DNA of 64,000 nt, from contig CACYKE010000029.1 of assembly GCA_902774925.1 (NCBI GenBank), positions 16,176 to 80,175 of the forward strand, written 5' to 3'. The DNA is from an uncultured Prevotellaceae bacterium (GTDB lineage Bacteria > Bacteroidota > Bacteroidia > Bacteroidales > Bacteroidaceae). The position numbers were made by a program, and so were the translations under genes. Below the pieces are notes generated by a model. It did no database searches. It saw only the letters and a program-made list of their open reading frames with translations, and was not told where the DNA came from. Shown in pieces: positions 1 to 64,000 of this stretch; the stretch's first letter is position 1, and each line of letters opens with the position of its first letter.

Positions 1-30
1 AAGGCTATTGAGGCATTACGCGAAGAGTAA
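1..30 (+). CDS. C-terminal end of an ABC transporter permease (partial)
   Basis: Only the last nine codons and the TAA are in the window; they read KAIEALREE. This ending resembles the common C-terminus of MacB/FtsX-type ABC permeases, where a 'PIEALR.E' tail follows the last membrane helix. The next two genes encode a HlyD-type adaptor and a TolC-type channel, the usual partners of such a permease. The call is an inference from a very short stretch and from context; nothing else of the gene can be seen. Confidence 0.5.
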   Translation, partial: KAIEALREE

Positions 31-31
31 T

Positions 32-66
32 GGAGAATGGACAATTGATAATGGAGAATAAGAATA
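32..66 (+). repeat. Heptamer array between permease and adaptor genes
   Basis: Five consecutive 7-bp units of the form NGANAAT (ggagaat, ggacaat, tgataat, ggagaat, aagaata) begin one base after the TAA of the preceding gene and end 19 bp before the adaptor ATG. The array belongs with the other 7-bp-period arrays in this window, which share the period but not the sequence. Confidence 0.7.
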
Positions 67-85
67 AAAACAAATAGATAAAACA

Positions 86-1189
86 ATGAAAAAAGTACTG
101 AAAACTGGTGGATGGGTCCTGGTAGGACTATTTGTCATCTACACCTTCTACTTCCTTTGGAAACAATCACAGCCGGCTCCGGTAGTTTATGAACTTGTGA
201 AGCCCGAACAGCGCGACATCCTGCAGCAAACCATTGCTACTGGCACCCTTGAGGCACGCAACCAGGTGGAGCTGAAACCTCAGATTACCGGTGTCGTCAC
301 GTCGCTGCGCGTACAGGCCGGACAGACCATCAATGCCGGCGACCTTGTAGCTACCATTCGCGTCATTCCCGACATGAACCAGCTCACCCAGGCTCAGAGT
401 TCTGTGGAGTCGGCACGTATAGCCCTTGATGAGGTGATACGAGAGGCTGCACGCACACAACGCCTTTTCGACAAAGGGGTAGTAAGCCAGGAAGAGAACG
501 AGCAACAGCAGAACCGTCTGGCCACGGCCAAGGACAACCTCAAGGCAGCAGAGGCACAGGTAGAGGTTATCAAGCGTGGCTCCAGCGATCGTGCCGGCAA
601 TGTCAACACCACCGAGGTGCGCTCTACTATGCGTGGTGTGGTACTGAATGTTCCCGTCAAGGAGGGCACCTCTGTCAGCGGTTCCTCCGCGTTCTCGCAG
701 GGCACTACCATTGCCACCGTTGCTGATATGAAAGACATCATCTTCCATGGTAACATCGACGAGACTGAAGTGGCCAAGCTCCATACGGGCATGAAGGTAA
801 CGCTGATTCCAGGCTCTATGCAGAATGTGAAGATTCCTGCCACGCTCGACTACATCTCTCCGGAGGGCACACTCGTGAACGGTGCCAAGATGTTTGAGTT
901 GAAGGCTACTGCCACTATTCCTGAGGGCGTGGAGATTCGCTCCGGCTACAGCGTCAATGCCAACATCACGCTCAGTGAAGCCCGTCAGGCACTCTCCATC
1001 AGCGAGACCTGCGTAGAGTTCGAGAATGGCAAGGCCTATGTCTATCGTCTCACCTCGGCTGAAAAAGATGTCGAGAACCAGAAATGGGAGCGCGTCCCCG
1101 TCGAGTTGGGCATCTCTGATGGCGTGTATGTTGTCGTGAAGTCTGGCGTTAGCGAAACCGACCGTCTCCGTGGCATTCAGCGCATGTAG
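86..1189 (+). CDS. HlyD/MacA-family periplasmic adaptor of a tripartite efflux pump
   Basis: The 367-aa protein has one N-terminal membrane anchor (about residues 8-26, WVLVGLFVIYTFYFLW) followed by a periplasmic part. Seen in order: a first lipoyl half-motif (about 60-90, 'TGVVTSLRVQAGQTINAGD'), a coiled-coil hairpin rich in Q, E, A and R (about 98-165), the second lipoyl half ('GVVLNVPVKEGTSV', about 186-199) and beta-barrel/membrane-proximal domains to the end. Such adaptors bridge an inner-membrane transporter and a TolC channel. The permease tail upstream and the TolC-like gene 12 bp downstream support an ABC-type (MacA-like) export system. The substrate cannot be read from the sequence. 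Confidence 0.88.
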   Translation: MKKVLKTGGWVLVGLFVIYTFYFLWKQSQPAPVVYELVKPEQRDILQQTIATGTLEARNQVELKPQITGVVTSLRVQAGQTINAGDLVATIRVIPDMNQLTQAQSSVESARIALDEVIREAARTQRLFDKGVVSQEENEQQQNRLATAKDNLKAAEAQVEVIKRGSSDRAGNVNTTEVRSTMRGVVLNVPVKEGTSVSGSSAFSQGTTIATVADMKDIIFHGNIDETEVAKLHTGMKVTLIPGSMQNVKIPATLDYISPEGTLVNGAKMFELKATATIPEGVEIRSGYSVNANITLSEARQALSISETCVEFENGKAYVYRLTSAEKDVENQKWERVPVELGISDGVYVVVKSGVSETDRLRGIQRM

Positions 1190-1201
1190 GACTTAAAATG
1201 A

Positions 1202-2545
1202 ATGAGAACTATGAGAATTCCTGTTATAAGTAACCTTCGTGGTCTGGCATTCCTCATGCTGTTTCCCACTTCGCTCACCATGTCTCATGCACAGCGGCAG
1301 TGGACGCTCGACGAGTGTATATCCTATGCCATCGACCACAACATCAATATCCAGCAGCGAGCCCTTGACATCAAAAAGAGTCAGGTAAAACTCGAGACTA
1401 GTAGCAATGCATGGTTGCCAGAGGTCAGCGCAAGGGTTGGCGAACAGTTCAGCTTCGGCAACTATAACGCCACTACCGGCTCTTTAACAAGCCCCACCGT
1501 GGCAGACAACAACGACCTGGCTTACACCACCGGGGGGATTACCGCCACCATGAACCTGTTTGATGGCTTCAAGACCACGAGTCAGAAACGTGCCGACCGC
1601 TTCTCGCTCGACGCTGCAACCGCCAACCTCGAGAAAGCCCGTAAGGACATCGGCATTCAAATTGCCATTCGCTATCTAGAGTGTCTCTGCAATAAAAGTA
1701 TGGTCGATGTGGCCCTCTCACAGTTAGACGTCAGCCAGAAACTGTGCCAACGGGCTGCCGCACTTGTCGAAGACGGCAAACGCCCACTCAGCGAGCTGAA
1801 AGATGTGGAAGCCTCTGTTGCTTCTGACGAATATGCCTTGGCTAAGGCCAAAGGTGACCTCACCTTGTCGCTCACCGACCTGGCCCAAATGCTTAACCTG
1901 CCCACCACTGAGGGTTTTGATGTTGCTCCTGTCGAAGAAACGTCTGTTCCTCCGATGCCCATAGACTATGATGGTGTTATCGAGCGCTGGCCTTCCATCC
2001 TTGCCGCCAAGTCGTCCATTGAGTCCAACAAGGCTCAAGTCAAGGTAGCTCGTTCTGGCTACTACCCCACACTCTATTTCGAGGGATATGTCAAGACCTA
2101 TTACGTCAACATGTTTCATACGGACATAGGCTGGGGCGGTTTCGACAAACAGTTCTTCGACAAAAATCTGAATGAGGTTGTCGGCTTGCACTTGAGTATC
2201 CCCATTTTCAATCGTTTCCAAACGCGCAGCAATATCCGTACGGCTAAACTCAACTTGATGGAACAGCAGTTGGCTCTCGACGACGCCCGACAGAACCTGC
2301 GAACGGAAATGCAAAAGGCCTACACCAACACCATAGTTGCACTTGACAAACTGGATGCAGCCCAAAAAGCTGTTGATGCTGCTGCCGTTAGCGTCAGTTA
2401 CGAACAGGAACGCTACGATGCTGGTCGTAGCAGCGTCTTCGACCTCATCAACGCCCAACAAAAACATATGAAAGCTTGTCAGGATGCTGTGCAGGCAAAG
2501 TACGAATACTTCATCCGCCAGCGCATCCTCGACTTCTACAAATAA
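1202..2545 (+). CDS. TolC-family outer membrane efflux protein
   Basis: The 447-aa protein has a signal peptide ending near HAQ (about residue 30) and two OEP repeats, each with long amphipathic alanine- and glutamine-rich helices: 'WTLDECISYAIDHNINIQQ' begins the first and 'SILAAKSSIESNKAQVKVARSGYYP' the second. It ends with the usual 'SVFDLINAQQKHMKAC' segment. The trimer would form the outer-membrane channel and periplasmic tunnel of the efflux complex whose adaptor lies 12 bp upstream, so the two are probably co-transcribed. A second in-frame ATG at 1211 is a possible alternative start. No terminator is seen before the sufE promoter. Confidence 0.92.
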   Translation: MRTMRIPVISNLRGLAFLMLFPTSLTMSHAQRQWTLDECISYAIDHNINIQQRALDIKKSQVKLETSSNAWLPEVSARVGEQFSFGNYNATTGSLTSPTVADNNDLAYTTGGITATMNLFDGFKTTSQKRADRFSLDAATANLEKARKDIGIQIAIRYLECLCNKSMVDVALSQLDVSQKLCQRAAALVEDGKRPLSELKDVEASVASDEYALAKAKGDLTLSLTDLAQMLNLPTTEGFDVAPVEETSVPPMPIDYDGVIERWPSILAAKSSIESNKAQVKVARSGYYPTLYFEGYVKTYYVNMFHTDIGWGGFDKQFFDKNLNEVVGLHLSIPIFNRFQTRSNIRTAKLNLMEQQLALDDARQNLRTEMQKAYTNTIVALDKLDAAQKAVDAAAVSVSYEQERYDAGRSSVFDLINAQQKHMKACQDAVQAKYEYFIRQRILDFYK

Positions 2546-2598
2546 CTCCTGTCCTCCATGTATCTTTAGGTCTTTGAACATCCGCAGGACGTAACCCG

Positions 2599-2606
2599 TA
2601 ACTTTG
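2599..2606 (+). promoter_or_regulatory. sufE promoter, -7 box TAACTTTG
   Basis: TAACTTTG matches the Bacteroidetes -7 consensus TAnnTTTG. A TTTG at 2573-2576 is a plausible -33 element (22-bp spacer). Only eight bases separate the box from the sufE ATG, so the transcript would be nearly leaderless. Confidence 0.65.
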
Positions 2607-2614
2607 CAGGCAAT

Positions 2615-3043
2615 ATGGCAACAATTAATGAAATACAAGACGAAATCATTGAGGAATTCGGTGGTTTTGACGACTGGATGGATAAGTACCAGCTGCTGAT
2701 AGACCTGGGTAACGAGCAGGAGCCGCTGGAGGAGAAGTATAAGACGGAGAGCAACCTGATAGACGGTTGCCAGAGCCGCGTATGGCTGGTGGCAGACTAT
2801 GAGGACGGCGTCATTCGATTCAGGGCAGAGAGTGATGCGCTGATAGTAAAGGGTATCGTGTCGCTGTTGATTCGCGTGCTGAGCGATCATACACCACAAG
2901 AGATTCTGGACGCTGAACTTTACTTCATCGACGAAATCGGGTTGAAAGAACATCTGTCGCCTACGCGCTCTAACGGTCTGCTGGCAATGGTGAAGCAGAT
3001 GAGGATGTACGCCTTAGCGTTTCATAGTCATCAAGCTTCTTAA
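2615..3043 (+). CDS. sufE: SufE-family cysteine desulfuration protein
   Basis: The 142-aa protein is a single SufE/CsdE domain. SufE takes persulfide sulfur from the cysteine desulfurase SufS and passes it to the Fe-S scaffold. The sulfur-accepting cysteine is C52 in 'LIDGCQSRVW', the family position. The N-terminus (MATINEIQDEIIEEF) is typical, which fixes the start although it leaves almost no 5' UTR. No sufS or sufBCD genes are nearby. Its last 74 bp overlap, antisense, the 3' end of the histidine phosphatase gene on the minus strand, and the SufE tail (about 'HSHQAS') is written in that shared DNA. Confidence 0.93.
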   Translation: MATINEIQDEIIEEFGGFDDWMDKYQLLIDLGNEQEPLEEKYKTESNLIDGCQSRVWLVADYEDGVIRFRAESDALIVKGIVSLLIRVLSDHTPQEILDAELYFIDEIGLKEHLSPTRSNGLLAMVKQMRMYALAFHSHQAS

Positions 3044-4355
3044 GATAGTATTCGCGGAAATCGCGCCAACGATAATAGGGGGCTATGTCTGTCGGAATGG
3101 GCAGCGTAGCCTCTTGTTCGTTAAGGAGCACCTTGAAGACGACATCCTTGTCTTCTGGGTTTTCGCGATAGAATACGAACTGGATGTTGGAGGCCATGGG
3201 GAACACAAGGCACGCCCACCAGCCGTTGGGTTCGAGAGCCGCGAGGTCGTTGGTCTGGAGGTCGAAACCGTTGATGCCCAACAAACAAGTCAGTGGTAGC
3301 ATAATCGTCTCGTGGCCAAAGCGCAATGAGGCTCCTGGGCGTTTCAGTCGCAGACAGCTGTCAGCCTCGTGAATCATCTGACGCAACAGGTAACGCTGGC
3401 TATAGGGTTGGTCACCTCCGTTGAGCAGCGAGGGACCATACATGATGTACCACCACGCATTCTCGCACTGCCAGAAGCAGTGGATATCCTCGTAAGTAAA
3501 GAGGTCGATAAGCTGTGAACGCTCGCTCATGCGGGTATTCTGCTGGATGAGACCCGTCAATATCAAATAGTAGTTCAGCCATTGTTCCCCGTTTCTCGGT
3601 TGGAGTTTGACAACGAAGTCGTCAAGAACTTTCCGTGCAGCGTCCACATCGGTGAACAGCATCTGCATCAGACGATAGTTGCTAATGAGCGGCTCACAGA
3701 AAGCATTGAAAACCTTCTGGGTTTCAGGAGTTTCCATCCGTTTGCGCAACAGGGTGTCCTGATGATTCATATACCACATATCCTGTTTCGAGGCCCGCAT
3801 GGTGACATCCAAATCAGGGTTGAGAGCCACCAGTTGCTGGATGGCGGCACCCATCGAGAGCACGCAACGGTTGACGGTGGTGCTGCGGGCGTCAACATAG
3901 GCATCACCAGTGAACACCTCAGGGAAACGTTCCACCATACGGCAGGCTATCTGACGGTGCTGGCGCTTGCCCAGTCCTGTGAGGTCACCCCAGCTTCCCT
4001 CAGAGTCATTGATAATATAGCGTAGTTCACGCTCAACATCTTTGCCTATCGGGGTAAGCAGCCCCAAACTGTCTGTCTTGCAGAGCATCCGATAAGGAAT
4101 GTCGTAGCCCTTGCGATTGCTGAGATAGCGCGAACCGTGACGTCCGTAGTGACTGATATAGAAAGGTTTCTTACCTTGTGGCGCAGGAGTCAGCGCAGGC
4201 AGTGTGCTGTCAGGATAGATGCAGTAGTTGCTGGCCGAGAAATTACGGTTCTGACGAATCTTTTCGAAAGCCGACAGCGCCTTTCCCTCTGACTGCGCCA
4301 GAGCGGTCGAAAACATACTGCAGGCCAGTGCCAGGAGTACTATTTTATTTCTCAT
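2970..4355 (-). CDS. Histidine-type phosphatase (MINPP/phytase-like), copy 1
   Basis: A 461-aa secreted enzyme with a signal peptide (MRNKIVLLALACSMFSTALAQ). The N-terminal catalytic motif of the histidine acid phosphatase family is R72-H73-G74-S-R ('SHYGRHGSRY') and the C-terminal proton-donor motif is the HE of 'RFGHETIMLPL'. The family hydrolyses phosphomonoesters; Bacteroidales relatives include inositol-polyphosphate phosphatases, so phytate or other organic phosphate is plausible but not shown. The ATG at 4355 is preferred over a TTG at 4364. It overlaps the upstream paralogue by 11 bp (one operon). After the shared 'LDDYE' end, where the paralogue stops, this protein continues for 16 residues into the sufE 3' end: a likely stop-codon loss. 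Confidence 0.85.
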   Translation of the reverse strand: MRNKIVLLALACSMFSTALAQSEGKALSAFEKIRQNRNFSASNYCIYPDSTLPALTPAPQGKKPFYISHYGRHGSRYLSNRKGYDIPYRMLCKTDSLGLLTPIGKDVERELRYIINDSEGSWGDLTGLGKRQHRQIACRMVERFPEVFTGDAYVDARSTTVNRCVLSMGAAIQQLVALNPDLDVTMRASKQDMWYMNHQDTLLRKRMETPETQKVFNAFCEPLISNYRLMQMLFTDVDAARKVLDDFVVKLQPRNGEQWLNYYLILTGLIQQNTRMSERSQLIDLFTYEDIHCFWQCENAWWYIMYGPSLLNGGDQPYSQRYLLRQMIHEADSCLRLKRPGASLRFGHETIMLPLTCLLGINGFDLQTNDLAALEPNGWWACLVFPMASNIQFVFYRENPEDKDVVFKVLLNEQEATLPIPTDIAPYYRWRDFREYYLKKLDDYETLRRTSSSASPLPADR

Positions 4356-5631
4356 ACGCGTCAAGTTTGTTCAGATAGTACTTACGGAAATCGTTCCAGT
4401 GATAGTAGGGCCCTTCGAAACTTTTCAGTGGCAAGTGGACCTCGTTTTCGTTGAGCAGTACCTTAATCAGCACGTCTGTATCGTCAGGATTGCTGCGATA
4501 GAAGATAATCTGAATATTGCCCGCCATCGGGATGACCTTATAGTTGGCCCAGCCTTTGCGGTCGAGCGATTCAAGGTCGTTGGTGGCTAATTCATAATTA
4601 TCAATTCCCATCAGACACACCAATGGCAACAACATCGTATCGTGGCCATAGCGCAAATGAGCGCCAGGCTGTTTCAGCTGGATGCAACTGTCAGCGTCGT
4701 TGATGATTTTCCGCAACAGGTTCCGCTGACTATAGGGCTGCTCGCCACCACTCGTCGGACAGAAGCCACAGTTGACATACCACCAAGCATTGCTCTTCTT
4801 CCAATGGTTATACAACTCGTCGTCGGTAAACAGATCGTAAAGCGTTATCTGCAGGGTAAGACTGGTGCTTTGCAGGTCACTGGCAAGTTCGAAGAGACTA
4901 TGGTCGAATTTAGCAGCATTGATGTGCTGGCGGACATAGGTCGTATCGTTGAACAGCGACTGCATCAGCCTGCTGCTAGTGTCGTAACGCTGGTTGAATT
5001 CATTGAGAAGTGCTTGTGTGGCTGAGTCGTTTCTCATAGCCTCCAGACGCGGGTCGGACTGACACAGGTAGTACATGTCGCGCTGTGTGGCGTTATGATG
5101 GATAAACACCTTGGGACACATACGCGAAAGCTGCATCATGGCGTTCTCCATTGACAGGAATACGCGAAGTACCATCGTGCTACGGGCATCAACATCTACC
5201 CCGTCGGCAAAGACCTCAGGGAACCGATCCACCATACGTCGCATAATCTGCTGGTGTTGCAGAGCACCCAGACGCGTCAGTTCGCCATAATGGTCACGAG
5301 CGTCCTTGCGGATGATGTCCAATCTTTGCAGCACGTCCTTGCCCAAAGGAGTCAACTTACCCAGACTGTCAGCCTCAGCCATCGTCTCATAGGGGGTCTC
5401 GTAGTCGTTGGCACCAATGAGATAGCGTGAACCGTGACGTCCGTAGTGACTGATATAGAAAGGATGCTTACCCTCAGGAGCAGGCGTCAGTTTCAACTGC
5501 GTAGCTCCTGAATAAGCCAGAGAGTTGCCGGCTGAGCAACGAATGTTGTCGCGAATTTCTTCGCGAATATTCTGTGCCGCAAGGCCTGTAACTATCACCG
5601 TCAAGACCAAGCTCAGCAAGATTTTTCTCAT
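4345..5631 (-). CDS. Histidine-type phosphatase (MINPP/phytase-like), copy 2
   Basis: A 428-aa paralogue of the next gene downstream, similar along its whole length. The signal peptide is MRKILLSLVLTVIVTGLAAQ, the catalytic motif is R65-H66-G67-S-R and the distal motif is HD ('RYGHDTMLLPL'). It would act in the periplasm or outside the cell on phosphorylated substrates. The ATG at 5631 is chosen because it begins a clean signal peptide and lies just downstream of a -7 box; a longer reading to 5793 would run into the divergent gene's coding region. A stretch of about 30 bases around RHGSRY is nearly identical in the two copies, consistent with tandem duplication. Confidence 0.87.
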   Translation of the reverse strand: MRKILLSLVLTVIVTGLAAQNIREEIRDNIRCSAGNSLAYSGATQLKLTPAPEGKHPFYISHYGRHGSRYLIGANDYETPYETMAEADSLGKLTPLGKDVLQRLDIIRKDARDHYGELTRLGALQHQQIMRRMVDRFPEVFADGVDVDARSTMVLRVFLSMENAMMQLSRMCPKVFIHHNATQRDMYYLCQSDPRLEAMRNDSATQALLNEFNQRYDTSSRLMQSLFNDTTYVRQHINAAKFDHSLFELASDLQSTSLTLQITLYDLFTDDELYNHWKKSNAWWYVNCGFCPTSGGEQPYSQRNLLRKIINDADSCIQLKQPGAHLRYGHDTMLLPLVCLMGIDNYELATNDLESLDRKGWANYKVIPMAGNIQIIFYRSNPDDTDVLIKVLLNENEVHLPLKSFEGPYYHWNDFRKYYLNKLDAYEK

Positions 5632-5651
5632 AAGTTCTTTCAATTTGTGTG

Positions 5652-5659
5652 CAAAATTA
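5652..5659 (-). promoter_or_regulatory. Promoter for the histidine phosphatase pair (-7 TAATTTTG)
   Basis: On the minus strand the box reads TAATTTTG, matching TAnnTTTG, 20 bp upstream of the ATG at 5631. It lies back-to-back with the promoter of the divergent gene in a shared 77-bp AT-rich spacer. Confidence 0.6.
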
Positions 5660-5671
5660 AAAAATAATTCG

Positions 5672-5679
5672 TATATTTG
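5672..5679 (+). promoter_or_regulatory. Promoter for the 216-aa unknown gene (-7 TATATTTG)
   Basis: TATATTTG fits TAnnTTTG and lies 29 bp before the ATG at 5709. It may drive the whole plus-strand run that continues into the CAZyme genes, since no other promoter or terminator is evident before 6382. Confidence 0.6.
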
Positions 5680-5708
5680 CAAAATAAAAACCAAAAAAAG
5701 TCTGAATA

Positions 5709-6359
5709 ATGGCAACAAAACAACCTTGGCAAGACGACTATTGGCTGTTGCTGATGCAACAATACCTGCGCAAACCGACGGGTATGAAGCCAATCTACGA
5801 CCGCGAAATGGTAAACCTCAGTCTGGAACTACACATCCATCCGGAAGTGCTTCACGACAAATTGGGCGACATAGGTCGCCTGCGTACTCCACGCATAGAA
5901 CGCATCTGGAAAGAATATGGTGAGAATCCGCGTCGTCTGAGCCGTGCTGTCCAACTGTTGCGCCAGATGATAGGATTCAATTCTGGAGGCGATTTCTTTG
6001 AGGGTGTCGACGTACAGGAGACTTTCGAACGCGACTTTCGTCCCCTCAGTGAGGACGAACGTATGACGCCCATTATGCTTGTGGTGATACTCGACCTCTA
6101 TTTCCGTCTGACACCTATCACGATGGTTGCCGAGACCCCTGAAGTGCAGGAATTGGCTCGTTTGCTACGTATCCCTGCTAAATTGGTGGTAGAGATCTTA
6201 GACGTGTTCCAACACTGCGACCCTTATCTGCGCCGTCGCGATGTAACGTTCAGTCCACTGATGATGCCCTGTCAGCAGATTTGGCAACGCTATGGCAACA
6301 TCGACACACGTCAGTTGGCTGACTATGCCGAGCAACTGAAGGTGTATTTTAAGAATTGA
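5709..6359 (+). CDS. Conserved unknown protein, mainly helical, cytoplasmic
   Basis: I do not recognise a named family. The 216-aa product has no signal peptide or membrane segment and is rich in charged and aromatic helices ('QDDYWLLLMQQYLRK', 'IERIWKEYGENPRRLSRAVQLLRQ', 'IWQRYGNIDTRQLADYAEQLKVYF'). Two segments with 'IWxxYG' spacing (about residues 66-70 and 196-200) suggest an internal repeat of a helical unit. It sits 22 bp upstream of the GH3 gene and shares its direction, so it may be co-transcribed with the glycosidases, but nothing points to a carbohydrate role. Confidence 0.7.
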   Translation: MATKQPWQDDYWLLLMQQYLRKPTGMKPIYDREMVNLSLELHIHPEVLHDKLGDIGRLRTPRIERIWKEYGENPRRLSRAVQLLRQMIGFNSGGDFFEGVDVQETFERDFRPLSEDERMTPIMLVVILDLYFRLTPITMVAETPEVQELARLLRIPAKLVVEILDVFQHCDPYLRRRDVTFSPLMMPCQQIWQRYGNIDTRQLADYAEQLKVYFKN

Positions 6360-6381
6360 GAATATTTAAACCAATAACAAT

Positions 6382-8730
6382 ATGAAAAGAATAATGATTA
6401 CAGGAGTTCTGCTCCTTTTAATGGCATCAACAATGAGTGCACAAACGAAACTACGTGCCGACAATATCGACGAAGTATTGAAGGCTATGACGATTGAAGA
6501 AAAGGCCAAACTGATGGTTGGCGGTGCAAACAATTTCTTTGGAGCGGGAGCCGTCGTAGGCGGTGAAGCCGATCTGGTGGCTGGTGCCGCTGGTACAACC
6601 CCCCGTATTGAACGTCTGGGTATTCCAGCAACGGTACTTACCGACGGTCCTGCCGGAGTGCGTATCGACCCCACTCGCGAGGGTACGACACAGACGTATT
6701 ATGCTACAGCTTTCCCCATTGGCTCGTGTCTGGCTTCGACATGGAACACGGAACTGGTCAGCAAGGTTGGTGAAGCTATCGGCAATGAAACCAAGGAGTA
6801 TCGTTGTGACGTGATTCTTGGTCCTGGTATGAACCTACACCGCAATCCGCTGTGTGGTCGTAACTTCGAGTACTATAGCGAGGATCCGTTGGTAACGGGA
6901 AAGATTGCTGCGGCTTATATTAAGGGCGTGCAGAGTCAGGGTGCTGGTGTGAGTGCCAAGCACTTTGCCGTCAATTCGCAGGAGACGGATCGTACAGCTG
7001 TCGATGAGCGAGTCAGTCAGCGTGCAGCCCGCGAATTGTATCTGCGTGGTTTTGAGATTGCTGTTCGCGAGAGTAACCCTTGGACCATTATGGCCAGTTA
7101 TAATAAGGTGAACGGCGAGTTCTCAATGGGTAATCATGACCTATTAACAAAAATTTTGCGCGAGGATTGGGGCTATAAGGGTATCGTGATGACCGACTGG
7201 ATTGGTATCCGCAATGGTCTGCCCACCATCAACGAGGTACATGCTGGCAACGACCTGATGGAACCAGGCCAGCCCGCCCAGGCTCAGGAGATTATCGAGG
7301 GCGTGAAGAGTGGTAAACTCAGTATGGAGGACGTTGACCGCAATGTACGTCGTATGCTGGAGTATATTGTCAAGACGCCCAGCTTCAAAAATTATCCCTA
7401 TACCAACAAGCCCGACTTCGAGGCTCATGCCGCCATTACCCGTCAGAGTGCTGCCGAAGGTATCGTGCTGCTGAAGAACAATGGTGCCTTGCCTTGGAAA
7501 GACGGCAAGATAAAGACGGTTGCCCTCTTTGGCGAGAACTCATACGACTTCCTTTCTGGTGGTACAGGTTCAGGATGCGTTCATCCACCATACGTGGTTG
7601 ATATGCTTACCGGTTTGAAGAATGCCGGAATCAACTCATCTGCTACACTTACCGATATCTATCGTAAATATATTGACTATGCACGAGTAAAGTTCCAGGC
7701 AGAGCGCCATCCCGCCAAGTGGTTCCAGACGGAGATGATGGGTCAGCAGAAGTATCCTGAGATTGGTATTTCTCCTATCGCTATCGACAAGGAGGTTGCT
7801 AGTGCCGATGCTGCTATTATCACCATCGGACGTCAGGCTGGTGAAGGTATCGACCGCGATATCGCTACTGAGTTCAACCTCGTTCCTGAGGAGCAGGCTC
7901 TGATTAAGGACGTCTGCAATGCTTTCCATCAGGCAGGCAAGCCCGTAGTGGTTATCATCAACTCAGGTTCTGTCATTGAGACTGCCTCATGGAGCGGCTA
8001 TCCTGATGCCATTCTCTGTGCTTGGCAGCCAGGTATGGAAGGTGGTAATTCTGTTGCCGACCTGCTCACAGGTAAGGTGAATCCTTCTGGTAAACTCACC
8101 ATGACTTGGCCTCTTGCTGCTACGGATCATCCTTCTACGAAAGGTTATCCTGGCACAATGGACTTCTATACTTACGAGGTGACCAGAGGATACACAGGAC
8201 AGGTTGCAGGCTACGACTATACCAATCACGACGAGGACATCTATGTGGGTTATCGTTTCTTCGACACCTTCAATCGCGAAGTAGCCTATCCCTTCGGATT
8301 TGGTCTGAGCTATACGACCTTTGAATTCTCGAAACCTGTGGTTAAGGCCAAGGGTAAGGACGCTGTTGAGGTAAGCATCACCGTTAAAAACACTGGTGCT
8401 GTCAGTGGTAAGGAGGTGGCTCAAGTATACGTTACTGCACCTAAGGGTCGTATTGAAAAGCCTGCTCAGGAACTGAAAGCCTTTGCCAAGACACGTGAGT
8501 TGCAACCTGGAGAGAGTCAGACACTAACCATGACCATTCCCGTTCGCGACCTTGCCAGCTTCGACGAGGCAGGTTCTCAGTGGCTCACAGAGGCAGGAAA
8601 CTATACGTTCCGTATTGGCAACTCCAGTCGCAATCTGCCTTTATCAGTAGCACTCACCTTGAAAGAATATACGGAAAAGGTAAACAATGCGCTGGCTCCC
8701 AAACAGAAGCTTAATTTATTGAAACACTAA
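6382..8730 (+). CDS. Glycoside hydrolase family 3 beta-glucosidase/xylosidase-type enzyme
   Basis: The 782-aa protein has a signal peptide (MKRIMITGVLLLLMASTMSAQ), the GH3 N-terminal TIM-barrel domain, the GH3 C-terminal alpha/beta sandwich (from about residue 365) and a fibronectin III-like domain at the end ('VEVSITVKNTGAVSGKEVA'). The catalytic nucleophile is D272 in 'GIVMTDWIG'; 'SAKHFAVNSQETDR' is the typical substrate-binding loop. GH3 enzymes release single beta-linked glucose, xylose or related residues from non-reducing ends; the exact sugar cannot be told here. It is first in a five-gene CAZyme run and would act in the periplasm. Confidence 0.93.
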   Translation: MKRIMITGVLLLLMASTMSAQTKLRADNIDEVLKAMTIEEKAKLMVGGANNFFGAGAVVGGEADLVAGAAGTTPRIERLGIPATVLTDGPAGVRIDPTREGTTQTYYATAFPIGSCLASTWNTELVSKVGEAIGNETKEYRCDVILGPGMNLHRNPLCGRNFEYYSEDPLVTGKIAAAYIKGVQSQGAGVSAKHFAVNSQETDRTAVDERVSQRAARELYLRGFEIAVRESNPWTIMASYNKVNGEFSMGNHDLLTKILREDWGYKGIVMTDWIGIRNGLPTINEVHAGNDLMEPGQPAQAQEIIEGVKSGKLSMEDVDRNVRRMLEYIVKTPSFKNYPYTNKPDFEAHAAITRQSAAEGIVLLKNNGALPWKDGKIKTVALFGENSYDFLSGGTGSGCVHPPYVVDMLTGLKNAGINSSATLTDIYRKYIDYARVKFQAERHPAKWFQTEMMGQQKYPEIGISPIAIDKEVASADAAIITIGRQAGEGIDRDIATEFNLVPEEQALIKDVCNAFHQAGKPVVVIINSGSVIETASWSGYPDAILCAWQPGMEGGNSVADLLTGKVNPSGKLTMTWPLAATDHPSTKGYPGTMDFYTYEVTRGYTGQVAGYDYTNHDEDIYVGYRFFDTFNREVAYPFGFGLSYTTFEFSKPVVKAKGKDAVEVSITVKNTGAVSGKEVAQVYVTAPKGRIEKPAQELKAFAKTRELQPGESQTLTMTIPVRDLASFDEAGSQWLTEAGNYTFRIGNSSRNLPLSVALTLKEYTEKVNNALAPKQKLNLLKH

Positions 8731-8774
8731 CAAAATCGGAGAAAGTTCGTCTATATATAAATTAAGGTATAGCA

Positions 8775-11609
8775 ATGATAAAAAGAACTTTCCTTTTGAC
8801 GTTAGTGGGCTTGGTGGCTTTAGGCGTACAGGCTCAGAAGTTGGTGGAAACCCAGCGACAGTATCTGAGTGGTCATGGTTGCGACGATATGGTACAATGG
8901 GACTTCCTATGTTCGGATGGTCGTAACAATGGTAAGTGGACGAAGATTGGCGTTCCCTCGTGTTGGGAACTGCAGGGCTTTGGGACCTACCAATACGGCA
9001 TGCGCTTCTATGGCAAGGCCACACCAGAGGGTATTGCAGACGAGAAAGGAAAGTATAAGACAGAGTTTATGTTGCCTCAGGAGTGGGCTGGTCGTCAGAT
9101 ACAGCTCGTCTTCGAGGCAGCATTTACTGAAATCCATGTTGAGATAAATGGTCGTAAGGCTGGCAATGGCACCTATCAGGGAGGCTTTACACGTCATACG
9201 ATAGATGTTTCTGACCGTGTGTTTTTTGGTTCGAAAAAGAACCGTCTGGAGGTTGAAGTACTGAAGGAGAGCACCAATCCGCAGGTGAACCTCGCTGAAC
9301 GTAGGGCTGACTACTGGAACTTCGGCGGCATCTGGCGTCCTGTATTCATTGTCAGCAAACCATCGCAAAATATTCAGCGTGTGGCGATAGATGCCAAAGC
9401 TGATGGTTTCTTTACGGCTGATGTGTTCCTGAATCGTGCTGTCAACGGATCTAAAGTGAGCGTTGATATCATCGATGCCAATGGGAAGAAAGTGGCCACA
9501 AGTCCTACTTACATTGTTGCCAGCGACAAAGCAAAAGTGGAGTTTCGTACGGAGAACCCCAAGCTTTGGAATGCGGAACAGCCCAACCTCTATACGGCAG
9601 TCTTTACGTTAAAAGACGCAGAGGGTCGTACCCTCCACATTGAGCGCCAGAAGTTTGGTTTCCGCACCATTGAATATTGCCATACCTACAAAGGCGATAA
9701 GGAGGACGGTGTGTTTATCAATGGGCAGAAGGTGATTTTCAAGGGCGTCAATCGCCATTCCTTCCGCCCTGAGAGCGGGCGCACGCTGTCGAAGCAGAAG
9801 AATATCGAGGACGTGCTGTTGATAAAGAGCATGAATATGAATGCTGTCCGTCTGAGTCACTATCCTGCTGATCCAGAGTTTCTGGATGCCTGCGACTCGT
9901 TAGGACTCTATGTGGAATGTGAACAGCCGGGTTGGCATAAGGCACATGAAACGATTGTGGGCAGTCAGATTGTAGAGGAGATGGTAACGCGCGACGTAAA
10001 CCATCCCAGCATCATATTCTGGAGTAATGGTAACGAAGGTGGCTTTAACTACGAACTGGAGCCTGTATTCGCACAGTTCGACCCACAGAAACGCGTCGTC
10101 CTCTACCCTTGGGCTAATCGCAATGGTTTCGAAACCAAGCACTATCGTTCATGGGGCGAGTCAGCAGACTATATGCGCCAAAAGGAGATTTTCATGCCTA
10201 CGGAGTTCCTGCATGGACTGTATGACGGAGGACATGGGGCAGGCTTGAAGGACTATTGGAAGTTGATGATGAGTAATCCGCGTTGTGCAGGAGGTTTCCT
10301 ATGGGATTTGATGGACCAGGCTGTTGTCCGTACGGACCAAAATGGCATTCTTGACCCTGTGGGTAACTTCGGTTCTGATGGCATCGTAGGCCCTCACATG
10401 GAAAAGGAAGGTTCATTCTATACCATCCGCGAGGTGTGGAGCCCTGTGCAGGTATTGTATTTTGACAGTAGTGCTTTCACCATTCAGAACTGCTATAACT
10501 TCATCAACCTGAAGGACTGCAAATTTAGCTACAGACTGCTCAAGATGCCTACCTACGGAGAGTCGGAGGTTAAGGTTATCAAGGAAGTAAAGTTGCCTTC
10601 GCCTAATGCAGCACCTGGTGAAAAAGCCCAACTGAAAATCGAAAGGACAGATGCTGACGTGATAGAGTTGACAGCTATTGACCCGTATGGAAAGGAAATC
10701 TTTACGTGGAACCATAGACACATGGTAAAACTTGGCACCGGTAACCTGAGCAAGAGAAATCTACACAAGAATACCCAGAAATACTCGTATACAGAGGATG
10801 CAAACAAATTATTGGTGCAAAACGGCAATCGCAAGTATGCTTTCAGCAAGAAGACGGGTAGATTGATGGGAATTTCCGTAGGCGATAAAAAGCTGTCATT
10901 CAGCAACGGTCCCCGTTTTGTAGCTGCTAAGCGTGCTGACCGTTCACAGGATGGCTTCTATAACCATGATGACAACAAAGCTTTCCAGAAGAAAACACAA
11001 TATACGGAGTATCCTGACCAAGGTGCTTTTGATGGGTTCACCTTCAGCGACAGTACGCTGGTGGTCAACTATCTGCATGGTTCTATCAACACGGTTACAT
11101 GGCGCTTCCTCGCTGATGGCGGAGTGTATATGAACGTCGACTATTACTTCAATGGCGTCATCGACCTGATGGGCATATGCTTCGATTATCCTGAGACGAT
11201 GGTGAAAAGCAAACAATGGGTGGGTAAAGGTCCCTATCGCGTTTGGCAGAATCGCATGGAGGGTCCACAGTATGGTCTGTGGCAGAACGACTACAACGAT
11301 CCCATTCCTGGTGAGTCGTGGGACTATCCTGAGTTCAAGGGCTACTTCTCGAATGTCAACTGGATGAAACTGAATACCAGCGAAGGCGCTATTGGCATCG
11401 AAGTGATGACAGGAAAGGTAGGCGTCTATACACCTCGTGATGGGCGCGACCATATTCTGTATACCCTCCCAGAGACAGGCATCTCTATCCTCAAGGCCAT
11501 TCCTGCCGTTCGCAACAAGGTGAACACGACAGACCTGAATGGTCCCAGCGCACAACCCTATTGGAGCAAGGGGAAAGGAAGCATCAACGCCATTCTAAGA
11601 TTTGAATGA
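8775..11609 (+). CDS. Glycoside hydrolase family 2 (beta-galactosidase-like), 944 aa
   Basis: After a signal peptide (MIKRTFLLTLVGLVALGVQAQ) come the GH2 sugar-binding jelly roll, an Ig-like domain and the TIM barrel, then a long C-terminal region with further beta domains. The acid/base is E421 in 'WSNGNEGG' and the likely nucleophile is E477 in 'PTEFLHG'. GH2 enzymes cleave beta-galactosides, beta-mannosides or beta-glucuronides; the architecture is closest to beta-galactosidase-like members, but specificity is inferred. It is flanked by GH3 (44 bp upstream) and a GH106 rhamnosidase whose ATG follows 1 bp after its stop, so the genes are surely co-transcribed. Confidence 0.9.
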   Translation: MIKRTFLLTLVGLVALGVQAQKLVETQRQYLSGHGCDDMVQWDFLCSDGRNNGKWTKIGVPSCWELQGFGTYQYGMRFYGKATPEGIADEKGKYKTEFMLPQEWAGRQIQLVFEAAFTEIHVEINGRKAGNGTYQGGFTRHTIDVSDRVFFGSKKNRLEVEVLKESTNPQVNLAERRADYWNFGGIWRPVFIVSKPSQNIQRVAIDAKADGFFTADVFLNRAVNGSKVSVDIIDANGKKVATSPTYIVASDKAKVEFRTENPKLWNAEQPNLYTAVFTLKDAEGRTLHIERQKFGFRTIEYCHTYKGDKEDGVFINGQKVIFKGVNRHSFRPESGRTLSKQKNIEDVLLIKSMNMNAVRLSHYPADPEFLDACDSLGLYVECEQPGWHKAHETIVGSQIVEEMVTRDVNHPSIIFWSNGNEGGFNYELEPVFAQFDPQKRVVLYPWANRNGFETKHYRSWGESADYMRQKEIFMPTEFLHGLYDGGHGAGLKDYWKLMMSNPRCAGGFLWDLMDQAVVRTDQNGILDPVGNFGSDGIVGPHMEKEGSFYTIREVWSPVQVLYFDSSAFTIQNCYNFINLKDCKFSYRLLKMPTYGESEVKVIKEVKLPSPNAAPGEKAQLKIERTDADVIELTAIDPYGKEIFTWNHRHMVKLGTGNLSKRNLHKNTQKYSYTEDANKLLVQNGNRKYAFSKKTGRLMGISVGDKKLSFSNGPRFVAAKRADRSQDGFYNHDDNKAFQKKTQYTEYPDQGAFDGFTFSDSTLVVNYLHGSINTVTWRFLADGGVYMNVDYYFNGVIDLMGICFDYPETMVKSKQWVGKGPYRVWQNRMEGPQYGLWQNDYNDPIPGESWDYPEFKGYFSNVNWMKLNTSEGAIGIEVMTGKVGVYTPRDGRDHILYTLPETGISILKAIPAVRNKVNTTDLNGPSAQPYWSKGKGSINAILRFE

Positions 11610-11610
11610 T

Positions 11611-14600
11611 ATGAAGCGACTGACCACACTCGCTCTTGTCCTGTGCCTCGCGATTTTGTCGCGAGCTAACGATACAACTCGCCCTTGGACCTTCTGGTAT
11701 TGGATGTATGGTGCCGTATCAGAAGCAGGTATCAAGGCCGACCTGCAGGCAATGAAGGATGTGGGACTGGGTGGCTGTTACCTAATGCCTATTCGTGGGT
11801 CACAAGAACAACCAGAATACCAAGGCACGGCTGATGCCCTGAGTGACAACTTCTGGCGAATGGTGGATTGTGCCTTAAAGCAAGCCGATTCCCTCGGATT
11901 GGAAATGGGCATTCACATTTGCGACGGTTTTGCACTCGCTGGCGGTCCTTGGATTTCACCCGAGGAGTCCATGCAGAAGATTGTCTTCTGCGAAGACATT
12001 TTCGTGGGTAGCGTACAAGACATGGTTCATCGCAAGGGTGGTCTTGTCTTACCCCGTCCAGAGGGCGTTGACGACTACTACGAAGACATTGCCACCTTTG
12101 CCATACCTCTAACCCGGCGATCGTTCCATCCCTTCCCTTATAACTTCGACTTACAACGCGACCTAGAGAAGGTTCCTATCAATATGTCACCAACGATGAC
12201 GCGCAATGCCATGGGAATCTTTGCAGCCTCCGAACCAGCATGGATACAGTTTGACCTTGGAGCCAAACGCCTGTTTACCAATATTGAGATAGCCGCCAAC
12301 GGCACCAATATGCAGGCACAACGCATGACCATTGAGGTGTCTGACGACGGGGTGGATTTCCTCCCCATCAAACAGCTTGTCCCACCCCGTCAGGGATGGC
12401 AGAACTACGACTATAACACCACTTTTATGCTCCCACCCACAGAGGCCCGCTATTGGCGCCTGTCGTGGACTCCTAATCGAACGGAGCCAGGAAGTGAGGA
12501 CATGGATGCTGCTAAATGGCGTCCTCGCTTAGGACTGAAGAACGCTACACTTTATAGCCAGCCACGTATTGACAACTGGGAAGGCAAGGCTGGCTATGTG
12601 TGGCGCTTTGCTCCTGATACCAATCCAAAAGAACTGCCCGATAGCATCTGTTGGCAACAGCGTGAGATAGCGCAATTGACGTTAGAGGGAGACCGTGTGA
12701 CAGGTTATCGTCTCCAGTCGATAGACAACTCGACGTACATCTATCGCATTGTGCGCATTGGCCATACCTCCACGGGCTATACCAATGCGACAGCTGGTGG
12801 CGCGAAGGGACTGGAGTGCGATAAGTTCTCAAGTGAGGCCGTCAGCAAGCAGGTGGACTCGTGGTTTGGGTTGTTCAAGCAGCGTCCCCATGCTGACGTG
12901 GTGAAATACCTGCATGTGGATTCTTGGGAGTGTGGCTCACAGAACTGGAGTCGTAATTTCGCCCAGGAGTTTAAAGCTCGTCGCGGCTACGACCTTATTC
13001 CCTGGTTGCCAGTCATGATAGGCATCCCTATTGAGTCAGCGACCAAGAGTGATCAGGTTCTGCGCGACATCCGACTGACCATCAACGACCTAATCAACGA
13101 GAAATTCTTCGTCACCGTTGCACAAAAGGCCAAGGAATATGGTGTGCAGTTGTCGTCAGAGAGCGTTGCTCCCACGATGGTTTCCGATGGAATGGAACAT
13201 TTTAAGTATGTTGACGTGCCGATGGGCGAATACTGGCTCAACTCACCCACTCATGATAAACCCACTGATATGCTCGACGCCATCAGTGGTGCTCACGTCT
13301 ATGGCAAGAATATAATTCAAGCAGAGGGATTCACGGAGGTGCGTGGTGTGTGGGACGAGACGCCAGCTAGCATCAAGGCACTCTTAGACAGAAACTTTGC
13401 TTTGGGCATGAATCGCCTCTTCTTCCACGTGAATACCCACAACCCTTGGCTCGACCGTAAACCAGGAATGACCCTCGATGGTATTGGCCTCTTCTTCCAG
13501 CGCGACCAGACCTGGTTCCCTGAGACTAAGCCTTTCGTGGATTACATCACTCGCTGCCAAACACTACTGCAACAAGGCAAGCCAGTGGTGGATATTGCAG
13601 TATATACAGGCGACGAAATGCCCAGTCGTGCGTTGACTCCCGACCGCCTTGTACCTATGCTGCCAGGCTTGTTTGGTGCAGAGCGTATGGCCTCTGAACG
13701 TAAACGCCTGGCTAACGTTGGCCAGCCGATGGAAGAATCACCTGTTGGCGTTTGGCACTCCGCAGGCATACTGGACCTGAAGGACTGGATCAACCCTTTA
13801 CACGGCTACCAGTACGACTCGATGAACAAGGATGCCCTCCTAACGCAGCCTTTTAATTATAAAGTATTGGTGATTCCTACTAATATATTGGTTTCGAAAG
13901 AGGCCAAAGAGAAGATAGATCAATTGCGTCATCAGGGTGTGCTTATTATCGACAAGCCCTATAAAGACAGCACTTTCGAGAAGGTGACACCAGACGTCAT
14001 CCTTCCTGAAGGTATTGCCTATGCCCATCGGGTAGATGATACCTTTAATATTTACTTTTTAGCAAATCAAACGGACAAGTCCCAACAATTCTCAGCCAAG
14101 TTCCGTGATGCTGATACTGTTGCAGTATTATATCATCCTGTAGAGAATACCTATTATTGGACACATAATGCCAAGAACAAAGGCTCTATCGATATTAGCC
14201 TTGCCCCCTATAAGTCTGTATTTATCATCTTTGGAACAAGACTCAACTGTATGGCTCTTACATCAGTAAAAGAATCATACGGCAGGGTTGTATTGCAAAA
14301 GGATCCCCTTAACGCCAAAAGCCTCAACAACGTTTCACAAAAGGAGAGTCCCTTAGCAGTTATTGGTCCGAACGGGACGGACTCACAGTTCGCAGGCGAC
14401 GGACTCGCAGTCCGAACGGGACGGACTAAAAACGAGCCTTGGGATGTATTATTCCAGGAAAGTGGTATTTCTTTGAAGAGCCAGCAACTCTTCGATTGGA
14501 GCCAGCATGCAGACGACAGAATACGCTATTTCAGTGGTCACGCCCGCTATACGACGACGTGGGAACTGAAGAAGAAAGAGGTGCCAACAGGTCGTGCATG

Positions 14601-14889
14601 GCTGTCGTTCCCCAACGTAAAGGATATCGCCCACGTATGGATCAATGGCAAGGATTGCGGTATTGCCTGGACAGCGCCCTACGAGGTAGAGATAACAGGT
14701 GCCCTGAAGAAAGGCAAGAACAAGATAGAAATCGAGGTGGTCAACACGTGGCACAACGCCCTGCGAGGTGCTGACCAGGGCAAGGCTCCCTACGAAGGCA
14801 TCTGGACCAACGCCAAATATCGCACCAAGGGCGACAACCTGTTACCTGCCGGACTGTTAGCACAACCCGAACTAAAAATAGAACAATAA
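11611..14889 (+). CDS. GH106 alpha-L-rhamnosidase-like glycosidase
   Basis: The protein (1092 aa from the ATG at 11611) begins with a signal peptide (KRLTTLALVLCLAILSRA) and the GH106 opening 'RPWTFWYWMYGAVSEAGI', followed by 'DLQAMKDVGLGGCYLMPI'. The length suits GH106 enzymes, which remove alpha-L-rhamnose from rhamnogalacturonan and related glycans. A carbohydrate-binding-type beta domain is visible near the C-terminus ('GRAWLSFPNVKDIAHVWING'). The gene starts 1 bp after the GH2 stop and ends 1 bp before the esterase ATG. A 62-bp stretch made of an 18-bp direct repeat and hairpins is inserted in frame near codons 919-939. The signal-peptide region also holds a perfect 7-bp inverted repeat. 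Confidence 0.87.
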   Translation: MKRLTTLALVLCLAILSRANDTTRPWTFWYWMYGAVSEAGIKADLQAMKDVGLGGCYLMPIRGSQEQPEYQGTADALSDNFWRMVDCALKQADSLGLEMGIHICDGFALAGGPWISPEESMQKIVFCEDIFVGSVQDMVHRKGGLVLPRPEGVDDYYEDIATFAIPLTRRSFHPFPYNFDLQRDLEKVPINMSPTMTRNAMGIFAASEPAWIQFDLGAKRLFTNIEIAANGTNMQAQRMTIEVSDDGVDFLPIKQLVPPRQGWQNYDYNTTFMLPPTEARYWRLSWTPNRTEPGSEDMDAAKWRPRLGLKNATLYSQPRIDNWEGKAGYVWRFAPDTNPKELPDSICWQQREIAQLTLEGDRVTGYRLQSIDNSTYIYRIVRIGHTSTGYTNATAGGAKGLECDKFSSEAVSKQVDSWFGLFKQRPHADVVKYLHVDSWECGSQNWSRNFAQEFKARRGYDLIPWLPVMIGIPIESATKSDQVLRDIRLTINDLINEKFFVTVAQKAKEYGVQLSSESVAPTMVSDGMEHFKYVDVPMGEYWLNSPTHDKPTDMLDAISGAHVYGKNIIQAEGFTEVRGVWDETPASIKALLDRNFALGMNRLFFHVNTHNPWLDRKPGMTLDGIGLFFQRDQTWFPETKPFVDYITRCQTLLQQGKPVVDIAVYTGDEMPSRALTPDRLVPMLPGLFGAERMASERKRLANVGQPMEESPVGVWHSAGILDLKDWINPLHGYQYDSMNKDALLTQPFNYKVLVIPTNILVSKEAKEKIDQLRHQGVLIIDKPYKDSTFEKVTPDVILPEGIAYAHRVDDTFNIYFLANQTDKSQQFSAKFRDADTVAVLYHPVENTYYWTHNAKNKGSIDISLAPYKSVFIIFGTRLNCMALTSVKESYGRVVLQKDPLNAKSLNNVSQKESPLAVIGPNGTDSQFAGDGLAVRTGRTKNEPWDVLFQESGISLKSQQLFDWSQHADDRIRYFSGHARYTTTWELKKKEVPTGRAWLSFPNVKDIAHVWINGKDCGIAWTAPYEVEITGALKKGKNKIEIEVVNTWHNALRGADQGKAPYEGIWTNAKYRTKGDNLLPAGLLAQPELKIEQ
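14366..14427 (+). repeat. In-frame palindromic direct repeat inside the GH106 gene
   Basis: The 18-mer gtccgaacgggacggact occurs at 14366-14383 and again, identically, at 14410-14427. The second copy (with the preceding a) can fold as AGTCCG/CGGACT, and ggact-cgc-agtcc forms another hairpin between the copies. The block keeps the reading frame and encodes a G-, D-, R- and T-rich linker between the barrel region and the C-terminal binding domain. Confidence 0.8.
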
Positions 14890-14890
14890 T

Positions 14891-16297
14891 ATGAGACGCA
14901 TCACATTCCTTTTGATCACGTGTTTATTATCACTAAGCACTTCCTTTGCGGAGGTTAGTCTCCCGAATTTCTTCAGCGACAACATGGTGTTGCAGCAACA
15001 AACAGAGTGTAACCTATGGGGAACTGCCGATAAAGGTCAGACGGTGAAGATCACGACCTCATGGGACCAGAAGACTTATCTGGTGAAAGCCGGCAAGGAC
15101 GGCAAGTTTGAGGTGAAGGTACAGACGCCAGAGGCTGGCGGTCCTTATGAGATTACCTTCAACGATGGTAAGGCCGTCACCTTACACAATATCCTGATTG
15201 GCGAGGTATGGATTTGCGCAGGTCAGTCGAATATGGAGATGCAGATGAAGGGGTTCAAGCAACAACCCGTCGAGGGAACGACGGAGGAGCTGTTGCGTTG
15301 TAAAGACTCCCAACTGCGACTATTCACCGTCAAGCGCCATGTATCACTGACTCCAAGATACAATGTGACGGGACAATGGAACGAGGCAAACAGTGCCAGT
15401 GTCCGTGACTTCTCGGCAACAGCCTATTATTTCGGTCGTGCATTACGTTCGACATTAAACGTTCCCATCGGATTAATCGTCACCGCATGGGGTGGCTCTG
15501 CCTGTGAGGCATGGATGAAAGCCGATTGGTTGCGTGCCTTCCCGAAAGTTAAACAGACCATCACAGTAGGAGATGTTTCGAAACTCCAGCAACGCTGTCC
15601 TACCGCTCTCTATAACGGTCAGTTGTATCCCCTCATCGGCTATGGCATTCGTGGAGCCATCTGGTATCAGGGCGAAGATAATGTGCCTCGCTATGACTAC
15701 TATGCTCCACTGTTGAAGGCAATGGTCGAAGGTTGGCGCAAGGAGTGGAAACAGGGCGATTTCCCATTTTATTATTGTCAGATAGCCCCCTACGACTACT
15801 CGCTCATCGAGTGGAAAGGCAGTCAATATCTGCGTGAACAGCAAATGAAAGCAGAGTCGATGATTTCAAATGCCCGTATGGCAGTACTGATGGATGCCGG
15901 TCTCGAATACGGCATTCACCCCAGAAAGAAGCGTCAGGCCGGTGAGCGTTTGGCTATCCTCGCTCTATCGAATACTTATGACGTAAAAGGCCTACCTGAG
16001 TTCGCTACCTACAAAGAGGTAGAGTTTAAGAACGATACAGCTGTGGTGGCCTTTGACAGAAGCAAGGAGTGGGTTTACTTCGAACATGGTACTACCTCCA
16101 AGAACTTTGAGGTGGCAGGAAGCGACAAGGTGTTCCATCCTGCCACAAAGGTGTGGGTTTCTCGCAATCGCGTCTATGTGGTTTGTGACGAGGTGAAAAA
16201 GCCCATTGCCGTGCGCTATGCTTTCAAGGATTGGGTAGAAGGCGACCTGATGCACGATGGTCTACCTGTATCTTCATTCAGAACAGATAATTGGTAA
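14891..16297 (+). CDS. Sialate O-acetylesterase-type carbohydrate esterase (SGNH fold)
   Basis: The 468-aa protein has a signal peptide (MRRITFLLITCLLSLSTSFA) and the SASA/SGNH esterase domain. The nucleophile is S113 in 'ICAGQSNMEM', the block I signature; 'YGIRGAIWYQGEDN' and 'YCQIAPYDYS' are further family blocks. These enzymes remove O-acetyl groups from sialic acids or, in glycan-degrading bacteria, from other acetylated sugars such as those on pectin. Its place between a rhamnosidase and a GH2 suggests deacetylation that clears the way for the glycosidases. The next gene starts 5 bp after its stop. Confidence 0.88.
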   Translation: MRRITFLLITCLLSLSTSFAEVSLPNFFSDNMVLQQQTECNLWGTADKGQTVKITTSWDQKTYLVKAGKDGKFEVKVQTPEAGGPYEITFNDGKAVTLHNILIGEVWICAGQSNMEMQMKGFKQQPVEGTTEELLRCKDSQLRLFTVKRHVSLTPRYNVTGQWNEANSASVRDFSATAYYFGRALRSTLNVPIGLIVTAWGGSACEAWMKADWLRAFPKVKQTITVGDVSKLQQRCPTALYNGQLYPLIGYGIRGAIWYQGEDNVPRYDYYAPLLKAMVEGWRKEWKQGDFPFYYCQIAPYDYSLIEWKGSQYLREQQMKAESMISNARMAVLMDAGLEYGIHPRKKRQAGERLAILALSNTYDVKGLPEFATYKEVEFKNDTAVVAFDRSKEWVYFEHGTTSKNFEVAGSDKVFHPATKVWVSRNRVYVVCDEVKKPIAVRYAFKDWVEGDLMHDGLPVSSFRTDNW

Positions 16298-16302
16298 TAA
16301 TT

Positions 16303-18906
16303 ATGCGAAAACTCATTTGTATAATCTGTATCGTCTGTAGTTTAAATGCTATAGCGCAAACCTCAGTAGCAGGTCTCTTCCCTTTGGATAATAGTGGTCG
16401 CTTGGTTTGGAATTTCAATGCTGGCTGGCGTTTCCATCTGGGCGACGTCAAAGGTGCAGAAATGGTCGATTTCAACGACAAATCGTGGGAGGTGATCTCG
16501 ACGCCCCATACTGTTCAATTGATGCCTGCTGAGGCTAGTGGCTGTCGTAACTATCAGGGCATTGCCTGGTATCGTAAGCACTTCGTATTGCCTAAGGAAT
16601 GTGCTGGTCGTGACGTCACCCTCCACTTTGAAGCCATCATGGGTAAGCAGACCATCTACGTCAATGGCCAAAAAGTAAAGGAACACGAAGGCGGCTATCT
16701 CCCCATCACCATTCCTCTCTCTGGCAGTGTGGGCGATGATTTCGTCATCGCCATCTGCGCTGACAATAGCGACGACAAGACCTACCCCCCAGGTAAAAAA
16801 CAGGCACAGCTCGACTTCGCCTATCATGGAGGCATCTATCGCGACGTATGGCTCATAGCGAAAAATAAGGTCGCTATCACAGATGCCCTCGAGGAAAACA
16901 AGGTGGCTGGTGGTGGCATCTTCGTTCATTATGCCACCATCAGCGACAAGAGCGCTGAGGTCTTCGTCAATACCGAAGTGCGCAATAACGACAGCAAGCC
17001 CCATTCCATCACTATTGAGAATGCCCTTTCAGCCACCGTTCTCGCTGGTTCTCCAGCGGGCCAGAAAACAAAACTAAAGCTTCAAGCAGGCGAGGCGCGC
17101 ACCATCACCCAGCGCTTCCTCGTCAAAAACCCCAAGCTCTGGAGTCCAGAGACACCTTATTTATATCATATAACAACTTGCATCAAAGAGGGTAAGCAAT
17201 CGCTCGATGGTGGTATTACTCGTATTGGCATCCGTAGCTTCGAATTTGTTCGCACAGATGATGCCCAAGGACGCCAACCTGGCTTCTATCTCAATGGCAA
17301 GAAATATCATCAGTTAGTTGGCGCCAATCGTCATCAGGACTTCGCTTATGTGGGTAATGCGTTGCCCAATTCCCAGCAATGGCGAGATGCCAAACGCTTG
17401 CGGGATGCTGGCTTTACCATTATCCGTACTGCTCACTATCCACAAGACCCATCGTTTATGGATGCTTGCGATGAAATGGGACTTTTTATCATCGTAGCGA
17501 CTCCTGGATGGCAATATTGGAACAAGGAAAAAGGTTGGGACGAGAAGGTACATGAGAATACACGCAACATCATCCGTCGAGACAGGAATCATCCTTGTGT
17601 CTTGATGTGGGAACCGATTCTCAACGAGACACGCTATCCTGAGGACTTCGCCTTGAAGGCCCTGCAGATTACGAAGGACGAATACCCCTATCCCTATCGT
17701 CCTGTAGCTGCTGCTGACGTACATTCCGCTGGTGTTGCAGAACACTACGATGTCGTATATGGCTGGCCTGGGGATGACTTCAAGACTGATAAGCCTAAGC
17801 AGTGCATCTTTACGCGTGAATTTGGCGAATTGGTAGACGACTGGTATGCACACAACAATCTCAATCGCGCCTCCCGTTCATGGGGCGAGCGACCTATGCT
17901 CGTACAAGCCATGAGTCTTTATCGTTCTACTCAGGAACTGTTCCATACCACAGGTCAGTTTATCGGAGGCTGTCAATGGCATCCCTTTGACCACCAGCGT
18001 GGCTATCATCCTGACCCTTACTGGGGTGGTATTTATGATGCCTTCCGCCAGAAGAAGACAGCGTTTGATATGTTTGAGGCTGTCCTTTCAAGGCCCGTTG
18101 AGACTGAGTCGCAACAAACAATAAAGCCCATCGTCACTATTGCCCACGAGATGACGCAGTTCTCTGAAAAGGACGTTACTATCTTCTCTAATTGCGACTC
18201 CGTGCGTTTAACTATGTATGATGGTGAACATTGCTGGACGCAACCTGTAGATAAAGGACTGGTAACTTTCAAAGACGCTTGGGATTTCTTCGAGGCTCGC
18301 AACTGGAGCTACACACAAAAGAATTGGCAGAACGTCAAGATGGTCGCTGAGGGTATCATTAATGGCAAGGTAGTATGCAAAAGCGAAAAGATGCCTTCAC
18401 GCAGAAGTACCAAGCTACGTCTTTATGTCGATGAAATGGGCAAAAAACTCGTTGCTGACGGTTCCGATTTCGTCGTCGTTGTCTGTGAAGTAACTGATGA
18501 CTTAGGGCATGTTCGTCGCTTGGCAAAAGAAAACATCCGCTTTACCATTGAGGGCGAGGGTGAAATCATTGGTGACACCAATATTAATGCCAATCCGCGT
18601 GCTGTTGAATGGGGTTCGGCTCCCGTACTGATACGCAGCACGAAGCAGGCTGGCATAATTAAGATTAAGGCAGAGGTACAATTCCCTGGTATTCATGCGC
18701 CCACACCAGCCGAACTGGAGATAGAGAGCATTCCTTACGACATGCCCATGTGCTATCAGGAATCTAGTGTTTCTAAAAACGCTAGAGCATCTAGAGATTC
18801 TAGACAATCTAGAGAATCAAGTCCCTCTACCCTCTCTGACGCAGAGAAAAACAAGCTTTTGCAAGAGGTAGAAGCCCAACAAGCTGACTTCGGAATACAA
18901 AAATAG
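16303..18906 (+). CDS. Glycoside hydrolase family 2 (beta-galactosidase-like), 867 aa
   Basis: The signal peptide is MRKLICIICIVCSLNAIAQ, which fixes the start at the ATG 16303 rather than the TTG 16291. The sugar-binding domain, Ig-like domain and TIM barrel follow, then Ig-like C-terminal domains ('DDLGHVRRLAKENIRFTIEG'). The acid/base is E442 in 'EPILNETRY' and the nucleophile is E506 in 'FTREFGE'. It is not closely similar to the GH2 at 8775, so the two probably cleave different linkages. The C-terminus has a low-complexity Ser/Arg stretch built from nine-base repeats (18763-18816), followed by a short charged tail. It is the last gene of the CAZyme run. Confidence 0.9.
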   Translation: MRKLICIICIVCSLNAIAQTSVAGLFPLDNSGRLVWNFNAGWRFHLGDVKGAEMVDFNDKSWEVISTPHTVQLMPAEASGCRNYQGIAWYRKHFVLPKECAGRDVTLHFEAIMGKQTIYVNGQKVKEHEGGYLPITIPLSGSVGDDFVIAICADNSDDKTYPPGKKQAQLDFAYHGGIYRDVWLIAKNKVAITDALEENKVAGGGIFVHYATISDKSAEVFVNTEVRNNDSKPHSITIENALSATVLAGSPAGQKTKLKLQAGEARTITQRFLVKNPKLWSPETPYLYHITTCIKEGKQSLDGGITRIGIRSFEFVRTDDAQGRQPGFYLNGKKYHQLVGANRHQDFAYVGNALPNSQQWRDAKRLRDAGFTIIRTAHYPQDPSFMDACDEMGLFIIVATPGWQYWNKEKGWDEKVHENTRNIIRRDRNHPCVLMWEPILNETRYPEDFALKALQITKDEYPYPYRPVAAADVHSAGVAEHYDVVYGWPGDDFKTDKPKQCIFTREFGELVDDWYAHNNLNRASRSWGERPMLVQAMSLYRSTQELFHTTGQFIGGCQWHPFDHQRGYHPDPYWGGIYDAFRQKKTAFDMFEAVLSRPVETESQQTIKPIVTIAHEMTQFSEKDVTIFSNCDSVRLTMYDGEHCWTQPVDKGLVTFKDAWDFFEARNWSYTQKNWQNVKMVAEGIINGKVVCKSEKMPSRRSTKLRLYVDEMGKKLVADGSDFVVVVCEVTDDLGHVRRLAKENIRFTIEGEGEIIGDTNINANPRAVEWGSAPVLIRSTKQAGIIKIKAEVQFPGIHAPTPAELEIESIPYDMPMCYQESSVSKNARASRDSRQSRESSPSTLSDAEKNKLLQEVEAQQADFGIQK
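18763..18816 (+). repeat. Nonamer array (TCTAGAgat type) in the GH2 3' coding region
   Basis: Six consecutive 9-bp units (tctagtgtt, tctaaaaac, gctagagca, tctagagat, tctagacaa, tctagagaa) lie in frame and encode three-residue repeats of the S-R-x type. The palindrome TCTAGA recurs three times. As 9 is a multiple of 3, expansion or loss of a unit would not break the frame. Confidence 0.8.
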
Positions 18907-18915
18907 GTCTTTAAA

Positions 18916-18947
18916 TTTGCATTTTCCCTCACTTATTCGTATCTTTG
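18916..18947 (+). promoter_or_regulatory. Promoter of the TlpA-like gene (-33 TTTG, -7 TATCTTTG)
   Basis: TTTG at 18916-18919 and TATCTTTG at 18940-18947 are separated by 20 bp, a close match to the Bacteroidetes primary sigma factor consensus. The ATG lies 22 bp past the -7 box. Confidence 0.75.
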
Positions 18948-18969
18948 CAGGCAAAAATAAAAAAGCAAG

Positions 18970-20112
18970 ATGAAGAAATATGTTATAGCCGCCCTTGTAG
19001 CCTTGACAATGGCCTCGTGCGGAGAGAAGAAATTCCATGTAGAAGGTAACATCACCAACGCCAAAGACTCAGTGCTTTACTTCGAGAATATCGCATTGAC
19101 AGGTATAGACGTGTTGGATTCTGTGAAGCTGGGTGACGATGGTGCCTTTAGTTTCAGTGGTGCCCAGACAGAAGCCCCAGAGTTTTATCGCCTGCGCATC
19201 AGCGACCAGATTATCTCGCTCTCGATAGACTCTACCGAGACTGTTACCATCAAGGCTGAGTATCCACAGATGGCTTCGAAATATGAAGTCAGCGGTTCTG
19301 AAAATTGCCAGAAGATTCAGGAACTGGCCTTGTTGCAGATGGACCTGCAACAGCGTGCTATCAACGTCAGTCGCAACGATACATTAAGTGTTGATCAGGT
19401 GAACGACAGCATTCTTGCTATGGTGAATGCCTATAAGCAGGATGTGAAGACACGTTATATCTACACTCATCCTGACAAGGCTTACGCCTATTTTGCCCTG
19501 TTCCAGACATTAGGTAATATGCTACTCTTCAATCCGCGTACCAATCGTGACGATATCAAGGCCTTTGCTGCTGTTGCCACCAGTTGGGATCACCAATGGC
19601 CAACAGCTGAGCGTGGTGCTAACCTCCACAATATTGCTATTGAGGGTATGAAGAACGTACGTATTGCAGATGCCGAAAACAGCCGAACTATCGATCCTTC
19701 GAAGGTACAGGAGGCTGGTCTCATCGATATTTCCCTGCACGACAATAAAGGTCAGATGCGCCACTTAACTGATTTGAAGGGCAAGGTGGTGCTGCTTGAC
19801 TTCCATATATTTAGTATGGACGAGTCACCTGCTCGTATTCTGTTGTTACGCGAACTCTATAACAAGTATAGTGCACAAGGATTGGAAATATATCAGGTGA
19901 GCCTTGATGGTGACGAACACTTCTGGAAACAACAGACCGCTGCCCTGCCTTGGATCAGCGTACGTGACGAGAACGGCATCAATTCATCAATATTGCCCCT
20001 TTATAACGTACAAAATGTACCAGAGTTCTTCCTGATAGATCGCGGTAACAACATCGTAGGTCGTTCGCAGACTATCAAGGACGTAGAACAAGAAATCCAG
20101 AAATTGCTGTAA
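18970..20112 (+). CDS. DUF4369/TlpA-fold lipoprotein lacking the CxxC motif
   Basis: The 380-aa product is a lipoprotein (signal peptide with lipobox MASC, Cys18). Residues of about 22-100 form a DUF4369-like beta domain ('FHVEGNITNAKDSVLYFENI'), a helical linker follows, and the last 130 residues have the TlpA/AhpC thioredoxin fold ('LKGKVVLLDF', 'NVPEFFLIDRGNNIVGR'). Where family members carry WCxxC, this one reads 'FHIFSMDESPARI', with no cysteine. It therefore cannot act as a normal thiol-disulfide oxidoreductase and may have a binding or scaffolding role. It has its own promoter, and ung follows after 6 bp. Confidence 0.82.
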   Translation: MKKYVIAALVALTMASCGEKKFHVEGNITNAKDSVLYFENIALTGIDVLDSVKLGDDGAFSFSGAQTEAPEFYRLRISDQIISLSIDSTETVTIKAEYPQMASKYEVSGSENCQKIQELALLQMDLQQRAINVSRNDTLSVDQVNDSILAMVNAYKQDVKTRYIYTHPDKAYAYFALFQTLGNMLLFNPRTNRDDIKAFAAVATSWDHQWPTAERGANLHNIAIEGMKNVRIADAENSRTIDPSKVQEAGLIDISLHDNKGQMRHLTDLKGKVVLLDFHIFSMDESPARILLLRELYNKYSAQGLEIYQVSLDGDEHFWKQQTAALPWISVRDENGINSSILPLYNVQNVPEFFLIDRGNNIVGRSQTIKDVEQEIQKLL

Positions 20113-20118
20113 GAGCAC

Positions 20119-20784
20119 ATGAATGTCCAGATAGAACCCACATGGAAGGAATACCTGCAAGGTGAGTTTGAGAAACCTTATTTCGAACAGCTCACCCAAT
20201 CGGTGCGACAGGAGTATACTGCTGGTACCTGCTATCCTCCAGGACGTTTCATATTCAATGCCTTTAATCTGTGTCCTTTCAACCATGTAAAGGTGGTCAT
20301 CATCGGACAAGACCCCTATCATGAACCTGGACAGGCTCATGGGTTGAGTTTCTCCGTGCAGGATGGAGTACAGTTTCCACCCTCTTTGCAGAATATCTTC
20401 AAGGAGATAGAGCAAGACCTTGGCACACCTATTCCCACGTCTGGTAATCTGACACGTTGGGCAGAACAGGGTGTGCTACTGCTCAATGCCACACTAACCG
20501 TTCGTGCCCATGTGGCAAACAGCCACTCTGCGTTGGGTTGGCAAAAGTTTACCGATGCTGCTATTCAGGCTTTGGCTCAACATCGTCAGCATTTGGTCTA
20601 TATGCTTTGGGGCGGCTATGCACGTTCGAAGGCTTACATGATTGACCGCCAACAAAACCTCGTACTCGAATCTGTCCATCCCTCTCCGCTCAGTGCCAAT
20701 CGCGGTGGATGGTTCGGACAGCACCAATTCTCACGCTGTAATGCCTATCTCCAGCAAAACGGCATAACTCCTATCAATTGGTAA
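20119..20784 (+). CDS. ung: Uracil-DNA glycosylase, family 1
   Basis: The 221-aa enzyme excises uracil from DNA to start base-excision repair in the cytoplasm. The water-activating loop is 'GQDPYHEPGQAHGLSFSV' with D65, and the minor-groove loop is 'HPSPLSANRG' with H187; both match family 1. Length is normal. It starts 6 bp after the TlpA-like gene and is probably co-transcribed from the promoter at 18940. Confidence 0.97.
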   Translation: MNVQIEPTWKEYLQGEFEKPYFEQLTQSVRQEYTAGTCYPPGRFIFNAFNLCPFNHVKVVIIGQDPYHEPGQAHGLSFSVQDGVQFPPSLQNIFKEIEQDLGTPIPTSGNLTRWAEQGVLLLNATLTVRAHVANSHSALGWQKFTDAAIQALAQHRQHLVYMLWGGYARSKAYMIDRQQNLVLESVHPSPLSANRGGWFGQHQFSRCNAYLQQNGITPINW

Positions 20785-20793
20785 CCATCATTT

Positions 20794-20814
20794 TTCATTA
20801 CTTATTACTCATTT
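20794..20814 (+). repeat. Heptamer array upstream of the DUF3109 gene
   Basis: Three 7-bp units (ttcatta, cttatta, ctcattt) fill most of the 33-bp gap after ung and end 3 bp before the next ATG. It is the same 7-bp periodicity seen elsewhere in the window. Confidence 0.55.
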
Positions 20815-20817
20815 AGA

Positions 20818-21402
20818 ATGAACATCCCACCCATTCTTGAAATAGGAGGCATCTTAATCTCCTCAGAGATACTGACCGAGTACTTCTGTTGTGACTATGA
20901 GAAGTGCAAAGGCATTTGTTGTGTGGAAGGCAGTGATGGTGCACCAGTGACAATGGACGAGATTGCCAGTATTGAGGATGCTCTCGACACAGTATGGCCA
21001 ACGCTCTCAGCATCAGCACAGAGCGTCATAGACCAACAAGGCGTAGCCTATGCCGATCGTGATGGGGAGATGGTAACGAGTATTGTAAGGGGAAGAGATT
21101 GTGTCTTTACCTGTTATGATGGCGACAACTGCCTGTGCGCATTAGAAAAGGCATATCACGAGGGTAAGAGTGATTTCTGCAAACCCATCAGTTGTTCACT
21201 TTATCCTATCCGCGAGAAGAAATTCGGTGACGGACTCATAGGCTTGAACTACCACAAATGGATGGTCTGCAGGGATGCTGTCGTCAAAGGCCAAGCAGAA
21301 CACATCCGCGTCTATCAGTTTCTGCGCGAACCACTTATCCGTCGTTTTGGCGAATCGTGGTACGCAGAATTGTGCGAGGTGGCCGACCAACTATTAGATT
21401 AG
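20818..21402 (+). CDS. DUF3109 family cysteine-rich protein
   Basis: The 194-aa cytoplasmic protein has clustered cysteines: 'YFCCDYEKCKGICC' near residue 23 and 'CVFTCYDGDNCLCALEK' plus 'DFCKPISCSLYPI' in the middle. Arrangements of this kind (YkgJ/DUF3109-type zinc- or iron-cluster proteins) suggest metal binding; the biochemical role is unknown. The start at 20818 is supported by the family-typical 'IGGILISSEIL' N-terminus. Its 3' end overlaps the convergent NigD-like gene by 4 bp. Confidence 0.85.
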   Translation: MNIPPILEIGGILISSEILTEYFCCDYEKCKGICCVEGSDGAPVTMDEIASIEDALDTVWPTLSASAQSVIDQQGVAYADRDGEMVTSIVRGRDCVFTCYDGDNCLCALEKAYHEGKSDFCKPISCSLYPIREKKFGDGLIGLNYHKWMVCRDAVVKGQAEHIRVYQFLREPLIRRFGESWYAELCEVADQLLD

Positions 21403-22064
21403 GGAACAAAGACTCTTTCAAGAGTTCCTTGATAAGTTTGAATCGTCAGGCAGATAGTGTCTGGCCGTTGTTCCTCAGGAAGGAGGATACTGATGTAACG
21501 CCGATTGGTGTAATATTCAGGAATACCGTTCTGACTATGCAAGAAACGATAGAAAGCGGTACGCTTACCATCAGGATGGAGCAATACCGTGTCTTGGGCC
21601 AATCCAATGGAATGTGGCAATTCCTCGTCATCAATACGTCCTGTCTTCAAGAGCACTCCAAGGTTGAGATACTTGCCGCTCTTAGCCATCCATGCACTCT
21701 CTAAATCAATGGGATCCTGTTTTATCTCTTTAAAGCGCCAGTGTTCAACAGGAAATAACGTGGGGATTACTCCGATGCCCAAAGGTTCAGCCTGCGAGGC
21801 GTCCACCTTATTATAATATATAAGGGTACGATAGACAGTGTCTGCCGTTTCTATCCATTTTGCTGTATATGGAGTCTTAAAGGTGTATGAACTGCCATCG
21901 TCAGTAACGAACGTTGTTGCCTGTTTCTGGTTGTTGACGGTAAGCTCGCATAAATCGGCCTGCATAAGAGAATATTTACCCTCACCCTTCTCATAACTGT
22001 CCGTTTCACAGGAAGCAAAGAAGGGAAAGCATAGTAGGATTGTATATACAACAAGTCTTCTCAT
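21399..22064 (-). CDS. NigD-like lipoprotein
   Basis: The 221-aa protein has a lipoprotein signal (MRRLVVYTILLCFPFFASC) followed by an OB-like N-terminal beta domain and a C-terminal beta domain, the NigD-like arrangement widespread in Bacteroidales with no proven function. The ATG at 22064 is preferred to a GTG at 22079. It is the last gene of the PASTA-rluD-ddl-acyltransferase operon, 4 bp after the preceding stop. A three-unit heptamer array overlaps the junction. Confidence 0.8.
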   Translation of the reverse strand: MRRLVVYTILLCFPFFASCETDSYEKGEGKYSLMQADLCELTVNNQKQATTFVTDDGSSYTFKTPYTAKWIETADTVYRTLIYYNKVDASQAEPLGIGVIPTLFPVEHWRFKEIKQDPIDLESAWMAKSGKYLNLGVLLKTGRIDDEELPHSIGLAQDTVLLHPDGKRTAFYRFLHSQNGIPEYYTNRRYISILLPEEQRPDTICLTIQTYQGTLERVFVP

Positions 22065-22089
22065 ATCTTCATTTTTCACTTGTCACTTC
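22065..22089 (-). repeat. Heptamer array at the acyltransferase/nigD junction
   Basis: Read on the minus strand the units are gaagtga, caagtga and aaaatga, followed by agat and the ATG of the NigD-like gene. The array encodes the last residues of the acyltransferase (EVTSEK) and forms the leader of the next gene, as other arrays in this window do. Confidence 0.55.
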
Positions 22090-23277
22090 CTCCGACCCCT
22101 GGTCAGAGTGTGGCGTTGCATTTAGATAGTTTCGCAAAGGATTAGCATACATCGTCAGCATGCGCTCACGGAGGAAAGCCTCGTCTTTGTTCGGTAACTG
22201 AATTTTTGCCAGTTGCCCAGCGAGATATTTCTCGAAGCGCTCTTGGTCGCTTTTGGTATAGTGGCTGGCGTGGGTGTTGGTGCCTTCCAACTCGTCGAGG
22301 GCAATGTAGTTACAAGGATAGAGGGTGTAACCACGATAAATCTCACGATCCATACGCTCAGCCAGTACCTTAAACCATTCGGTCTTGGGAAGGTCAGACA
22401 ATTCGTCAATCCATGTATTGATAGGTGCAGCACAGGTGTAACGCACGCGACCCTTGTAGCCAAAGATGCCCGTCTTCATGTTGTCAAGGTCGTCCTGACG
22501 CGATTTCTTGAAGTTGGGGTTGTCGCGTTTTTGCTGGAACTCCTGCGCCTTCAGGTAGTCACAAGGATCGAACTCATAGCTGATGGTCAGGGGCACAATG
22601 TTGAGGTCTCGCAGGTTGTCAGCAGGTAAACCGCTGGTCGCACTACTACCCATTGCCAACATTTTGAGTACAGCATCCTGGGTATGGTCGCTGGAGTCTT
22701 TGGCACGTCCCTCGCGCTGGGCTATCCAAATATTTTCCTTCTTCTCAGTGACAGCATGGTGAATATAGCGACTCATCAATTGCGAAGCAGCCATCGTCTC
22801 GCGCAAAGACAGACCGCGGCGCACGGTAAAGGCCTTATTCATACGCACCAGCCGCTTAATCCAAGGATAGATGAGCAGGTTGTCGCCAATGCCAATCTCA
22901 ACAGTTGTAGGATAGCCTGCGTCAACCAACATCACGTCAAGGAAGGCCGAGTCGAGCACGATGTCACGATGGTTCGAGACGAAAGTATAGCGTAACGATT
23001 TATCCCTTGGCAGCAGTTTTTCATTGAACGTACAGCCATCAGTATGCTTACGGATAATCCACTTAACGACGGGCTTCATGAAACGCTGTTGGAAATCGAG
23101 CGGTGTCTTTACACCGATAAATGCCAGCTTCAGCAGTCCATTGCGCACGCTTTTGGGCAACCAAGGGACAAAGCCTTTCAGCACCAGCGAGAATTGCCGA
23201 TCGTTAATCAGCTCGTCAAACGCCTGTTGCATCTCACCCGCTTCGTAGGGTCTTATCTCGTCGAACTCGTTACTCAT
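22069..23277 (-). CDS. PlsC-like 1-acyl-glycerol-3-phosphate acyltransferase family protein
   Basis: The 402-aa protein has the acyltransferase HX4D motif as 'FVSNHRDIVLDSAF' (about residue 105). Downstream, 'VRRGLSLRETMAAS' and 'WIAQREGRAKD' correspond to the glycerol-phosphate and E-G-R blocks of the family. Length exceeds a simple PlsC (about 240 aa), so it is a longer Bacteroidales variant; the true acceptor lipid is unknown. The ATG at 23277 is chosen over an upstream TTG. It lies 30 bp downstream of ddl in the same operon. Confidence 0.82.
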   Translation of the reverse strand: MSNEFDEIRPYEAGEMQQAFDELINDRQFSLVLKGFVPWLPKSVRNGLLKLAFIGVKTPLDFQQRFMKPVVKWIIRKHTDGCTFNEKLLPRDKSLRYTFVSNHRDIVLDSAFLDVMLVDAGYPTTVEIGIGDNLLIYPWIKRLVRMNKAFTVRRGLSLRETMAASQLMSRYIHHAVTEKKENIWIAQREGRAKDSSDHTQDAVLKMLAMGSSATSGLPADNLRDLNIVPLTISYEFDPCDYLKAQEFQQKRDNPNFKKSRQDDLDNMKTGIFGYKGRVRYTCAAPINTWIDELSDLPKTEWFKVLAERMDREIYRGYTLYPCNYIALDELEGTNTHASHYTKSDQERFEKYLAGQLAKIQLPNKDEAFLRERMLTMYANPLRNYLNATPHSDQGSEEVTSEK

Positions 23278-23307
23278 AGCGACATCCAATTATTCACTTT
23301 TCGCCTC

Positions 23308-24297
23308 TTAGAACTGATTCTCCACGATATCCGTCAGCACCTCTGTCATGGTCATACCTGCAGCCTTTACCTGCTGAGGGATGAAACTAGTGGGCGTCAT
23401 ACCTGGAGTCGTATTCACCTCGAGCATCGTAATCTTACCGTCCTTCGAAATGATGTAGTCGATACGGATGATACCATTGCAGTGCAGGATATCGTAGATG
23501 TGGCTGGTAATCTCGCGAGCCCGGCGAGCCCAATCCTCACTGATACGCGCTGGAGTAATCTCCTGTACCTGACCATTATACTTGGCATCGTAGTCGAAGA
23601 ATTCATTCTGCGTTACCACCTCAGTAATTGGCAGTATCACTGTCTTCTCGTTTGTCTTATAGATACCAACGGTGATTTCCGTTCCTGCCAGATACTGTTC
23701 TACCATCACTTCGTCACTCTCAAGCATAGCCTTGCGCAAAGCAGGAGCCAACTGATCCTTGTTCTTTACTTTGCTGACGCCAAAACTCGATCCATCGGTA
23801 GCAGGCTTCACGAAGCAAGGCATTCCGATGCGCTGTTCAATCTGGTCCTCACTAACCAAATCCTCATAACCACGGCGGATGAGCAACGAGTCAGCAACAC
23901 TAACACCATAGCCGCGCAGATACTGGTTAAGCACAAACTTGTCGAAAGTCATAGCCTCAATCAGTACACCACTAGTGGAATAGGGAATGTCTACGAGGTC
24001 GAAATAGCCCTGCAGGATACCATTCTCACCTGGAGTGCCATGAATGGTGATATAGGCATAGTCGAAGAGCTTGGCCTTGCCGTCTTCCACAAACGAGAAG
24101 TCATTGCGGTCGATCTTTGCCGTGATACCACCAGGCAGTTCCACGTGCCAGTCCTGACCCTTGATATCGACGATATACACATTGTATCGCTCTTTGTCGA
24201 AGAACGAAAAGAGACCTTGAGCCGAACGCAGTGACACGTCGTGCTCTGAAGAATCGCCACCACAGACGATGGCAATGTTACGTTTCAGTTGTTTCAT
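23308..24297 (-). CDS. ddl: D-alanine--D-alanine ligase
   Basis: The 329-aa ATP-grasp enzyme joins two D-alanines for the peptidoglycan stem peptide. Visible blocks are the N-terminal 'VCGGDSSEHDVSLRSAQ', 'GTPGENGILQGYFDLVDIPYS', 'CFVKPATDGSSFGVSKV' (ATP binding) and the C-terminal metal-binding 'MLEVNTTPGMT'. The length is normal. It shares an operon with rluD and a PASTA protein, a common Bacteroidetes arrangement. A short octamer array lies in the 46-bp gap upstream. Confidence 0.97.
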   Translation of the reverse strand: MKQLKRNIAIVCGGDSSEHDVSLRSAQGLFSFFDKERYNVYIVDIKGQDWHVELPGGITAKIDRNDFSFVEDGKAKLFDYAYITIHGTPGENGILQGYFDLVDIPYSTSGVLIEAMTFDKFVLNQYLRGYGVSVADSLLIRRGYEDLVSEDQIEQRIGMPCFVKPATDGSSFGVSKVKNKDQLAPALRKAMLESDEVMVEQYLAGTEITVGIYKTNEKTVILPITEVVTQNEFFDYDAKYNGQVQEITPARISEDWARRAREITSHIYDILHCNGIIRIDYIISKDGKITMLEVNTTPGMTPTSFIPQQVKAAGMTMTEVLTDIVENQF

Positions 24298-24309
24298 ATA
24301 TTTTTTATT

Positions 24310-24349
24310 TATTCGTTATTTCGTTATTCTGTTATTCCGTTATTTAATT
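24310..24349 (-). repeat. Octamer array between rluD and ddl
   Basis: On the plus strand the units are attcgtt, atttcgtt, attctgtt, attccgtt and atttaatt, that is a 7- then 8-bp period of an AT-rich ATTYYGTT-like unit. The array covers the rluD stop codon and ends 13 bp before the ddl ATG, so it makes up most of the ddl leader. Confidence 0.65.
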
Positions 24350-25414
24350 ATGACGAGTATAGTTTCGCCATTTATCTATCAGCGCCGCCATGTCGTCAGC
24401 CAGTTCGCTGGTGAAGTCCATCTGCTCGTGGGTCACGGGGTGGACAAACCCCAGCGTCTTAGCATGCAGGGCCTGACGCGAACAAAGCTTGAAGCAGTTC
24501 TGGATGTAGGCCTTATAGGATGCCGTACGCTCGCCTCGCAGAATTTCCGTACCACCATAGCGCTCGTCGGCAAACAGCGGATGACCAATATGCTTCATGT
24601 GAGCCCTAATCTGATGTGTACGACCAGTTTCCAAACGACACTCCACCAATGTGGTATAGCCGTAGCGCTCGAGCACCCGATAGTGAGTGACGGCAGTTTT
24701 GCCGACATCCCCTCCTGCAGGGAATACCGCCATGCGTTGGCGGTCACGCGGATCGCGTCCGATATTGCCCTCAATACGTCCAGTGTCCTCTGTGAAGTTG
24801 CCCCATACCAAAGCGACATAGCTGCGATGCGTGTCATGATTAAAGAACTGCGCTCCCAATTCCGTCTTGGCATCAGGGGTTTTGGCAACGACAAGCAGTC
24901 CACTGGTATCTTTGTCAATACGGTGAACCAGTCCTACGCTGGGATCGTTTGGGTCATAGCTGGGCAAATTGCGCAAATGCCATGCAATGGCGTTGACCAA
25001 CGTCCCATGAAAATTACCCACACCTGGGTGTACTACCAGTCCCGCTGGTTTGTTGATGACCATCAGCTGGTCGTCTTCATAAACCACATCAAGGGGAATA
25101 TCCTCGGGTTCGATGGTGGTATCGTAGTGCGGGCGGTCGAGCATCAAAGTAATGACATCTCCTGCGCGCACCTTATAGTTACTCTTGACGGGTTTACCGT
25201 TGACGTGAACAAAACCTGCATCGGCCGCTTTCTGGATGCGGTTACGGGAAGAATGCTGCACATGCTCAGACATGTATTTGTCGATACGCACAGGTTCCTG
25301 ACCGCGATCCACCTCCATGCGCAGATGCTCGTAGAGCTGGCTATCGCCCTCTTCGTCAAGGCTCAGTGCGACGTCGTCCAGAAGGTCCTGTGGCTTATCG
25401 ATTATGTCTGTCAT
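24344..25414 (-). CDS. rluD: RluD-type 23S rRNA pseudouridine synthase
   Basis: The 356-aa protein has an N-terminal S4 RNA-binding domain ('RIDKYMSEHVQHSSRNRIQKA') and the RluA-family catalytic domain. The active-site aspartate is in 'LVHRIDKDTSGLLVVAKT'. RluD isomerises uridines in helix 69 of 23S rRNA; other RluA-type targets are possible. It starts 6 bp downstream of the PASTA gene and belongs to the same transcript. Confidence 0.93.
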   Translation of the reverse strand: MTDIIDKPQDLLDDVALSLDEEGDSQLYEHLRMEVDRGQEPVRIDKYMSEHVQHSSRNRIQKAADAGFVHVNGKPVKSNYKVRAGDVITLMLDRPHYDTTIEPEDIPLDVVYEDDQLMVINKPAGLVVHPGVGNFHGTLVNAIAWHLRNLPSYDPNDPSVGLVHRIDKDTSGLLVVAKTPDAKTELGAQFFNHDTHRSYVALVWGNFTEDTGRIEGNIGRDPRDRQRMAVFPAGGDVGKTAVTHYRVLERYGYTTLVECRLETGRTHQIRAHMKHIGHPLFADERYGGTEILRGERTASYKAYIQNCFKLCSRQALHAKTLGFVHPVTHEQMDFTSELADDMAALIDKWRNYTRHN

Positions 25415-25420
25415 AATGAT

Positions 25421-26080
25421 TTATTCTCCTACAACAGGTTCGGTTACCTCCTCAAAATCGTCGGCAAGATTTTCTTGGGGTTCAGCATACGACTGGTCCA
25501 CATATTCAACATCGTCCAAATCGTTGATAGTGCCTCCGCCCACAAGCAAGGTCAACGGATAGTCAATGGGAATACGGTCACCATTCGAAACACGACGGCC
25601 GCGACATACAATACCATAGACCCAGTCACGCTCGCCAGGCACCGTTTGCGCTGGTAACAGGCGGAAGCCCATAGCCATCAGTTTGGCTTCTGCCTCGCGA
25701 ACACTGGAGTTATCGACAATGTCAGGAATGGTAAACGACGGTGATGACGGTGAGTTTACCGTCACATAGATGATATGTCCCTGCTTTACCTTCGTACCGT
25801 TGCCTGGTGTCTGAGCCAGGATACAGTCGGCAGGCAGGGTCTTGTTATAGCCAGAGTCACTGACCAGAATAATTAATCCCTCCTGTTCCAGCAACAAACG
25901 GGCTTTATTATACGTCATACCCTGAACCTTTGGCACTACAATACCCTCACCATGATGAGTATAGTATTCGAGGCCATACTTTACACCAATGCACAGCAAC
26001 ACCACTACCAGAGCCATTGCCAGCAGGTTTCCCCACAGGTAGAGGCTGCCCATTTTTCCAAAGAATTCCTTCGCGTTCAT
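25421..26080 (-). CDS. PASTA-domain membrane protein
   Basis: The 219-aa protein has a single membrane helix (about residues 13-35, 'LYLWGNLLAMALVVVLLCIGV') and at least two PASTA domains outside it ('VVPKVQGMTYNKARLLLEQEG' and 'TIPDIVDNSSVREAEAKLM'), then an acidic tail. PASTA domains bind peptidoglycan fragments or beta-lactams in kinases and PBPs; here there is no kinase or transpeptidase domain. In Bacteroidetes this gene commonly precedes rluD and ddl, suggesting a link to cell-wall synthesis. It is first in the operon. Confidence 0.88.
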   Translation of the reverse strand: MNAKEFFGKMGSLYLWGNLLAMALVVVLLCIGVKYGLEYYTHHGEGIVVPKVQGMTYNKARLLLEQEGLIILVSDSGYNKTLPADCILAQTPGNGTKVKQGHIIYVTVNSPSSPSFTIPDIVDNSSVREAEAKLMAMGFRLLPAQTVPGERDWVYGIVCRGRRVSNGDRIPIDYPLTLLVGGGTINDLDDVEYVDQSYAEPQENLADDFEEVTEPVVGE

Positions 26081-26103
26081 GAACTATATGCTATTATGAA
26101 GGG

Positions 26104-26111
26104 CAAAATTA
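26104..26111 (-). promoter_or_regulatory. Promoter of the PASTA-rluD-ddl operon (-7 TAATTTTG)
   Basis: On the minus strand TAATTTTG lies 23 bp before the ATG at 26080. No other promoter is evident in this five-gene operon. Confidence 0.6.
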
Positions 26112-26131
26112 CAAAGAAATATTGAGACAAC

Positions 26132-26170
26132 AAAAAAATTGGGTATATTTCTTAGAAAATACACCCAATT
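26132..26170 (-). terminator. Intrinsic terminator after rpmH
   Basis: AATTGGGT pairs with ACCCAATT, extended past one mismatch by TATTT/AAATA, with a six-base loop. On the minus strand the stem is followed by a run of seven T (plus-strand A run at 26132-26138). It separates rpmH from the PASTA operon. Confidence 0.8.
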
Positions 26171-26188
26171 CTTATGCGTGACGATTGA

Positions 26189-26307
26189 TTACTTTCCGTG
26201 ATGCTCGTCAGATACAGTTAACTTCTTACGGCCCTTAGCGCGGCGAGAAGCCAGTACGCGACGACCATTCTTTGTTGCCATGCGCTCGGCTGAAATGTTC
26301 TTTTCAT
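26189..26307 (-). pseudogene. rpmH: Ribosomal protein L34 gene with internal deletion and frameshift
   Basis: From the ATG at 26307 the minus strand reads MKRTFQPS, the universal L34 start. It then passes into another frame, while the rest of L34 ([20 protein letters not shown] and [10 protein letters not shown]) is intact in a different frame from 26281 to the stop at 26189. The missing middle is the NRKRKNKHGFR segment; compared with Bacteroidales L34 about 37 nt are lost, apparently between two GAGC direct repeats. As written, translation gives a 25-aa product of no use. L34 is a universal ribosomal protein, so an assembly error, a recent mutation or a second copy elsewhere must be considered. 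Promoter and terminator are both intact. Confidence 0.85.
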
Positions 26308-26372
26308 TGTTCTATCGTTATTTTATTTGTTGTAATTCGACAATATCCTCCGAAAATCAGAGTTTCGGGCTG

Positions 26373-26380
26373 CAAAATTA
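26373..26380 (-). promoter_or_regulatory. rpmH promoter (-7 TAATTTTG)
   Basis: On the minus strand TAATTTTG lies 65 bp before the rpmH ATG, divergent from the efp promoter. Confidence 0.55.
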
Positions 26381-26453
26381 CATAATAATTTCTAATTGTG
26401 CAAGTTTTGAGCGATTTTTCTCAATAATTTATTCATTTTTCACGGAAAATTCG

Positions 26454-26461
26454 TACCTTTG
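26454..26461 (+). promoter_or_regulatory. efp promoter (-7 TACCTTTG)
   Basis: TACCTTTG matches TAnnTTTG, 43 bp upstream of the efp ATG at 26505. It probably also serves the GT2 and radC genes, which overlap their upstream neighbours. Confidence 0.65.
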
Positions 26462-26504
26462 CACCCGCAAAAGTGACAATTACATTATTAAATAGCTATT
26501 TTTT

Positions 26505-27071
26505 ATGATTAATTCACAAGACATTAAGAAAGGAACAGCCATCCGTATGGACGGTGGCATTTGGGTATGTATTGATTTCCAGCACCGCAAGCCTGGTAAG
26601 GGTAACACCATCATGAACATTAAGCTGAAGAACGTCAGCGACGGCCGTGTACTGGAGCGCCGCTACAACATCGGTGAAAAGTTGGAGGACGTTGTCATCG
26701 AGCACCGCGACTACCAGTACCTCTATGAGGATCAGGAAGGCCGCATCTTCATGAATCAGGAGACTTTCGAGCAGATTCCCATTGCCAACGACCTCGTTAT
26801 CGGTCATGAGTACATGAAGGAAGGCGACGTCGTATCAGTTGTCAGCGACACTACCGACGGTACTATCCTCTATGCTGAGATGCCCGTTAAGACCATCCTG
26901 AAGGTGGTTCACTCTGAGCCTGGTATCAAGGGCGACACTGCTACCAACACCCTGAAGCCCGCTACGCTGGAGACTGGTGTTGAGGTTCGCGTTCCCCTGT
27001 TCATCAACGAGGGTGACCTCATTCAGGTTGACACTCGCGATGGTTCTTATCTGGCTCGCGCTAAGGAGTAA
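26505..27071 (+). CDS. efp: Translation elongation factor P
   Basis: The 188-aa protein has the three beta-barrel domains of EF-P (KOW-like, then two OB folds ending 'VEVRVPLFINEGDLIQVDTRDGSYLARA'). EF-P relieves ribosome stalling at polyproline stretches. The tip residue that is modified in other bacteria is K32 in 'RKPGKGNT'. Its stop codon overlaps the start of the glycosyltransferase gene by one base. Confidence 0.97.
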   Translation: MINSQDIKKGTAIRMDGGIWVCIDFQHRKPGKGNTIMNIKLKNVSDGRVLERRYNIGEKLEDVVIEHRDYQYLYEDQEGRIFMNQETFEQIPIANDLVIGHEYMKEGDVVSVVSDTTDGTILYAEMPVKTILKVVHSEPGIKGDTATNTLKPATLETGVEVRVPLFINEGDLIQVDTRDGSYLARAKE

Positions 27072-28114
27072 TGAAATATTCCATTATCGTACCTGTCTTC
27101 AACCGTCCTGACGAAGTGGACGAGTTGCTGGAGAGCCTTCGCTCCCAAACACTTAAGGACTTCGAGGTGGTGATAGTGGAAGACGGTTCACAGATTCCCT
27201 GCAAGGATGTTTGCGACAAATACGCAAACATCCTTGATTTGCATTATTACTTCAAGGAGAACAGCGGTCCAGGACAGAGCCGCAACTATGGCGTAGAACG
27301 TGCTCATGGCGAGTATGTCATCATTCTCGACTCCGATGCCGTCACCCCTCCGAGCTTTATGCAGGCTATTGACGACGAGCTGAAGCGCCAGCCTACTGAT
27401 GCTTGGGGCGGTCCTGATGCTGCCCACGAGTCGTTCTCTGACATCCAGAAGGCTATTTCGTATGCCATGACCTCGTTCTTCACGACGGGCGGCATTCGTG
27501 GCGGCAAAAAACAGCTCGACAAGAAGTTCTACCCACGCTCGTTCAACCTCGGCGTGCGCCGTGAGGTGTACCAACAGCTAGGCGGATTCACGACAGAGCG
27601 CTTTTCCAAAATGTCGCTTTATGGTGAGGACATAGACTTCAGCCTCCGCATCTATAAGAACGGTTACAGCTGTCGTTTGTTCCCTAAGGCATGGCTGTGG
27701 CACAAGCGCCGTACGGATTTTCGTAAGTTCTGGCGACAGGTATACAATAGCGGTTATGCCCGCATCAACCTCTGGCGCAAATATCCTGAGGCGTTGAAGC
27801 CCGTTCACGCCCTTCCTGCAGTCTTTACGATAGGCGTTATCTTCCTATTCCTATGCTGGCTGGTAGGCGAGGGGTTGTTCAACTTTGGCGTATGGCTTCG
27901 TCCTGAAGAGCATTGGTACCAGCAGGTGGGTCTGTGGCTGAGTTGTCTGGCGCTTACACCTCTTATATTATATAGCGCTCTGATTTTCATTGACTCCACT
28001 ATCCGCAACAAGAGTGTGATGGTGGGAATCAAATCCATTCCGGCTGCCTTCATCCAGCTCATTGGCTATGGCGTAGGCTTCTTGGAGTCGTTATTTATGA
28101 AAAAGCATGGATAA
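27071..28114 (+). CDS. Family 2 glycosyltransferase with C-terminal membrane helices
   Basis: The 347-aa protein starts with the GT-A fold (MKYSIIVPVFNRPDEVDELL) and has a DxD-type motif in 'VIILDSDAVTPP' for nucleotide-sugar binding, then two or three membrane helices in the last 90 residues ('FTIGVIFLFLCWLVGEG', 'LSCLALTPLILYSALIF'). It would transfer a sugar to a lipid or surface polymer on the inner membrane; the acceptor is unknown. The gene carries a perfect 14-bp inverted repeat in its coding region. It overlaps efp by 1 bp and radC by 8 bp. Confidence 0.88.
   Translation: MKYSIIVPVFNRPDEVDELLESLRSQTLKDFEVVIVEDGSQIPCKDVCDKYANILDLHYYFKENSGPGQSRNYGVERAHGEYVIILDSDAVTPPSFMQAIDDELKRQPTDAWGGPDAAHESFSDIQKAISYAMTSFFTTGGIRGGKKQLDKKFYPRSFNLGVRREVYQQLGGFTTERFSKMSLYGEDIDFSLRIYKNGYSCRLFPKAWLWHKRRTDFRKFWRQVYNSGYARINLWRKYPEALKPVHALPAVFTIGVIFLFLCWLVGEGLFNFGVWLRPEEHWYQQVGLWLSCLALTPLILYSALIFIDSTIRNKSVMVGIKSIPAAFIQLIGYGVGFLESLFMKKHG
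27202..27236 (+). repeat. Perfect 14-bp inverted repeat inside the GT2 coding sequence
   Basis: The arm caaggatgtttgcg (27202-27215) and its exact reverse complement (27223-27236) flank a seven-base loop, acaaata. The hairpin encodes the segment CKDVCDKYANILD just after the first GT-A strand-helix unit. Confidence 0.85.
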
Positions 28115-28793
28115 GCTGAACATCAACCAGTGGGCAGAGGAAGACCGTCCGCGCGAGAAACTCATGCGGCTCGGCCCTTCGGCACTGACTGATGCCGAGT
28201 TATTGGCCATACTGGTTGGTTCAGGTTCCACAAAGGAAGATGCCGTGACGCTGATGAGGCATATTCTTGCTGACTGCAACAACAACCTGAATACCTTGGG
28301 AAAACTCACCATTCGCGACCTTTGCAAATATAATGGCGTAGGCGAAGCGAAGGCCATCACCATCCTTGCTGCCTGCGAACTGGGCAAACGTCGACAAAGC
28401 GGGAAACCCGAGGAACGGCCCGACTTAGGTACTGCGACCCTCATCTACAACTACATGCATCCACAATTGCAGGATCTTGACGTTGAAGAGTTCTGGTTGT
28501 TGCTCATGAACCAAAACCACCGCCTCATCAAGCAGATACGTATCTCGCACGGAGGTATCACGGAGACAGCTGTCGACGTTCGTATCATCATCCGCGAGGC
28601 TGTACTCGCCAATGCCACCATGCTAGCCATTTGCCACAATCACCCCTCAGGTTCGTTGCGTCCCAGTCCGATGGACAACGACCTGACTACCAGCATCCAA
28701 CGCGCCTGCCAGCTGATGCGCATCAAATTTCTCGACCACGTCATCATCACCGACGGAGCCTACTACAGCTATTGCGAAACAGGTCGTGTTTGA
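28107..28793 (+). CDS. radC: RadC/JAB-domain protein
   Basis: The 228-aa protein has an N-terminal helix-hairpin-helix region ('LCKYNGVGEAKAITILAACELG') and the JAB/MPN metalloprotease-like domain with H177-N-H179 in 'ICHNHPSGSLRPSPMDND', the JAMM metal site. RadC proteins are named for DNA repair, but that role is disputed; the structure suggests a nuclease or protease. It overlaps the upstream GT2 gene by 8 bp, and its 3' end overlaps the convergent PBP gene by 25 bp. Confidence 0.92.
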   Translation: MDKLNINQWAEEDRPREKLMRLGPSALTDAELLAILVGSGSTKEDAVTLMRHILADCNNNLNTLGKLTIRDLCKYNGVGEAKAITILAACELGKRRQSGKPEERPDLGTATLIYNYMHPQLQDLDVEEFWLLLMNQNHRLIKQIRISHGGITETAVDVRIIIREAVLANATMLAICHNHPSGSLRPSPMDNDLTTSIQRACQLMRIKFLDHVIITDGAYYSYCETGRV

Positions 28794-29911
28794 TTGATGC
28801 TCTTGGCTTCGAGGCGTTTGGCACGCGCTTCGGACTGAGTAGAAAGTTTACCCTTCAGATATTGTTCAATGATGAGTGCGGCCATAGGAGCGGCGAGGTC
28901 GGCACCGAAACCTCCATGTTCAACGTACACACTGACGGCAATCTTTGGGTCGTTCATCGGCGCAAAGGCGATGAATGCCGAGTGGTCAGCACCAGGATTC
29001 TCGACAGTTCCCGTCTTGCCACAAATAGGATACGTGGTGCGGATGCCGGCAGCCGTACCCTTCTCTACAGCCAATCGCATACCCTCCACAACAGGTGCAT
29101 AAGCCTCTGGCACCACCTTCGTCTGACGACGGGTGAGATAACGCTGGTTCTTCGTGTCCTTATGGATATGCGGTACGTAGAACCACCCGCGATTGGCAAT
29201 GGTAACAGCAAGGTTGCATAACTGCAGGGGCGTCAACGTGACGTCGCCCTGACCCATACCTGCCCACCAGATGGTCTTTCCGTCCCAGCCCTTCGGATAG
29301 CGACGGTTCAGGTAGTCGGCACCAGCCAACAGACCACCCTGTTCACCCGCAATGTCAATATGCATAGGGCCGCCCAGTCCCATCGACTGCATATAGCTGC
29401 GCCATGTGGTGATAGCCTCGTCGCGCGTCTCATACATAAAGTCATCGTTGATCATCGACGCAAAGGTCATCAGGAACCACGTATTGCACGACTGTGCCAG
29501 CGCATCCTTCAGTTTCAGAGGCGAGCGATGTTGATGACAACCCACCTTGATATTACCATCCGTCACGCCATTCTCACACTTCACGCTGGTCTCAGAAGTG
29601 ATACTGCCCTCGGAGAGCATCACCAGTGCCTGCGCCGTCTTAAACGTCGAACCAGGAGCTTGCGGTTTCCCGATGGCCTGACGGACATCACTGCCCTGAG
29701 GGGTGTTCGTCGCCAGACAGAGTATTTCTCCATTGGCAGGATTAATCGCCACAATGGCTCCAGTCTTCCCTTTCAGCAGACGTTCGCCCAATTGTTGCAG
29801 CAAAGGTCGCAGCGTCAATGGTCCATCCGTCGGCAGTTCTTGTGCGTTCAGTGACCAGCTCGTCATGAACAGCATGACGAATGATAAAAAAAAGCGATAT
29901 TTGTGTTCCAT
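28769..29911 (-). CDS. Short penicillin-binding transpeptidase
   Basis: The 380-aa protein has a signal peptide (about residues 1-23) and one penicillin-binding transpeptidase domain with all three active-site motifs: S88-T-F-K91, S141-C-N143 and K299-T-G301-T. It lacks the N-terminal dimerisation domain of class B PBPs (which are about 600 aa), so it is a stripped-down periplasmic D,D-transpeptidase. A class D beta-lactamase-like activity is also possible given the fold, but motif spacing and 'GMGQGDVTLTPLQLC' look PBP-like. The ATG at 29911 begins the signal peptide; a longer reading to 29950 would cross the promoter. Confidence 0.83.
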   Translation of the reverse strand: MEHKYRFFLSFVMLFMTSWSLNAQELPTDGPLTLRPLLQQLGERLLKGKTGAIVAINPANGEILCLATNTPQGSDVRQAIGKPQAPGSTFKTAQALVMLSEGSITSETSVKCENGVTDGNIKVGCHQHRSPLKLKDALAQSCNTWFLMTFASMINDDFMYETRDEAITTWRSYMQSMGLGGPMHIDIAGEQGGLLAGADYLNRRYPKGWDGKTIWWAGMGQGDVTLTPLQLCNLAVTIANRGWFYVPHIHKDTKNQRYLTRRQTKVVPEAYAPVVEGMRLAVEKGTAAGIRTTYPICGKTGTVENPGADHSAFIAFAPMNDPKIAVSVYVEHGGFGADLAAPMAALIIEQYLKGKLSTQSEARAKRLEAKSINQTRPVSQ

Positions 29912-29938
29912 TTTTATTGTTGTCGCGTATATTTGTTG

Positions 29939-29946
29939 CAAAGATA
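29939..29946 (-). promoter_or_regulatory. Promoter of the short PBP gene (-7 TATCTTTG)
   Basis: On the minus strand TATCTTTG lies 27 bp before the ATG at 29911, divergent from the Rid gene promoter. Confidence 0.65.
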
Positions 29947-30009
29947 GCACTTATAGTCGACAAAACGAAATAAAAAACATTTTTATTTTGCTATGTGCTC
30001 ACTTTTTTG

Positions 30010-30017
30010 TACCTTTG
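30010..30017 (+). promoter_or_regulatory. Promoter of the Rid-family gene (-7 TACCTTTG)
   Basis: TACCTTTG fits the consensus and lies 19 bp before the ATG at 30037. This also argues against the longer reading of the gene from 29995. Confidence 0.65.
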
Positions 30018-30036
30018 GCGGCGAAAAGAAAAAACA

Positions 30037-31182
30037 ATGGACAAGCAAGTATCAAAAATAGACTTTGAAAATGCTCGTGCCGAGGTGTTCTGCTTTGACA
30101 ACGGCACGGAGGTAAAGGAATATCACGTGATGATTCACGTGAGCAAAAAGGGACTGACGTATGCCAAGCAGTTAGAGGCAATGATGGACGCATACAATGG
30201 TTTGCTGGACCAGCTTCCAGGACGTCCGCAGGCAGTGTTCAAGCGTTATTTCCTGAGTGACGCTGCCAATCAGGCTGAGGACATATTCGCTTCGGATATG
30301 ACCCCATGTGCCAAGAGCGTCATCCAGCAAGCGCCTCTCGACGGTACAAAGATTGCTTTGTGGGTTTATCTGATGACAGGGGTACAGACAGGAGTAGCCA
30401 GAAGCGGACTCTACGAAGTACGTCACGGACAGTTCCGCCACCTGTGGAACGGCAGTGCCTGCAACCTGGCAGCAAACTCAGAATACCAGATGCGCTTGCT
30501 GTTCAACGAGTACATCATGCAGTTGGCTGAAGAGGGATGTAAACTTTCGGATAACTGCATCCGCACGTGGCTGTTCGTCAACGATATCGACCTGAACTAC
30601 GGTGGTGTCGTCAGAGCGCGCAACCAGGTATTCTTCACCCAGGGGCTTACGCAGCATACCCACTTCATTGCCTCAACGGGCATTGGTGGACGCCAGCAGG
30701 ATCCTAACGTTCTGACGCAGATGGACAATTACGGTATTGCCGGTATCCAACCCGAACAGATACACCATCTCTATGCGCCTACCCACCTGAACCGCACCAG
30801 CGACTATGGTGTCAGCTTCGAGCGAGGCACGCGTGTGGACTATGGTGACCGCACCCACGTCTTCATCTCGGGTACGGCGAGCATCAACAACAAGGGCGAA
30901 ATCATGTTCCCCAAGGATATAGAGCGTCAGACACACCGCCTTTGGGAGAATGTAGAGGCGCTGTTGAAGGAGGCTAATTGCACCTACGACGATGTGGCTC
31001 ACATGATTGTCTATCTGCGCGACGTGTCCGATTACGAACTGGTACGTAACCTCTTCGACGAGCGTTTCCCCGGCAAGCCCTGTGTCATCACCCACGCTGC
31101 AGTATGCCGTCCGGGATGGTTGGTAGAAATGGAATGCATGGCCGTACGCCAAAACGACGACACGACCATGCCTCAATTCTAA
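30037..31182 (+). CDS. Two-domain Rid (YjgF/RutC-like) family protein
   Basis: The 381-aa protein has a C-terminal Rid-like domain ('TASINNKGEIMFPKDIERQTHRLWENVEALLKEAN', 'HMIVYLRDVSDYELVRNLF') and an N-terminal region of about 230 residues related to the fold of chorismatase-like YjgF proteins. Classical RidA proteins are about 130 aa and deaminate reactive enamines; a duplicated or extended architecture suggests a different substrate. No biosynthetic partner is next to it. The ATG at 30037 follows the promoter and precedes a clean cytoplasmic N-terminus. A strong terminator follows the gene. Confidence 0.75.
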   Translation: MDKQVSKIDFENARAEVFCFDNGTEVKEYHVMIHVSKKGLTYAKQLEAMMDAYNGLLDQLPGRPQAVFKRYFLSDAANQAEDIFASDMTPCAKSVIQQAPLDGTKIALWVYLMTGVQTGVARSGLYEVRHGQFRHLWNGSACNLAANSEYQMRLLFNEYIMQLAEEGCKLSDNCIRTWLFVNDIDLNYGGVVRARNQVFFTQGLTQHTHFIASTGIGGRQQDPNVLTQMDNYGIAGIQPEQIHHLYAPTHLNRTSDYGVSFERGTRVDYGDRTHVFISGTASINNKGEIMFPKDIERQTHRLWENVEALLKEANCTYDDVAHMIVYLRDVSDYELVRNLFDERFPGKPCVITHAAVCRPGWLVEMECMAVRQNDDTTMPQF

Positions 31183-31198
31183 TTGTTACAAAAATATT

Positions 31199-31236
31199 AG
31201 AGGGTGTCAATTTGATGTTGACACCCTCTTTCTTTT
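31199..31236. terminator. Bidirectional intrinsic terminator
   Basis: A perfect 12-bp stem, AGAGGGTGTCAA with TTGACACCCTCT, has a seven-base loop (31211-31217) and a following T-rich run (ttctttt). It sits between the convergent Rid and DUF349 genes and would stop transcription from both sides. Confidence 0.9.
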
Positions 31237-33106
31237 ATTCCTTATTGGCGTTCTCAGCGTCAATAGCCTTGATCTTTTCACGTACCAGCTGCACCTCGTC
31301 CTTCAACTTCTGCACCTTGCGGTTCATCTCGTCGATGAGCGAATTACCCTTCTTCGACGAAGCATTGAGGAAACCGAGGTTGTTCTCGTAGGTCTGCACC
31401 TCCTGTTTCAGCTGTTCGTACTGACGCATCAGACGTGCGCGCTCGCTGTCGAGGGCATTCTCACCACGCTCAGCAACCTGTTTGAGGTTATCCTTGAACT
31501 TGCTAAGACGACGCTTGGCAACGGAAATATTCAGTTCCTTATAAAGTTTGTCGAGCACGGCATGATACTCCTCATACAACTTATCCTTCTCCTTGAAGGG
31601 TACATGGCCAACAGCCTGATACTCCTCAACGAGCTGCTGTACCTTCTCCTGCAAACCTTCACCAGCCTCTTCGGCAGCGGCCTTCAGACGCTCAATGACA
31701 TCACGCTTCTTCTCCAGATTCTCGCGCTCGTCACTACGTGTTCCGGCACCAGCGGCCTTACGGGCTTCGAAGAACTTGTTGCAGGCTCCGAGGAACTCTT
31801 CCCACAGCTGGTCGCCCAATTTCTTGGGAACCATACCGATGGTCTTCCATTCCTTCTGCAGATTGATGAGTTTGTCGCTCGTCGACTTCCAGTCGGTAGA
31901 GTCTTGCAAGGCCTTGGCCTTCTCGATGAGCGCACGCTTCTTGTCGGCATTCTCCTTGAAGTTCTCCTTCAGCGAACGGAAATATTCAGCCTTACGACCG
32001 AAGAAATCGTCGCATGCAGCACGGAAACGCTCGAAGATCTTGACGTTCATCTTCTGAGGAGCAAAACCGATGGTCTTCCACTCAGCCTGCAACTCGATGA
32101 TTTCCTTCGTATGACGCTCCCAGTCCGAACCCGTCTTGTTCTCCTCAGCGGCAATAGCCTCAACCTTCTCACAAAGAGCGGTCTTCTTGGCCAGATTGTC
32201 CTCTTCCTTGGCACGCATGCCTTCAAAATGCTGCTGGTGACGCTTGTTGATAACCGTGGATGCAGCCTTGAAACGGTTCCATATCTCCTCGCGCAATTCC
32301 TTGCTGACAGGACCTATTTCGCGGTACTCTTGATGCAACTTCTGCAACTGGTGGAACGCACTGATAACATCAGGCTCGTCTGCCAGCTTTTCTGCTGCCT
32401 CACACAGCTTCGTCTTCAACTCCAGGTTTTTCTTAAAGTCGTACTCACGAGCCTCGCTGTTCAACTTCAGCAGATCGTAGAACTGCTCTACATACAGCTG
32501 ATAGTTACGCCACAGCTCGTTGGCCTTCTCGGCAGGCACGTTCTTGATTTCTTTCCACTCGTCCTGCAGGGCCTTGAAATCCTTATACGACTTATTGGCT
32601 TCCTCGGGCGAGGTCACCATAGCCTTAATCTTTTCAATGATGGCGAGCTTCTTTTCCAGATTCACCTGTTTCTCCTGCTCCTGCTCCTTGAACAGCTTCT
32701 GACGCTTTTCCTTGATAACGCCCATCTCGGCCTTGAAAGCTTCCTCCAGCTCGTCAGGGGTAATCTGATACTGCTCAGGGTCGCCGCCAGCGTCGATATA
32801 TTCCTTCAAGCGTGCCTCGCGCTCGGCAATATGCAACTTATAGAAGGCTGTCTTCAGGTAGTCAACCTCCTCCTTCTGGGGTGCTTCGTCGCCATGAGCG
32901 ATCTCACGTACGCGCTCCAACACCTCTTTCTTTGTTTGATACTGCTTGCGTTCAGCCTCTACGGGAGCTTCCGCATTCTCGGAAGTTTCCGAAACTTCTG
33001 GAGTTTCTGGAACTTCGGCAACCTCTGCGGTCTGCTCTACTGGGGTTTCCACTGCGTTCTGTTCTACGGTCTGCTCCTCGATGGGAGTTTTTTCTTGAGA
33101 GTCCAT
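31235..33106 (-). CDS. DUF349 repeat protein
   Basis: The 623-aa cytoplasmic protein has an acidic, Pro/Val/Glu-rich N-terminal stretch (about residues 1-50) and then at least five DUF349 helical repeats, each with a 'W/Y-K-x-I-G-x-V/A-P' core: 'EWKEIKNVP', 'EYREIGPVS', 'EWKTIGFAP', 'EWKTIGMVP', 'EYQAVGHVP'. The C-terminus is a coiled coil ('RKVQKLKDEVQLVREKIKAI'). DUF349 proteins are found mainly in Bacteroidetes and Actinobacteria and have no firm function. A second ATG one codon upstream (33109) is equally possible. Expression is monocistronic, between a promoter at 33163 and a strong terminator. Confidence 0.9.
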   Translation of the reverse strand: MDSQEKTPIEEQTVEQNAVETPVEQTAEVAEVPETPEVSETSENAEAPVEAERKQYQTKKEVLERVREIAHGDEAPQKEEVDYLKTAFYKLHIAEREARLKEYIDAGGDPEQYQITPDELEEAFKAEMGVIKEKRQKLFKEQEQEKQVNLEKKLAIIEKIKAMVTSPEEANKSYKDFKALQDEWKEIKNVPAEKANELWRNYQLYVEQFYDLLKLNSEAREYDFKKNLELKTKLCEAAEKLADEPDVISAFHQLQKLHQEYREIGPVSKELREEIWNRFKAASTVINKRHQQHFEGMRAKEEDNLAKKTALCEKVEAIAAEENKTGSDWERHTKEIIELQAEWKTIGFAPQKMNVKIFERFRAACDDFFGRKAEYFRSLKENFKENADKKRALIEKAKALQDSTDWKSTSDKLINLQKEWKTIGMVPKKLGDQLWEEFLGACNKFFEARKAAGAGTRSDERENLEKKRDVIERLKAAAEEAGEGLQEKVQQLVEEYQAVGHVPFKEKDKLYEEYHAVLDKLYKELNISVAKRRLSKFKDNLKQVAERGENALDSERARLMRQYEQLKQEVQTYENNLGFLNASSKKGNSLIDEMNRKVQKLKDEVQLVREKIKAIDAENANKE

Positions 33107-33162
33107 CATTAAAAATGTTTTAGTTCATGTAATACAAATCCGGCCATTTTGCCAATATTCGG

Positions 33163-33170
33163 CAAAATTA
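33163..33170 (-). promoter_or_regulatory. Promoter of the DUF349 gene (-7 TAATTTTG)
   Basis: On the minus strand TAATTTTG lies 56 bp upstream of the ATG at 33106, in an AT-rich spacer after corA. Confidence 0.55.
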
Positions 33171-33213
33171 GCAATAAAATCTGAAACCACCTAATTTTTT
33201 TCCTAAAAAGTGG

Positions 33214-34140
33214 TTAAATCAGTCGTTTGTGACGGAAAACGAGCAGTGAGATGACCGAAATGAGCACCGAAATGATGATGGCAACGACAAATCCGATGGG
33301 ACTGTTCTCCATACCGTTGACGAGGTTCATGCCGAAGAATGATGCCACCAATGTCGGCAACATGAGGATGATGGTCACCGACGTCAGCGTACGCATGATG
33401 GTGTTCATGTTATTGTTGATAATCGACTGATAGGTGTCCATCGTCGATTCCAAGATGTTCGAATAGATGTTCGTCGTCTCGCGGGCCTGCGTCATCTCGA
33501 TATTGACATCCTCAATGAGGTCGGCGTCCAATTCATCAATCTGCAGCTTGAACTTCAACTTCGACAACAGCGTCTCGTTGCCTCGGATGGAGGTGTTAAA
33601 GTAGGTCAGCGAGTCCTGCAGGCGTGACAGACCGATCAGCGACTCGTTGTTCACTTCGCGGTCCAGGTTACGCTTCGACTTGTCGATGAGCATCGAGATC
33701 TGCTTCAGGCGCTTCAGGTACCATACGGCTGACGAAAGGAACAGACGGAATATCATATCGACGTAATCCGTGAATCCCACGCCGCGCTTCTGCTGGAAAC
33801 TGACGAAGTCAATCATCATATTCGTCTCGTAGAAGCACACGGTGATGGTCACGTCGCGCTTGTGAATGATACCCAGCGGCACCGTGGTGTACGGGGTCCT
33901 CGAGCGTATCTCCTTGACATAGGGAATACGTAGAATGATGAGCATCCAACCGTCATCATATTCGTAACGGGCACGCTCGTCGGTATCGCTGATGTCGGAG
34001 AGGAAGTAGTCGGGAATTTTGTACTCCTCCTCCAGCATCTGCTGGTCTTCTTCTGTCGGACACGTCACCTGTATCCAGCAGTTGGGCTGCCACTCGCTGA
34101 GCTGGCTGAGCCCCCCTTGGGTGTTCCAGAAAGTCTTCAT
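33214..34140 (-). CDS. corA: CorA-family magnesium transporter
   Basis: The 308-aa protein has the soluble CorA funnel domain followed by two C-terminal membrane helices. The selectivity motif G270-M-N272 is at the end of the first helix ('VASFFGMNLVNGMENSP') and the second helix runs to the basic tail 'FRHKRLI'. CorA pentamers carry Mg2+ (sometimes Co2+ or Ni2+) through the inner membrane. It is transcribed alone, with an unusually long leader of about 210 nt that includes one of the 87-bp repeats. Confidence 0.93.
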   Translation of the reverse strand: MKTFWNTQGGLSQLSEWQPNCWIQVTCPTEEDQQMLEEEYKIPDYFLSDISDTDERARYEYDDGWMLIILRIPYVKEIRSRTPYTTVPLGIIHKRDVTITVCFYETNMMIDFVSFQQKRGVGFTDYVDMIFRLFLSSAVWYLKRLKQISMLIDKSKRNLDREVNNESLIGLSRLQDSLTYFNTSIRGNETLLSKLKFKLQIDELDADLIEDVNIEMTQARETTNIYSNILESTMDTYQSIINNNMNTIMRTLTSVTIILMLPTLVASFFGMNLVNGMENSPIGFVVAIIISVLISVISLLVFRHKRLI

Positions 34141-34159
34141 CTTGCTAATCCTTTTTTCT

Positions 34160-34246
34160 TTAGCTTTTAGCCATTAGCCTTTAGCTTTTGGCTTTTTCTT
34201 AACTCTTCGGCTTTGGCCAATAGCTAATAGCTAAAAGCCAACTGCC
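34160..34246 (+). repeat. 87-bp heptamer-built repeat, copy 1
   Basis: The repeat can be cut into twelve 7-bp units (ttagctt, ttagcca, ttagcct, ttagctt, ttggctt and so on) plus three bases. Its second half is largely the inverted complement of the first (gctaata, gctaaaa, gcca), so it can fold into a long hairpin. The second copy lies 358 bp away with about five differences. Confidence 0.85.
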
Positions 34247-34359
34247 AATTTTGTGGCAAGAGGATTAGCGGTCTTGCCTGCTGCTCCCCTGCCTTACGAA
34301 TTGTAATGATTCGCCGGGTAATCGTCCATTTTTTTGTTACTTTTTTGGTTATTCGGCTG

Positions 34360-34367
34360 CAAAGTTA
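34360..34367 (-). promoter_or_regulatory. corA promoter (-7 TAACTTTG)
   Basis: On the minus strand TAACTTTG lies 219 bp upstream of the corA ATG. The resulting leader would contain the first 87-bp repeat and a short hairpin, room enough for a regulatory structure. Confidence 0.55.
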
Positions 34368-34480
34368 CGAATAAGTGAGCAAAAAACCAAATAAATTTGA
34401 GTTTTTTCGATTGCAAGGCCACACTCTGTACCTTTAGGTCAGAGAACGTGAGTAACTTCGAACGCAGTTCAAAGGTAAAC

Positions 34481-34519
34481 AAAAAATGCAGATTTGCCAA
34501 ACAAATCTGCAATTTTTTT
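34481..34519. terminator. Bidirectional intrinsic terminator after the dipeptidase gene
   Basis: The stem TGCAGATTTG/CAAATCTGCA (34487-34496 and 34502-34511) has a five-base loop and is flanked by six A on the left and seven T on the right, so it can terminate on both strands. The minus-strand use fits the end of the dipeptidase gene at 34608. Confidence 0.88.
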
Positions 34520-34604
34520 AGCTTTTGGCCATTAGCTTTTAGCTTTTGGCTTTTTCTTAACTCTTCAGCTTTGGCCAATAGCTAATAGCTAAAAGCCATC
34601 TGCC
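34518..34604 (+). repeat. 87-bp heptamer-built repeat, copy 2
   Basis: This copy is nearly identical to 34160-34246 and lies in the same orientation. It begins in the T run of the terminator and ends 3 bp before the dipeptidase stop codon. Confidence 0.85.
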
Positions 34605-34607
34605 TTT

Positions 34608-36071
34608 TTACCTTTTCTCGGGCACGTCTGCCAACGTCTTTTTCAGCAGTTCCCAGAAAGGTGCTACCGTCTCGATGAGTGCACGCTCCTGCGTGGTGTG
34701 CGGCGACTTCATCGTCGGACCGAGACTCACGACGTCCAACCAGGGATACTTACCCAGGATAACTGAGCACTCCAGACCAGCGTGGTCCACCTGAATGATA
34801 CCATCCTTGCCGAACAGTTCCTTATATTCTTTTAATAATAGGTGTAGGATTTCGCTGTCGGGATTGGGGTCCCATCCGCCATACGAGCCACTCGTCTCGA
34901 CCTTCATGCCCGCCATGTTGAAGCAACTCTCCAGCATGGTAGCCACATAGTCCTTCATATCCTCACGACTCGAACGGGCCAGAATCTTGATGGCAGCCTT
35001 ACCCTCTCCGATATTGATGATGGCGAGGTTCGACGAGGTCTCTACGACGCTGGGATAGGCAGGAATGAAGCGGATGACACCGTCGTGACAGCCGTAGATG
35101 GCATTCACCAGGTTGTCCTGAATCTCTACGGGTACCTCTTTGGCAGGAGTATCCACCTCCTCAACAATCACCTCGACGCCCTGCGGTTCGATGAGCTTGA
35201 ACTCGTCGTTAAACGTCTCTTTCCAGTCGTCGGCAATCTCCTTCAAGGCAGCGATATTCTCCTTGGGCAGTGTCAACACCACCTCAGCCTTGAAGGGAAT
35301 AGCATTACGCATATTACCACCATTCCACGAAGCCAGACGCGCCTCCGTCTCTTCGATGGCCTCACGCACCAGCTGCACCATCAGTTTGTTGGCGTTGGCG
35401 CGCCCTTCGTTAATCTCCAGACCGCTGTGTCCGCCTCTCAGGTTCTTGATGGTCACCTTCACAGCAGCATCCTCGGGGTCGGTGTCAGCCTCCTGATAGT
35501 CCATCGTTGCGGTGACGTCAATACCACCGGCGCTGCCGATGACGAACTTACCCCAATGCTCAGAGTCAAGGTTCAGCAGGATGTCACCCTGCAATTCGTT
35601 CTCGGGTAGTTCGTTGGCACCAAACATACCCGTCTCCTCGTCGCGGGTAATCAGCGCATCGATGGGTCCGTGCTTCAGGTCCTTTGCCTCCATGATGGCC
35701 ATGATGGCTGCTACGCCCAGACCGTTGTCGGCACCCAGCGTGGTACCCTTCGCCTTCACCCACTCACCGTCAATCCACGGTTCGATGGGGTCGGTCTCAA
35801 AGTTATGCTTCGACTCAGGTGTCTTCTGCGGCACCATATCCATGTGGGCCTGCAGGATCACGCCCTTCTTGTTCTCATAGCCTGGTGTGGCAGCCTTGCG
35901 GAATACGATATTCCCTGCGGGATCCTTGAAGGCCTCTACCCCAGCCTGCTTACCGAAGTCAAGCAGGAACTGCTGTACTTTCTCTAAATGTCCGCTCGGA
36001 CGCGGCACCTGTGTCAGTGCATAGAAGTTCTTCCAGATGCACTGCGGGTTCAGATTTTGGATTTCGTTCAT
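34608..36071 (-). CDS. pepD: M20-family aminoacyl-histidine dipeptidase (PepD-like)
   Basis: The 487-aa zinc dipeptidase splits beta-Ala-His (carnosine-type) and other Xaa-His dipeptides in the cytoplasm. Metal-binding and catalytic motifs of the family are visible: 'LQAHMDMVPQ' (H-x-D), 'LGADNGLGVAAIMAI' and 'ITRDEETGMFGA' (the catalytic Glu pair). It has no signal peptide. The ATG at 36071 is used; the longer reading to 36125 would run through the promoter. It has its own promoter and a strong terminator. Confidence 0.92.
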   Translation of the reverse strand: MNEIQNLNPQCIWKNFYALTQVPRPSGHLEKVQQFLLDFGKQAGVEAFKDPAGNIVFRKAATPGYENKKGVILQAHMDMVPQKTPESKHNFETDPIEPWIDGEWVKAKGTTLGADNGLGVAAIMAIMEAKDLKHGPIDALITRDEETGMFGANELPENELQGDILLNLDSEHWGKFVIGSAGGIDVTATMDYQEADTDPEDAAVKVTIKNLRGGHSGLEINEGRANANKLMVQLVREAIEETEARLASWNGGNMRNAIPFKAEVVLTLPKENIAALKEIADDWKETFNDEFKLIEPQGVEVIVEEVDTPAKEVPVEIQDNLVNAIYGCHDGVIRFIPAYPSVVETSSNLAIINIGEGKAAIKILARSSREDMKDYVATMLESCFNMAGMKVETSGSYGGWDPNPDSEILHLLLKEYKELFGKDGIIQVDHAGLECSVILGKYPWLDVVSLGPTMKSPHTTQERALIETVAPFWELLKKTLADVPEKR

Positions 36072-36102
36072 TGTATATTTTCGTTTAAAGATTTTTCGCC
36101 TG

Positions 36103-36110
36103 CGAAGGTA
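36103..36110 (-). promoter_or_regulatory. Promoter of the dipeptidase gene (-7-like TACCTTCG)
   Basis: TACCTTCG on the minus strand differs from TAnnTTTG at one base and lies 31 bp before the ATG at 36071. Confidence 0.45.
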
Positions 36111-36187
36111 CGAAAAATCAAGCAAAGAACCAAATTAATTTAGATTTTTTGTTCTTTCCTTTCGAGTGAAAGTATCTTAATCAGAAA

Positions 36188-36215
36188 GAGGATGTGCCAT
36201 TTCTGACACATCCTC
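36188..36215 (-). terminator. Terminator-like hairpin ending the small repeat unit
   Basis: GAGGATGTG pairs with CACATCCTC around a ten-base loop. On the minus strand it is followed by tttctg, a weak T run. It lies 25 bp past the stop of the small minus-strand reading frame. Confidence 0.6.
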
Positions 36216-36239
36216 AGACTGTTAAAACACTATAAGTGC

Positions 36240-36395
36240 TTATTCAAAGAAGAACGATGGCAAGCCAGTGAGTCCGGCTTCATCCTCCAAGCCAGGAACC
36301 AATCCTCTAAGGATGCTCCGACATATCTTCGGTATATCTTCGGTATATCTTCGGTATATCTTCGGTATATCATCGGTATTTATTCGGATTTCTAC
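36240..36395 (-). CDS. Possible small repeat protein (52 aa from the ATG)
   Basis: I do not recognise this gene, and it may be a non-coding transcript. From the ATG at about 36395 the frame encodes MVEIRINTDDIPKIYRR, then an 11-residue repeat DIPKIYRRYTE, and ends PSFFFE. The protein repeat follows from an 11-bp DNA repeat read over 33 bp. A TTG at 36461 would extend it to 73 aa. A good -7 box lies upstream and a hairpin downstream, which makes it a compact independent unit. No signal peptide or membrane segment is visible. Confidence 0.35.
   Translation of the reverse strand, partial: VEIRINTDDIPKIYRRYTEDIPKICRSILRGLVPGLEDEAGLTGLPSFFFE
36323..36387 (+). repeat. 11-bp tandem repeat (atatcttcggt)
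   Basis: Four perfect 11-bp units (36323-36366), one unit with a single change (36367-36377) and one degenerate partial unit follow head to tail. The period differs from the heptamer arrays elsewhere. Confidence 0.9.
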
Positions 36396-36458
36396 CATTA
36401 CATTTCCACTAAAATACCTGTTAATGAATGGATAATTGTTGGGGTTGTTTTTCGATTG

Positions 36459-36466
36459 CAAAGATA
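36459..36466 (-). promoter_or_regulatory. Promoter of the small repeat unit (-7 TATCTTTG)
   Basis: On the minus strand TATCTTTG matches TAnnTTTG exactly. No gene other than the small repeat frame lies downstream before the hairpin at 36188. Confidence 0.6.
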
Positions 36467-36526
36467 CGAAATATTTCCGATAATCCCAAATTTATGAACC
36501 TGTTTTTTTGACGCCAATGCCTCTTT

Positions 36527-37555
36527 TTATCTGTTTATTGTTTGGCGGCCGCGGAGGATGACGTAGATGATGACGGGAGCGCCGATGAGGGGTGTGACGG
36601 CGTTGAGGGGGATGACGCCAAGGGTGCCGGGGAGGAAGCAAAGGACATTGCACAACAGGGCAACGACGGCACCGGTGAGCATGGTGGCAGGCATGAGGAG
36701 GCGGTGGTTGTCGGTGTGGAACAGCAGTCGTGCGATATGTGGCACGGCGAGTCCGATGAATGCCACGGGGCCGCAGAAGGCGGTGACGATGGCGGTGAGC
36801 AGTCCGGTGATGACGAGCAGCCAGTTGCGGACGCGGATGATGTTGACACCGAGATTCTCGGCATAGCGGTCGCCGAGCATGAGGGCGTTAAGGGGTTTGA
36901 TGAGCAGCAGGGTCGCGACGAGGGCCGCGACTGTGACCAGCGAGAACCAGGGCAGCATCTTGGTGGAGACGCCGCCGAAGGAGCCCATGCCCCAAACCAT
37001 GTAGGAACGCACGCCCTCGTCGGTAGCAAAGAAATTGAGCAGCGAGACGGCTGAATTGGAGATGTAGCCTATCATGATGCCGATGATGAGCAGCATGACG
37101 CTGTTGCGTACCATCGTGGAAAAGAGGAAGATGAGCAGCATGACGGCCATGGCACCCATGAAGGCAGCGGCAAGGACGGCGACGAATCCCGTGACGGAGA
37201 CGCTGCCCGCCGAGAAGCTGCCGCCGAGCCAGAGCATGACCAGGGCGACACCCAGTCCGGCACCGCTATTGATACCAAAGACGCTGGGTCCGGCAAGGGG
37301 ATTGCGGAAAGCCGTCTGGAGCATGAGTCCGCTGACAGCCAGTGCACTGCCCGCGAGCATAGCTGTGAGGGCCTGCGGCAGTCGGGACTGTATGATGATG
37401 AACTGCCACGAAGGTTTGATGTTTTCGTTGTCACCTAGTAGGATGCGCACGACGTCGTCAGCAGGAATGGACACAGAGCCCACAAGGATGTTGAGGACGA
37501 AGAGCAATGCGATGAGCACTGCAAGGAGGATGCAATATGTCGTGCCTTTATTCAT
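36527..37555 (-). CDS. FecCD/BtuC-type ABC transporter permease
   Basis: The 342-aa inner-membrane protein has about ten membrane helices and the FecCD motifs 'FRNPLAGPSVFGINSGAGLG' and 'GPVAFIGLAVPHIARLL'. It would import cobalamin or an iron chelate together with the binding protein encoded just upstream. The ATG at 37555 overlaps that gene by 8 bp. No ATPase gene follows: a non-coding spacer does. The gene is clearly more GC-rich than its neighbours (locally about two thirds G+C), which also explains long antisense open frames here. By context it is BtuC-like. Confidence 0.88.
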   Translation of the reverse strand: MNKGTTYCILLAVLIALLFVLNILVGSVSIPADDVVRILLGDNENIKPSWQFIIIQSRLPQALTAMLAGSALAVSGLMLQTAFRNPLAGPSVFGINSGAGLGVALVMLWLGGSFSAGSVSVTGFVAVLAAAFMGAMAVMLLIFLFSTMVRNSVMLLIIGIMIGYISNSAVSLLNFFATDEGVRSYMVWGMGSFGGVSTKMLPWFSLVTVAALVATLLLIKPLNALMLGDRYAENLGVNIIRVRNWLLVITGLLTAIVTAFCGPVAFIGLAVPHIARLLFHTDNHRLLMPATMLTGAVVALLCNVLCFLPGTLGVIPLNAVTPLIGAPVIIYVILRGRQTINR

Positions 37556-38669
37556 CGAGCAGGGTGAAATAACGTAACGAAGCATCGGACTGCAGGTCGG
37601 GATGCAGCAGGAGGATGAAGTCAGACAGGAGATAGTCGGGACGGAAGGGCGTCTCCTCGTAAAACAGCGTCTGTTCGACATTGCAGGCATAGACCTGACG
37701 CTGGCGACAAGCCTTCAACTGGTCGTAGCCGCGGTGTTCGCTGAGCAGTTCGCGGTAGTTGGTGGGATGGTCGGAGGAATAGCGGTAGAACCACACGTCG
37801 GCTTCCCCACCCTGTTCCAGGACGGTCTCGAAGGGCAGCGACAGCGAGCCGCTATGGTCGTCGGCAGCCCACGGATAGCGTCCATTGGCGTCGTGAACCA
37901 TCTGTCCCAGCGTGCTACGTCCACCGGGGACATACCACACGGAACCCACCATCTTGTCGATAAGTGCCTCGCGGCCCTTGCCGGCCTTTGCAGCCTGGGC
38001 CTTCAATGTCTGGTAGTGTTGATCAACAATTTGGAAGAGGCTGTCGGCCTTGTCGTATTCCCCGAAGAGCAGTCCATAGAACTTCATCCACTCGGCACGA
38101 GCCAGTGGCGACGGTTCCATATATTCGGCACATTCGACCAGCGGGATGTCGATATCCTCGAGTTTGCCGTATCCGCCACTATTCTCGAACGGCGAGAGCA
38201 TGATGATGTCGGGCTTAGCGTCGATGATGCACTCGACGGCAGGATTCATGCCGCCACCGCAGTCAGCGATATGACCGTCGCGTACGCGCTGTTGTACGTA
38301 AGGAATCTTGATGTACTTCAGATCGGCAATCGCGGCGATGCGTTCACCGAGTCCGAGCGTCGTGAGCAGCGAGCAATGGACGGTGGTAAACACCGCAGCA
38401 TGCTGGACGGGCGTACGGACTATGGAGCCGTGGGGCATGCCGTCGGGCAGCGCCTGTCCACGTGGTACGAGCAGATAGGAATGGAGCACCCTACCCTCTT
38501 TCCACGGATTGCGAATGACCGCCTCGGTATATCCGTCGTGCTGTACGATGGTAAGCAGCGAGGCATACTTCAGCTGCAGGGTATCACCGTCGGCCTGTGG
38601 TGAGCTTTGACGCCCACCACAGGACAACAGTGACACGATGAGGAGGATTGCTCCTAATATTTGCTTCAT
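37548..38669 (-). CDS. Periplasmic binding lipoprotein for cobalamin or iron chelate (BtuF/FecB-like)
   Basis: The 373-aa lipoprotein (lipobox LLSC, Cys17) has the class III binding-protein fold with two lobes joined by a long helix. Family blocks seen are 'RIAAIADLKYIK', 'ECIIDAKPDIIMLSPF' and 'GREALIDKMVGSVWYVPGG'. It would hand a corrinoid or siderophore to the permease encoded next. The start follows the beta-propeller gene so closely (1-bp overlap) that the two must be translated from one message. BtuF-like by context; iron chelate is the alternative. Confidence 0.85.
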   Translation of the reverse strand: MKQILGAILLIVSLLSCGGRQSSPQADGDTLQLKYASLLTIVQHDGYTEAVIRNPWKEGRVLHSYLLVPRGQALPDGMPHGSIVRTPVQHAAVFTTVHCSLLTTLGLGERIAAIADLKYIKIPYVQQRVRDGHIADCGGGMNPAVECIIDAKPDIIMLSPFENSGGYGKLEDIDIPLVECAEYMEPSPLARAEWMKFYGLLFGEYDKADSLFQIVDQHYQTLKAQAAKAGKGREALIDKMVGSVWYVPGGRSTLGQMVHDANGRYPWAADDHSGSLSLPFETVLEQGGEADVWFYRYSSDHPTNYRELLSEHRGYDQLKACRQRQVYACNVEQTLFYEETPFRPDYLLSDFILLLHPDLQSDASLRYFTLLDE

Positions 38670-39820
38670 TAATAATTTACAACCTTCACCTCGTAAGAGA
38701 ATGCGATGGCATGAGGCTCAACACCGGTAGCGTACGAAGTCGTGCCATAAAAATTAAATGTAGGATCGTAGATATTGAGGTAGCCCGGCGTGGTATAGCT
38801 GGGATAACCCGTATCGGGGTTCATGTCGCGAGAAGCGATAAAGATATAGCCCGTATTGGGGTCGATGGCAATGGCGGCAGGACTCTGAATGGGATTGCCG
38901 CCAACGAATTTGATGGAGCTCAGCTGATTGTAGACGATGTCGTAGTAGCTGTAAGTAGGCTCTTTTGCACCCCAAGGATAATTGAAGGTAAGGATGGCAG
39001 AGCCGTAGGTAGCCATACCCGTAGCGTCAGGAACGACCTTCGTGACGGTGTTGCCGCTGATCTTATAGACGCCGGCATTGACCTGGTTCCAGTTCTCGTC
39101 GTAAGTACCCCAGTCGAGCACGTAGATGTCGGTACCGGCAATGGCCAGTTCCTGCGGATTGTGAATCATCTCATTCTTGAATTCGTTGATGCTTCCATCT
39201 GAGAGATTGATGATGCTGATGGAGCCATTGCCATTACCGTAGTCGCTGTTGGCAACATAGAGATAGAGTTTCGAGTCGTTTGAACCAAGGCCCATGCCCT
39301 CAGGAGCAGAACCAACTTTATACTTGTTGGTGATGCTTAACGATGCGGTGTCGACAACGGCCACATAGCCTCCGTAGGTCGTCACATACACCTTGTCGGC
39401 ATAGCCTATCAGGTGACGTGGGCTGACACCCTCGGCAGTACCCAGAGCGTCAGTAGTGCTGATGCGCTTAATCTGCTTAAAAGTCTTTCTGTTGAGCACG
39501 AAGACGGTATTCTCGTCGCAACCGGCGATATATATTTTGTCGCCATGCACGATGACGTCATTAGGCGTGCCGCCGAGGCTAGTGCCATTGGCATTCTTAT
39601 AGACGTTCTGCTGTACACCGGCGGGATTCGTGCTGAGGTCCATGAAGGTCAGGCTTCCGTCGATACTGGAACTGGCACTTCCGTTGTTGATGATTAGTGC
39701 ACCACTGGTGGAAAGATATGCACTCCCACCGGAATTTGAGTTGTTGTCATCATTCGTACATGCCGTGAGGAAGGCTGCGCCCATCATCACCACGGCGAAA
39801 CTTAAAAGATACTTTTTCAT
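38669..39820 (-). CDS. Beta-propeller surface lipoprotein, BtuG-like
   Basis: The 383-aa lipoprotein has a lipobox (FLTAC) followed by the acidic stretch TNDDN, as in Bacteroidetes lipoproteins exported to the cell surface. The rest is a run of YVTN/YncE-type beta-propeller blades ('DVIVHGDKIYIAGCDENTVFVLNR', 'KLYLYVANSDYG', 'YIFIASRDMN'). In Bacteroides thetaiotaomicron the surface propeller lipoprotein BtuG binds cobalamin tightly and pairs with the TonB receptor BtuB. The same neighbours here make that role likely, but it is inferred from gene order. The ATG at 39820 is preferred to one at 39832. Confidence 0.78.
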   Translation of the reverse strand: MKKYLLSFAVVMMGAAFLTACTNDDNNSNSGGSAYLSTSGALIINNGSASSSIDGSLTFMDLSTNPAGVQQNVYKNANGTSLGGTPNDVIVHGDKIYIAGCDENTVFVLNRKTFKQIKRISTTDALGTAEGVSPRHLIGYADKVYVTTYGGYVAVVDTASLSITNKYKVGSAPEGMGLGSNDSKLYLYVANSDYGNGNGSISIINLSDGSINEFKNEMIHNPQELAIAGTDIYVLDWGTYDENWNQVNAGVYKISGNTVTKVVPDATGMATYGSAILTFNYPWGAKEPTYSYYDIVYNQLSSIKFVGGNPIQSPAAIAIDPNTGYIFIASRDMNPDTGYPSYTTPGYLNIYDPTFNFYGTTSYATGVEPHAIAFSYEVKVVNY

Positions 39821-39848
39821 GTTGTTAATCATTTAATATGTTAATGAA

Positions 39849-41831
39849 TTATATTTTATATTTCACTGATAACTGCCAGCTACGGCCGGGCATGGGATAG
39901 AAACGCACAATCTCGTACTGACGGTCGAAGATGTTTTTGAGGTCCACGCGGGCTTCCAGCGACTGGCTTCCCCAATAGAAGGTGTGCCACGCGGTCAGTC
40001 CCGTGTCCCAATAGCCGTCAATCCTGGTGTCGTCGTAATGCTGGTTGTTGGCCCAGCGACTGCTCACACCCGAGCCGTGGAGCGACAGACTCACCCAGGG
40101 ATTCTCCCAGCCCACAGAGACGCTGCCCATATGGCGTGGAATATAGGCAATCTGATTGCCGTAATAGGGCGACTGGTCGTTGGTGCGGTTCTCAGCCTGC
40201 TGATAGCTGTAGTTGCCTGTCAACAGGATGTGATGCCGGTCGTTGACGGCGTAGTCGGCCCTTGCGGTCGCCTCAGCCCCTAAGACGTGTACCTTTCCGA
40301 CGTTGATGCAGGTCCATACGAACATGTTGAACGGCACGGCCACAATCATGTCTTTCACCCTGTTGTAATAGCCGTCGAGCGATGTCTGAAGGGTGAAAGC
40401 CGACGTATGGTATTGGTATGTTGCCCCCAGATTCAGTTGGTCGGTGCTCTCGGGCAGGAGGTCGGAACTGCCGTAGTGGAAATAGTAGCTCTCGTTGAAC
40501 GTAGGTGAACGGAAGATATTCTTGTAGGATGCTCGGACGAAGAGGTCGTTGTCGGACAGGACTTTGTAGGAAAGCGAGACGGAGGGTGACAGCCGCCGCA
40601 TGTTACGGGCACTAGCGCCCTCGGTATTGTCGTTCAGGAACAGTGAATACAGCAGGCGTCCTGTCAGGGTCAGACGCCGTGTGTGGTACTTGGCAGTGGC
40701 CGACTGCAGCACCGTGTGACGGTAGGGCTTGCCGACTATTGTGCGCCACGACGAGCCGTTGAGGTTGTTGTAGCTGTAGTCGGCGGAATAGTCGAAGGCC
40801 AGACACTCGCTGGGCACATACAGCAAGGCAGCCGAAGCGTAATACTCACGTTGCCAGTAACTGGCATCGTTTGCTGCATTAGGTGCCAGCACGTCCTTAT
40901 AGACAGAGGCATTCCAGTTATACTTCGCATTCACCTTCATCGACAGGCGGTCGCCCCAGCGCGTCTGATACAGCAGCTGTCCGAAGGCATTACGGTCGCG
41001 CAACGACTCGCCGCTCACATTCGTGTAATAGTGTACCTGTCCGGGCAGTTGGCGGTCGTTGTCGTAGTAGTAAAATTTGCCCGTTAACATATTCACCTTA
41101 TTTATATGATAGATGAAGTCCAGTTCCGCGTGGCCCTGGTTCATACGGTTGTGGGTACGTCGGTCGTGCTGGATGACGTTGCCGTTCTTGATGTCATAAG
41201 GATAGTCGTTTTCGGCATAGGTGTATTCGCCGACGACACTGATGCCGAAACGGTCGGTGATGTTCTGATGGTAACGCACAAAAGGACAGACATAGCCGAA
41301 GGAACCGGCTTTTATTTGCGTCGTCAGGTGGGGCTTGAGGTCATTATTAGGCATTCGCAGCGTCTGGATATGAAGTATGGCGGGTGTCGAAGCCTGACGC
41401 GCAGGGATGAATATGTCGTCGTTGTCGCCAACGGTCAGCATCAGGTGTTCCACGTTGTCCAGCGAATAGCGGGAAAGGTCGATTTCACCACTCTGACACT
41501 CGGAGATCATCACACCGTCGTAACTGACACCGGTGTGTTTGGCACTGAAACCGCGTACCGACACCGTCTTCATACCCCCTGCGCCACCATAGTCGCGAAG
41601 GGTGATACCCGGCAGGCGGTGAAGGGCATCAGCCATATCCGTCACACCCATTGTTAGCATGTCGCCACGATCCAACAGGCGCATCGGAGCTGTACTCGTC
41701 AGTGTGTGTTGGCGTCGGGACTCAGTGACGGTAACCCCGTCCAACTGGTGTATCCGGCTGGTTATAGTGTCCGTTTGTGCCACAGCACATAATGACAACA
41801 TCCATAATATGAAAAATGTAAAACTCTTCAT
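39849..41831 (-). CDS. TonB-dependent outer membrane receptor, BtuB-like
   Basis: The 660-aa protein has a signal peptide (MKSFTFFILWMLSLCAVAQ), a TonB-box-like 'DGVTVTESR', a plug domain ('MADALHRLPGITLRDYGGAG', 'VRGFSAKHTGVSYDGVMI') and a 22-strand barrel ending 'SWQLSVKYKI'. It is short for a Bacteroidetes TonB receptor, without the carboxypeptidase-like N-terminal domain of SusC proteins, which suits BtuB. With the downstream propeller, binding protein and permease it forms a likely corrinoid-uptake locus. It lies 21 bp after the flippase-like gene. Confidence 0.87.
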   Translation of the reverse strand: MKSFTFFILWMLSLCAVAQTDTITSRIHQLDGVTVTESRRQHTLTSTAPMRLLDRGDMLTMGVTDMADALHRLPGITLRDYGGAGGMKTVSVRGFSAKHTGVSYDGVMISECQSGEIDLSRYSLDNVEHLMLTVGDNDDIFIPARQASTPAILHIQTLRMPNNDLKPHLTTQIKAGSFGYVCPFVRYHQNITDRFGISVVGEYTYAENDYPYDIKNGNVIQHDRRTHNRMNQGHAELDFIYHINKVNMLTGKFYYYDNDRQLPGQVHYYTNVSGESLRDRNAFGQLLYQTRWGDRLSMKVNAKYNWNASVYKDVLAPNAANDASYWQREYYASAALLYVPSECLAFDYSADYSYNNLNGSSWRTIVGKPYRHTVLQSATAKYHTRRLTLTGRLLYSLFLNDNTEGASARNMRRLSPSVSLSYKVLSDNDLFVRASYKNIFRSPTFNESYYFHYGSSDLLPESTDQLNLGATYQYHTSAFTLQTSLDGYYNRVKDMIVAVPFNMFVWTCINVGKVHVLGAEATARADYAVNDRHHILLTGNYSYQQAENRTNDQSPYYGNQIAYIPRHMGSVSVGWENPWVSLSLHGSGVSSRWANNQHYDDTRIDGYWDTGLTAWHTFYWGSQSLEARVDLKNIFDRQYEIVRFYPMPGRSWQLSVKYKI

Positions 41832-41852
41832 TCCTATGCACAAAACGCTCTT

Positions 41853-42848
41853 TCAGCCTCCTCTTACTTTCGTAAAGTTCAGGGCGAGCCAGGCGTAGAT
41901 GCCGAGAGCGACGACAAGAAGGGTCTGGACGGTATGGACGATGAGGACGAAAAAGAGTGCCTTTTCGTCGGCAACGCCATAGAGGATGAGCATCGTCTTC
42001 ACGGCAAAGTGCCAGGGACCGGCACCGTTAGGCGTAGGGACGATAACTGCTATGGAGCCTACGATGAAGGTGACGAGGGCGCAGCCTAACCCGAGGTCGG
42101 CGGTGAAGTCGAAACAGAAGAACGTCAGGTAGTAGTGTAGGAAGTAGCTCACCCAGATGGCCAGCGTGAAGATGACGAACAATGGGATGTTGCGAACGTC
42201 CTTCAGCGATATGACGCCCTGCCATATGCCTCGCAGCGTCGCACGTACCTTATCATATATAGACAGCTTGCGCAACAGGAAATGCAGCAGGATGAGGATT
42301 GCTACCCCACAGATAGCCACCACCAGATAGCCTGCCCACGAGAAGTTATGCAGGATACTGTGCAGGTTGGTACCGGTCTTGCGGAAAAACATACCGAAGG
42401 TGCTCATCTCCAGCAGCAGGACGATAGCCGTGATGCCCATCACCAGCAGCGAGTCGATGGCCCGCTCGGTAACCACTGTACCTAATGCCTTGGGAAACGA
42501 CACCCCGTCGTAGCGCTTCAAAACCCCGCAGCGCGTAAACTCACCCACACGGGGAATGACCAGCGAGGCCGCATACGACAGGAAGATGCTATGGACCAAT
42601 ACGGAAGTGCGCAGGCGCACACCGTTTCTGTCTAATACGGGTTCAAGCGTCTGCCGCCAGCGCCATCCGCGGAACATCTGTGCCAGTATGCCAAACGGGA
42701 ACGACAGCAACATCCACGTCCAGTCCATCTCGTCCGTCATGACGTGCAGGATGGTCTGCCAGTCTTCACCGCGATACATCCAATAGAGGATGCCCGCGCC
42801 CAACACCAGCGGCATCAGAATCTTCAATATGACACTTCTCGTCTTCAT
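41853..42848 (-). CDS. Lysylphosphatidylglycerol synthase TM region/UPF0104 family membrane protein
   Basis: The 331-aa protein has about eight membrane helices and the family motif 'FPFGILAQMFRGWRWRQTL' near the N-terminus, with 'VIVPTPNGAGPWHFAV' near the C-terminus. This family (AglD/MprF flippase-like domain) is thought to move lipids or lipid-linked intermediates across the inner membrane. No synthase domain is attached. It is first in the operon that continues with the TonB receptor, though a functional link to corrinoid uptake is not obvious. The ATG at 42848 follows a good promoter. Confidence 0.83.
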   Translation of the reverse strand: MKTRSVILKILMPLVLGAGILYWMYRGEDWQTILHVMTDEMDWTWMLLSFPFGILAQMFRGWRWRQTLEPVLDRNGVRLRTSVLVHSIFLSYAASLVIPRVGEFTRCGVLKRYDGVSFPKALGTVVTERAIDSLLVMGITAIVLLLEMSTFGMFFRKTGTNLHSILHNFSWAGYLVVAICGVAILILLHFLLRKLSIYDKVRATLRGIWQGVISLKDVRNIPLFVIFTLAIWVSYFLHYYLTFFCFDFTADLGLGCALVTFIVGSIAVIVPTPNGAGPWHFAVKTMLILYGVADEKALFFVLIVHTVQTLLVVALGIYAWLALNFTKVRGG

Positions 42849-42866
42849 TCCGTGCTGTTTACAGCG

Positions 42867-42874
42867 CAAAAGTA
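42867..42874 (-). promoter_or_regulatory. Promoter of the flippase/TonB/B12-like operon (-7 TACTTTTG)
   Basis: On the minus strand TACTTTTG lies 18 bp before the ATG at 42848. That leaves no room for a cobalamin riboswitch ahead of the operon. Confidence 0.65.
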
Positions 42875-43138
42875 CAACAATTTTGGGAATTATTGGCTTT
42901 TTCGCCTCACTTTTTTATATTTATTGCCTAAATGATAGTACATTCAGCTTTTTCTATATCAGGGAAGATTCGTTGTTTATAATGTTTGAATTTTACTATT
43001 TGTAACATCTACGAAAAACGACTTTATTATTTGTAACATTTTGGGGTCGTTTTTTTCAAAATCAGCAATAATTGTTTTAAAATTAGCAAAACTTAACGGT
43101 TTTGCCATTTAATCGTTGTTTTTTCGGATAAAATTTGC
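42875..43138. other. AT-rich control region upstream of the MACPF operon
   Basis: No gene is seen in this divergent spacer. It holds two near-identical 17-bp sites (42992 and 43023) and an inverted repeat AAAAACGAC/GTCGTTTTT around the second site (43014-43022 and 43046-43054) whose right arm runs into a T run. It is very AT-rich compared with flanking genes. Confidence 0.7.
42992..43039 (+). promoter_or_regulatory. Paired 17-bp sites, candidate operator
   Basis: tttactatttgtaacat (42992-43008) and tttattatttgtaacat (43023-43039) differ at one base and begin 31 bp apart, close to three helical turns. They lie about 100 to 150 bp upstream of the -7 box of the MACPF operon, where a dimeric regulator could bind both on one face of the DNA. 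Confidence 0.5.
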
Positions 43139-43146
43139 TATCTTTG
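43139..43146 (+). promoter_or_regulatory. Promoter of the MACPF operon (-7 TATCTTTG)
   Basis: TATCTTTG matches TAnnTTTG exactly, with a TTG at 43116-43118 as a possible -33 element. The leader to the ATG at 43235 would be about 80 nt. I see no terminator in the following 20 kb. Confidence 0.7.
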
Positions 43147-43234
43147 CATCCAAACAGTAAAACTGTAAGGTGATTATTAACCCGTGACGATAAAAGTCAG
43201 ACAATTTTTAAACTAACCCAAAAATAAAAAGATT

Positions 43235-44749
43235 ATGAAAAAAATGATGAAACAGTTCTTTGTAGCTGTAGTGGCTTTAGCAGCCTTTACCGCATGTTCT
43301 GACTCCAATTATGAAGGAGAAGGATTTGAAACTCCATCCCTGTTTGCCAATCAGGCTATGAACACCGCAATCCTGACGGATGTAAATGGGCAGCAACTCT
43401 CAAGTGTATCTGGTGACTTTGCCACTTATTACCTGAACATTAAGACCGATGGAATCTGGTATATTGAGACCAACGACTACATGGAGTTCGCTCCTTCCCG
43501 CTATTATGGTCGTGGCAGCATGCGCGTCCCAGTGATGATTGGTAGCAACTGGGCTGAGGCTCGTCAGTTGTCTTACAAGGTAAACTTCCTCGATGAAAAC
43601 GGTGCATTTACTCGTGCTGGTGAGGGTGATGGTTCCCAGACGGTGACCCAGTCGTCAAACACTGACCTTGACGCCTTTAAGAAGATGGTCAATTCAAATA
43701 TCCATGTCGGATATGGTTATAATCCTACAAAGGGTGCTGCCAATAGCGCGCTTTGGACGGGTATTGAAATTTTCAAGATGGATGATCTCATCGGTAATGA
43801 AAAACTTGTCAAGAGCAGTCTGGTACCACAGACCGAGGAGGCGTATATTTATTCCCACAGTGAGGCAGCTCTGGACAAGATCATTGGTGTTAGTGTCAGT
43901 CCAACCGGAAACTTCGGTGCAGTCAAATTTGATACGACGGGTGTGACTGTGAATACAACCAACATCAATCACACTGGCCAGACTGTCATGCAGAAGAGAT
44001 TGACTCGTTCGATTTACAGCCGTGAACTTGAATTTGCCAATGCGACGACTGATGATAAATTGGCCTTTACCGAAGCTAATCTCAGCAATGGTTTCAAACG
44101 TTACAAGGCAGAGTTTATTGCCAAACTCAAGGCTGCCGGCGAAGATACTACCAAAAAGAGAGCTGCAGCTGATGAGCTCTTCAATGTTGTAGGTACACAC
44201 GTTGTTGTAAAATCCCTGTTAGGTCAGGAGCTCAACTATCGAATCGTTGTTGACTCGTCCTACACCAAAAAGAGCACGGAAGTGAAGGTTGCTCTCGACT
44301 TCAAGTGGCAGCAGCAAATCAAGGACACCACGTCAGTTGACTCTGCTACCAAGGCACGCATCAAGGCCATGGAGGAAGAATGGAAGAAAGATTCTACAAA
44401 GCGTAAGAGTTTTGCCCTCAAGACCGGTGTAGAGGTGACCGATACAGAATTCAAGGCAGCTAACTCTACCACTGCAAAAGTCAAGGCTCGTGGCGGTGAT
44501 GTTGAGCTGGTTAGCATTTTGTCCACCGGTGGCTCTCTGATCAATGAAGATTTGAAAAAGTGGTTGTTGAGCACCTATCCTGAGAAAGCAGCTATGATAG
44601 GTGTTGAGACGTTGCCTATTTATGAGCTCTTTAAAGGCAAATCAGATTACGAGGATAAAGCCTATGAATATCTCAAGAAACTAATCGATACCTATCTCAA
44701 GGTTGATGAGAAGATGTATGGAATCATTAAAGATAAAGACGTCCAATAA
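43235..44749 (+). CDS. MACPF-like surface lipoprotein 1, with N-terminal BACON-like domain
   Basis: A 504-aa lipoprotein (lipobox FTAC, Cys21, then SDSNYEGEG, acidic as in surface lipoproteins). Residues of about 30-130 form a beta domain like that in the next protein, ending TRAGEGD, BACON-like. The MACPF domain follows: 'HVGYGYNP' near 155 is the usual opening, and the signature appears as G320-T-H322 in 'NVVGTHVVVKSLLGQEL', with the second glycine of the GG pair replaced by Q. 'VKARGGDVELV' is the conserved GGD segment. It contains a charged insertion ('MEEEWKKDSTKRKS'). First of six tandem MACPF genes; pore formation or surface binding is inferred. Confidence 0.8.
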   Translation: MKKMMKQFFVAVVALAAFTACSDSNYEGEGFETPSLFANQAMNTAILTDVNGQQLSSVSGDFATYYLNIKTDGIWYIETNDYMEFAPSRYYGRGSMRVPVMIGSNWAEARQLSYKVNFLDENGAFTRAGEGDGSQTVTQSSNTDLDAFKKMVNSNIHVGYGYNPTKGAANSALWTGIEIFKMDDLIGNEKLVKSSLVPQTEEAYIYSHSEAALDKIIGVSVSPTGNFGAVKFDTTGVTVNTTNINHTGQTVMQKRLTRSIYSRELEFANATTDDKLAFTEANLSNGFKRYKAEFIAKLKAAGEDTTKKRAAADELFNVVGTHVVVKSLLGQELNYRIVVDSSYTKKSTEVKVALDFKWQQQIKDTTSVDSATKARIKAMEEEWKKDSTKRKSFALKTGVEVTDTEFKAANSTTAKVKARGGDVELVSILSTGGSLINEDLKKWLLSTYPEKAAMIGVETLPIYELFKGKSDYEDKAYEYLKKLIDTYLKVDEKMYGIIKDKDVQ

Positions 44750-44762
44750 GAACCTTTAAAAG

Positions 44763-46169
44763 ATGAACAGGAACTTAACTTACTCGGTATTGGTGCTTGT
44801 TGCCGCGCTCGCGGCAGCATGCTCCAGTAGTGAGGATATGATAGGCAACGAGGGTACTGGCAACGAGAGCAATGCTCCGCTTACCATCCTCGGAACCTCT
44901 GGGCAAGGCGTCATGAATACAGGCGCCTCCTATGGGGAGTACACTGCCTTCATCAACGTGCCGGGCAAGTGGTCTGTAGCAACTTCGAAAGGTTTGGCGA
45001 ATGTCTATCCGTCGGTTGGCGAGGGTCCTACTACAGCTGTTGTTCAGGTGGGTGAGAACTGGGGATCTGTGCGCGAGAATGTTCTGACGCTCACGACCCA
45101 GGGTGCAGCCACACGAGCTGGTGGAGAGAGCCAGTATAATATGTCTATTGTCCAATCGAGCAGTCCCTCGCTGGACTCCATCTCGACGGTATTCTCCGCC
45201 AACAAAGGTGCCGGCTACAGCTATATGCCCGGTGGCGAGTATTGCGACGGAGCTCTGATTCAGCTGTTCAACCTCGTTACGCTCGACAGTATCCAGCGTG
45301 CCACAGGTGTCAGGCTGATTTCCGATGTCATTTTCCCGCAGACTACTCAGGAAGTGGTCACCGCAGACAGTGAGAAGGGTCTCACCAAAAGCCTTACCGT
45401 CAACGCTTCGGTCGGCATGAATTTCGGTTCGATAAAGAGCAAGGGTAAGGAAAGTGGTAGCGGCAGTGGCAGTGTCGGTGTCGATGTGGGAAAAGGTCAT
45501 GAAGAGAAATCTAAGAACAAGTTTGCGCTCAAGCGTCTGACGACCACCCAGTTCACCCGCGAGATTCAGTACATGAATGTCATGGATTTGTTGGAAAAGG
45601 CCACCACACGTGAAGAGAAGATGAAGCTGCTGTCGCCGGGATTCTACTCCGTTCAGGAGACGTTTGCCAAGGACATTGCTGCTGCAAAAGGTAATCAGAC
45701 GAAGCAGTATGAAATCTGCGACAGGTTCTTGGATGAGTTTGGTCCTTGCTTCATCAGCAAGTCGGTGATGGGCTCGGTACTCGACTATCAGATCAGTGTC
45801 GATAGCACGCTGCTCCGCGATACATTAGGTGTCAAGGTGGCTCTCGAGGCGAGCTTCCAGACCAAGGTGAAGGACAGGTCGGTAGGCGGTACGGCGACGT
45901 TCGATATTGGCGTTTCCAAAGAAGCCACAGAACTGATGAGTAAGACAACGGCGACAGTCAAGGTGCGCGGTGGCGATGTGAGCCAGGTGTGTATCCTTGT
46001 CACTGGCGGTCAGTTGTATAACGATCAAATCACGGCATGGCAGAACAGTTGTCGTCCCACCCTTGCCGTGATGGTCGATATGTCGCTGGTCCCCATCTAT
46101 GTGCTTATTGCCGATGCGCCAGCCCGCGAAGTGTTGATGAACTACTTTAAATTAAAATTAGGACAGTGA
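44763..46169 (+). CDS. MACPF-like surface lipoprotein 2, degenerate signature
   Basis: A 468-aa lipoprotein (lipobox LAAAC followed by SSSEDM). The N-terminal BACON-like domain ends TRAGGES (about residue 120), parallel to the previous protein. In the MACPF domain 'GAGYSYMPGGEY' is the opening, and the signature position reads G327-P-C329 ('FGPCFISKSVMGS'), so the T-H pair is lost. The conserved GGD is present ('VKVRGGDVSQV'). A Ser/Gly-rich insert ('KESGSGSGSVGVDVGKG') lies where the first membrane-inserting helix cluster would be, so membrane insertion may differ. It starts 13 bp after gene 1. Confidence 0.75.
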   Translation: MNRNLTYSVLVLVAALAAACSSSEDMIGNEGTGNESNAPLTILGTSGQGVMNTGASYGEYTAFINVPGKWSVATSKGLANVYPSVGEGPTTAVVQVGENWGSVRENVLTLTTQGAATRAGGESQYNMSIVQSSSPSLDSISTVFSANKGAGYSYMPGGEYCDGALIQLFNLVTLDSIQRATGVRLISDVIFPQTTQEVVTADSEKGLTKSLTVNASVGMNFGSIKSKGKESGSGSGSVGVDVGKGHEEKSKNKFALKRLTTTQFTREIQYMNVMDLLEKATTREEKMKLLSPGFYSVQETFAKDIAAAKGNQTKQYEICDRFLDEFGPCFISKSVMGSVLDYQISVDSTLLRDTLGVKVALEASFQTKVKDRSVGGTATFDIGVSKEATELMSKTTATVKVRGGDVSQVCILVTGGQLYNDQITAWQNSCRPTLAVMVDMSLVPIYVLIADAPAREVLMNYFKLKLGQ

Positions 46170-46202
46170 ACGTTGAACATTGAACGTTGAACATTGAACA
46201 TT
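46168..46202 (+). repeat. Five-unit heptamer array (GAACRTT) ending at the gene 3 ATG
   Basis: Five exact 7-bp units, alternating gaacgtt and gaacatt, run from the stop codon of gene 2 (its TGA shares the first unit) to the base before the ATG at 46203. The whole intergenic leader is array. Confidence 0.95.
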
Positions 46203-47324
46203 ATGAAACATATATATTGTTTTCTCCTTCTTGCCTGTGCGCTTGGCATGGCTTCCTGCAGCAGTGACGACACGATGACAGATGAAGAGTTTTATGCTCT
46301 TTTAAGATCCCGTTATGGTATCACTGGGGCACCTAACGCAGATGGAGAGGGGGCGACAGGAACCTATGTGTCCCGTCTGCTGGCTCCTCCGGGCTTTGAG
46401 CGTGGCGTGGGCTATGCCTATGCTACAGGTGCTGAGTATCTGGAGGGAGTGACCTTCAACATCTTCAACCTCAACTATCTGGACTCCATCCAGTATGTCA
46501 AGGGATTGAACTTTGTCAGCGACGATTATACGCCGTATAGTGAGGAACAGATTATCACCGGTGAGACACGCGAAGCGGTGTCCAAGCAGTTGGCTCTGTC
46601 TGCAAGTGTTGGCGTCAACGTTATCGTGGCTGACATCAGCGTGACAGGTAACTTTTCCAAGGGAAGTGTAAAGGAAAGCGAGTCGGTGTTTGCCATGAAA
46701 CGCACCAAGCGCGTGGCTTACTGCCGTGACCTTCAGTATAAGAATGTCATCATGTACTACAAGGAAACGGGCGACAGCATGGTCTTCGCACCAGGTTTCT
46801 ATGCCGACTGGAAACTGCTTGAGGGCAACAACGTCAAGGAGGGAGATGTCAGCAACAAGATGGTTCTGGACTTCGTGAACAAGTGGGGTCGCGGCTTCGT
46901 AGCCCGCTCGTTCATGGGTGGCGTGCTGGAATATACATTGCAGATCGAGAAGTCTTCACTCACCGAGACCATGAGTGCCGGCGTGGCACTCAATGCCAGC
47001 ATTGGACTCCTCGTCGGTGTCGAGGCATCGACCAGCGAACAGACCGAGCAGTTCAGCAAGATATCCCGTGACCGCTACAACCTTGACATCCATGTCCGCG
47101 GTGGCAATGTACAGGCTGTCACCGAGATTTTGTCAGGAGTCAACCCCGCTCCCCAGGGCATCAAGGAGTGGATGGAAAGTGTCAATTTCCCTCCCACTCC
47201 CGAAAGCGACAAATTGAAATTGTGTGCACTCACCGACGTAAAGATAGCATCCATGGCCAACCTCTTCACGGGTAAGGTGCAAGACCGTGTGAATTACATT
47301 TTGCGTACGAATGGGACGAAATAG
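46203..47324 (+). CDS. MACPF-like surface lipoprotein 3, degenerate signature
   Basis: A 373-aa lipoprotein (lipobox MASC followed by SSDDTMTDEE). It has no BACON-like domain: the MACPF opening 'GVGYAYATGAEY' comes at about residue 65. The signature position reads G229-R-G231 ('WGRGFVARSFMGGVLEY'); T-H is lost but the GG is kept. 'HVRGGNVQAV' replaces GGD with GGN. It is the shortest of the six and consists of little more than the MACPF core. The ATG at 46203 directly follows the heptamer array; an upstream TTG inside the array is not needed. Confidence 0.73.
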   Translation: MKHIYCFLLLACALGMASCSSDDTMTDEEFYALLRSRYGITGAPNADGEGATGTYVSRLLAPPGFERGVGYAYATGAEYLEGVTFNIFNLNYLDSIQYVKGLNFVSDDYTPYSEEQIITGETREAVSKQLALSASVGVNVIVADISVTGNFSKGSVKESESVFAMKRTKRVAYCRDLQYKNVIMYYKETGDSMVFAPGFYADWKLLEGNNVKEGDVSNKMVLDFVNKWGRGFVARSFMGGVLEYTLQIEKSSLTETMSAGVALNASIGLLVGVEASTSEQTEQFSKISRDRYNLDIHVRGGNVQAVTEILSGVNPAPQGIKEWMESVNFPPTPESDKLKLCALTDVKIASMANLFTGKVQDRVNYILRTNGTK

Positions 47325-47345
47325 GCAAGAAAACAGGAATTAAGT

Positions 47346-48545
47346 ATGAAGTACACCTTATTATATTTATATATAGCAGCAGGCATGTTGGCGATGGCAT
47401 CGTGCAGCAATGACGAGGATATACCCGTTGTTCCTGAGACATCTCAGGCTGCCGACGACTCCGAAGTCAGTTACGCGCCCATATCGTGGCTTGCCAGGGC
47501 CTATACCCCTGAAGATATTAAGCAAGTTGAAGATGACATCAACGCCATCCGTGGTGCCGGCTACACCTACAGGGATAATGAGTCCTACTGTGTCGGTACC
47601 GATATGGAGGTGTTCAATATGCGTAACCTGCGCGATATGGAAAAGAAGTACAATACCTCCTTTCTTGTCGACGACTACAATCCCGCTACCGAGCAAAAGT
47701 TCTTCTACAGCACCAGCGTCAAGTCCCTGAGAGATTCCCTGGCGCTCGACATCGGTTTAGGTTTTAGCGCAGGTATGTTCTCGGTCGATTTGGATGTAGC
47801 CTTCAACAAGAAGAGCTTCTCTACCCAGAAGAGCTACTATTCGTTGATGCGCCTGAAGCAGAGCTATTTCTCGCGCGACCTCAACTACCTGAACCTGCGT
47901 GAGCTGGTTTCCCATTCCGTAGCCACCTCATCGGTAGCCGACACCTATGTCAGCATTGACGCAGACTCACTGGCCAAGGTTGTACCCCTCTTTAAAGAGG
48001 TCTACGCCCCTGGATTCGCTAGTGTGATGCAGAAGTTTGTCCGGAAGGTCCATTCTGCTTCTTCAGCATATACAGCCAGCGGTTACTGCCGCGAATTTAT
48101 CGAAGAGATTGGTTCTGGTTTCGTGAGACGCTCCGTCTTAGGTTGCTCGCTGGACTATTACAACACGACATCCATGGACTCCGTGTCCAATTCACTCGAC
48201 GTGAAGGTGGCCCTGGAGTTGTCTGTTCAGATTAAATTTGTCAACATCCGTACCGAGATCAGTACCGAATATAAGGATGCTGCCGAGAAGTGTAACCGCA
48301 ATTCAGAGAGCCATATCACCGCCCGTGGTGGTGACGTATCACTCGTGACGGCCTTCACCACTGGTCAGGAAGCAAAGATAGACTCGCTGACCTTGAAGAA
48401 ATGGCAGTCAACGGTGACTCCGAAGGATGCGGCACTGATCGATATCCGCCTGGTGCCTATCTACGAGGTGGTATACGATGCCAAGGCACGTAACATACTG
48501 AGAAGCTACATGGATAAATCATTACGTAACTACGAAGATGACTGA
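47346..48545 (+). CDS. MACPF-like surface lipoprotein 4, degenerate signature
   Basis: A 399-aa lipoprotein (lipobox MASC followed by SNDEDIP). The MACPF opening is 'GAGYTYRDNESY'. The signature position reads G256-S-G258 ('IGSGFVRRSVLGCSLDY'), with both T-H and the GG pair altered. The GGD segment is intact ('ITARGGDVSLVTAF'). Like genes 2 and 3 it ends soon after 'LVPIYEVV', a shared C-terminal strand (compare 'LVPIYVLI' in gene 2). Its stop overlaps or abuts the start of gene 5. Confidence 0.73.
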   Translation: MKYTLLYLYIAAGMLAMASCSNDEDIPVVPETSQAADDSEVSYAPISWLARAYTPEDIKQVEDDINAIRGAGYTYRDNESYCVGTDMEVFNMRNLRDMEKKYNTSFLVDDYNPATEQKFFYSTSVKSLRDSLALDIGLGFSAGMFSVDLDVAFNKKSFSTQKSYYSLMRLKQSYFSRDLNYLNLRELVSHSVATSSVADTYVSIDADSLAKVVPLFKEVYAPGFASVMQKFVRKVHSASSAYTASGYCREFIEEIGSGFVRRSVLGCSLDYYNTTSMDSVSNSLDVKVALELSVQIKFVNIRTEISTEYKDAAEKCNRNSESHITARGGDVSLVTAFTTGQEAKIDSLTLKKWQSTVTPKDAALIDIRLVPIYEVVYDAKARNILRSYMDKSLRNYEDD

Positions 48546-48546
48546 T

Positions 48547-50748
48547 ATGAATAAGGTTAGCATTTGGCTTTTAGCATTTAGCTTTTGGCTTTTACCTCTT
48601 TCCTGTTCCGATGATTTGAAGGACAGTGATGTGAGCTACGACGATCTGACTAGAACCTATTCGGCCGAACAGATAAAACTGCAGCGCTTAGGCTATGCCT
48701 ACAACGCCGCCGGCAGCGTGATGGACGACAAGTACTTCTCCACCTCCCCCATCGTCAACATGGAACGTCTCAGGTCCTACGAGGCAACGTTAGGACTCAT
48801 CATCAATTCCGAGCGACGCCATTATACGTCCATGGACATTTTCAGCGGTAACACCCTGGAGGAGATGGGACATTCTGAGACCAAGTACACCATCGACGAA
48901 ACCGGTGCCATCGCAACCGGTAAGTATTACCGTGAGAACAATGTGTTTTCCAGGACCATCTGGCACAACAGCTATAAAGCCCACATGTTCATCAAGCACA
49001 TCATGGCCACCATGACCATGGATGTCGGCATGCTGCAATGTCTGAATCTGGACGAGCTGGATAACAATAACAGCATCCTCGCGGCAGACTTCCGCCAGGC
49101 AGTCAAACAACTAGTCGCCAAGACCGAGAACGGTATCACCGAAGCTGATGCCGTCACCTTCTCCGAGAAGTTCGGCACACACCTCGTCGTATCTTCCAAT
49201 CTGGGCGGTATGATTGAGCTGACGATGCAAATCGAACGCGACTCCTGCGTAGATAAGAGTTATACGATCAATCAGGTGACAGAAACCCTCTTTGGCAAGG
49301 ATGTTGTAACAACCTCTCCCCCCTCTAAGGTCATCGAGAAACTCGTCAGAAACACCGTTCAGTACGAAGGCGAAATCAAGGTCAAGGGTGGCGACAGTGA
49401 AGACTGTGCCAAGCTTCACAGGACTTTCGACCATAAGAGTGCCGCTGCCAAGAAAATCGGCGATGGCGACTACTATGGCTGGGCCAACAATATCAGTATT
49501 GAGCCCAACAACTACAACGCCTCCTTCGTCAGCGGCCGTTTCCTGCCATACTACCAGCTCTTTGAGAATGCTACCACCCGTAAGGTGATGCGCAAGGTCT
49601 TTGAGACCTACCTGAAGAAAGAAGCCCCCACAAAGGAGATTTACGAGGCTCCCTACGGTACTATACCGGTAGAGGGCAATTATGGTCAGGATGTGAGAGT
49701 CATCTATAATGATTCCAACAAAGCCTGTATCATCTGTAAGGAGTATGTTCCTTCCATTCGCAGCGACTCAACCTGTATCGTGGCTTATCCGCTGATTAAA
49801 GGTAAAGACGGCAATATGCGTCCCTACCTGTATTCCGGACTGTTCGTAGGCGATGAGAACCACCGTCCTGGACGCGTCATCTGGCAAGGCAGTGCATCGA
49901 CATACATCCCCAACGACAGCATCCACGCTGAGAGCGACACCACCTATATTAGAAACCTCTTCGACCAGAAGACGAAAAGGCTGAAGAATCTGTACTTCTA
50001 CTGGGGAGCCGTTCAGCCAATCCCCTGTCCTACCAAGAAAGAGCAGCTTTTGAATTATCAGTCTGTCGTCTTCACCGAACAACCCAGTGTTGTTGCTGAG
50101 CCGATGAATTTTGCGAAGGTCGCCAGCACCTTCTGGTCGGTGAAACCGGTAGCGCTGAAGAATGACAACATGCGCACATACTGGGAGAAAGACTCTGCAT
50201 TTGTGGAGTTCGCCAAGAGAAGATATAAAGATTATAACGGAACACTCTATAAGAACAGCGCAGGCTACTGGTTCGCCCTGATAGACGGAGGCGACCATAT
50301 CAAGCGTACCGACGAGCGTACTGGCGACGAGGACGGCCACCTGAGATGGGCTGATGCCGTGAGCAATTCCGTCAAGGCTATCGGCCTGGAGGACTACCTG
50401 CCCTCGGTCATGGAGTCGCAGAGCATCACCAAGATGCTGGGCAACCGCATGAGCATTTTCTACAGCCACGAATTTGATGGTCGTAACATGCTCGGATTGG
50501 ACTGGCCTAACGGCTACTGGGTACTCTCACATCCCGATCAACCGACGATGGCCACCACCTGGCAGCAGAATGATGCCAGCGGATTCCCTGTTGTCACAAG
50601 CGATGAAGGCGAGGCGCGCATCATGCGTGTCAGTGCTTCAGGAACCGACCTGCTGCTCGACTACCCGGAGTATGTCAGTGCATTCAACTATTCCAGTCAG
50701 GAGTTCTTTAAGTTCTTCCCGATTTATATTACGATCAACAAGTTTTGA
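48547..50748 (+). CDS. MACPF surface lipoprotein 5 with large C-terminal domain
   Basis: A 733-aa lipoprotein (lipobox LPLSC followed by SDDLKD). The MACPF domain has 'RLGYAYNAAGS' as opening and a good signature, G210-T-H212 in 'KFGTHLVVSSNLGGMIEL', with both glycines. 'VKGGDSEDC' is the GGD segment. After about residue 385 comes a new region of some 350 residues ('CIVAYPLIKGKDGNMRPYLYSGLFVGDE', 'GYWFALIDGG') that I do not recognise; it is beta-rich and may bind a target. The signal peptide is encoded by heptamer repeats. An ATG at 48538 is an alternative start. Confidence 0.78.
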   Translation: MNKVSIWLLAFSFWLLPLSCSDDLKDSDVSYDDLTRTYSAEQIKLQRLGYAYNAAGSVMDDKYFSTSPIVNMERLRSYEATLGLIINSERRHYTSMDIFSGNTLEEMGHSETKYTIDETGAIATGKYYRENNVFSRTIWHNSYKAHMFIKHIMATMTMDVGMLQCLNLDELDNNNSILAADFRQAVKQLVAKTENGITEADAVTFSEKFGTHLVVSSNLGGMIELTMQIERDSCVDKSYTINQVTETLFGKDVVTTSPPSKVIEKLVRNTVQYEGEIKVKGGDSEDCAKLHRTFDHKSAAAKKIGDGDYYGWANNISIEPNNYNASFVSGRFLPYYQLFENATTRKVMRKVFETYLKKEAPTKEIYEAPYGTIPVEGNYGQDVRVIYNDSNKACIICKEYVPSIRSDSTCIVAYPLIKGKDGNMRPYLYSGLFVGDENHRPGRVIWQGSASTYIPNDSIHAESDTTYIRNLFDQKTKRLKNLYFYWGAVQPIPCPTKKEQLLNYQSVVFTEQPSVVAEPMNFAKVASTFWSVKPVALKNDNMRTYWEKDSAFVEFAKRRYKDYNGTLYKNSAGYWFALIDGGDHIKRTDERTGDEDGHLRWADAVSNSVKAIGLEDYLPSVMESQSITKMLGNRMSIFYSHEFDGRNMLGLDWPNGYWVLSHPDQPTMATTWQQNDASGFPVVTSDEGEARIMRVSASGTDLLLDYPEYVSAFNYSSQEFFKFFPIYITINKF
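48557..48591 (+). repeat. Heptamer array that encodes the signal peptide of lipoprotein 5
   Basis: Five 7-bp units (ttagcat, ttggctt, ttagcat, ttagctt, ttggctt), then a degenerate ttacctc, encode the hydrophobic core of the signal peptide as a 7-residue repeat (SIWLLAF, SFWLLPL). The 15-mer tagcttttggctttt is shared with both 87-bp repeats near 34.2 and 34.5 kb. Confidence 0.9.
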
Positions 50749-50760
50749 TAGATGACAAAT

Positions 50761-52749
50761 ATGAACACGAACAAAGAAATGAGACGGACGGGCGTAACAA
50801 TAGAAATGTCGGCGAATGTGCTGTTGGCAGCACTGTTCATCCTGCAATCCTCACTCTTCACATCCTGCTCGCGCGAAGACAACCTTCAAACGGTATTGGA
50901 GGAATACGATCCTGCCAACGCCTATGGCGACTACACCGAGGAGTACTGGACGAGAGTACATGCCGCCCAGCGTATGGCATACATCGGTGACCTTTATCGC
51001 AGTTACGGTGTGGGTTACGGTTATAACGGTACTGGAAAGTATAGTAACTACGACGAGGTGCGCGACCGTGTCATCGATATGGAGTATATAAAGAAGTTCG
51101 ATGAGGAACATGGCTCAACGACCCTGGTCGACGACGTCTCTCCCTCGTCCTTCCATCATGTCTACAGTGGTACGGATGCCACGACCATCTGCGAGAAGCT
51201 TACCCGCAAGTCATCGGTGAAGGTTGATTTACTCCTGTTTCAGGCTGAGGCCACGACAACCTTCAACAAGACCGATTTGACGAGCAACGAGTTTGCTTTC
51301 TGCATCATTAACGATGGTCTGACCGTAGCTTCGCGCCACATGGAGCCTTATGACCTCTTATATATTGCCCGCGAGCATCCCGAGGCATTGTCCCAGGGCT
51401 TCCTCCGCTATCAGGAGCTGGCTTCAAAAGCCATCAATGAAAACAATCTTACCGAGGCGCAGCGCATCATTCAGAATATGCTCCAGACCTACGGCACACA
51501 TATCATCTATCATGCTCAGTTGGGCGGCAAGATCAAGCTCAGCACCACGATGAACCGCCATGTCACCGACTCACGCGAAACGGTCGACAAGCAGGCTGGT
51601 GCTACCTTCCTCTATTGCGTCGGAGGCAAAGACGGTACGGAGACACAGGACTGGGTGACCAAAACGCAGACAGACCGCGAGACCCACGTTGAGGCTCTCG
51701 GTGGCAATAGTGCCCTCGCCCTGCAGCTGGCAGGAATGCACGACAGCAGTAACATGACCTTGAAGAGCCAAGTGGTTGACCAGTGGTTCAAGTCGCTCAA
51801 GTTCACCCCTGGCGGCAACAAGGACGACAACAACGTGGAGCTCATCGACATCAAGGTTGCCCCCATCGCCGATCTGATCATCGATCCGCAGGTGGCCAAC
51901 TTATACAACCTGATGGTCGGCAAGTACATCGTCCACGAGACCGATGTCATGCCGCGTGTACGAAAGTCTGTCTATGCCAAGATACCAACCTCTTCTCTCA
52001 AACTCGCCAACCCTTCTACCACCACGAAGGTAGAAATCGACCACGAGATTATCGGCGAGATTGTCGACGAGTATGTCAAGAACGTCGAATACACCGTGTT
52101 CTACCCCACCCTCGGCGGCAAGATGTGTCGTGAGGGTCTGGGCCGTCGCTGCAGTGACGACAGCCTGTTCACCATCACGTGGTCTTATCTCCCCGGAGAG
52201 GAGTTCCAGGCCAAGGCCTACGTCACCCCCTTGGTACGACTCAACTACGACGACTACATCTACTATAATAATGGCGACATCGATATCTCGCCCAAGGAGA
52301 ACCAGAACTACGTCATTGCCGGCGACAACAATATCAGTGAGGCTGCCATCTACATGTGGAACGACACTTGCACGGCCAACATGAAGATTGGTCCCTTCTA
52401 TCTGCACCAGGGCGTGTTGGCCAGCACCAGTGAGAACAAGTCGGCCATGAATACCATCCGCACCCTGCTCAAAGATGTCCCCGTGGGCTATGAGGTCGCT
52501 GCGACGGGAAAGCTCAACAATATTATAAAGTTCATGTACAATTCCGGCCAGGTCTTCGGTCCGTCGCGCATCAAGGAGAATGACGTGCCGCTATTCTTCA
52601 AATACAAGCGGTTTGTCATCAAGGACGACAATACCAACCAACACGGTATTTTCATCCTCAACCCCAAGGAAGACCATTTCACGCTGTTGACGCAGGATCT
52701 TATCGGCCAGGCGTTGCTCTGGCGCAAACCGGATTTTGAACATAAGTAA
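50761..52749 (+). CDS. MACPF surface lipoprotein 6 with intact signature
   Basis: A 662-aa lipoprotein (lipobox FTSC followed by SREDN). The MACPF opening is 'GVGYGYNGTGKY' and the signature is complete: Y244-G-T-H247 with GG six residues on ('YGTHIIYHAQLGGKIKL'). The GG segment reads 'VEALGGNSAL'. A C-terminal region of about 270 residues, different from that of gene 5 ('VEYTVFYPTLGGKMCREG'), is beta-rich and unrecognised. This member is the best candidate for a true pore-former. ATGs at 50752 and 50761 are both possible. Confidence 0.82.
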   Translation: MNTNKEMRRTGVTIEMSANVLLAALFILQSSLFTSCSREDNLQTVLEEYDPANAYGDYTEEYWTRVHAAQRMAYIGDLYRSYGVGYGYNGTGKYSNYDEVRDRVIDMEYIKKFDEEHGSTTLVDDVSPSSFHHVYSGTDATTICEKLTRKSSVKVDLLLFQAEATTTFNKTDLTSNEFAFCIINDGLTVASRHMEPYDLLYIAREHPEALSQGFLRYQELASKAINENNLTEAQRIIQNMLQTYGTHIIYHAQLGGKIKLSTTMNRHVTDSRETVDKQAGATFLYCVGGKDGTETQDWVTKTQTDRETHVEALGGNSALALQLAGMHDSSNMTLKSQVVDQWFKSLKFTPGGNKDDNNVELIDIKVAPIADLIIDPQVANLYNLMVGKYIVHETDVMPRVRKSVYAKIPTSSLKLANPSTTTKVEIDHEIIGEIVDEYVKNVEYTVFYPTLGGKMCREGLGRRCSDDSLFTITWSYLPGEEFQAKAYVTPLVRLNYDDYIYYNNGDIDISPKENQNYVIAGDNNISEAAIYMWNDTCTANMKIGPFYLHQGVLASTSENKSAMNTIRTLLKDVPVGYEVAATGKLNNIIKFMYNSGQVFGPSRIKENDVPLFFKYKRFVIKDDNTNQHGIFILNPKEDHFTLLTQDLIGQALLWRKPDFEHK

Positions 52750-52751
52750 AT

Positions 52752-52779
52752 GAACGTTGAACATTGAACATTGAACGTT
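52752..52779 (+). repeat. Four-unit heptamer array (GAACRTT) ending at the next ATG
   Basis: Four exact 7-bp units (gaacgtt, gaacatt, gaacatt, gaacgtt) fill the gap from 2 bp after the gene 6 stop to the base before the ATG at 52780. The sequence is the same family as at 46168. Confidence 0.95.
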
Positions 52780-54549
52780 ATGAAACAAATACTATTTACT
52801 ATTCTCTTTTCACTATCCACTACCGCTGCCATGGCTCAAGGCTTTGTAACGGAGATTAAAGTTGTGGCAGTGCAGGAAAAAGACAGTCTTGCTCCCGAGG
52901 CTAACGGCTATCATGGCGCAGGTGACTTCGATTTGGATTTCCGCAAAGGACGTGGCGGTGGCTACGTGTTTGCCGTATTTAAGACCGGTACGAACCCGAA
53001 AGAATACATCACCGACGTGAAAGTAACGGCAGATAGGAAGAATGCCTATGGCAAAGAGTTCAATGAGGGGAAAAAGGATTACATACCGGCTCCCTACTAC
53101 CAGGCACAATCACACTTGGACAAGACCTATTATGGCGGACTGAACGGCCGCAACTATAGCATTTATGGAGGCGCATATTCTAAACAGGACCATGTCTATT
53201 ATAGCCATACGGGCAACCAAGATTTCAACCAACGCGTGCTCAAGTGGGCGGAGGTCAGGAGCAGCAAGCCGACGGCGGGTAAGAATCAGACCGTTAGCGG
53301 CGGTCATGCCGGTGGTGGACGCTACTTCCTCTTTACCTGGCATAATCACAAATCGCAGTACAGGAAATTGCCCAACGGAAGCATCCTCGAGCACGAGCAC
53401 TATTGCAGCCTTGACGATTGCAAGCTCACCATACAAGAGCCCCACCACTTCGAGCAGGCCTATGGCCATGATGCATGGATGCAATACACCGAGAAAACCG
53501 GCAAAATCGACCCCGACTCAGTACACTACAAGAAATGTAAGGAGTGTGGAAAAGAGGTTACGGAGAAGCATAAATGGGCAACCTATTCCGCTGACTGGGG
53601 AAATCACAACCAGCGGTGTCTGGTGTGTGACTATGTCATTAAGGCGCAGCACAAGAACTTTGGCAAGGAGAAGTTGCCCGTCGACGATTACTATCACATG
53701 ATTTACTGCGGCGACTGCCAATTCATCAAGAAACTCCCCCATTCGCTGGAGCGTCGCGAGGTGGTGAGACAGGACTGCGAAAACACCCTCGTGAAATATA
53801 CCTGCAGCCAGTGTTACCATGTGGTATACTTTAATGAGCCTGGCACGGACCATAGCTACGACGACAACGGCTTCTGCACCAACAAGAAGTGTCTGCACCC
53901 CTACGAGCGTCCCGCTGTGGAGTATTCCGGTAGCGACAGCACCTATGTCGTCAGGACCTTCGGCAACCTCTACTGGATTGCCGACTATGTCAACAACCGC
54001 CGTCCCAAGACCCATTTCCGTCTTGACAACGACCTGATTGCCGAAGACTTCGTCAAAGTGCCGTGGCAACCTATCGGTGATACTGACAGTACGTCATTCG
54101 AGGGAACCTTCGACGGTGGCGGTCACGTCATCACGATGCTCCAGACAGAAGAACCCGTGGCAGGCTGCGGCTATCGCGGACTCTTCGGTGCTATCGGCAA
54201 GGATGGCGTCGTGAAGAACGTGGGCATGGCTGCATGCAACATGCGCGGCTGGGACTATATCGGCGCCATCGCGGGTGTCAACAGTGGAACCATTGACAGC
54301 TGTCACGTGATATTCTCTGTGATGAGCTCGATAGATATGGGCAAGAACCTCGGCGGTATCTGTGGACTCAACAAGGGCACCATCTCCAAGTGCACCACCG
54401 AAAGCAACGTATGGGTTGGCGGTGTGCGCGACTATGCCGGCGGTATCTGTGGTACCAACGCCAAGGGAACACTGACGGGGAATGTCTTCGAGGCCATCTG
54501 TGGCAGCGGATCGGATGCCACGTTGCCGGAAGCGGCGTCACAGCAGTGA
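52780..54549 (+). CDS. Secreted Cys-pair/GLUG-motif protein 1
   Basis: The 589-aa protein has a signal peptide (MKQILFTILFSLSTTAAMAQ), a beta-rich N-terminal domain with 'DVKVTADRKNAYGKEFNEGKKDYI', and a series of Cys-pair modules between about residues 205 and 375: 'HYCSLDDC', 'KKCKECGKEV', 'RCLVCDYV', 'IYCGDCQF', 'YTCSQCYH', 'FCTNKKC', separated by H-x-F/W pieces. Such repeats may each hold a zinc ion. The C-terminal third has GLUG motifs ('GLFGAIGKDGVVKNV', 'GGICGLNKGTISKC'). No T9SS tail is seen; the protein ends just before a long heptamer array. Function unknown. Confidence 0.72.
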   Translation: MKQILFTILFSLSTTAAMAQGFVTEIKVVAVQEKDSLAPEANGYHGAGDFDLDFRKGRGGGYVFAVFKTGTNPKEYITDVKVTADRKNAYGKEFNEGKKDYIPAPYYQAQSHLDKTYYGGLNGRNYSIYGGAYSKQDHVYYSHTGNQDFNQRVLKWAEVRSSKPTAGKNQTVSGGHAGGGRYFLFTWHNHKSQYRKLPNGSILEHEHYCSLDDCKLTIQEPHHFEQAYGHDAWMQYTEKTGKIDPDSVHYKKCKECGKEVTEKHKWATYSADWGNHNQRCLVCDYVIKAQHKNFGKEKLPVDDYYHMIYCGDCQFIKKLPHSLERREVVRQDCENTLVKYTCSQCYHVVYFNEPGTDHSYDDNGFCTNKKCLHPYERPAVEYSGSDSTYVVRTFGNLYWIADYVNNRRPKTHFRLDNDLIAEDFVKVPWQPIGDTDSTSFEGTFDGGGHVITMLQTEEPVAGCGYRGLFGAIGKDGVVKNVGMAACNMRGWDYIGAIAGVNSGTIDSCHVIFSVMSSIDMGKNLGGICGLNKGTISKCTTESNVWVGGVRDYAGGICGTNAKGTLTGNVFEAICGSGSDATLPEAASQQ

Positions 54550-54619
54550 GAATTGACAATTGATAATTGAGAATTGACAATTGAGAATTGACAATTGATA
54601 ATTGATAATTGATAATTGA
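54550..54619 (+). repeat. Ten-unit heptamer array (NAATTGA)
   Basis: Ten consecutive 7-bp units (gaattga, caattga and taattga in mixed order) begin at the base after the preceding stop codon and end 7 bp before the ATG at 54627. It is the longest perfect heptamer array in the window. Confidence 0.97.
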
Positions 54620-54626
54620 AAGAGAT

Positions 54627-57389
54627 ATGGGCAGGAAGTTTTTTTATATTTTGACCGTTTTATTGTTTTCCCTTTCCATCAGCAGTTTTGGCTACGGGAT
54701 TAAGAAGCCGTTTCTTTTCAACGGCGGCACTACGAGTGATGGGATTGTCATCTCCACGCCTGAGATAGACGGCTTCCAGATAACGGAAAAAGGAGGATTA
54801 ACAATCGTAGAAAAGACAGAGAAAGCCACGATGATATTCTCCGTCATTGTTCCGAACGGAAAAATGGCAACCCTTGAATACAACGTCTTCATCAAGTTAA
54901 TGGTAGAAGAGGATAAGAAGCCAGGTAGAACCCGTATAATTAAGTTCACTGCGAAAAAAGATAAGATAGCCAAAACTAGTCTAGGTAAGAACTTACTTGA
55001 CATTAATTCAGATATCATCACTCTTCCTGCCGGAAAGCACTATATTACTCTTGAAGCCAGTTATTCCGCACTAAATTGTATCATGGCTGGTGGCATCAAC
55101 GCCATGTATATTCATGTCCATGATTTCAGCGAAACGAGGTTATTGCGTGAACCGATATGCGGTCAACGAGGTGAAAAAGAGGCTAAATGCGCAGTCTGTG
55201 GCATTGACAGCACCATCTATCTCCCTCCTAAATACACGGATCACAGCCTGAAGGAAAGCGCTACGACCAATACCAGCTGTCTGTCCAATATGGGCAAATT
55301 GCGTATTTGCGAGCACTGTCCCTATTCTGAAATAGAACGCAAAGACAGCATCAAATCTCATGTTTTTGGCGCGGACGACAAATGCACCGTGTGTGGACTG
55401 CACAAGCCTAAGAGTAATGCAGATCATTCGGTGTACGAAGTTTACGATGCCAGTGAGATGCGTATCCTGGCTGAGATGGTTCAGTTGGGCCAAATCCCCG
55501 GTAACATCGGTATTGACATCAAGGGCGACCTGATATTCAGCAATGAAGTCACCATGCTGCCTTTAGGATCCTTCGAACATCCGTTCCAGGGCGTGATCAA
55601 CGGCAACGGACACCGTATTCGCGGCCTCGTCAACTGCTTCCAGGGCATCGACTGCTTAGGCCTCGTGGGCGTAGCTAAGGGAACGCTCAAGTCGCATGCC
55701 GTCATTGCCAACCTCATCTTCGATGCTGAAAACACCATGAAGGGTACAGCCTGCGTAGGCGGTATCGTGGGTTATGCGGCCTATTGCGACATCATCAACT
55801 GTGCCAGTTTCGGCGTATTGGAAGGCCAGAACTATGTCGGAAGTCTCGTAGGATATGCCGACCAGCACGTCACCTTCCAGAATTGTGCGTCCGTATCTCC
55901 TATCAGGACAGCAGGCCACTGGAACCCCATGGCATGCGGTTTGCCATACGGACACATCCTGAACAGCTATGGTGCTGCCACCAACAGCATGGACGGTGAG
56001 CCGGACGAACTGACGACCACCACATTCCGCCACTGTTTCACCACACATGGCGAGGCCGATGGTCTCAAGTTAGTCAGTCGTGACATGATGTCAACATACA
56101 ATATGCTGGAGCTGCTTAATGAAGAAAGTGACTCGACAACCTTCATGATGTCGCAGAATGACTCCTACCCCATTCCGGTGGTCAACACCGACATTAAGGC
56201 CATGCCAAACCCTGACATTCCCACTGTGTGGAATGCCATACCGCGTCGCGTCCAATTGTCAGAGCTTTCGGAGGACGGCGGCATTGAGCTGAGTGAGAAG
56301 GAACGGGAGATAGAGATTATCGGCGGCTATTCCGACGATGACGCTATTGCCGCCTCAGGCACTTCCTTTGAGGAAGTCATCAAGAAAGATTCCGTTGATT
56401 ATGCGGATTTCGATCGCACATACATTGTGACACGCATTGTCTCTGATGAAGAATTTGATGAAGGATTTGAACTGTTCAAACCCATGGACGGAGGCGAGCT
56501 GTTAAGCTTTGAGTCTTATATGCTTTCTCCCGATTCGACCTTTCTCAGAAAGTCGGAATACCTTCTCGTCTCACCTGAAAAGGTAAAGCCAGTAGTAGAG
56601 ACGATTGATGACTGGTCTGGAATGAATGAACAAATCGACGAATACGCCCTCTCCCTCTGGGACAACTCCCGCGAACTTGTGTCGCGTACCATCATCGAGG
56701 ACGAAAATAACATCACCTATCAGGAAAATATCGATGACATCCTAAAGACTAAATGGAACATCAGTACCACATACGACGAGGAGCGCGATGCCACAATCGT
56801 CGAAGTGTATTTGCATAACTATGTTACGGGCGAAATCAGTCTGGAATATAGTACTACGTACAAGCATGATGACTCAGATGAAGATGAGGAAGAAACTCTT
56901 ATAGAATATGTGGACGAGGCGACCAATACCATCCATGCCCTCTTAATCGATCTAGACTCTATCACTGGTGCGGTCATTTCTCGTGAGCACTTTATTCTCG
57001 ATGCCACCAACGAGTGTCTCCTGCAGATTCTTACGGAAAAAATGATTGATGGTCAGCCATACCTGACAGATGGCATTTACTTCGTCTATGATGACGAAGG
57101 TGCTCTTGCGCAGTCTGTGGCTTACGGACCGGAAGATGAGAAAAAGCCTGGAGAAAATCTGCGTCCTTATCTGTATATTGAGTATCTCGGTGTTAGGGAG
57201 ACCAATCCGTATCCTACGGCTATCAAGGTACCCACAGCGGAAAAGCCGTCATTACAGAAGCATACAGATTATAACGTCTACGACATGCATGGCCGTGTGG
57301 TGCGCAAGGTGACTGACGTGCACAATCCGTTCAGCGGTCTTCCCAGAGGACTCTATATCTATCAGGGCTCTAAGTACATTAAGAGGTGA
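54627..57389 (+). CDS. Secreted GLUG-motif protein 2 with T9SS-like C-terminus
   Basis: The 920-aa protein has a signal peptide (MGRKFFYILTVLLFSLSISS), a beta-rich N-terminal domain, Cys-pair modules at about 175-265 ('KCAVCGID', 'RICEHCPY', 'KCTVCGLH'), a GLUG region from about 325 ('INGNGHRIRGL', 'GGIVGYAAYCDIINC', 'GSLVGYADQHVTFQNC') and an acidic region of unknown fold (about 540-870). The end, 'YNVYDMHGRVVRKV' to 'GLPRGLYIYQGSKYIKR', looks like a T9SS type A C-terminal signal, so the protein should be carried to the cell surface. It is probably co-transcribed with the MACPF genes. Confidence 0.75.
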   Translation: MGRKFFYILTVLLFSLSISSFGYGIKKPFLFNGGTTSDGIVISTPEIDGFQITEKGGLTIVEKTEKATMIFSVIVPNGKMATLEYNVFIKLMVEEDKKPGRTRIIKFTAKKDKIAKTSLGKNLLDINSDIITLPAGKHYITLEASYSALNCIMAGGINAMYIHVHDFSETRLLREPICGQRGEKEAKCAVCGIDSTIYLPPKYTDHSLKESATTNTSCLSNMGKLRICEHCPYSEIERKDSIKSHVFGADDKCTVCGLHKPKSNADHSVYEVYDASEMRILAEMVQLGQIPGNIGIDIKGDLIFSNEVTMLPLGSFEHPFQGVINGNGHRIRGLVNCFQGIDCLGLVGVAKGTLKSHAVIANLIFDAENTMKGTACVGGIVGYAAYCDIINCASFGVLEGQNYVGSLVGYADQHVTFQNCASVSPIRTAGHWNPMACGLPYGHILNSYGAATNSMDGEPDELTTTTFRHCFTTHGEADGLKLVSRDMMSTYNMLELLNEESDSTTFMMSQNDSYPIPVVNTDIKAMPNPDIPTVWNAIPRRVQLSELSEDGGIELSEKEREIEIIGGYSDDDAIAASGTSFEEVIKKDSVDYADFDRTYIVTRIVSDEEFDEGFELFKPMDGGELLSFESYMLSPDSTFLRKSEYLLVSPEKVKPVVETIDDWSGMNEQIDEYALSLWDNSRELVSRTIIEDENNITYQENIDDILKTKWNISTTYDEERDATIVEVYLHNYVTGEISLEYSTTYKHDDSDEDEEETLIEYVDEATNTIHALLIDLDSITGAVISREHFILDATNECLLQILTEKMIDGQPYLTDGIYFVYDDEGALAQSVAYGPEDEKKPGENLRPYLYIEYLGVRETNPYPTAIKVPTAEKPSLQKHTDYNVYDMHGRVVRKVTDVHNPFSGLPRGLYIYQGSKYIKR

Positions 57390-57445
57390 GAGGTAAGAGG
57401 TGTGAAAAAAGATAATTGACAATTGGACATTGAACTTTGAACGTT
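57382..57445 (+). repeat. Two heptamer arrays around the junction to the 1753-aa gene
   Basis: Three agaggtR-type units (57382-57402) cover the end and stop of the preceding gene (its last codons AAG AGG TGA). After nine bases a second, degenerate array (57412-57445) ends with gaacttt and gaacgtt right against the ATG at 57446. Confidence 0.75.
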
Positions 57446-60400
57446 ATGAAAACAGGTGGATTATTAGCAGCACTGATGTTGTTTGTCTCTGTCAGCGTAG
57501 GTGCACAAGATTATAACATATTGAAGTCTACTCACTACACCATGGAGCATGGAGGAGTGAGTATTAGTCCCCAGACTTGTGCTGCCGGCGGTACGGCGAA
57601 GGTCGATGTCAACCCTGAAAGTGGCTATGGCTTGTCGAGAGGCCTGTTCTATGCCAAACGAAACGCCAACGGCGGACTAGATGTGACCAGAACGGCCAGA
57701 AACACGAGTTCATATCCGGATGATCGTGGCAACAAGACACAGAACTTCGAGTTCACTATGCCCGATGGCGACGTCGAGGTGTGGGCATTCTTTGCCCCCT
57801 TGGATTCGCTGATTATCCATCAGTATAAATATGCTTATGACAAGTTAAAGCCGCTGTATGGTTTAGCCTACGAAGAAGACAGCATTGCTGTGGTAAAGAA
57901 TTTGCCTAACATGCAAATCGTCTTGATTCCCGTATTGGGCGACGATCATAAAGAAACTCACGAACTGGTGGATGTCGAAGTCACCAATATCAATCCGAGC
58001 CTTGTCATAAAAAGTGCGGATACCGTGAAGATCACGTTGCCAAACACGAACAAGACCGTACATGTCACTCCCATCTTCGGCAAGAAGAATTATGAAGTTG
58101 TTTTGCCCAATAAGTTGGACCACATTCAGGCCACAGAGGTCGATCTTACGCTGGTGACAGATAAGGGCTACATCCCTGCCAATGTAACCATCACGGGCTG
58201 CAAGTCATCGTGGCTTGTGAGCACGGAGCGTCTTGAAGGCGGCGGATGGAAGACCGTTTATCGCTTCAAGATGAATATGGAGAAAGTCACGGTCAAGTAT
58301 AGTGTTGAGGAAGTACATTCTTTCAGTGTCAATGACACCAAGAAATCCAATCGCGTCAAGGCCTTCGTTCCCGAGATGATTCCCGGCTACCCCGGTGTGG
58401 CACGCGAGGGGCAAGAAGTTCCGGTGGTGTTCCTGATGCCTGATACCTTCAGTGTCAGTTACACTGCAACGGGCGCGAGCAATACGGTGGTGTACCACAA
58501 TGTGCTGAAGAACAGCTATGCTGACGAGAGCATGAATAGCTGGACAGATACCTCCAAAAACGACGGCGAGCAACTTCCCGTCAAGACCTTTACCGATTCC
58601 GAAGGCAATAAATTTTGGCGCACTAGCGGAGTCAACAGCATGGAGCAGACTGTGGACCTCAGCAAATACACCTTCCCCGCCAGTGCCTGGGAAAATAACA
58701 AATTGAAGATTGGAGCCATTGCCAGCATCATGCCCTACGGTTCCCGTCTGGCAAAGGTCAGTATCGTATCCGTGGGTAATGGCAAGTCTGAGACTCAGGC
58801 TGTTGCCGACCTTCCCGGAAAGGTGAAGGACTGGGTTACCGAGTGTAAGCTCCTCACCATCGATAGCACAGCCACCAAGGTGAAGATGTTGGTAGAAGGC
58901 CAGGCCGAAGACATTAATAAGCGCAGCTATGAAGGTCCGGCGTTTGACAACCTCTGTCTGCTGCTTCCCACGGATGGCAAGTCCATCAAGAACGAACACG
59001 TGCTTGTCTTCAAGATGGGCAAAACCGACGCCACCATCGAATATACGCCGTCGGGCGAGGAAAGCACAATGCGCATCGTCAATAAAGAGCATGCCACCCT
59101 GACGCTGATCAATACAGCCACTGATGAACAGGGTACCACTATCAAGGCGATAAAAGGTGATGTCATCATCATCAAAGCAAAGGCTGATGATGGATATTGC
59201 ATCAAAGAGGTGTCAATCGATGTTCCTGCCGAGGGGAACACTGGAAGTGCTCCTCGTCGTGGATATGTAGACTTGCCTGATGATGAACCTGAAATCCTGG
59301 AGCCCTGCTCTATTAACATGGCTACCAATGAGACCGTCTTCCGCTACGTCAGAAAAGACGACGACAACCTCGATGTTACTCCGACTGTTGAAAAACAGAA
59401 AGTGATGCTCACAAGCTATATCGGCGGCGAGATCGAGGTCGATAAAGAGTTTGTGAAGACGGGTGAAACCGTCGTTGTCACGGTCAAGCCCAAAGCCGGT
59501 TGCCAGTTAAAGCAAATCAGGACCATCCCTGCCAACGTCGTGCAGTTCCAGGAGGTGAAGGTGGATAAGAACACCGGTGCAGGCACCTATTCCTTTGTCA
59601 TGCCAACCCCTTACATCACGTTGAAAGGCGAGTTTATCGTACCCATTACTACTGCGCAGCAGTTAGATAGTCTCTCACAGCAGTGTGGAACGTTCCGCCT
59701 CGATACCAATCTTAACCTGGGTAACGAATGGAACAAGAAAGAAATTGAACTCATGGGTGATTTCGACGGTAACGGCCACCGTATCACCTACGGAGGCAAT
59801 TGCAGCCTCTTTCACACCATCGAGACAAAAGGCTCCGTTCGCCATCTCTATGTCACCGCAAATTTGAAGGGAGTAAAAATTGGAGCTGAAAGTGAAGACA
59901 ATATAGGTGGCATCTGCAGGTTTAACAAGGGTGTCATCGAAGACTGCGAGGTAAGCGGCTCCGTGAAAAACGAGCGAACGGCTTCCTTCGCCTGCGGTAT
60001 TGCCGGACACAACAGCTCCACTGATGAGGGAGGCACCATCGCTTACTGCCACGTCCTCTGCGACGGCTTAGATGCCCCGATGGTCTATGGCGTGGCCCGT
60101 CAGGGAAAACATGCCGTCATCAGGGACAACGTCTTCAGTGGCATGTTTGTCGCTGGCGACGGACAAGCCTATATGATATGCAACGACCAGGACAGCGTCA
60201 CCATTGAGCGCAATTACTATGTTCCCAATCCGGGCAATTCCAGAGGCGAGCTCTGTCAGGGCGTGACAGCGAAGACGCCTGCCGGTATGACCGACGTAAT
60301 CTATCAGGCCCCCAAGGACTACTACGTCTATATTGCCAGCCTCAAGAGCAAGTACGTGGGCGGCCATGCCATCACGTTCGCCGAGACTGCCAACGTCACA

Positions 60401-62707
60401 CTGCAGCAACTCTCACCAGAGGCCGCCAATGCCGGCACTCTGGTCACCGCAACCGTGAGGGTGGATGGCAACAACCATCTGGAGAGCATCACCATTTCGG
60501 CACCTGACGGAAGCGACGCCTTCCAGTGCCCGTTCACCGACAATACCGAGAACGTCTATACCTTCTCCTTTACCATGCCCGACCATGACGTCCTGATTTC
60601 CGCCAAAATCCAGGTAGGTCAGTACATCTATACCGCCAGCCAGTTTGCAGACCTCCACAACAAGACGGGCCTCTACTACCTGGCCAGGGATATTGACCTG
60701 AACAACTGGGACAAGGAAAGGGCCATCACGCTGAAAGGCACCTTCCACGGCCGCGGTCACACCATCAGGTTCCACAACGAGGGTACCGCCGTAGGACTGT
60801 TCGCCCAAATAGCACCGGGAGCAGAGCTCGAAGGACTGCGTGTGGCCGGCACCATAGTAACCACCAAGAACTGTGGCGGCATCGCCTACGATAACCAGGG
60901 AACCATCCGCAACTGTCATTTCTGTGGCGAAATCAAGAGACTTGCTGGTATTGCTGGTACAGATATGCCTCTTAAGCGCCGTATTGGAGCCCTTATCTTT
61001 AAGAATTCAGGCAATGGCCAGATAGACCACTGCTCTGCCACGGGCGTACTGACCAACACGGGCAATCAGGGCGTTGTCAACAAGAATCCGCTGTACGCTT
61101 TCAGCGGCACGTCGAAAGTCACCAACTGCATCTGGATTAACGAACAAAATGCGACAGCCGACGAGCGTCAGAAGGCACAGGGCAAGCTAAACGAATATCC
61201 TGTCTATGCACAGGGCATCCTCGACCGGATTGACGCCCGCATCGTCACAGGCAACAAGAGCCAGACGGTGACCCATGGCCAGACGCTGGCCGAACTCACC
61301 ATCACCGATGGCGAGCCGTTCGTCTGCACCAGCGACGTCAAGGTCAATCGCGTTATCTACAAGCGTAAGGCCACGAAGCTCTACGACGAGTGGGTACTGC
61401 CGTTTGCATTCACTCAGATTGCCGGCAACGGCACGTTCACCTACCGTGAGGTGATCAAAGAGGACAACCAGCCAAAGCCCGGACCGGTCCACACGCTGAC
61501 CCTCAGCAACAGTCCGCAGCCCGTCGACTATACGTTCAACAAGCCCTGGCTGATGAACAATGGCAGCGATGGTGAGGAAAGGACCTACGTGCTGAGCAAC
61601 GCCGACGGCAGCCCCATCACCATCCAGGCTACCAGCGACCATCGCGTCGCACGCTATGCGTCTGCCTTAGATGTCGGCAATTTCTTTGCCGCCTACGACA
61701 CCATTCCTGCCAATATCGTCAGCAACGAGCTCATGTACGCATGGAATGGCGCTCTGGGAACAGAGGGGGAATTCGTCCTTCCCGACGGCTACACCACCAT
61801 TCAGCCTAACCGCTTCTACCTGCAGTTCTACAGCACTCATTCCAAGAAGACCATCAAGTACGGGCAGACCCAGTGGGCGAAGATGGCCAATGCTAAACCT
61901 GCCACGCAGGCTAAAGCTCCACGACGCCTCTCTGAGGCCGTTTCCGACGGCTGGCAGCCCGTCTTCCTCGACCCGCGCGAGCCGCAGAGCATTACCGAAC
62001 GTATGCTCGACTACTACGACATCGCCTATCTGGTCGATATCAATGGCGAGGTGCTTGCCGAAAATACGGACACGCCGCTCAATGCCGTGTCGCTCGTTTA
62101 TCTGCTGGCCGACGGTTACATGGAACTCCCGCCTGCACTCCCCCTGTTAGTACGTGCCAAGCGTTCCGATGCCACGCCGTTGGTGGACGAGAAGACTGGA
62201 GCAGAACTTGAGGAGCTGCTCGAACAGGCGATGATGGAGGAAGAGGATATCAGCGAGGACTACGACGATGACGAGGACGACTTCGACATACCGCACTACT
62301 GGTGTGCCTCGTTCGACGACCGTCTCGACATCTGGCAGCTGCCGGCTCCTGAGCGCTATGCCGATTTAGCGAAATCTGGTGCTATGCTGTTCAACGACAA
62401 CTACTACAACCAGTCGTTCCTCTATGCCAAGGCCGACGACACCCGTACCACGTCACCCATGAGCTATTGCCTCACGCTGATCAATGCCAACACCTACGAG
62501 CTCCTTCCCCTGTTAGGCGATCGTGTCTTCGTAGAGTTCTTCCAGTTAGCAGAGAGCGAAGACGATGTGACGGGAATCGAGAGCCCAACGGTCAATGGTC
62601 AATGGTCAACGGTCAATGGTCAATGGTATAACCTCAACGGACAACGTGTAGATTCCAAATATAAAGGTATTATTGTTCAAAAAGGACGCAAAATATACAA
62701 ACGATGA
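57446..62707 (+). CDS. Giant secreted protein with InlB-like repeats, GLUG motifs and T9SS-like C-terminus
   Basis: The 1753-aa protein has a signal peptide (MKTGGLLAALMLFVSVSVGAQ). Three segments with 'F-x-MP-x-D/Y-V-x-x-x-A' ends (about residues 102, 716 and 1040) match divergent InlB/Listeria-type repeats. GLUG-like segments lie at about 800-890 ('GGICRFNKGVIEDCEVSG') and 1120-1180 ('GGIAYDNQGTIRNCHF'). An acidic stretch ('EEEDISEDYDDDEDDFD') precedes the end. The last residues, 'YNLNGQRVDSKYKGIIVQKGRKIYKR', resemble the Prevotella T9SS tail. A heptamer array lies next to that signal. Probably a surface adhesin; partners unknown. Its stop overlaps the next ATG (ATGA). Confidence 0.78.
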   Translation: MKTGGLLAALMLFVSVSVGAQDYNILKSTHYTMEHGGVSISPQTCAAGGTAKVDVNPESGYGLSRGLFYAKRNANGGLDVTRTARNTSSYPDDRGNKTQNFEFTMPDGDVEVWAFFAPLDSLIIHQYKYAYDKLKPLYGLAYEEDSIAVVKNLPNMQIVLIPVLGDDHKETHELVDVEVTNINPSLVIKSADTVKITLPNTNKTVHVTPIFGKKNYEVVLPNKLDHIQATEVDLTLVTDKGYIPANVTITGCKSSWLVSTERLEGGGWKTVYRFKMNMEKVTVKYSVEEVHSFSVNDTKKSNRVKAFVPEMIPGYPGVAREGQEVPVVFLMPDTFSVSYTATGASNTVVYHNVLKNSYADESMNSWTDTSKNDGEQLPVKTFTDSEGNKFWRTSGVNSMEQTVDLSKYTFPASAWENNKLKIGAIASIMPYGSRLAKVSIVSVGNGKSETQAVADLPGKVKDWVTECKLLTIDSTATKVKMLVEGQAEDINKRSYEGPAFDNLCLLLPTDGKSIKNEHVLVFKMGKTDATIEYTPSGEESTMRIVNKEHATLTLINTATDEQGTTIKAIKGDVIIIKAKADDGYCIKEVSIDVPAEGNTGSAPRRGYVDLPDDEPEILEPCSINMATNETVFRYVRKDDDNLDVTPTVEKQKVMLTSYIGGEIEVDKEFVKTGETVVVTVKPKAGCQLKQIRTIPANVVQFQEVKVDKNTGAGTYSFVMPTPYITLKGEFIVPITTAQQLDSLSQQCGTFRLDTNLNLGNEWNKKEIELMGDFDGNGHRITYGGNCSLFHTIETKGSVRHLYVTANLKGVKIGAESEDNIGGICRFNKGVIEDCEVSGSVKNERTASFACGIAGHNSSTDEGGTIAYCHVLCDGLDAPMVYGVARQGKHAVIRDNVFSGMFVAGDGQAYMICNDQDSVTIERNYYVPNPGNSRGELCQGVTAKTPAGMTDVIYQAPKDYYVYIASLKSKYVGGHAITFAETANVTLQQLSPEAANAGTLVTATVRVDGNNHLESITISAPDGSDAFQCPFTDNTENVYTFSFTMPDHDVLISAKIQVGQYIYTASQFADLHNKTGLYYLARDIDLNNWDKERAITLKGTFHGRGHTIRFHNEGTAVGLFAQIAPGAELEGLRVAGTIVTTKNCGGIAYDNQGTIRNCHFCGEIKRLAGIAGTDMPLKRRIGALIFKNSGNGQIDHCSATGVLTNTGNQGVVNKNPLYAFSGTSKVTNCIWINEQNATADERQKAQGKLNEYPVYAQGILDRIDARIVTGNKSQTVTHGQTLAELTITDGEPFVCTSDVKVNRVIYKRKATKLYDEWVLPFAFTQIAGNGTFTYREVIKEDNQPKPGPVHTLTLSNSPQPVDYTFNKPWLMNNGSDGEERTYVLSNADGSPITIQATSDHRVARYASALDVGNFFAAYDTIPANIVSNELMYAWNGALGTEGEFVLPDGYTTIQPNRFYLQFYSTHSKKTIKYGQTQWAKMANAKPATQAKAPRRLSEAVSDGWQPVFLDPREPQSITERMLDYYDIAYLVDINGEVLAENTDTPLNAVSLVYLLADGYMELPPALPLLVRAKRSDATPLVDEKTGAELEELLEQAMMEEEDISEDYDDDEDDFDIPHYWCASFDDRLDIWQLPAPERYADLAKSGAMLFNDNYYNQSFLYAKADDTRTTSPMSYCLTLINANTYELLPLLGDRVFVEFFQLAESEDDVTGIESPTVNGQWSTVNGQWYNLNGQRVDSKYKGIIVQKGRKIYKR
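62590..62624 (+). repeat. Heptamer array inside the 3' coding region of the 1753-aa gene
   Basis: Five 7-bp units (ggtcaat four times, ggtcaac once) lie within the coding sequence and encode VNGQWSTVNGQW, just before the YNLNGQRV motif. Since 7 is not a multiple of 3, gain or loss of one unit would shift the frame and remove the sorting signal. Confidence 0.92.
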
Positions 62708-64000
62708 AAAAGATATTATTCACACTGACGCTGCTCCTCAGCCTCGGCAGCACGTTATGCATTGAAAAGGCTGCGGCTCAAGACTATATCATCCGTAACG
62801 AGACCGACTGGTTTGCGTTCCGCCATGCTGTGGGACAAGCCAATGGTAATAGGGTTGATGCCCGTTTGGAGGCCGACTTCTCCACGGACAAAGGTATAGG
62901 ACTTGATGAAAATACTCCCTATTGTGGTACTTTCGACGGCAATGGTCATACGATAACTGCCACTAACATTTGGCGCAATGACAGTAAGCCTTGTGCGCTT
63001 TTCTGCTATGTAAAAGATGCAACCATCAAGAACCTGCATGTGAAGGGCTCCGTCACGGGCGGTATCCATTCCGCAGGACTGATTGGTAAAGTTTTAGGTT
63101 CCCCTACCGTTACTGTTAACCGTGTGTGGGTATCAACAGAGGTGGATGCATCAAGCGCGACCCATGCCGGAGGCATCATTGGGCATACAGATTATGCAGC
63201 TGTATATATGAATGACTGTCGTTTTGATGGAAGGGTTACCACCAATAATTTAAGTGGTTCTTATGCAGGTGACATTATCGGATGGTGTAACGGGGGCGGT
63301 TGGAACTTACAGCGTGTCTATGACCAAGGTAGCCTCACAGCCCAACACATGTATTTCTGTATTGATTTCAATGGCTCTAGTGCAACAAACTGGGGAACCA
63401 ATGGTAATAGCTTTACCGTTACTCATCACAACTGGAATACTGTTGATCATTACAATAAGAGCAACCAATACGAGGTGCTCAGTCTGATGAACGGCAAGAA
63501 GGCCGATTCGTGGGAGATTGTCGGCGGTCAGGCCGTGCCAAAGATGAAACAACAGTCTATTAATGATTGGGAAGTGTTGTCGGAGGGAAGTTCTTCAGGC
63601 CATACCCTTTATACGGGACATTACTATGTCAGTGAAGATGTCACTTTTTCCAATGGCGCTACCGGCAGCGGTCTGACCATAGCTGATGGTGCGACTGTAT
63701 ATCTTTATATCCCCCATGGTGTCACACTCACTGCCCGTGGCGGTCATGCCTCTGGCAAGACTGGTGCCGGTGCGGGCATTGAACTGCCCGAAAGCAGTAC
63801 GCTCTACCTGCAGGGTAAAGGCACGGTGAAAGCCACAGGCGGCAACGCTGCCAATGGCGGCAACGGAAACGGCGGAGATGATGCATATCTGGATTATGAT
63901 GAAACCATCCTCGGTGGATCAGGTGGAAAGGGTGGCGACGGCGGTGGTGGTGCCGGTGCTGGTATCGGCACACGCGGTGGCTCTGGAGGAAATGGTGGTT
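62704..64000 (+). CDS. Secreted GLUG/glycine-rich protein, partial (runs off the window)
   Basis: The ATG at 62704 overlaps the previous stop and starts a signal peptide (MKKILFTLTLLLSLGSTLC). The 432 codons present show GLUG-type segments ('CGTFDGNGHTITATNI', 'FCYVKDATIKNLHVKGSVTG', 'HAGGIIGHTDYAAVYMNDC') up to about residue 180, then, from about 345, a Gly-, Asn- and Ala-rich region ('ATGGNAANGGNGNGGDD', 'GSGGKGGDGGGGAGAGIG') with the look of a beta-helix or PE_PGRS-like surface repeat. The 3' end and any sorting signal are outside the window. Tenth gene of the operon. Confidence 0.75.
   Translation, partial: MKKILFTLTLLLSLGSTLCIEKAAAQDYIIRNETDWFAFRHAVGQANGNRVDARLEADFSTDKGIGLDENTPYCGTFDGNGHTITATNIWRNDSKPCALFCYVKDATIKNLHVKGSVTGGIHSAGLIGKVLGSPTVTVNRVWVSTEVDASSATHAGGIIGHTDYAAVYMNDCRFDGRVTTNNLSGSYAGDIIGWCNGGGWNLQRVYDQGSLTAQHMYFCIDFNGSSATNWGTNGNSFTVTHHNWNTVDHYNKSNQYEVLSLMNGKKADSWEIVGGQAVPKMKQQSINDWEVLSEGSSSGHTLYTGHYYVSEDVTFSNGATGSGLTIADGATVYLYIPHGVTLTARGGHASGKTGAGAGIELPESSTLYLQGKGTVKATGGNAANGGNGNGGDDAYLDYDETILGGSGGKGGDGGGGAGAGIGTRGGSGGNGG

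What the first reader, a model, noticed from the sequence alone, without database searches (positions are those of the whole stretch)
43235..52749. Six tandem, divergent MACPF/perforin-like surface lipoproteins in one operon
All six products have a lipobox followed by acidic residues, a GxGYxY-type opening, the MACPF signature region and a C-terminal (R/K)GG(D/N) segment, but differ in length (373 to 733 aa) and in added domains. Characterised Bacteroidales MACPF toxins (BSAP family) are usually single genes. Six unlike members in a row suggest a hetero-oligomeric ring, a set of specificities, or a surface machine with both structural and pore-forming subunits. This is the best candidate for an undescribed system here.
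Basis: partly seen in the sequence, partly recalled or inferred. Interest (0 to 1): 0.9.

Follow-up and report, generated by a model that had tools for sequence, protein, structure and literature searches.

The report
Six-subunit perforin-like operon in Prevotella
A rumen-type Prevotella carries, in a fixed order kept across related species, six different genes related to the pore-forming proteins of our own complement system; they look like parts of one multi-part bacterial membrane-attack device rather than six separate toxins.

Summary
Six consecutive lipoprotein genes (43235-52749, +) each exceed Pfam's MACPF cut-off. They head an operon-like run with at least four further large exported proteins. 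It is no strain oddity: one genome-collection scan found 22 uncultured Prevotella/Bacteroidales loci with the same genes in the same order as far as contigs reach. Orthologues are 46-100% identical, paralogues 18-33% to g1.

Trees group g1-g4 (no C-terminal domain) with the short member, g5 with the long and, less firmly, g6 with the medium member of three-gene MACPF operons in other Bacteroidales; AU tests do not exclude alternatives. Solitary BSAP-like MACPF genes form another class. g1, g2 and the start of g3 are exchanged between near-identical operons.

Best reading: a complement-like, hetero-oligomeric antibacterial pore in which g5/g6 dock, S subunits build the barrel and g1 varies. Hetero-assembly and killing are inferred, not shown. 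No description of such MACPF operons turned up in open-access papers; two relevant papers were not held.

The parts
43116..43146 (+). Putative promoter (TTG, 20 bp, TATCTTTG), ending 88 bp before g1
   Evidence: TAnnTTTG found within 170 bp upstream of g1 in 15 of 20 loci examined, window included; L031, L036 and L037 were not examined; consensus recalled
43235..44749 (+). g1 (S-type): lipoprotein with BACON-like N-terminal domain plus MACPF, no C-terminal domain; the variable, exchanged member
44763..46169 (+). g2 (S-type): lipoprotein, N-terminal region aligning with that of g1, plus MACPF
   Evidence: PF01823 35.1 bits; alignment; query of the 22-locus scan
46194..47324 (+). g3 (S-type): MACPF lipoprotein, no extra domain at either end
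   Evidence: PF01823 33.6 bits; alignment
47346..48545 (+). g4 (S-type): MACPF lipoprotein, no extra domain at either end; strongest amphipathic hairpins of the six
   Evidence: PF01823 36.4 bits; hairpin scores
48538..50748 (+). g5 (L-type): MACPF lipoprotein with ~375-aa C-terminal region of no Pfam family; weak first hairpin
   Evidence: PF01823 40.4 bits; L clade 100/99; hairpin scores
50752..52749 (+). g6 (M-type): MACPF lipoprotein with ~285-aa C-terminal region of no Pfam family
   Evidence: PF01823 37.6 bits; with M clade 90/78
52771..54549 (+). g7: exported non-lipoprotein with CxxC repeats by eye; follows g6 in 21 of 21 named loci that reach it
   Evidence: no lipobox in 22 of 22
54609..57389 (+). 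g8: large exported protein, sub-threshold GLUG and T9SS-tail matches
   Evidence: GLUG 20.0 bits vs cut-off 20.5; Por_Secre_tail 16.6 bits vs 23
57437..62707 (+). g9: 1756-aa exported protein; present in two of the three relatives read this far
62704..64000 (+). g10: first 432 codons of a very large exported protein, overlaps g9 by 4 bp, cut by the contig end; counterparts of 2760 and 2686 aa in two relatives (54 and 60% identical over the part held)

Best explanation
A surface-displayed, complement-like pore system used against other (probably related) bacteria. Shown: six MACPF lipoprotein genes in one conserved run, kept together and in order; g1-g4 group as four diverged copies of a domain-poor subunit; g5 and g6 have long C-terminal regions of no known family; the 5' end of the operon is exchanged between near-identical operons. 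Inferred: g5 (and g6) recognise the target surface through their C-terminal regions and nucleate assembly, as CDCL-L or C5b-8 does; S subunits are then recruited and their hairpins line the barrel, as CDCL-S or C9 does; g1, the fastest-changing and swapped subunit, tunes target recognition or escape from inhibitors. The giant exported proteins g8-g10 may attach the producer to its target.
For: All six are MACPF by Pfam. Same gene order in 22 of 22 named loci as far as contigs reach: 20 with one ORF for each of the six, L030 cut in g3, L031 with g1 in two ORFs near a contig start. Of 398 genus genomes (own included) 20 matched the g2 profile; 19 have full-length g2, each with g1, g3 and g4 hits beside it (g1 partial in G220), and one has only a g4-like hit near a contig start. 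Homologous S, M and L classes occur together in 12 fetched loci; their distance matrices agree across 8 operons, r 0.94-0.97. g1-g4 one clade 99/94, sister to S 96/82; g5 in the L clade 100/99; g6 with M 90/78. Best-face hydrophobicity of the hairpins is higher in S than in L or M. Swapping: L021 against the window is 98-100% identical over 46550-48499 but 57% (protein) in g1 and 83% in g2. Precedent: two- and three-gene CDCL operons; the two-component toxin assembles like complement and kills Bacteroides (PMC11169675, abstract and sections 6, 8, 17 read).
Against: No complex was modelled, and both AlphaFold models were poor (pLDDT 49 and 52). AU tests do not reject all six being one clade (p 0.10), g5+g6 together (0.09) or g6 with L (0.21), and the 99-row quick tree does not put g6 with M, so the mapping of g5 and g6 is not firm. 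Hairpin evidence is mixed: in the first measure M alternates in hairpin 1 (z 1.1-1.2) more than g3 does (z 0.9 and 0.6), and BSAP-type proteins score low although some BSAPs are proven toxins, so a low score does not prove non-insertion; p values ignore kinship. I recognised no immunity gene in the run, but made no dedicated search. Agreement of S, M and L trees shows joint transmission, not binding.
Confidence: 0.5

Rival explanations
1. Six independent BSAP-like toxins accumulated in one operon as an arsenal, each a homo-oligomer with its own target.
For: Each has a MACPF domain and its own lipobox; g1 is exchanged separately from the rest.
Against: Order and content are fixed in the 22 loci, whereas an arsenal should gain, lose and shuffle members. 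g3 and g4 have no extra domain for target recognition. g3-g6 distances rise and fall together (r 0.76-0.92). Solitary genes belong to a different sequence class.
Confidence: 0.15
2. A non-toxic surface assembly: MACPF rings used as adhesin scaffold, transport port or inhibitor trap, together with the giant exported proteins g7-g10.
For: Constant linkage to large exported proteins g7/g8; low hairpin scores of g5; some MACPF proteins are not known to be lytic (Astrotactin-2, recalled; it is among the fold matches).
Against: Four S subunits keep lipid-compatible hairpin faces; allele exchange at g1 is what one expects of antagonism.
Confidence: 0.2
3. A device against eukaryotes of the rumen (ciliates or host cells) rather than against bacteria.
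For: 13 of 22 titled relatives are RUG or red-deer MAGs (RUG = rumen uncultured genome is recalled).
Against: Characterised Bacteroidales MACPF and CDCL toxins act on bacteria (PMC4999547 and PMC11169675, abstracts); no target data here.
Confidence: 0.1

Closest known systems
BSAP family (Bacteroidales secreted antimicrobial proteins; single MACPF toxins)
   Different: BSAP-1 picks its receptor by its own C-terminal domain (PMC12853789). Here six co-encoded members, two without any extra domain, in a separate sequence class. g5/g6 C-terminal regions match neither PF18885 nor PF20779/PF20785 at E<=1.
Two- and three-component CDC-like toxins (CDCL-L/CDCL-S)
   Same: Adjacent lipoprotein genes; short member without a binding domain plus long member with one; complement-like division of labour (PMC11169675).
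   Different: CDCLs were collected with PF01289, which matches none of the six at E<=1. Six rather than two or three genes.
Mammalian complement membrane attack complex (C6, C7, C8, C9)
   Different: Bacterial lipoproteins with other flanking domains; ordered assembly not shown here.
Three-gene S/M/L MACPF operons of other Bacteroidales (found here)
   Same: Homologous subunit classes in one operon.
   Different: One S instead of four. A protein like the C13 peptidase of L043 lies in 9 of the 12 loci and a PnrA/Bmp-like lipoprotein in 6 of 12 (one weak); some loci are cut short; neither is in the window.

Membership tests
MACPF superfamily (PF01823) | Profile match above the curated score | tested here: met
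   6 of 6, 33.6-40.4 bits vs 21.5
MACPF superfamily (PF01823) | MACPF fold | tested here: met
MACPF superfamily (PF01823) | Pore formation | not testable with these tools
   needs protein
BSAP | Lipoprotein with lipobox and acidic export signal | tested here: met
   by eye in 6 of 6 window genes; by regex in 17-23 of 22-23 orthologues per gene; surface location itself not tested
BSAP | C-terminal domain of a known BSAP group | tested here: not met
   g1-g4 have none; g5/g6 no PF18885, PF20779 or PF20785. Some accepted BSAPs also lack a C-terminal domain (PMC12853789), so this does not exclude membership by itself
BSAP | Sequence class of solitary Bacteroidales MACPF genes (class B) | tested here: not met
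   34 of 36 further loci hold a gene whose best match among my nine class profiles is B, 2 gave no hit. The six B-type rows in the tree are a starred clade apart from g1-g6. That B covers BSAPs rests on PF18885 in L070/L073 and a 3KK7 hit for L093; L085 had no PDB hit
BSAP | Kills related bacteria | not testable with these tools
   -
CDCL | PF01289 (thiol-activated cytolysin) match | tested here: not met
   not among families at E<=1 for any of the six
CDCL | Short plus long component in adjacent lipoprotein genes, pore by mixed assembly | tested here: inconclusive
   arrangement met; mixed assembly not tested
Three-gene S/M/L MACPF operon lineage | One representative of each class in an operon | tested here: inconclusive
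   S and L supported (96/82, 100/99), M 90/78; AU tests do not exclude other groupings

The most novel reading that the evidence does not exclude
A bacterial membrane attack complex: an obligate six-subunit, ordered MACPF assembly in which two receptor-type subunits (L, M) nucleate four non-equivalent barrel subunits, with one exchangeable subunit setting the target. It belongs to a wider Bacteroidales lineage of S/M/L operons, distinct from BSAPs, some of which carry their own sensor-protease (periplasmic-binding domain fused to a C13 peptidase) as a possible trigger.
Probability: 0.35. Interest if true: 0.9.

Novelty: new variant of a known kind. Interest (0 to 1): 0.72.

Why it matters
Bacteroidales MACPF toxins are known as single-gene weapons. 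A strictly conserved set of six unlike MACPF proteins would be a bacterial counterpart of the complement attack complex with more kinds of subunit than the two- and three-gene CDCLs. It would give MACPF lipoproteins without a C-terminal domain, whose receptor recognition PMC12853789 calls undetermined, a possible role as subunits. It also makes testable why a pore needs several different subunits, and which part of such a weapon evolves fastest (here g1).

Tried and rejected
Chance adjacency or a strain oddity: rejected by 22 loci with the same order. A recent tandem duplication: rejected, paralogues are 18-33% identical to g1 in the window while orthologues of g1-g7 keep 46-100%. Plasmid- or phage-borne: no g2 match in either collection. 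Structure of g5: model too poor and no Foldseek hit at E<=0.001, the best being C9 chains at E 0.06 and above, so its C-terminal fold is unknown. PDB relatives by sequence: g6 profile 2qp2 E 6.5e-5, g5 best C9 E 0.14, g2 none at E<=1. Profile comparison: g5-g6 95% probability, g1-g6 32%. An activating protease in the operon: none found in the window with the L043 peptidase as query; the genome has one C13 and two C11 matches elsewhere. BACON in g1: no Pfam match in 21 orthologues, so the assignment rests on the fold comparison. The AU test of g6 with S did not finish. The idea that only S inserts is kept as an inference.

Rows dropped: the careful tree used 69 of 99 rows; left out were all L010, L013, L014, L016, L017, L047 and L051-L055 rows and the L022 and L036 six-gene rows. 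The 99-row tree represents 7 of the six-gene loci, window included, and omits L006/L007, which are the same contigs as L027/L029 by length and coordinates.

Literature: searches were of open-access PMC only. Seen: PMC12853789 (outline with abstract, section 9, passages), PMC11169675 (outline with abstract, sections 6, 8, 17), PMC4999547 (outline with abstract, passages), PMC11952106 (outline with abstract), PMC12632263 (passages, reference list only). Two papers that bear on novelty (ISME J 2018 and Mol Microbiol 2014 on Bacteroides MACPF) were not held.
Full report
1. What is there. The window (G000:C29:16176-80175) holds six same-strand ORFs at 43235-52749, all above the Pfam MACPF cut-off (33.6-40.4 bits against 21.5). 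They are the only MACPF genes found in the genome, which is 94% complete. In the first alignment 14 columns are invariant, among them the lipobox Cys, GYxY, two glycines before the second hairpin and the GG of (R/K)GG(D/N); g6 has LGGN there. Identity to g1 is 33, 21, 25, 21 and 18% for g2-g6. g1 and g2 have an extra N-terminal region; g3 and g4 have only the MACPF part; g5 and g6 have C-terminal regions without a Pfam family.

3. The unit is larger. g7 follows after 21 bp, g8 after 59, g9 after 47, and g10 overlaps g9 by 4 bp and runs off the contig. In two relatives g10 is 2760 and 2686 aa and 54 and 60% identical over the part held; a third (G007) has other small genes after g8 instead of g9 and g10. 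g8 has sub-threshold matches to GLUG and to the T9SS sorting tail; g9 and g10 end in similar tails by eye only, with no NCBIfam tail match. A Bacteroidetes-type -7 element lies upstream of g1 in 15 of 20 loci examined.

4. Conservation. One genome-collection scan with the g2 profile returned 22 loci, all from MAGs titled Prevotellaceae, Prevotella or Bacteroidales. All 22 have the genes in the same order and strand as far as the contig reaches: L030 ends in g3, L031 has g1 in two ORFs near the contig start, and 20 have one ORF for each of g1-g6; 21 reach g7 and part of g8. The scan needed exact peptides, so it is a lower bound. Of 398 genus genomes, own included, 20 matched; 19 have full-length g2 with g1, g3 and g4 hits beside it, and one has only a g4-like hit near the start of a contig. 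Upstream window genes were seen in L018, in L019 and, with the neighbouring gene inverted, in L021; not in the other 19, seven of which hold less than 6 kb upstream. So the operon sits in more than one neighbourhood.

5. Outside the genus. With PF01823, 11 of 60 genus genomes, 15 of 247 order genomes and 40 of 298 family genomes matched, own genome included each time. In the order set the only adjacent genes besides the own cluster were a pair in G495. In the family set no genome other than the own one showed four or more adjacent hits; four showed three (G657, G756, G777, G817) and several showed two. Pfam misses some members, and the completeness filter of 90% excludes most carriers of the six-gene form (in one search, 5 of 175 genomes at that quality matched).

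6. Subunit classes. With a profile from g1-g6, several of the pairs turned out to be three-gene operons. Counting L009 and L049, whose short member needed a class profile, 12 fetched loci hold S, M and L: order S-M-L in L008, L009, L010, L012, L043, L046 and L049, and S-L-M in L044, L045, L047, L048 and L050 (M after a gap of about 1.2 kb in L047 and L048). L011 has L and M but no S was seen. L040-L042 are another three-gene lineage. These loci were picked because hits lay together or were strong, so they say nothing about frequency. In the careful tree (69 of 99 rows) g1-g4 form one clade (99/94) sister to S (96/82), g5 sits in the L clade (100/99) and g6 joins M (90/78). In the quick 99-row tree g1-g4 and g5 fall the same way but g6 is not with M. 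AU tests do not reject all six as one clade (p 0.10), g5+g6 (0.09) or g6 with L (0.21). Distances of S, M and L agree across 8 operons (Mantel r 0.94-0.97, p <= 0.0006), as expected of joint inheritance.

7. Relation to BSAPs. Of 36 further loci fetched for the remaining family hits (and one order-independent repeat), 34 contain a gene whose best match among nine class profiles is B and 2 gave no hit; L064 has an L-like neighbour and L071 a distant weak S hit as well. B was built from five rows and some matches are weak (E 1e-13), so it may act as a catch-all. In the tree six B-type rows are a starred clade. Two of six B proteins scanned carry DUF5648, the commonest BSAP C-terminal domain according to PMC12853789 section 9; one of two compared with the PDB hits 3KK7. 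The six genes therefore look like a different MACPF lineage from those single toxins. PMC12853789 also reports 20 of 214 representatives without any C-terminal domain and 8 with neither end domain, and leaves their receptor recognition open; g1/g2 and g3/g4 have these two layouts.

8. Variation. Across 210 pairs of loci, median identity is 56% for g1, 75% for g2, 78% for g3, 73% for g4, 64% for g5, 72% for g6 and 62% for g7. In several close pairs g1 falls out of line: window against L021 is 57, 83, 93, 99, 99, 98, 99% for g1-g7; window against L038 is 50, 78, 89, 87, 86, 91, 88%; L020 against L023 is 57, 78, 83, 84, 80, 88, 83%; L033 against L034 is 91, 100, 99, 99, 100, 98, 99%. Not every close pair shows it: window against L019 has g1 at 99%, and L025-L026 and L024-L028 have g1 at 91%, like the rest. 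Along the DNA, L021 against the window is 92% in the promoter bin, 47-74% in g1 and 98-100% over 46550-48499. The first ~75 residues of g3 also differ among close relatives. g1 distances correlate with g2 (0.56) but little with g3-g7 (0.26-0.37), while g3-g6 correlate at 0.76-0.92. This is recombination of the 5' end, as one would expect of a part under diversifying selection; selection itself was not tested.

9. Hairpins. In the two segments that become membrane hairpins in MACPF pores, mean best-face hydrophobicity is 2.9-4.1 in S classes, 0.9-1.9 in L, 1.9-2.7 in M, and 2.2-2.3 in 39 B proteins. A first, alternation measure agrees for L in hairpin 1 and M in hairpin 2, but M alternates in hairpin 1 (z 1.1-1.2) and g3 only weakly (0.9, 0.6). 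g1 has an unusually long second segment (72-79 residues against 48-55 in g2-g6). The test ignores kinship, and B, which should include real toxins, does not score above M (p 0.62 and 0.13), so it supports a gradient rather than a yes/no split.

10. Companions in relatives. A protein matching the L043 peptidase lies in 16 of 23 related loci searched and a PnrA/Bmp-like lipoprotein in 11 of 23 (one weakly); neither in the window nor in the two six-gene loci included; several loci are cut by contig or stretch ends. Pfam confirms C13 in the five scanned (L011, L012, L041, L043, L046), and in L012, L041 and L046 it is fused to a type-1 periplasmic-binding/receptor domain. BfCDCL killing needs a C11 protease (PMC11169675), so a built-in protease is a plausible trigger in those operons. 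The window's genome has one C13 and two C11 matches elsewhere.

11. Verdict. A real, conserved, multi-gene MACPF system, a new variant of a known kind. The best mechanism is a complement-like hetero-oligomeric pore with division of labour (confidence 0.5). Hetero-assembly, lysis and target remain to be shown. I found no description of such MACPF operons in the papers searched, which are open-access only.

Noticed in passing
L012:1759-3882, L046:12839-15112, L041:1433-3637 (peptidase also in L043:1548-3710 and L011:496-2703): Protein downstream of two- or three-gene MACPF operons that fuses a type-1 periplasmic-binding/receptor domain with a C13 peptidase (receptor domain not called in L043 and L011); looks like a surface sensor-protease.
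   Followed up: partly
L043:3697-4755, L050:13147-14265: PnrA/Bmp-like lipoprotein in the same operons, between the MACPF genes and the peptidase.
   Followed up: partly
L043:4778-5884 and matches in L009, L011, L012, L044, L045, L049, L050: Lipoprotein, mostly 370-500 aa, without Pfam family in L043, in the multi-MACPF operons, in several copies in L049 and L050; a candidate immunity or adaptor protein.
   Followed up: no
L021:6136-8264: Upstream gene inverted relative to the window, followed by a 342-aa ORF that resembles REP-type transposases by eye; a local rearrangement beside the operon.
   Followed up: no
window 52771-54549: g7: exported protein with repeated CxxC motifs, present after g6 in 21 of 21 named loci that reach it; no known family.
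   Followed up: no
L040, L041, L042: A second three-gene MACPF lineage (about 440, 710-800 and 420 aa) whose members as a group have lipid-compatible hairpin faces.
   Followed up: partly
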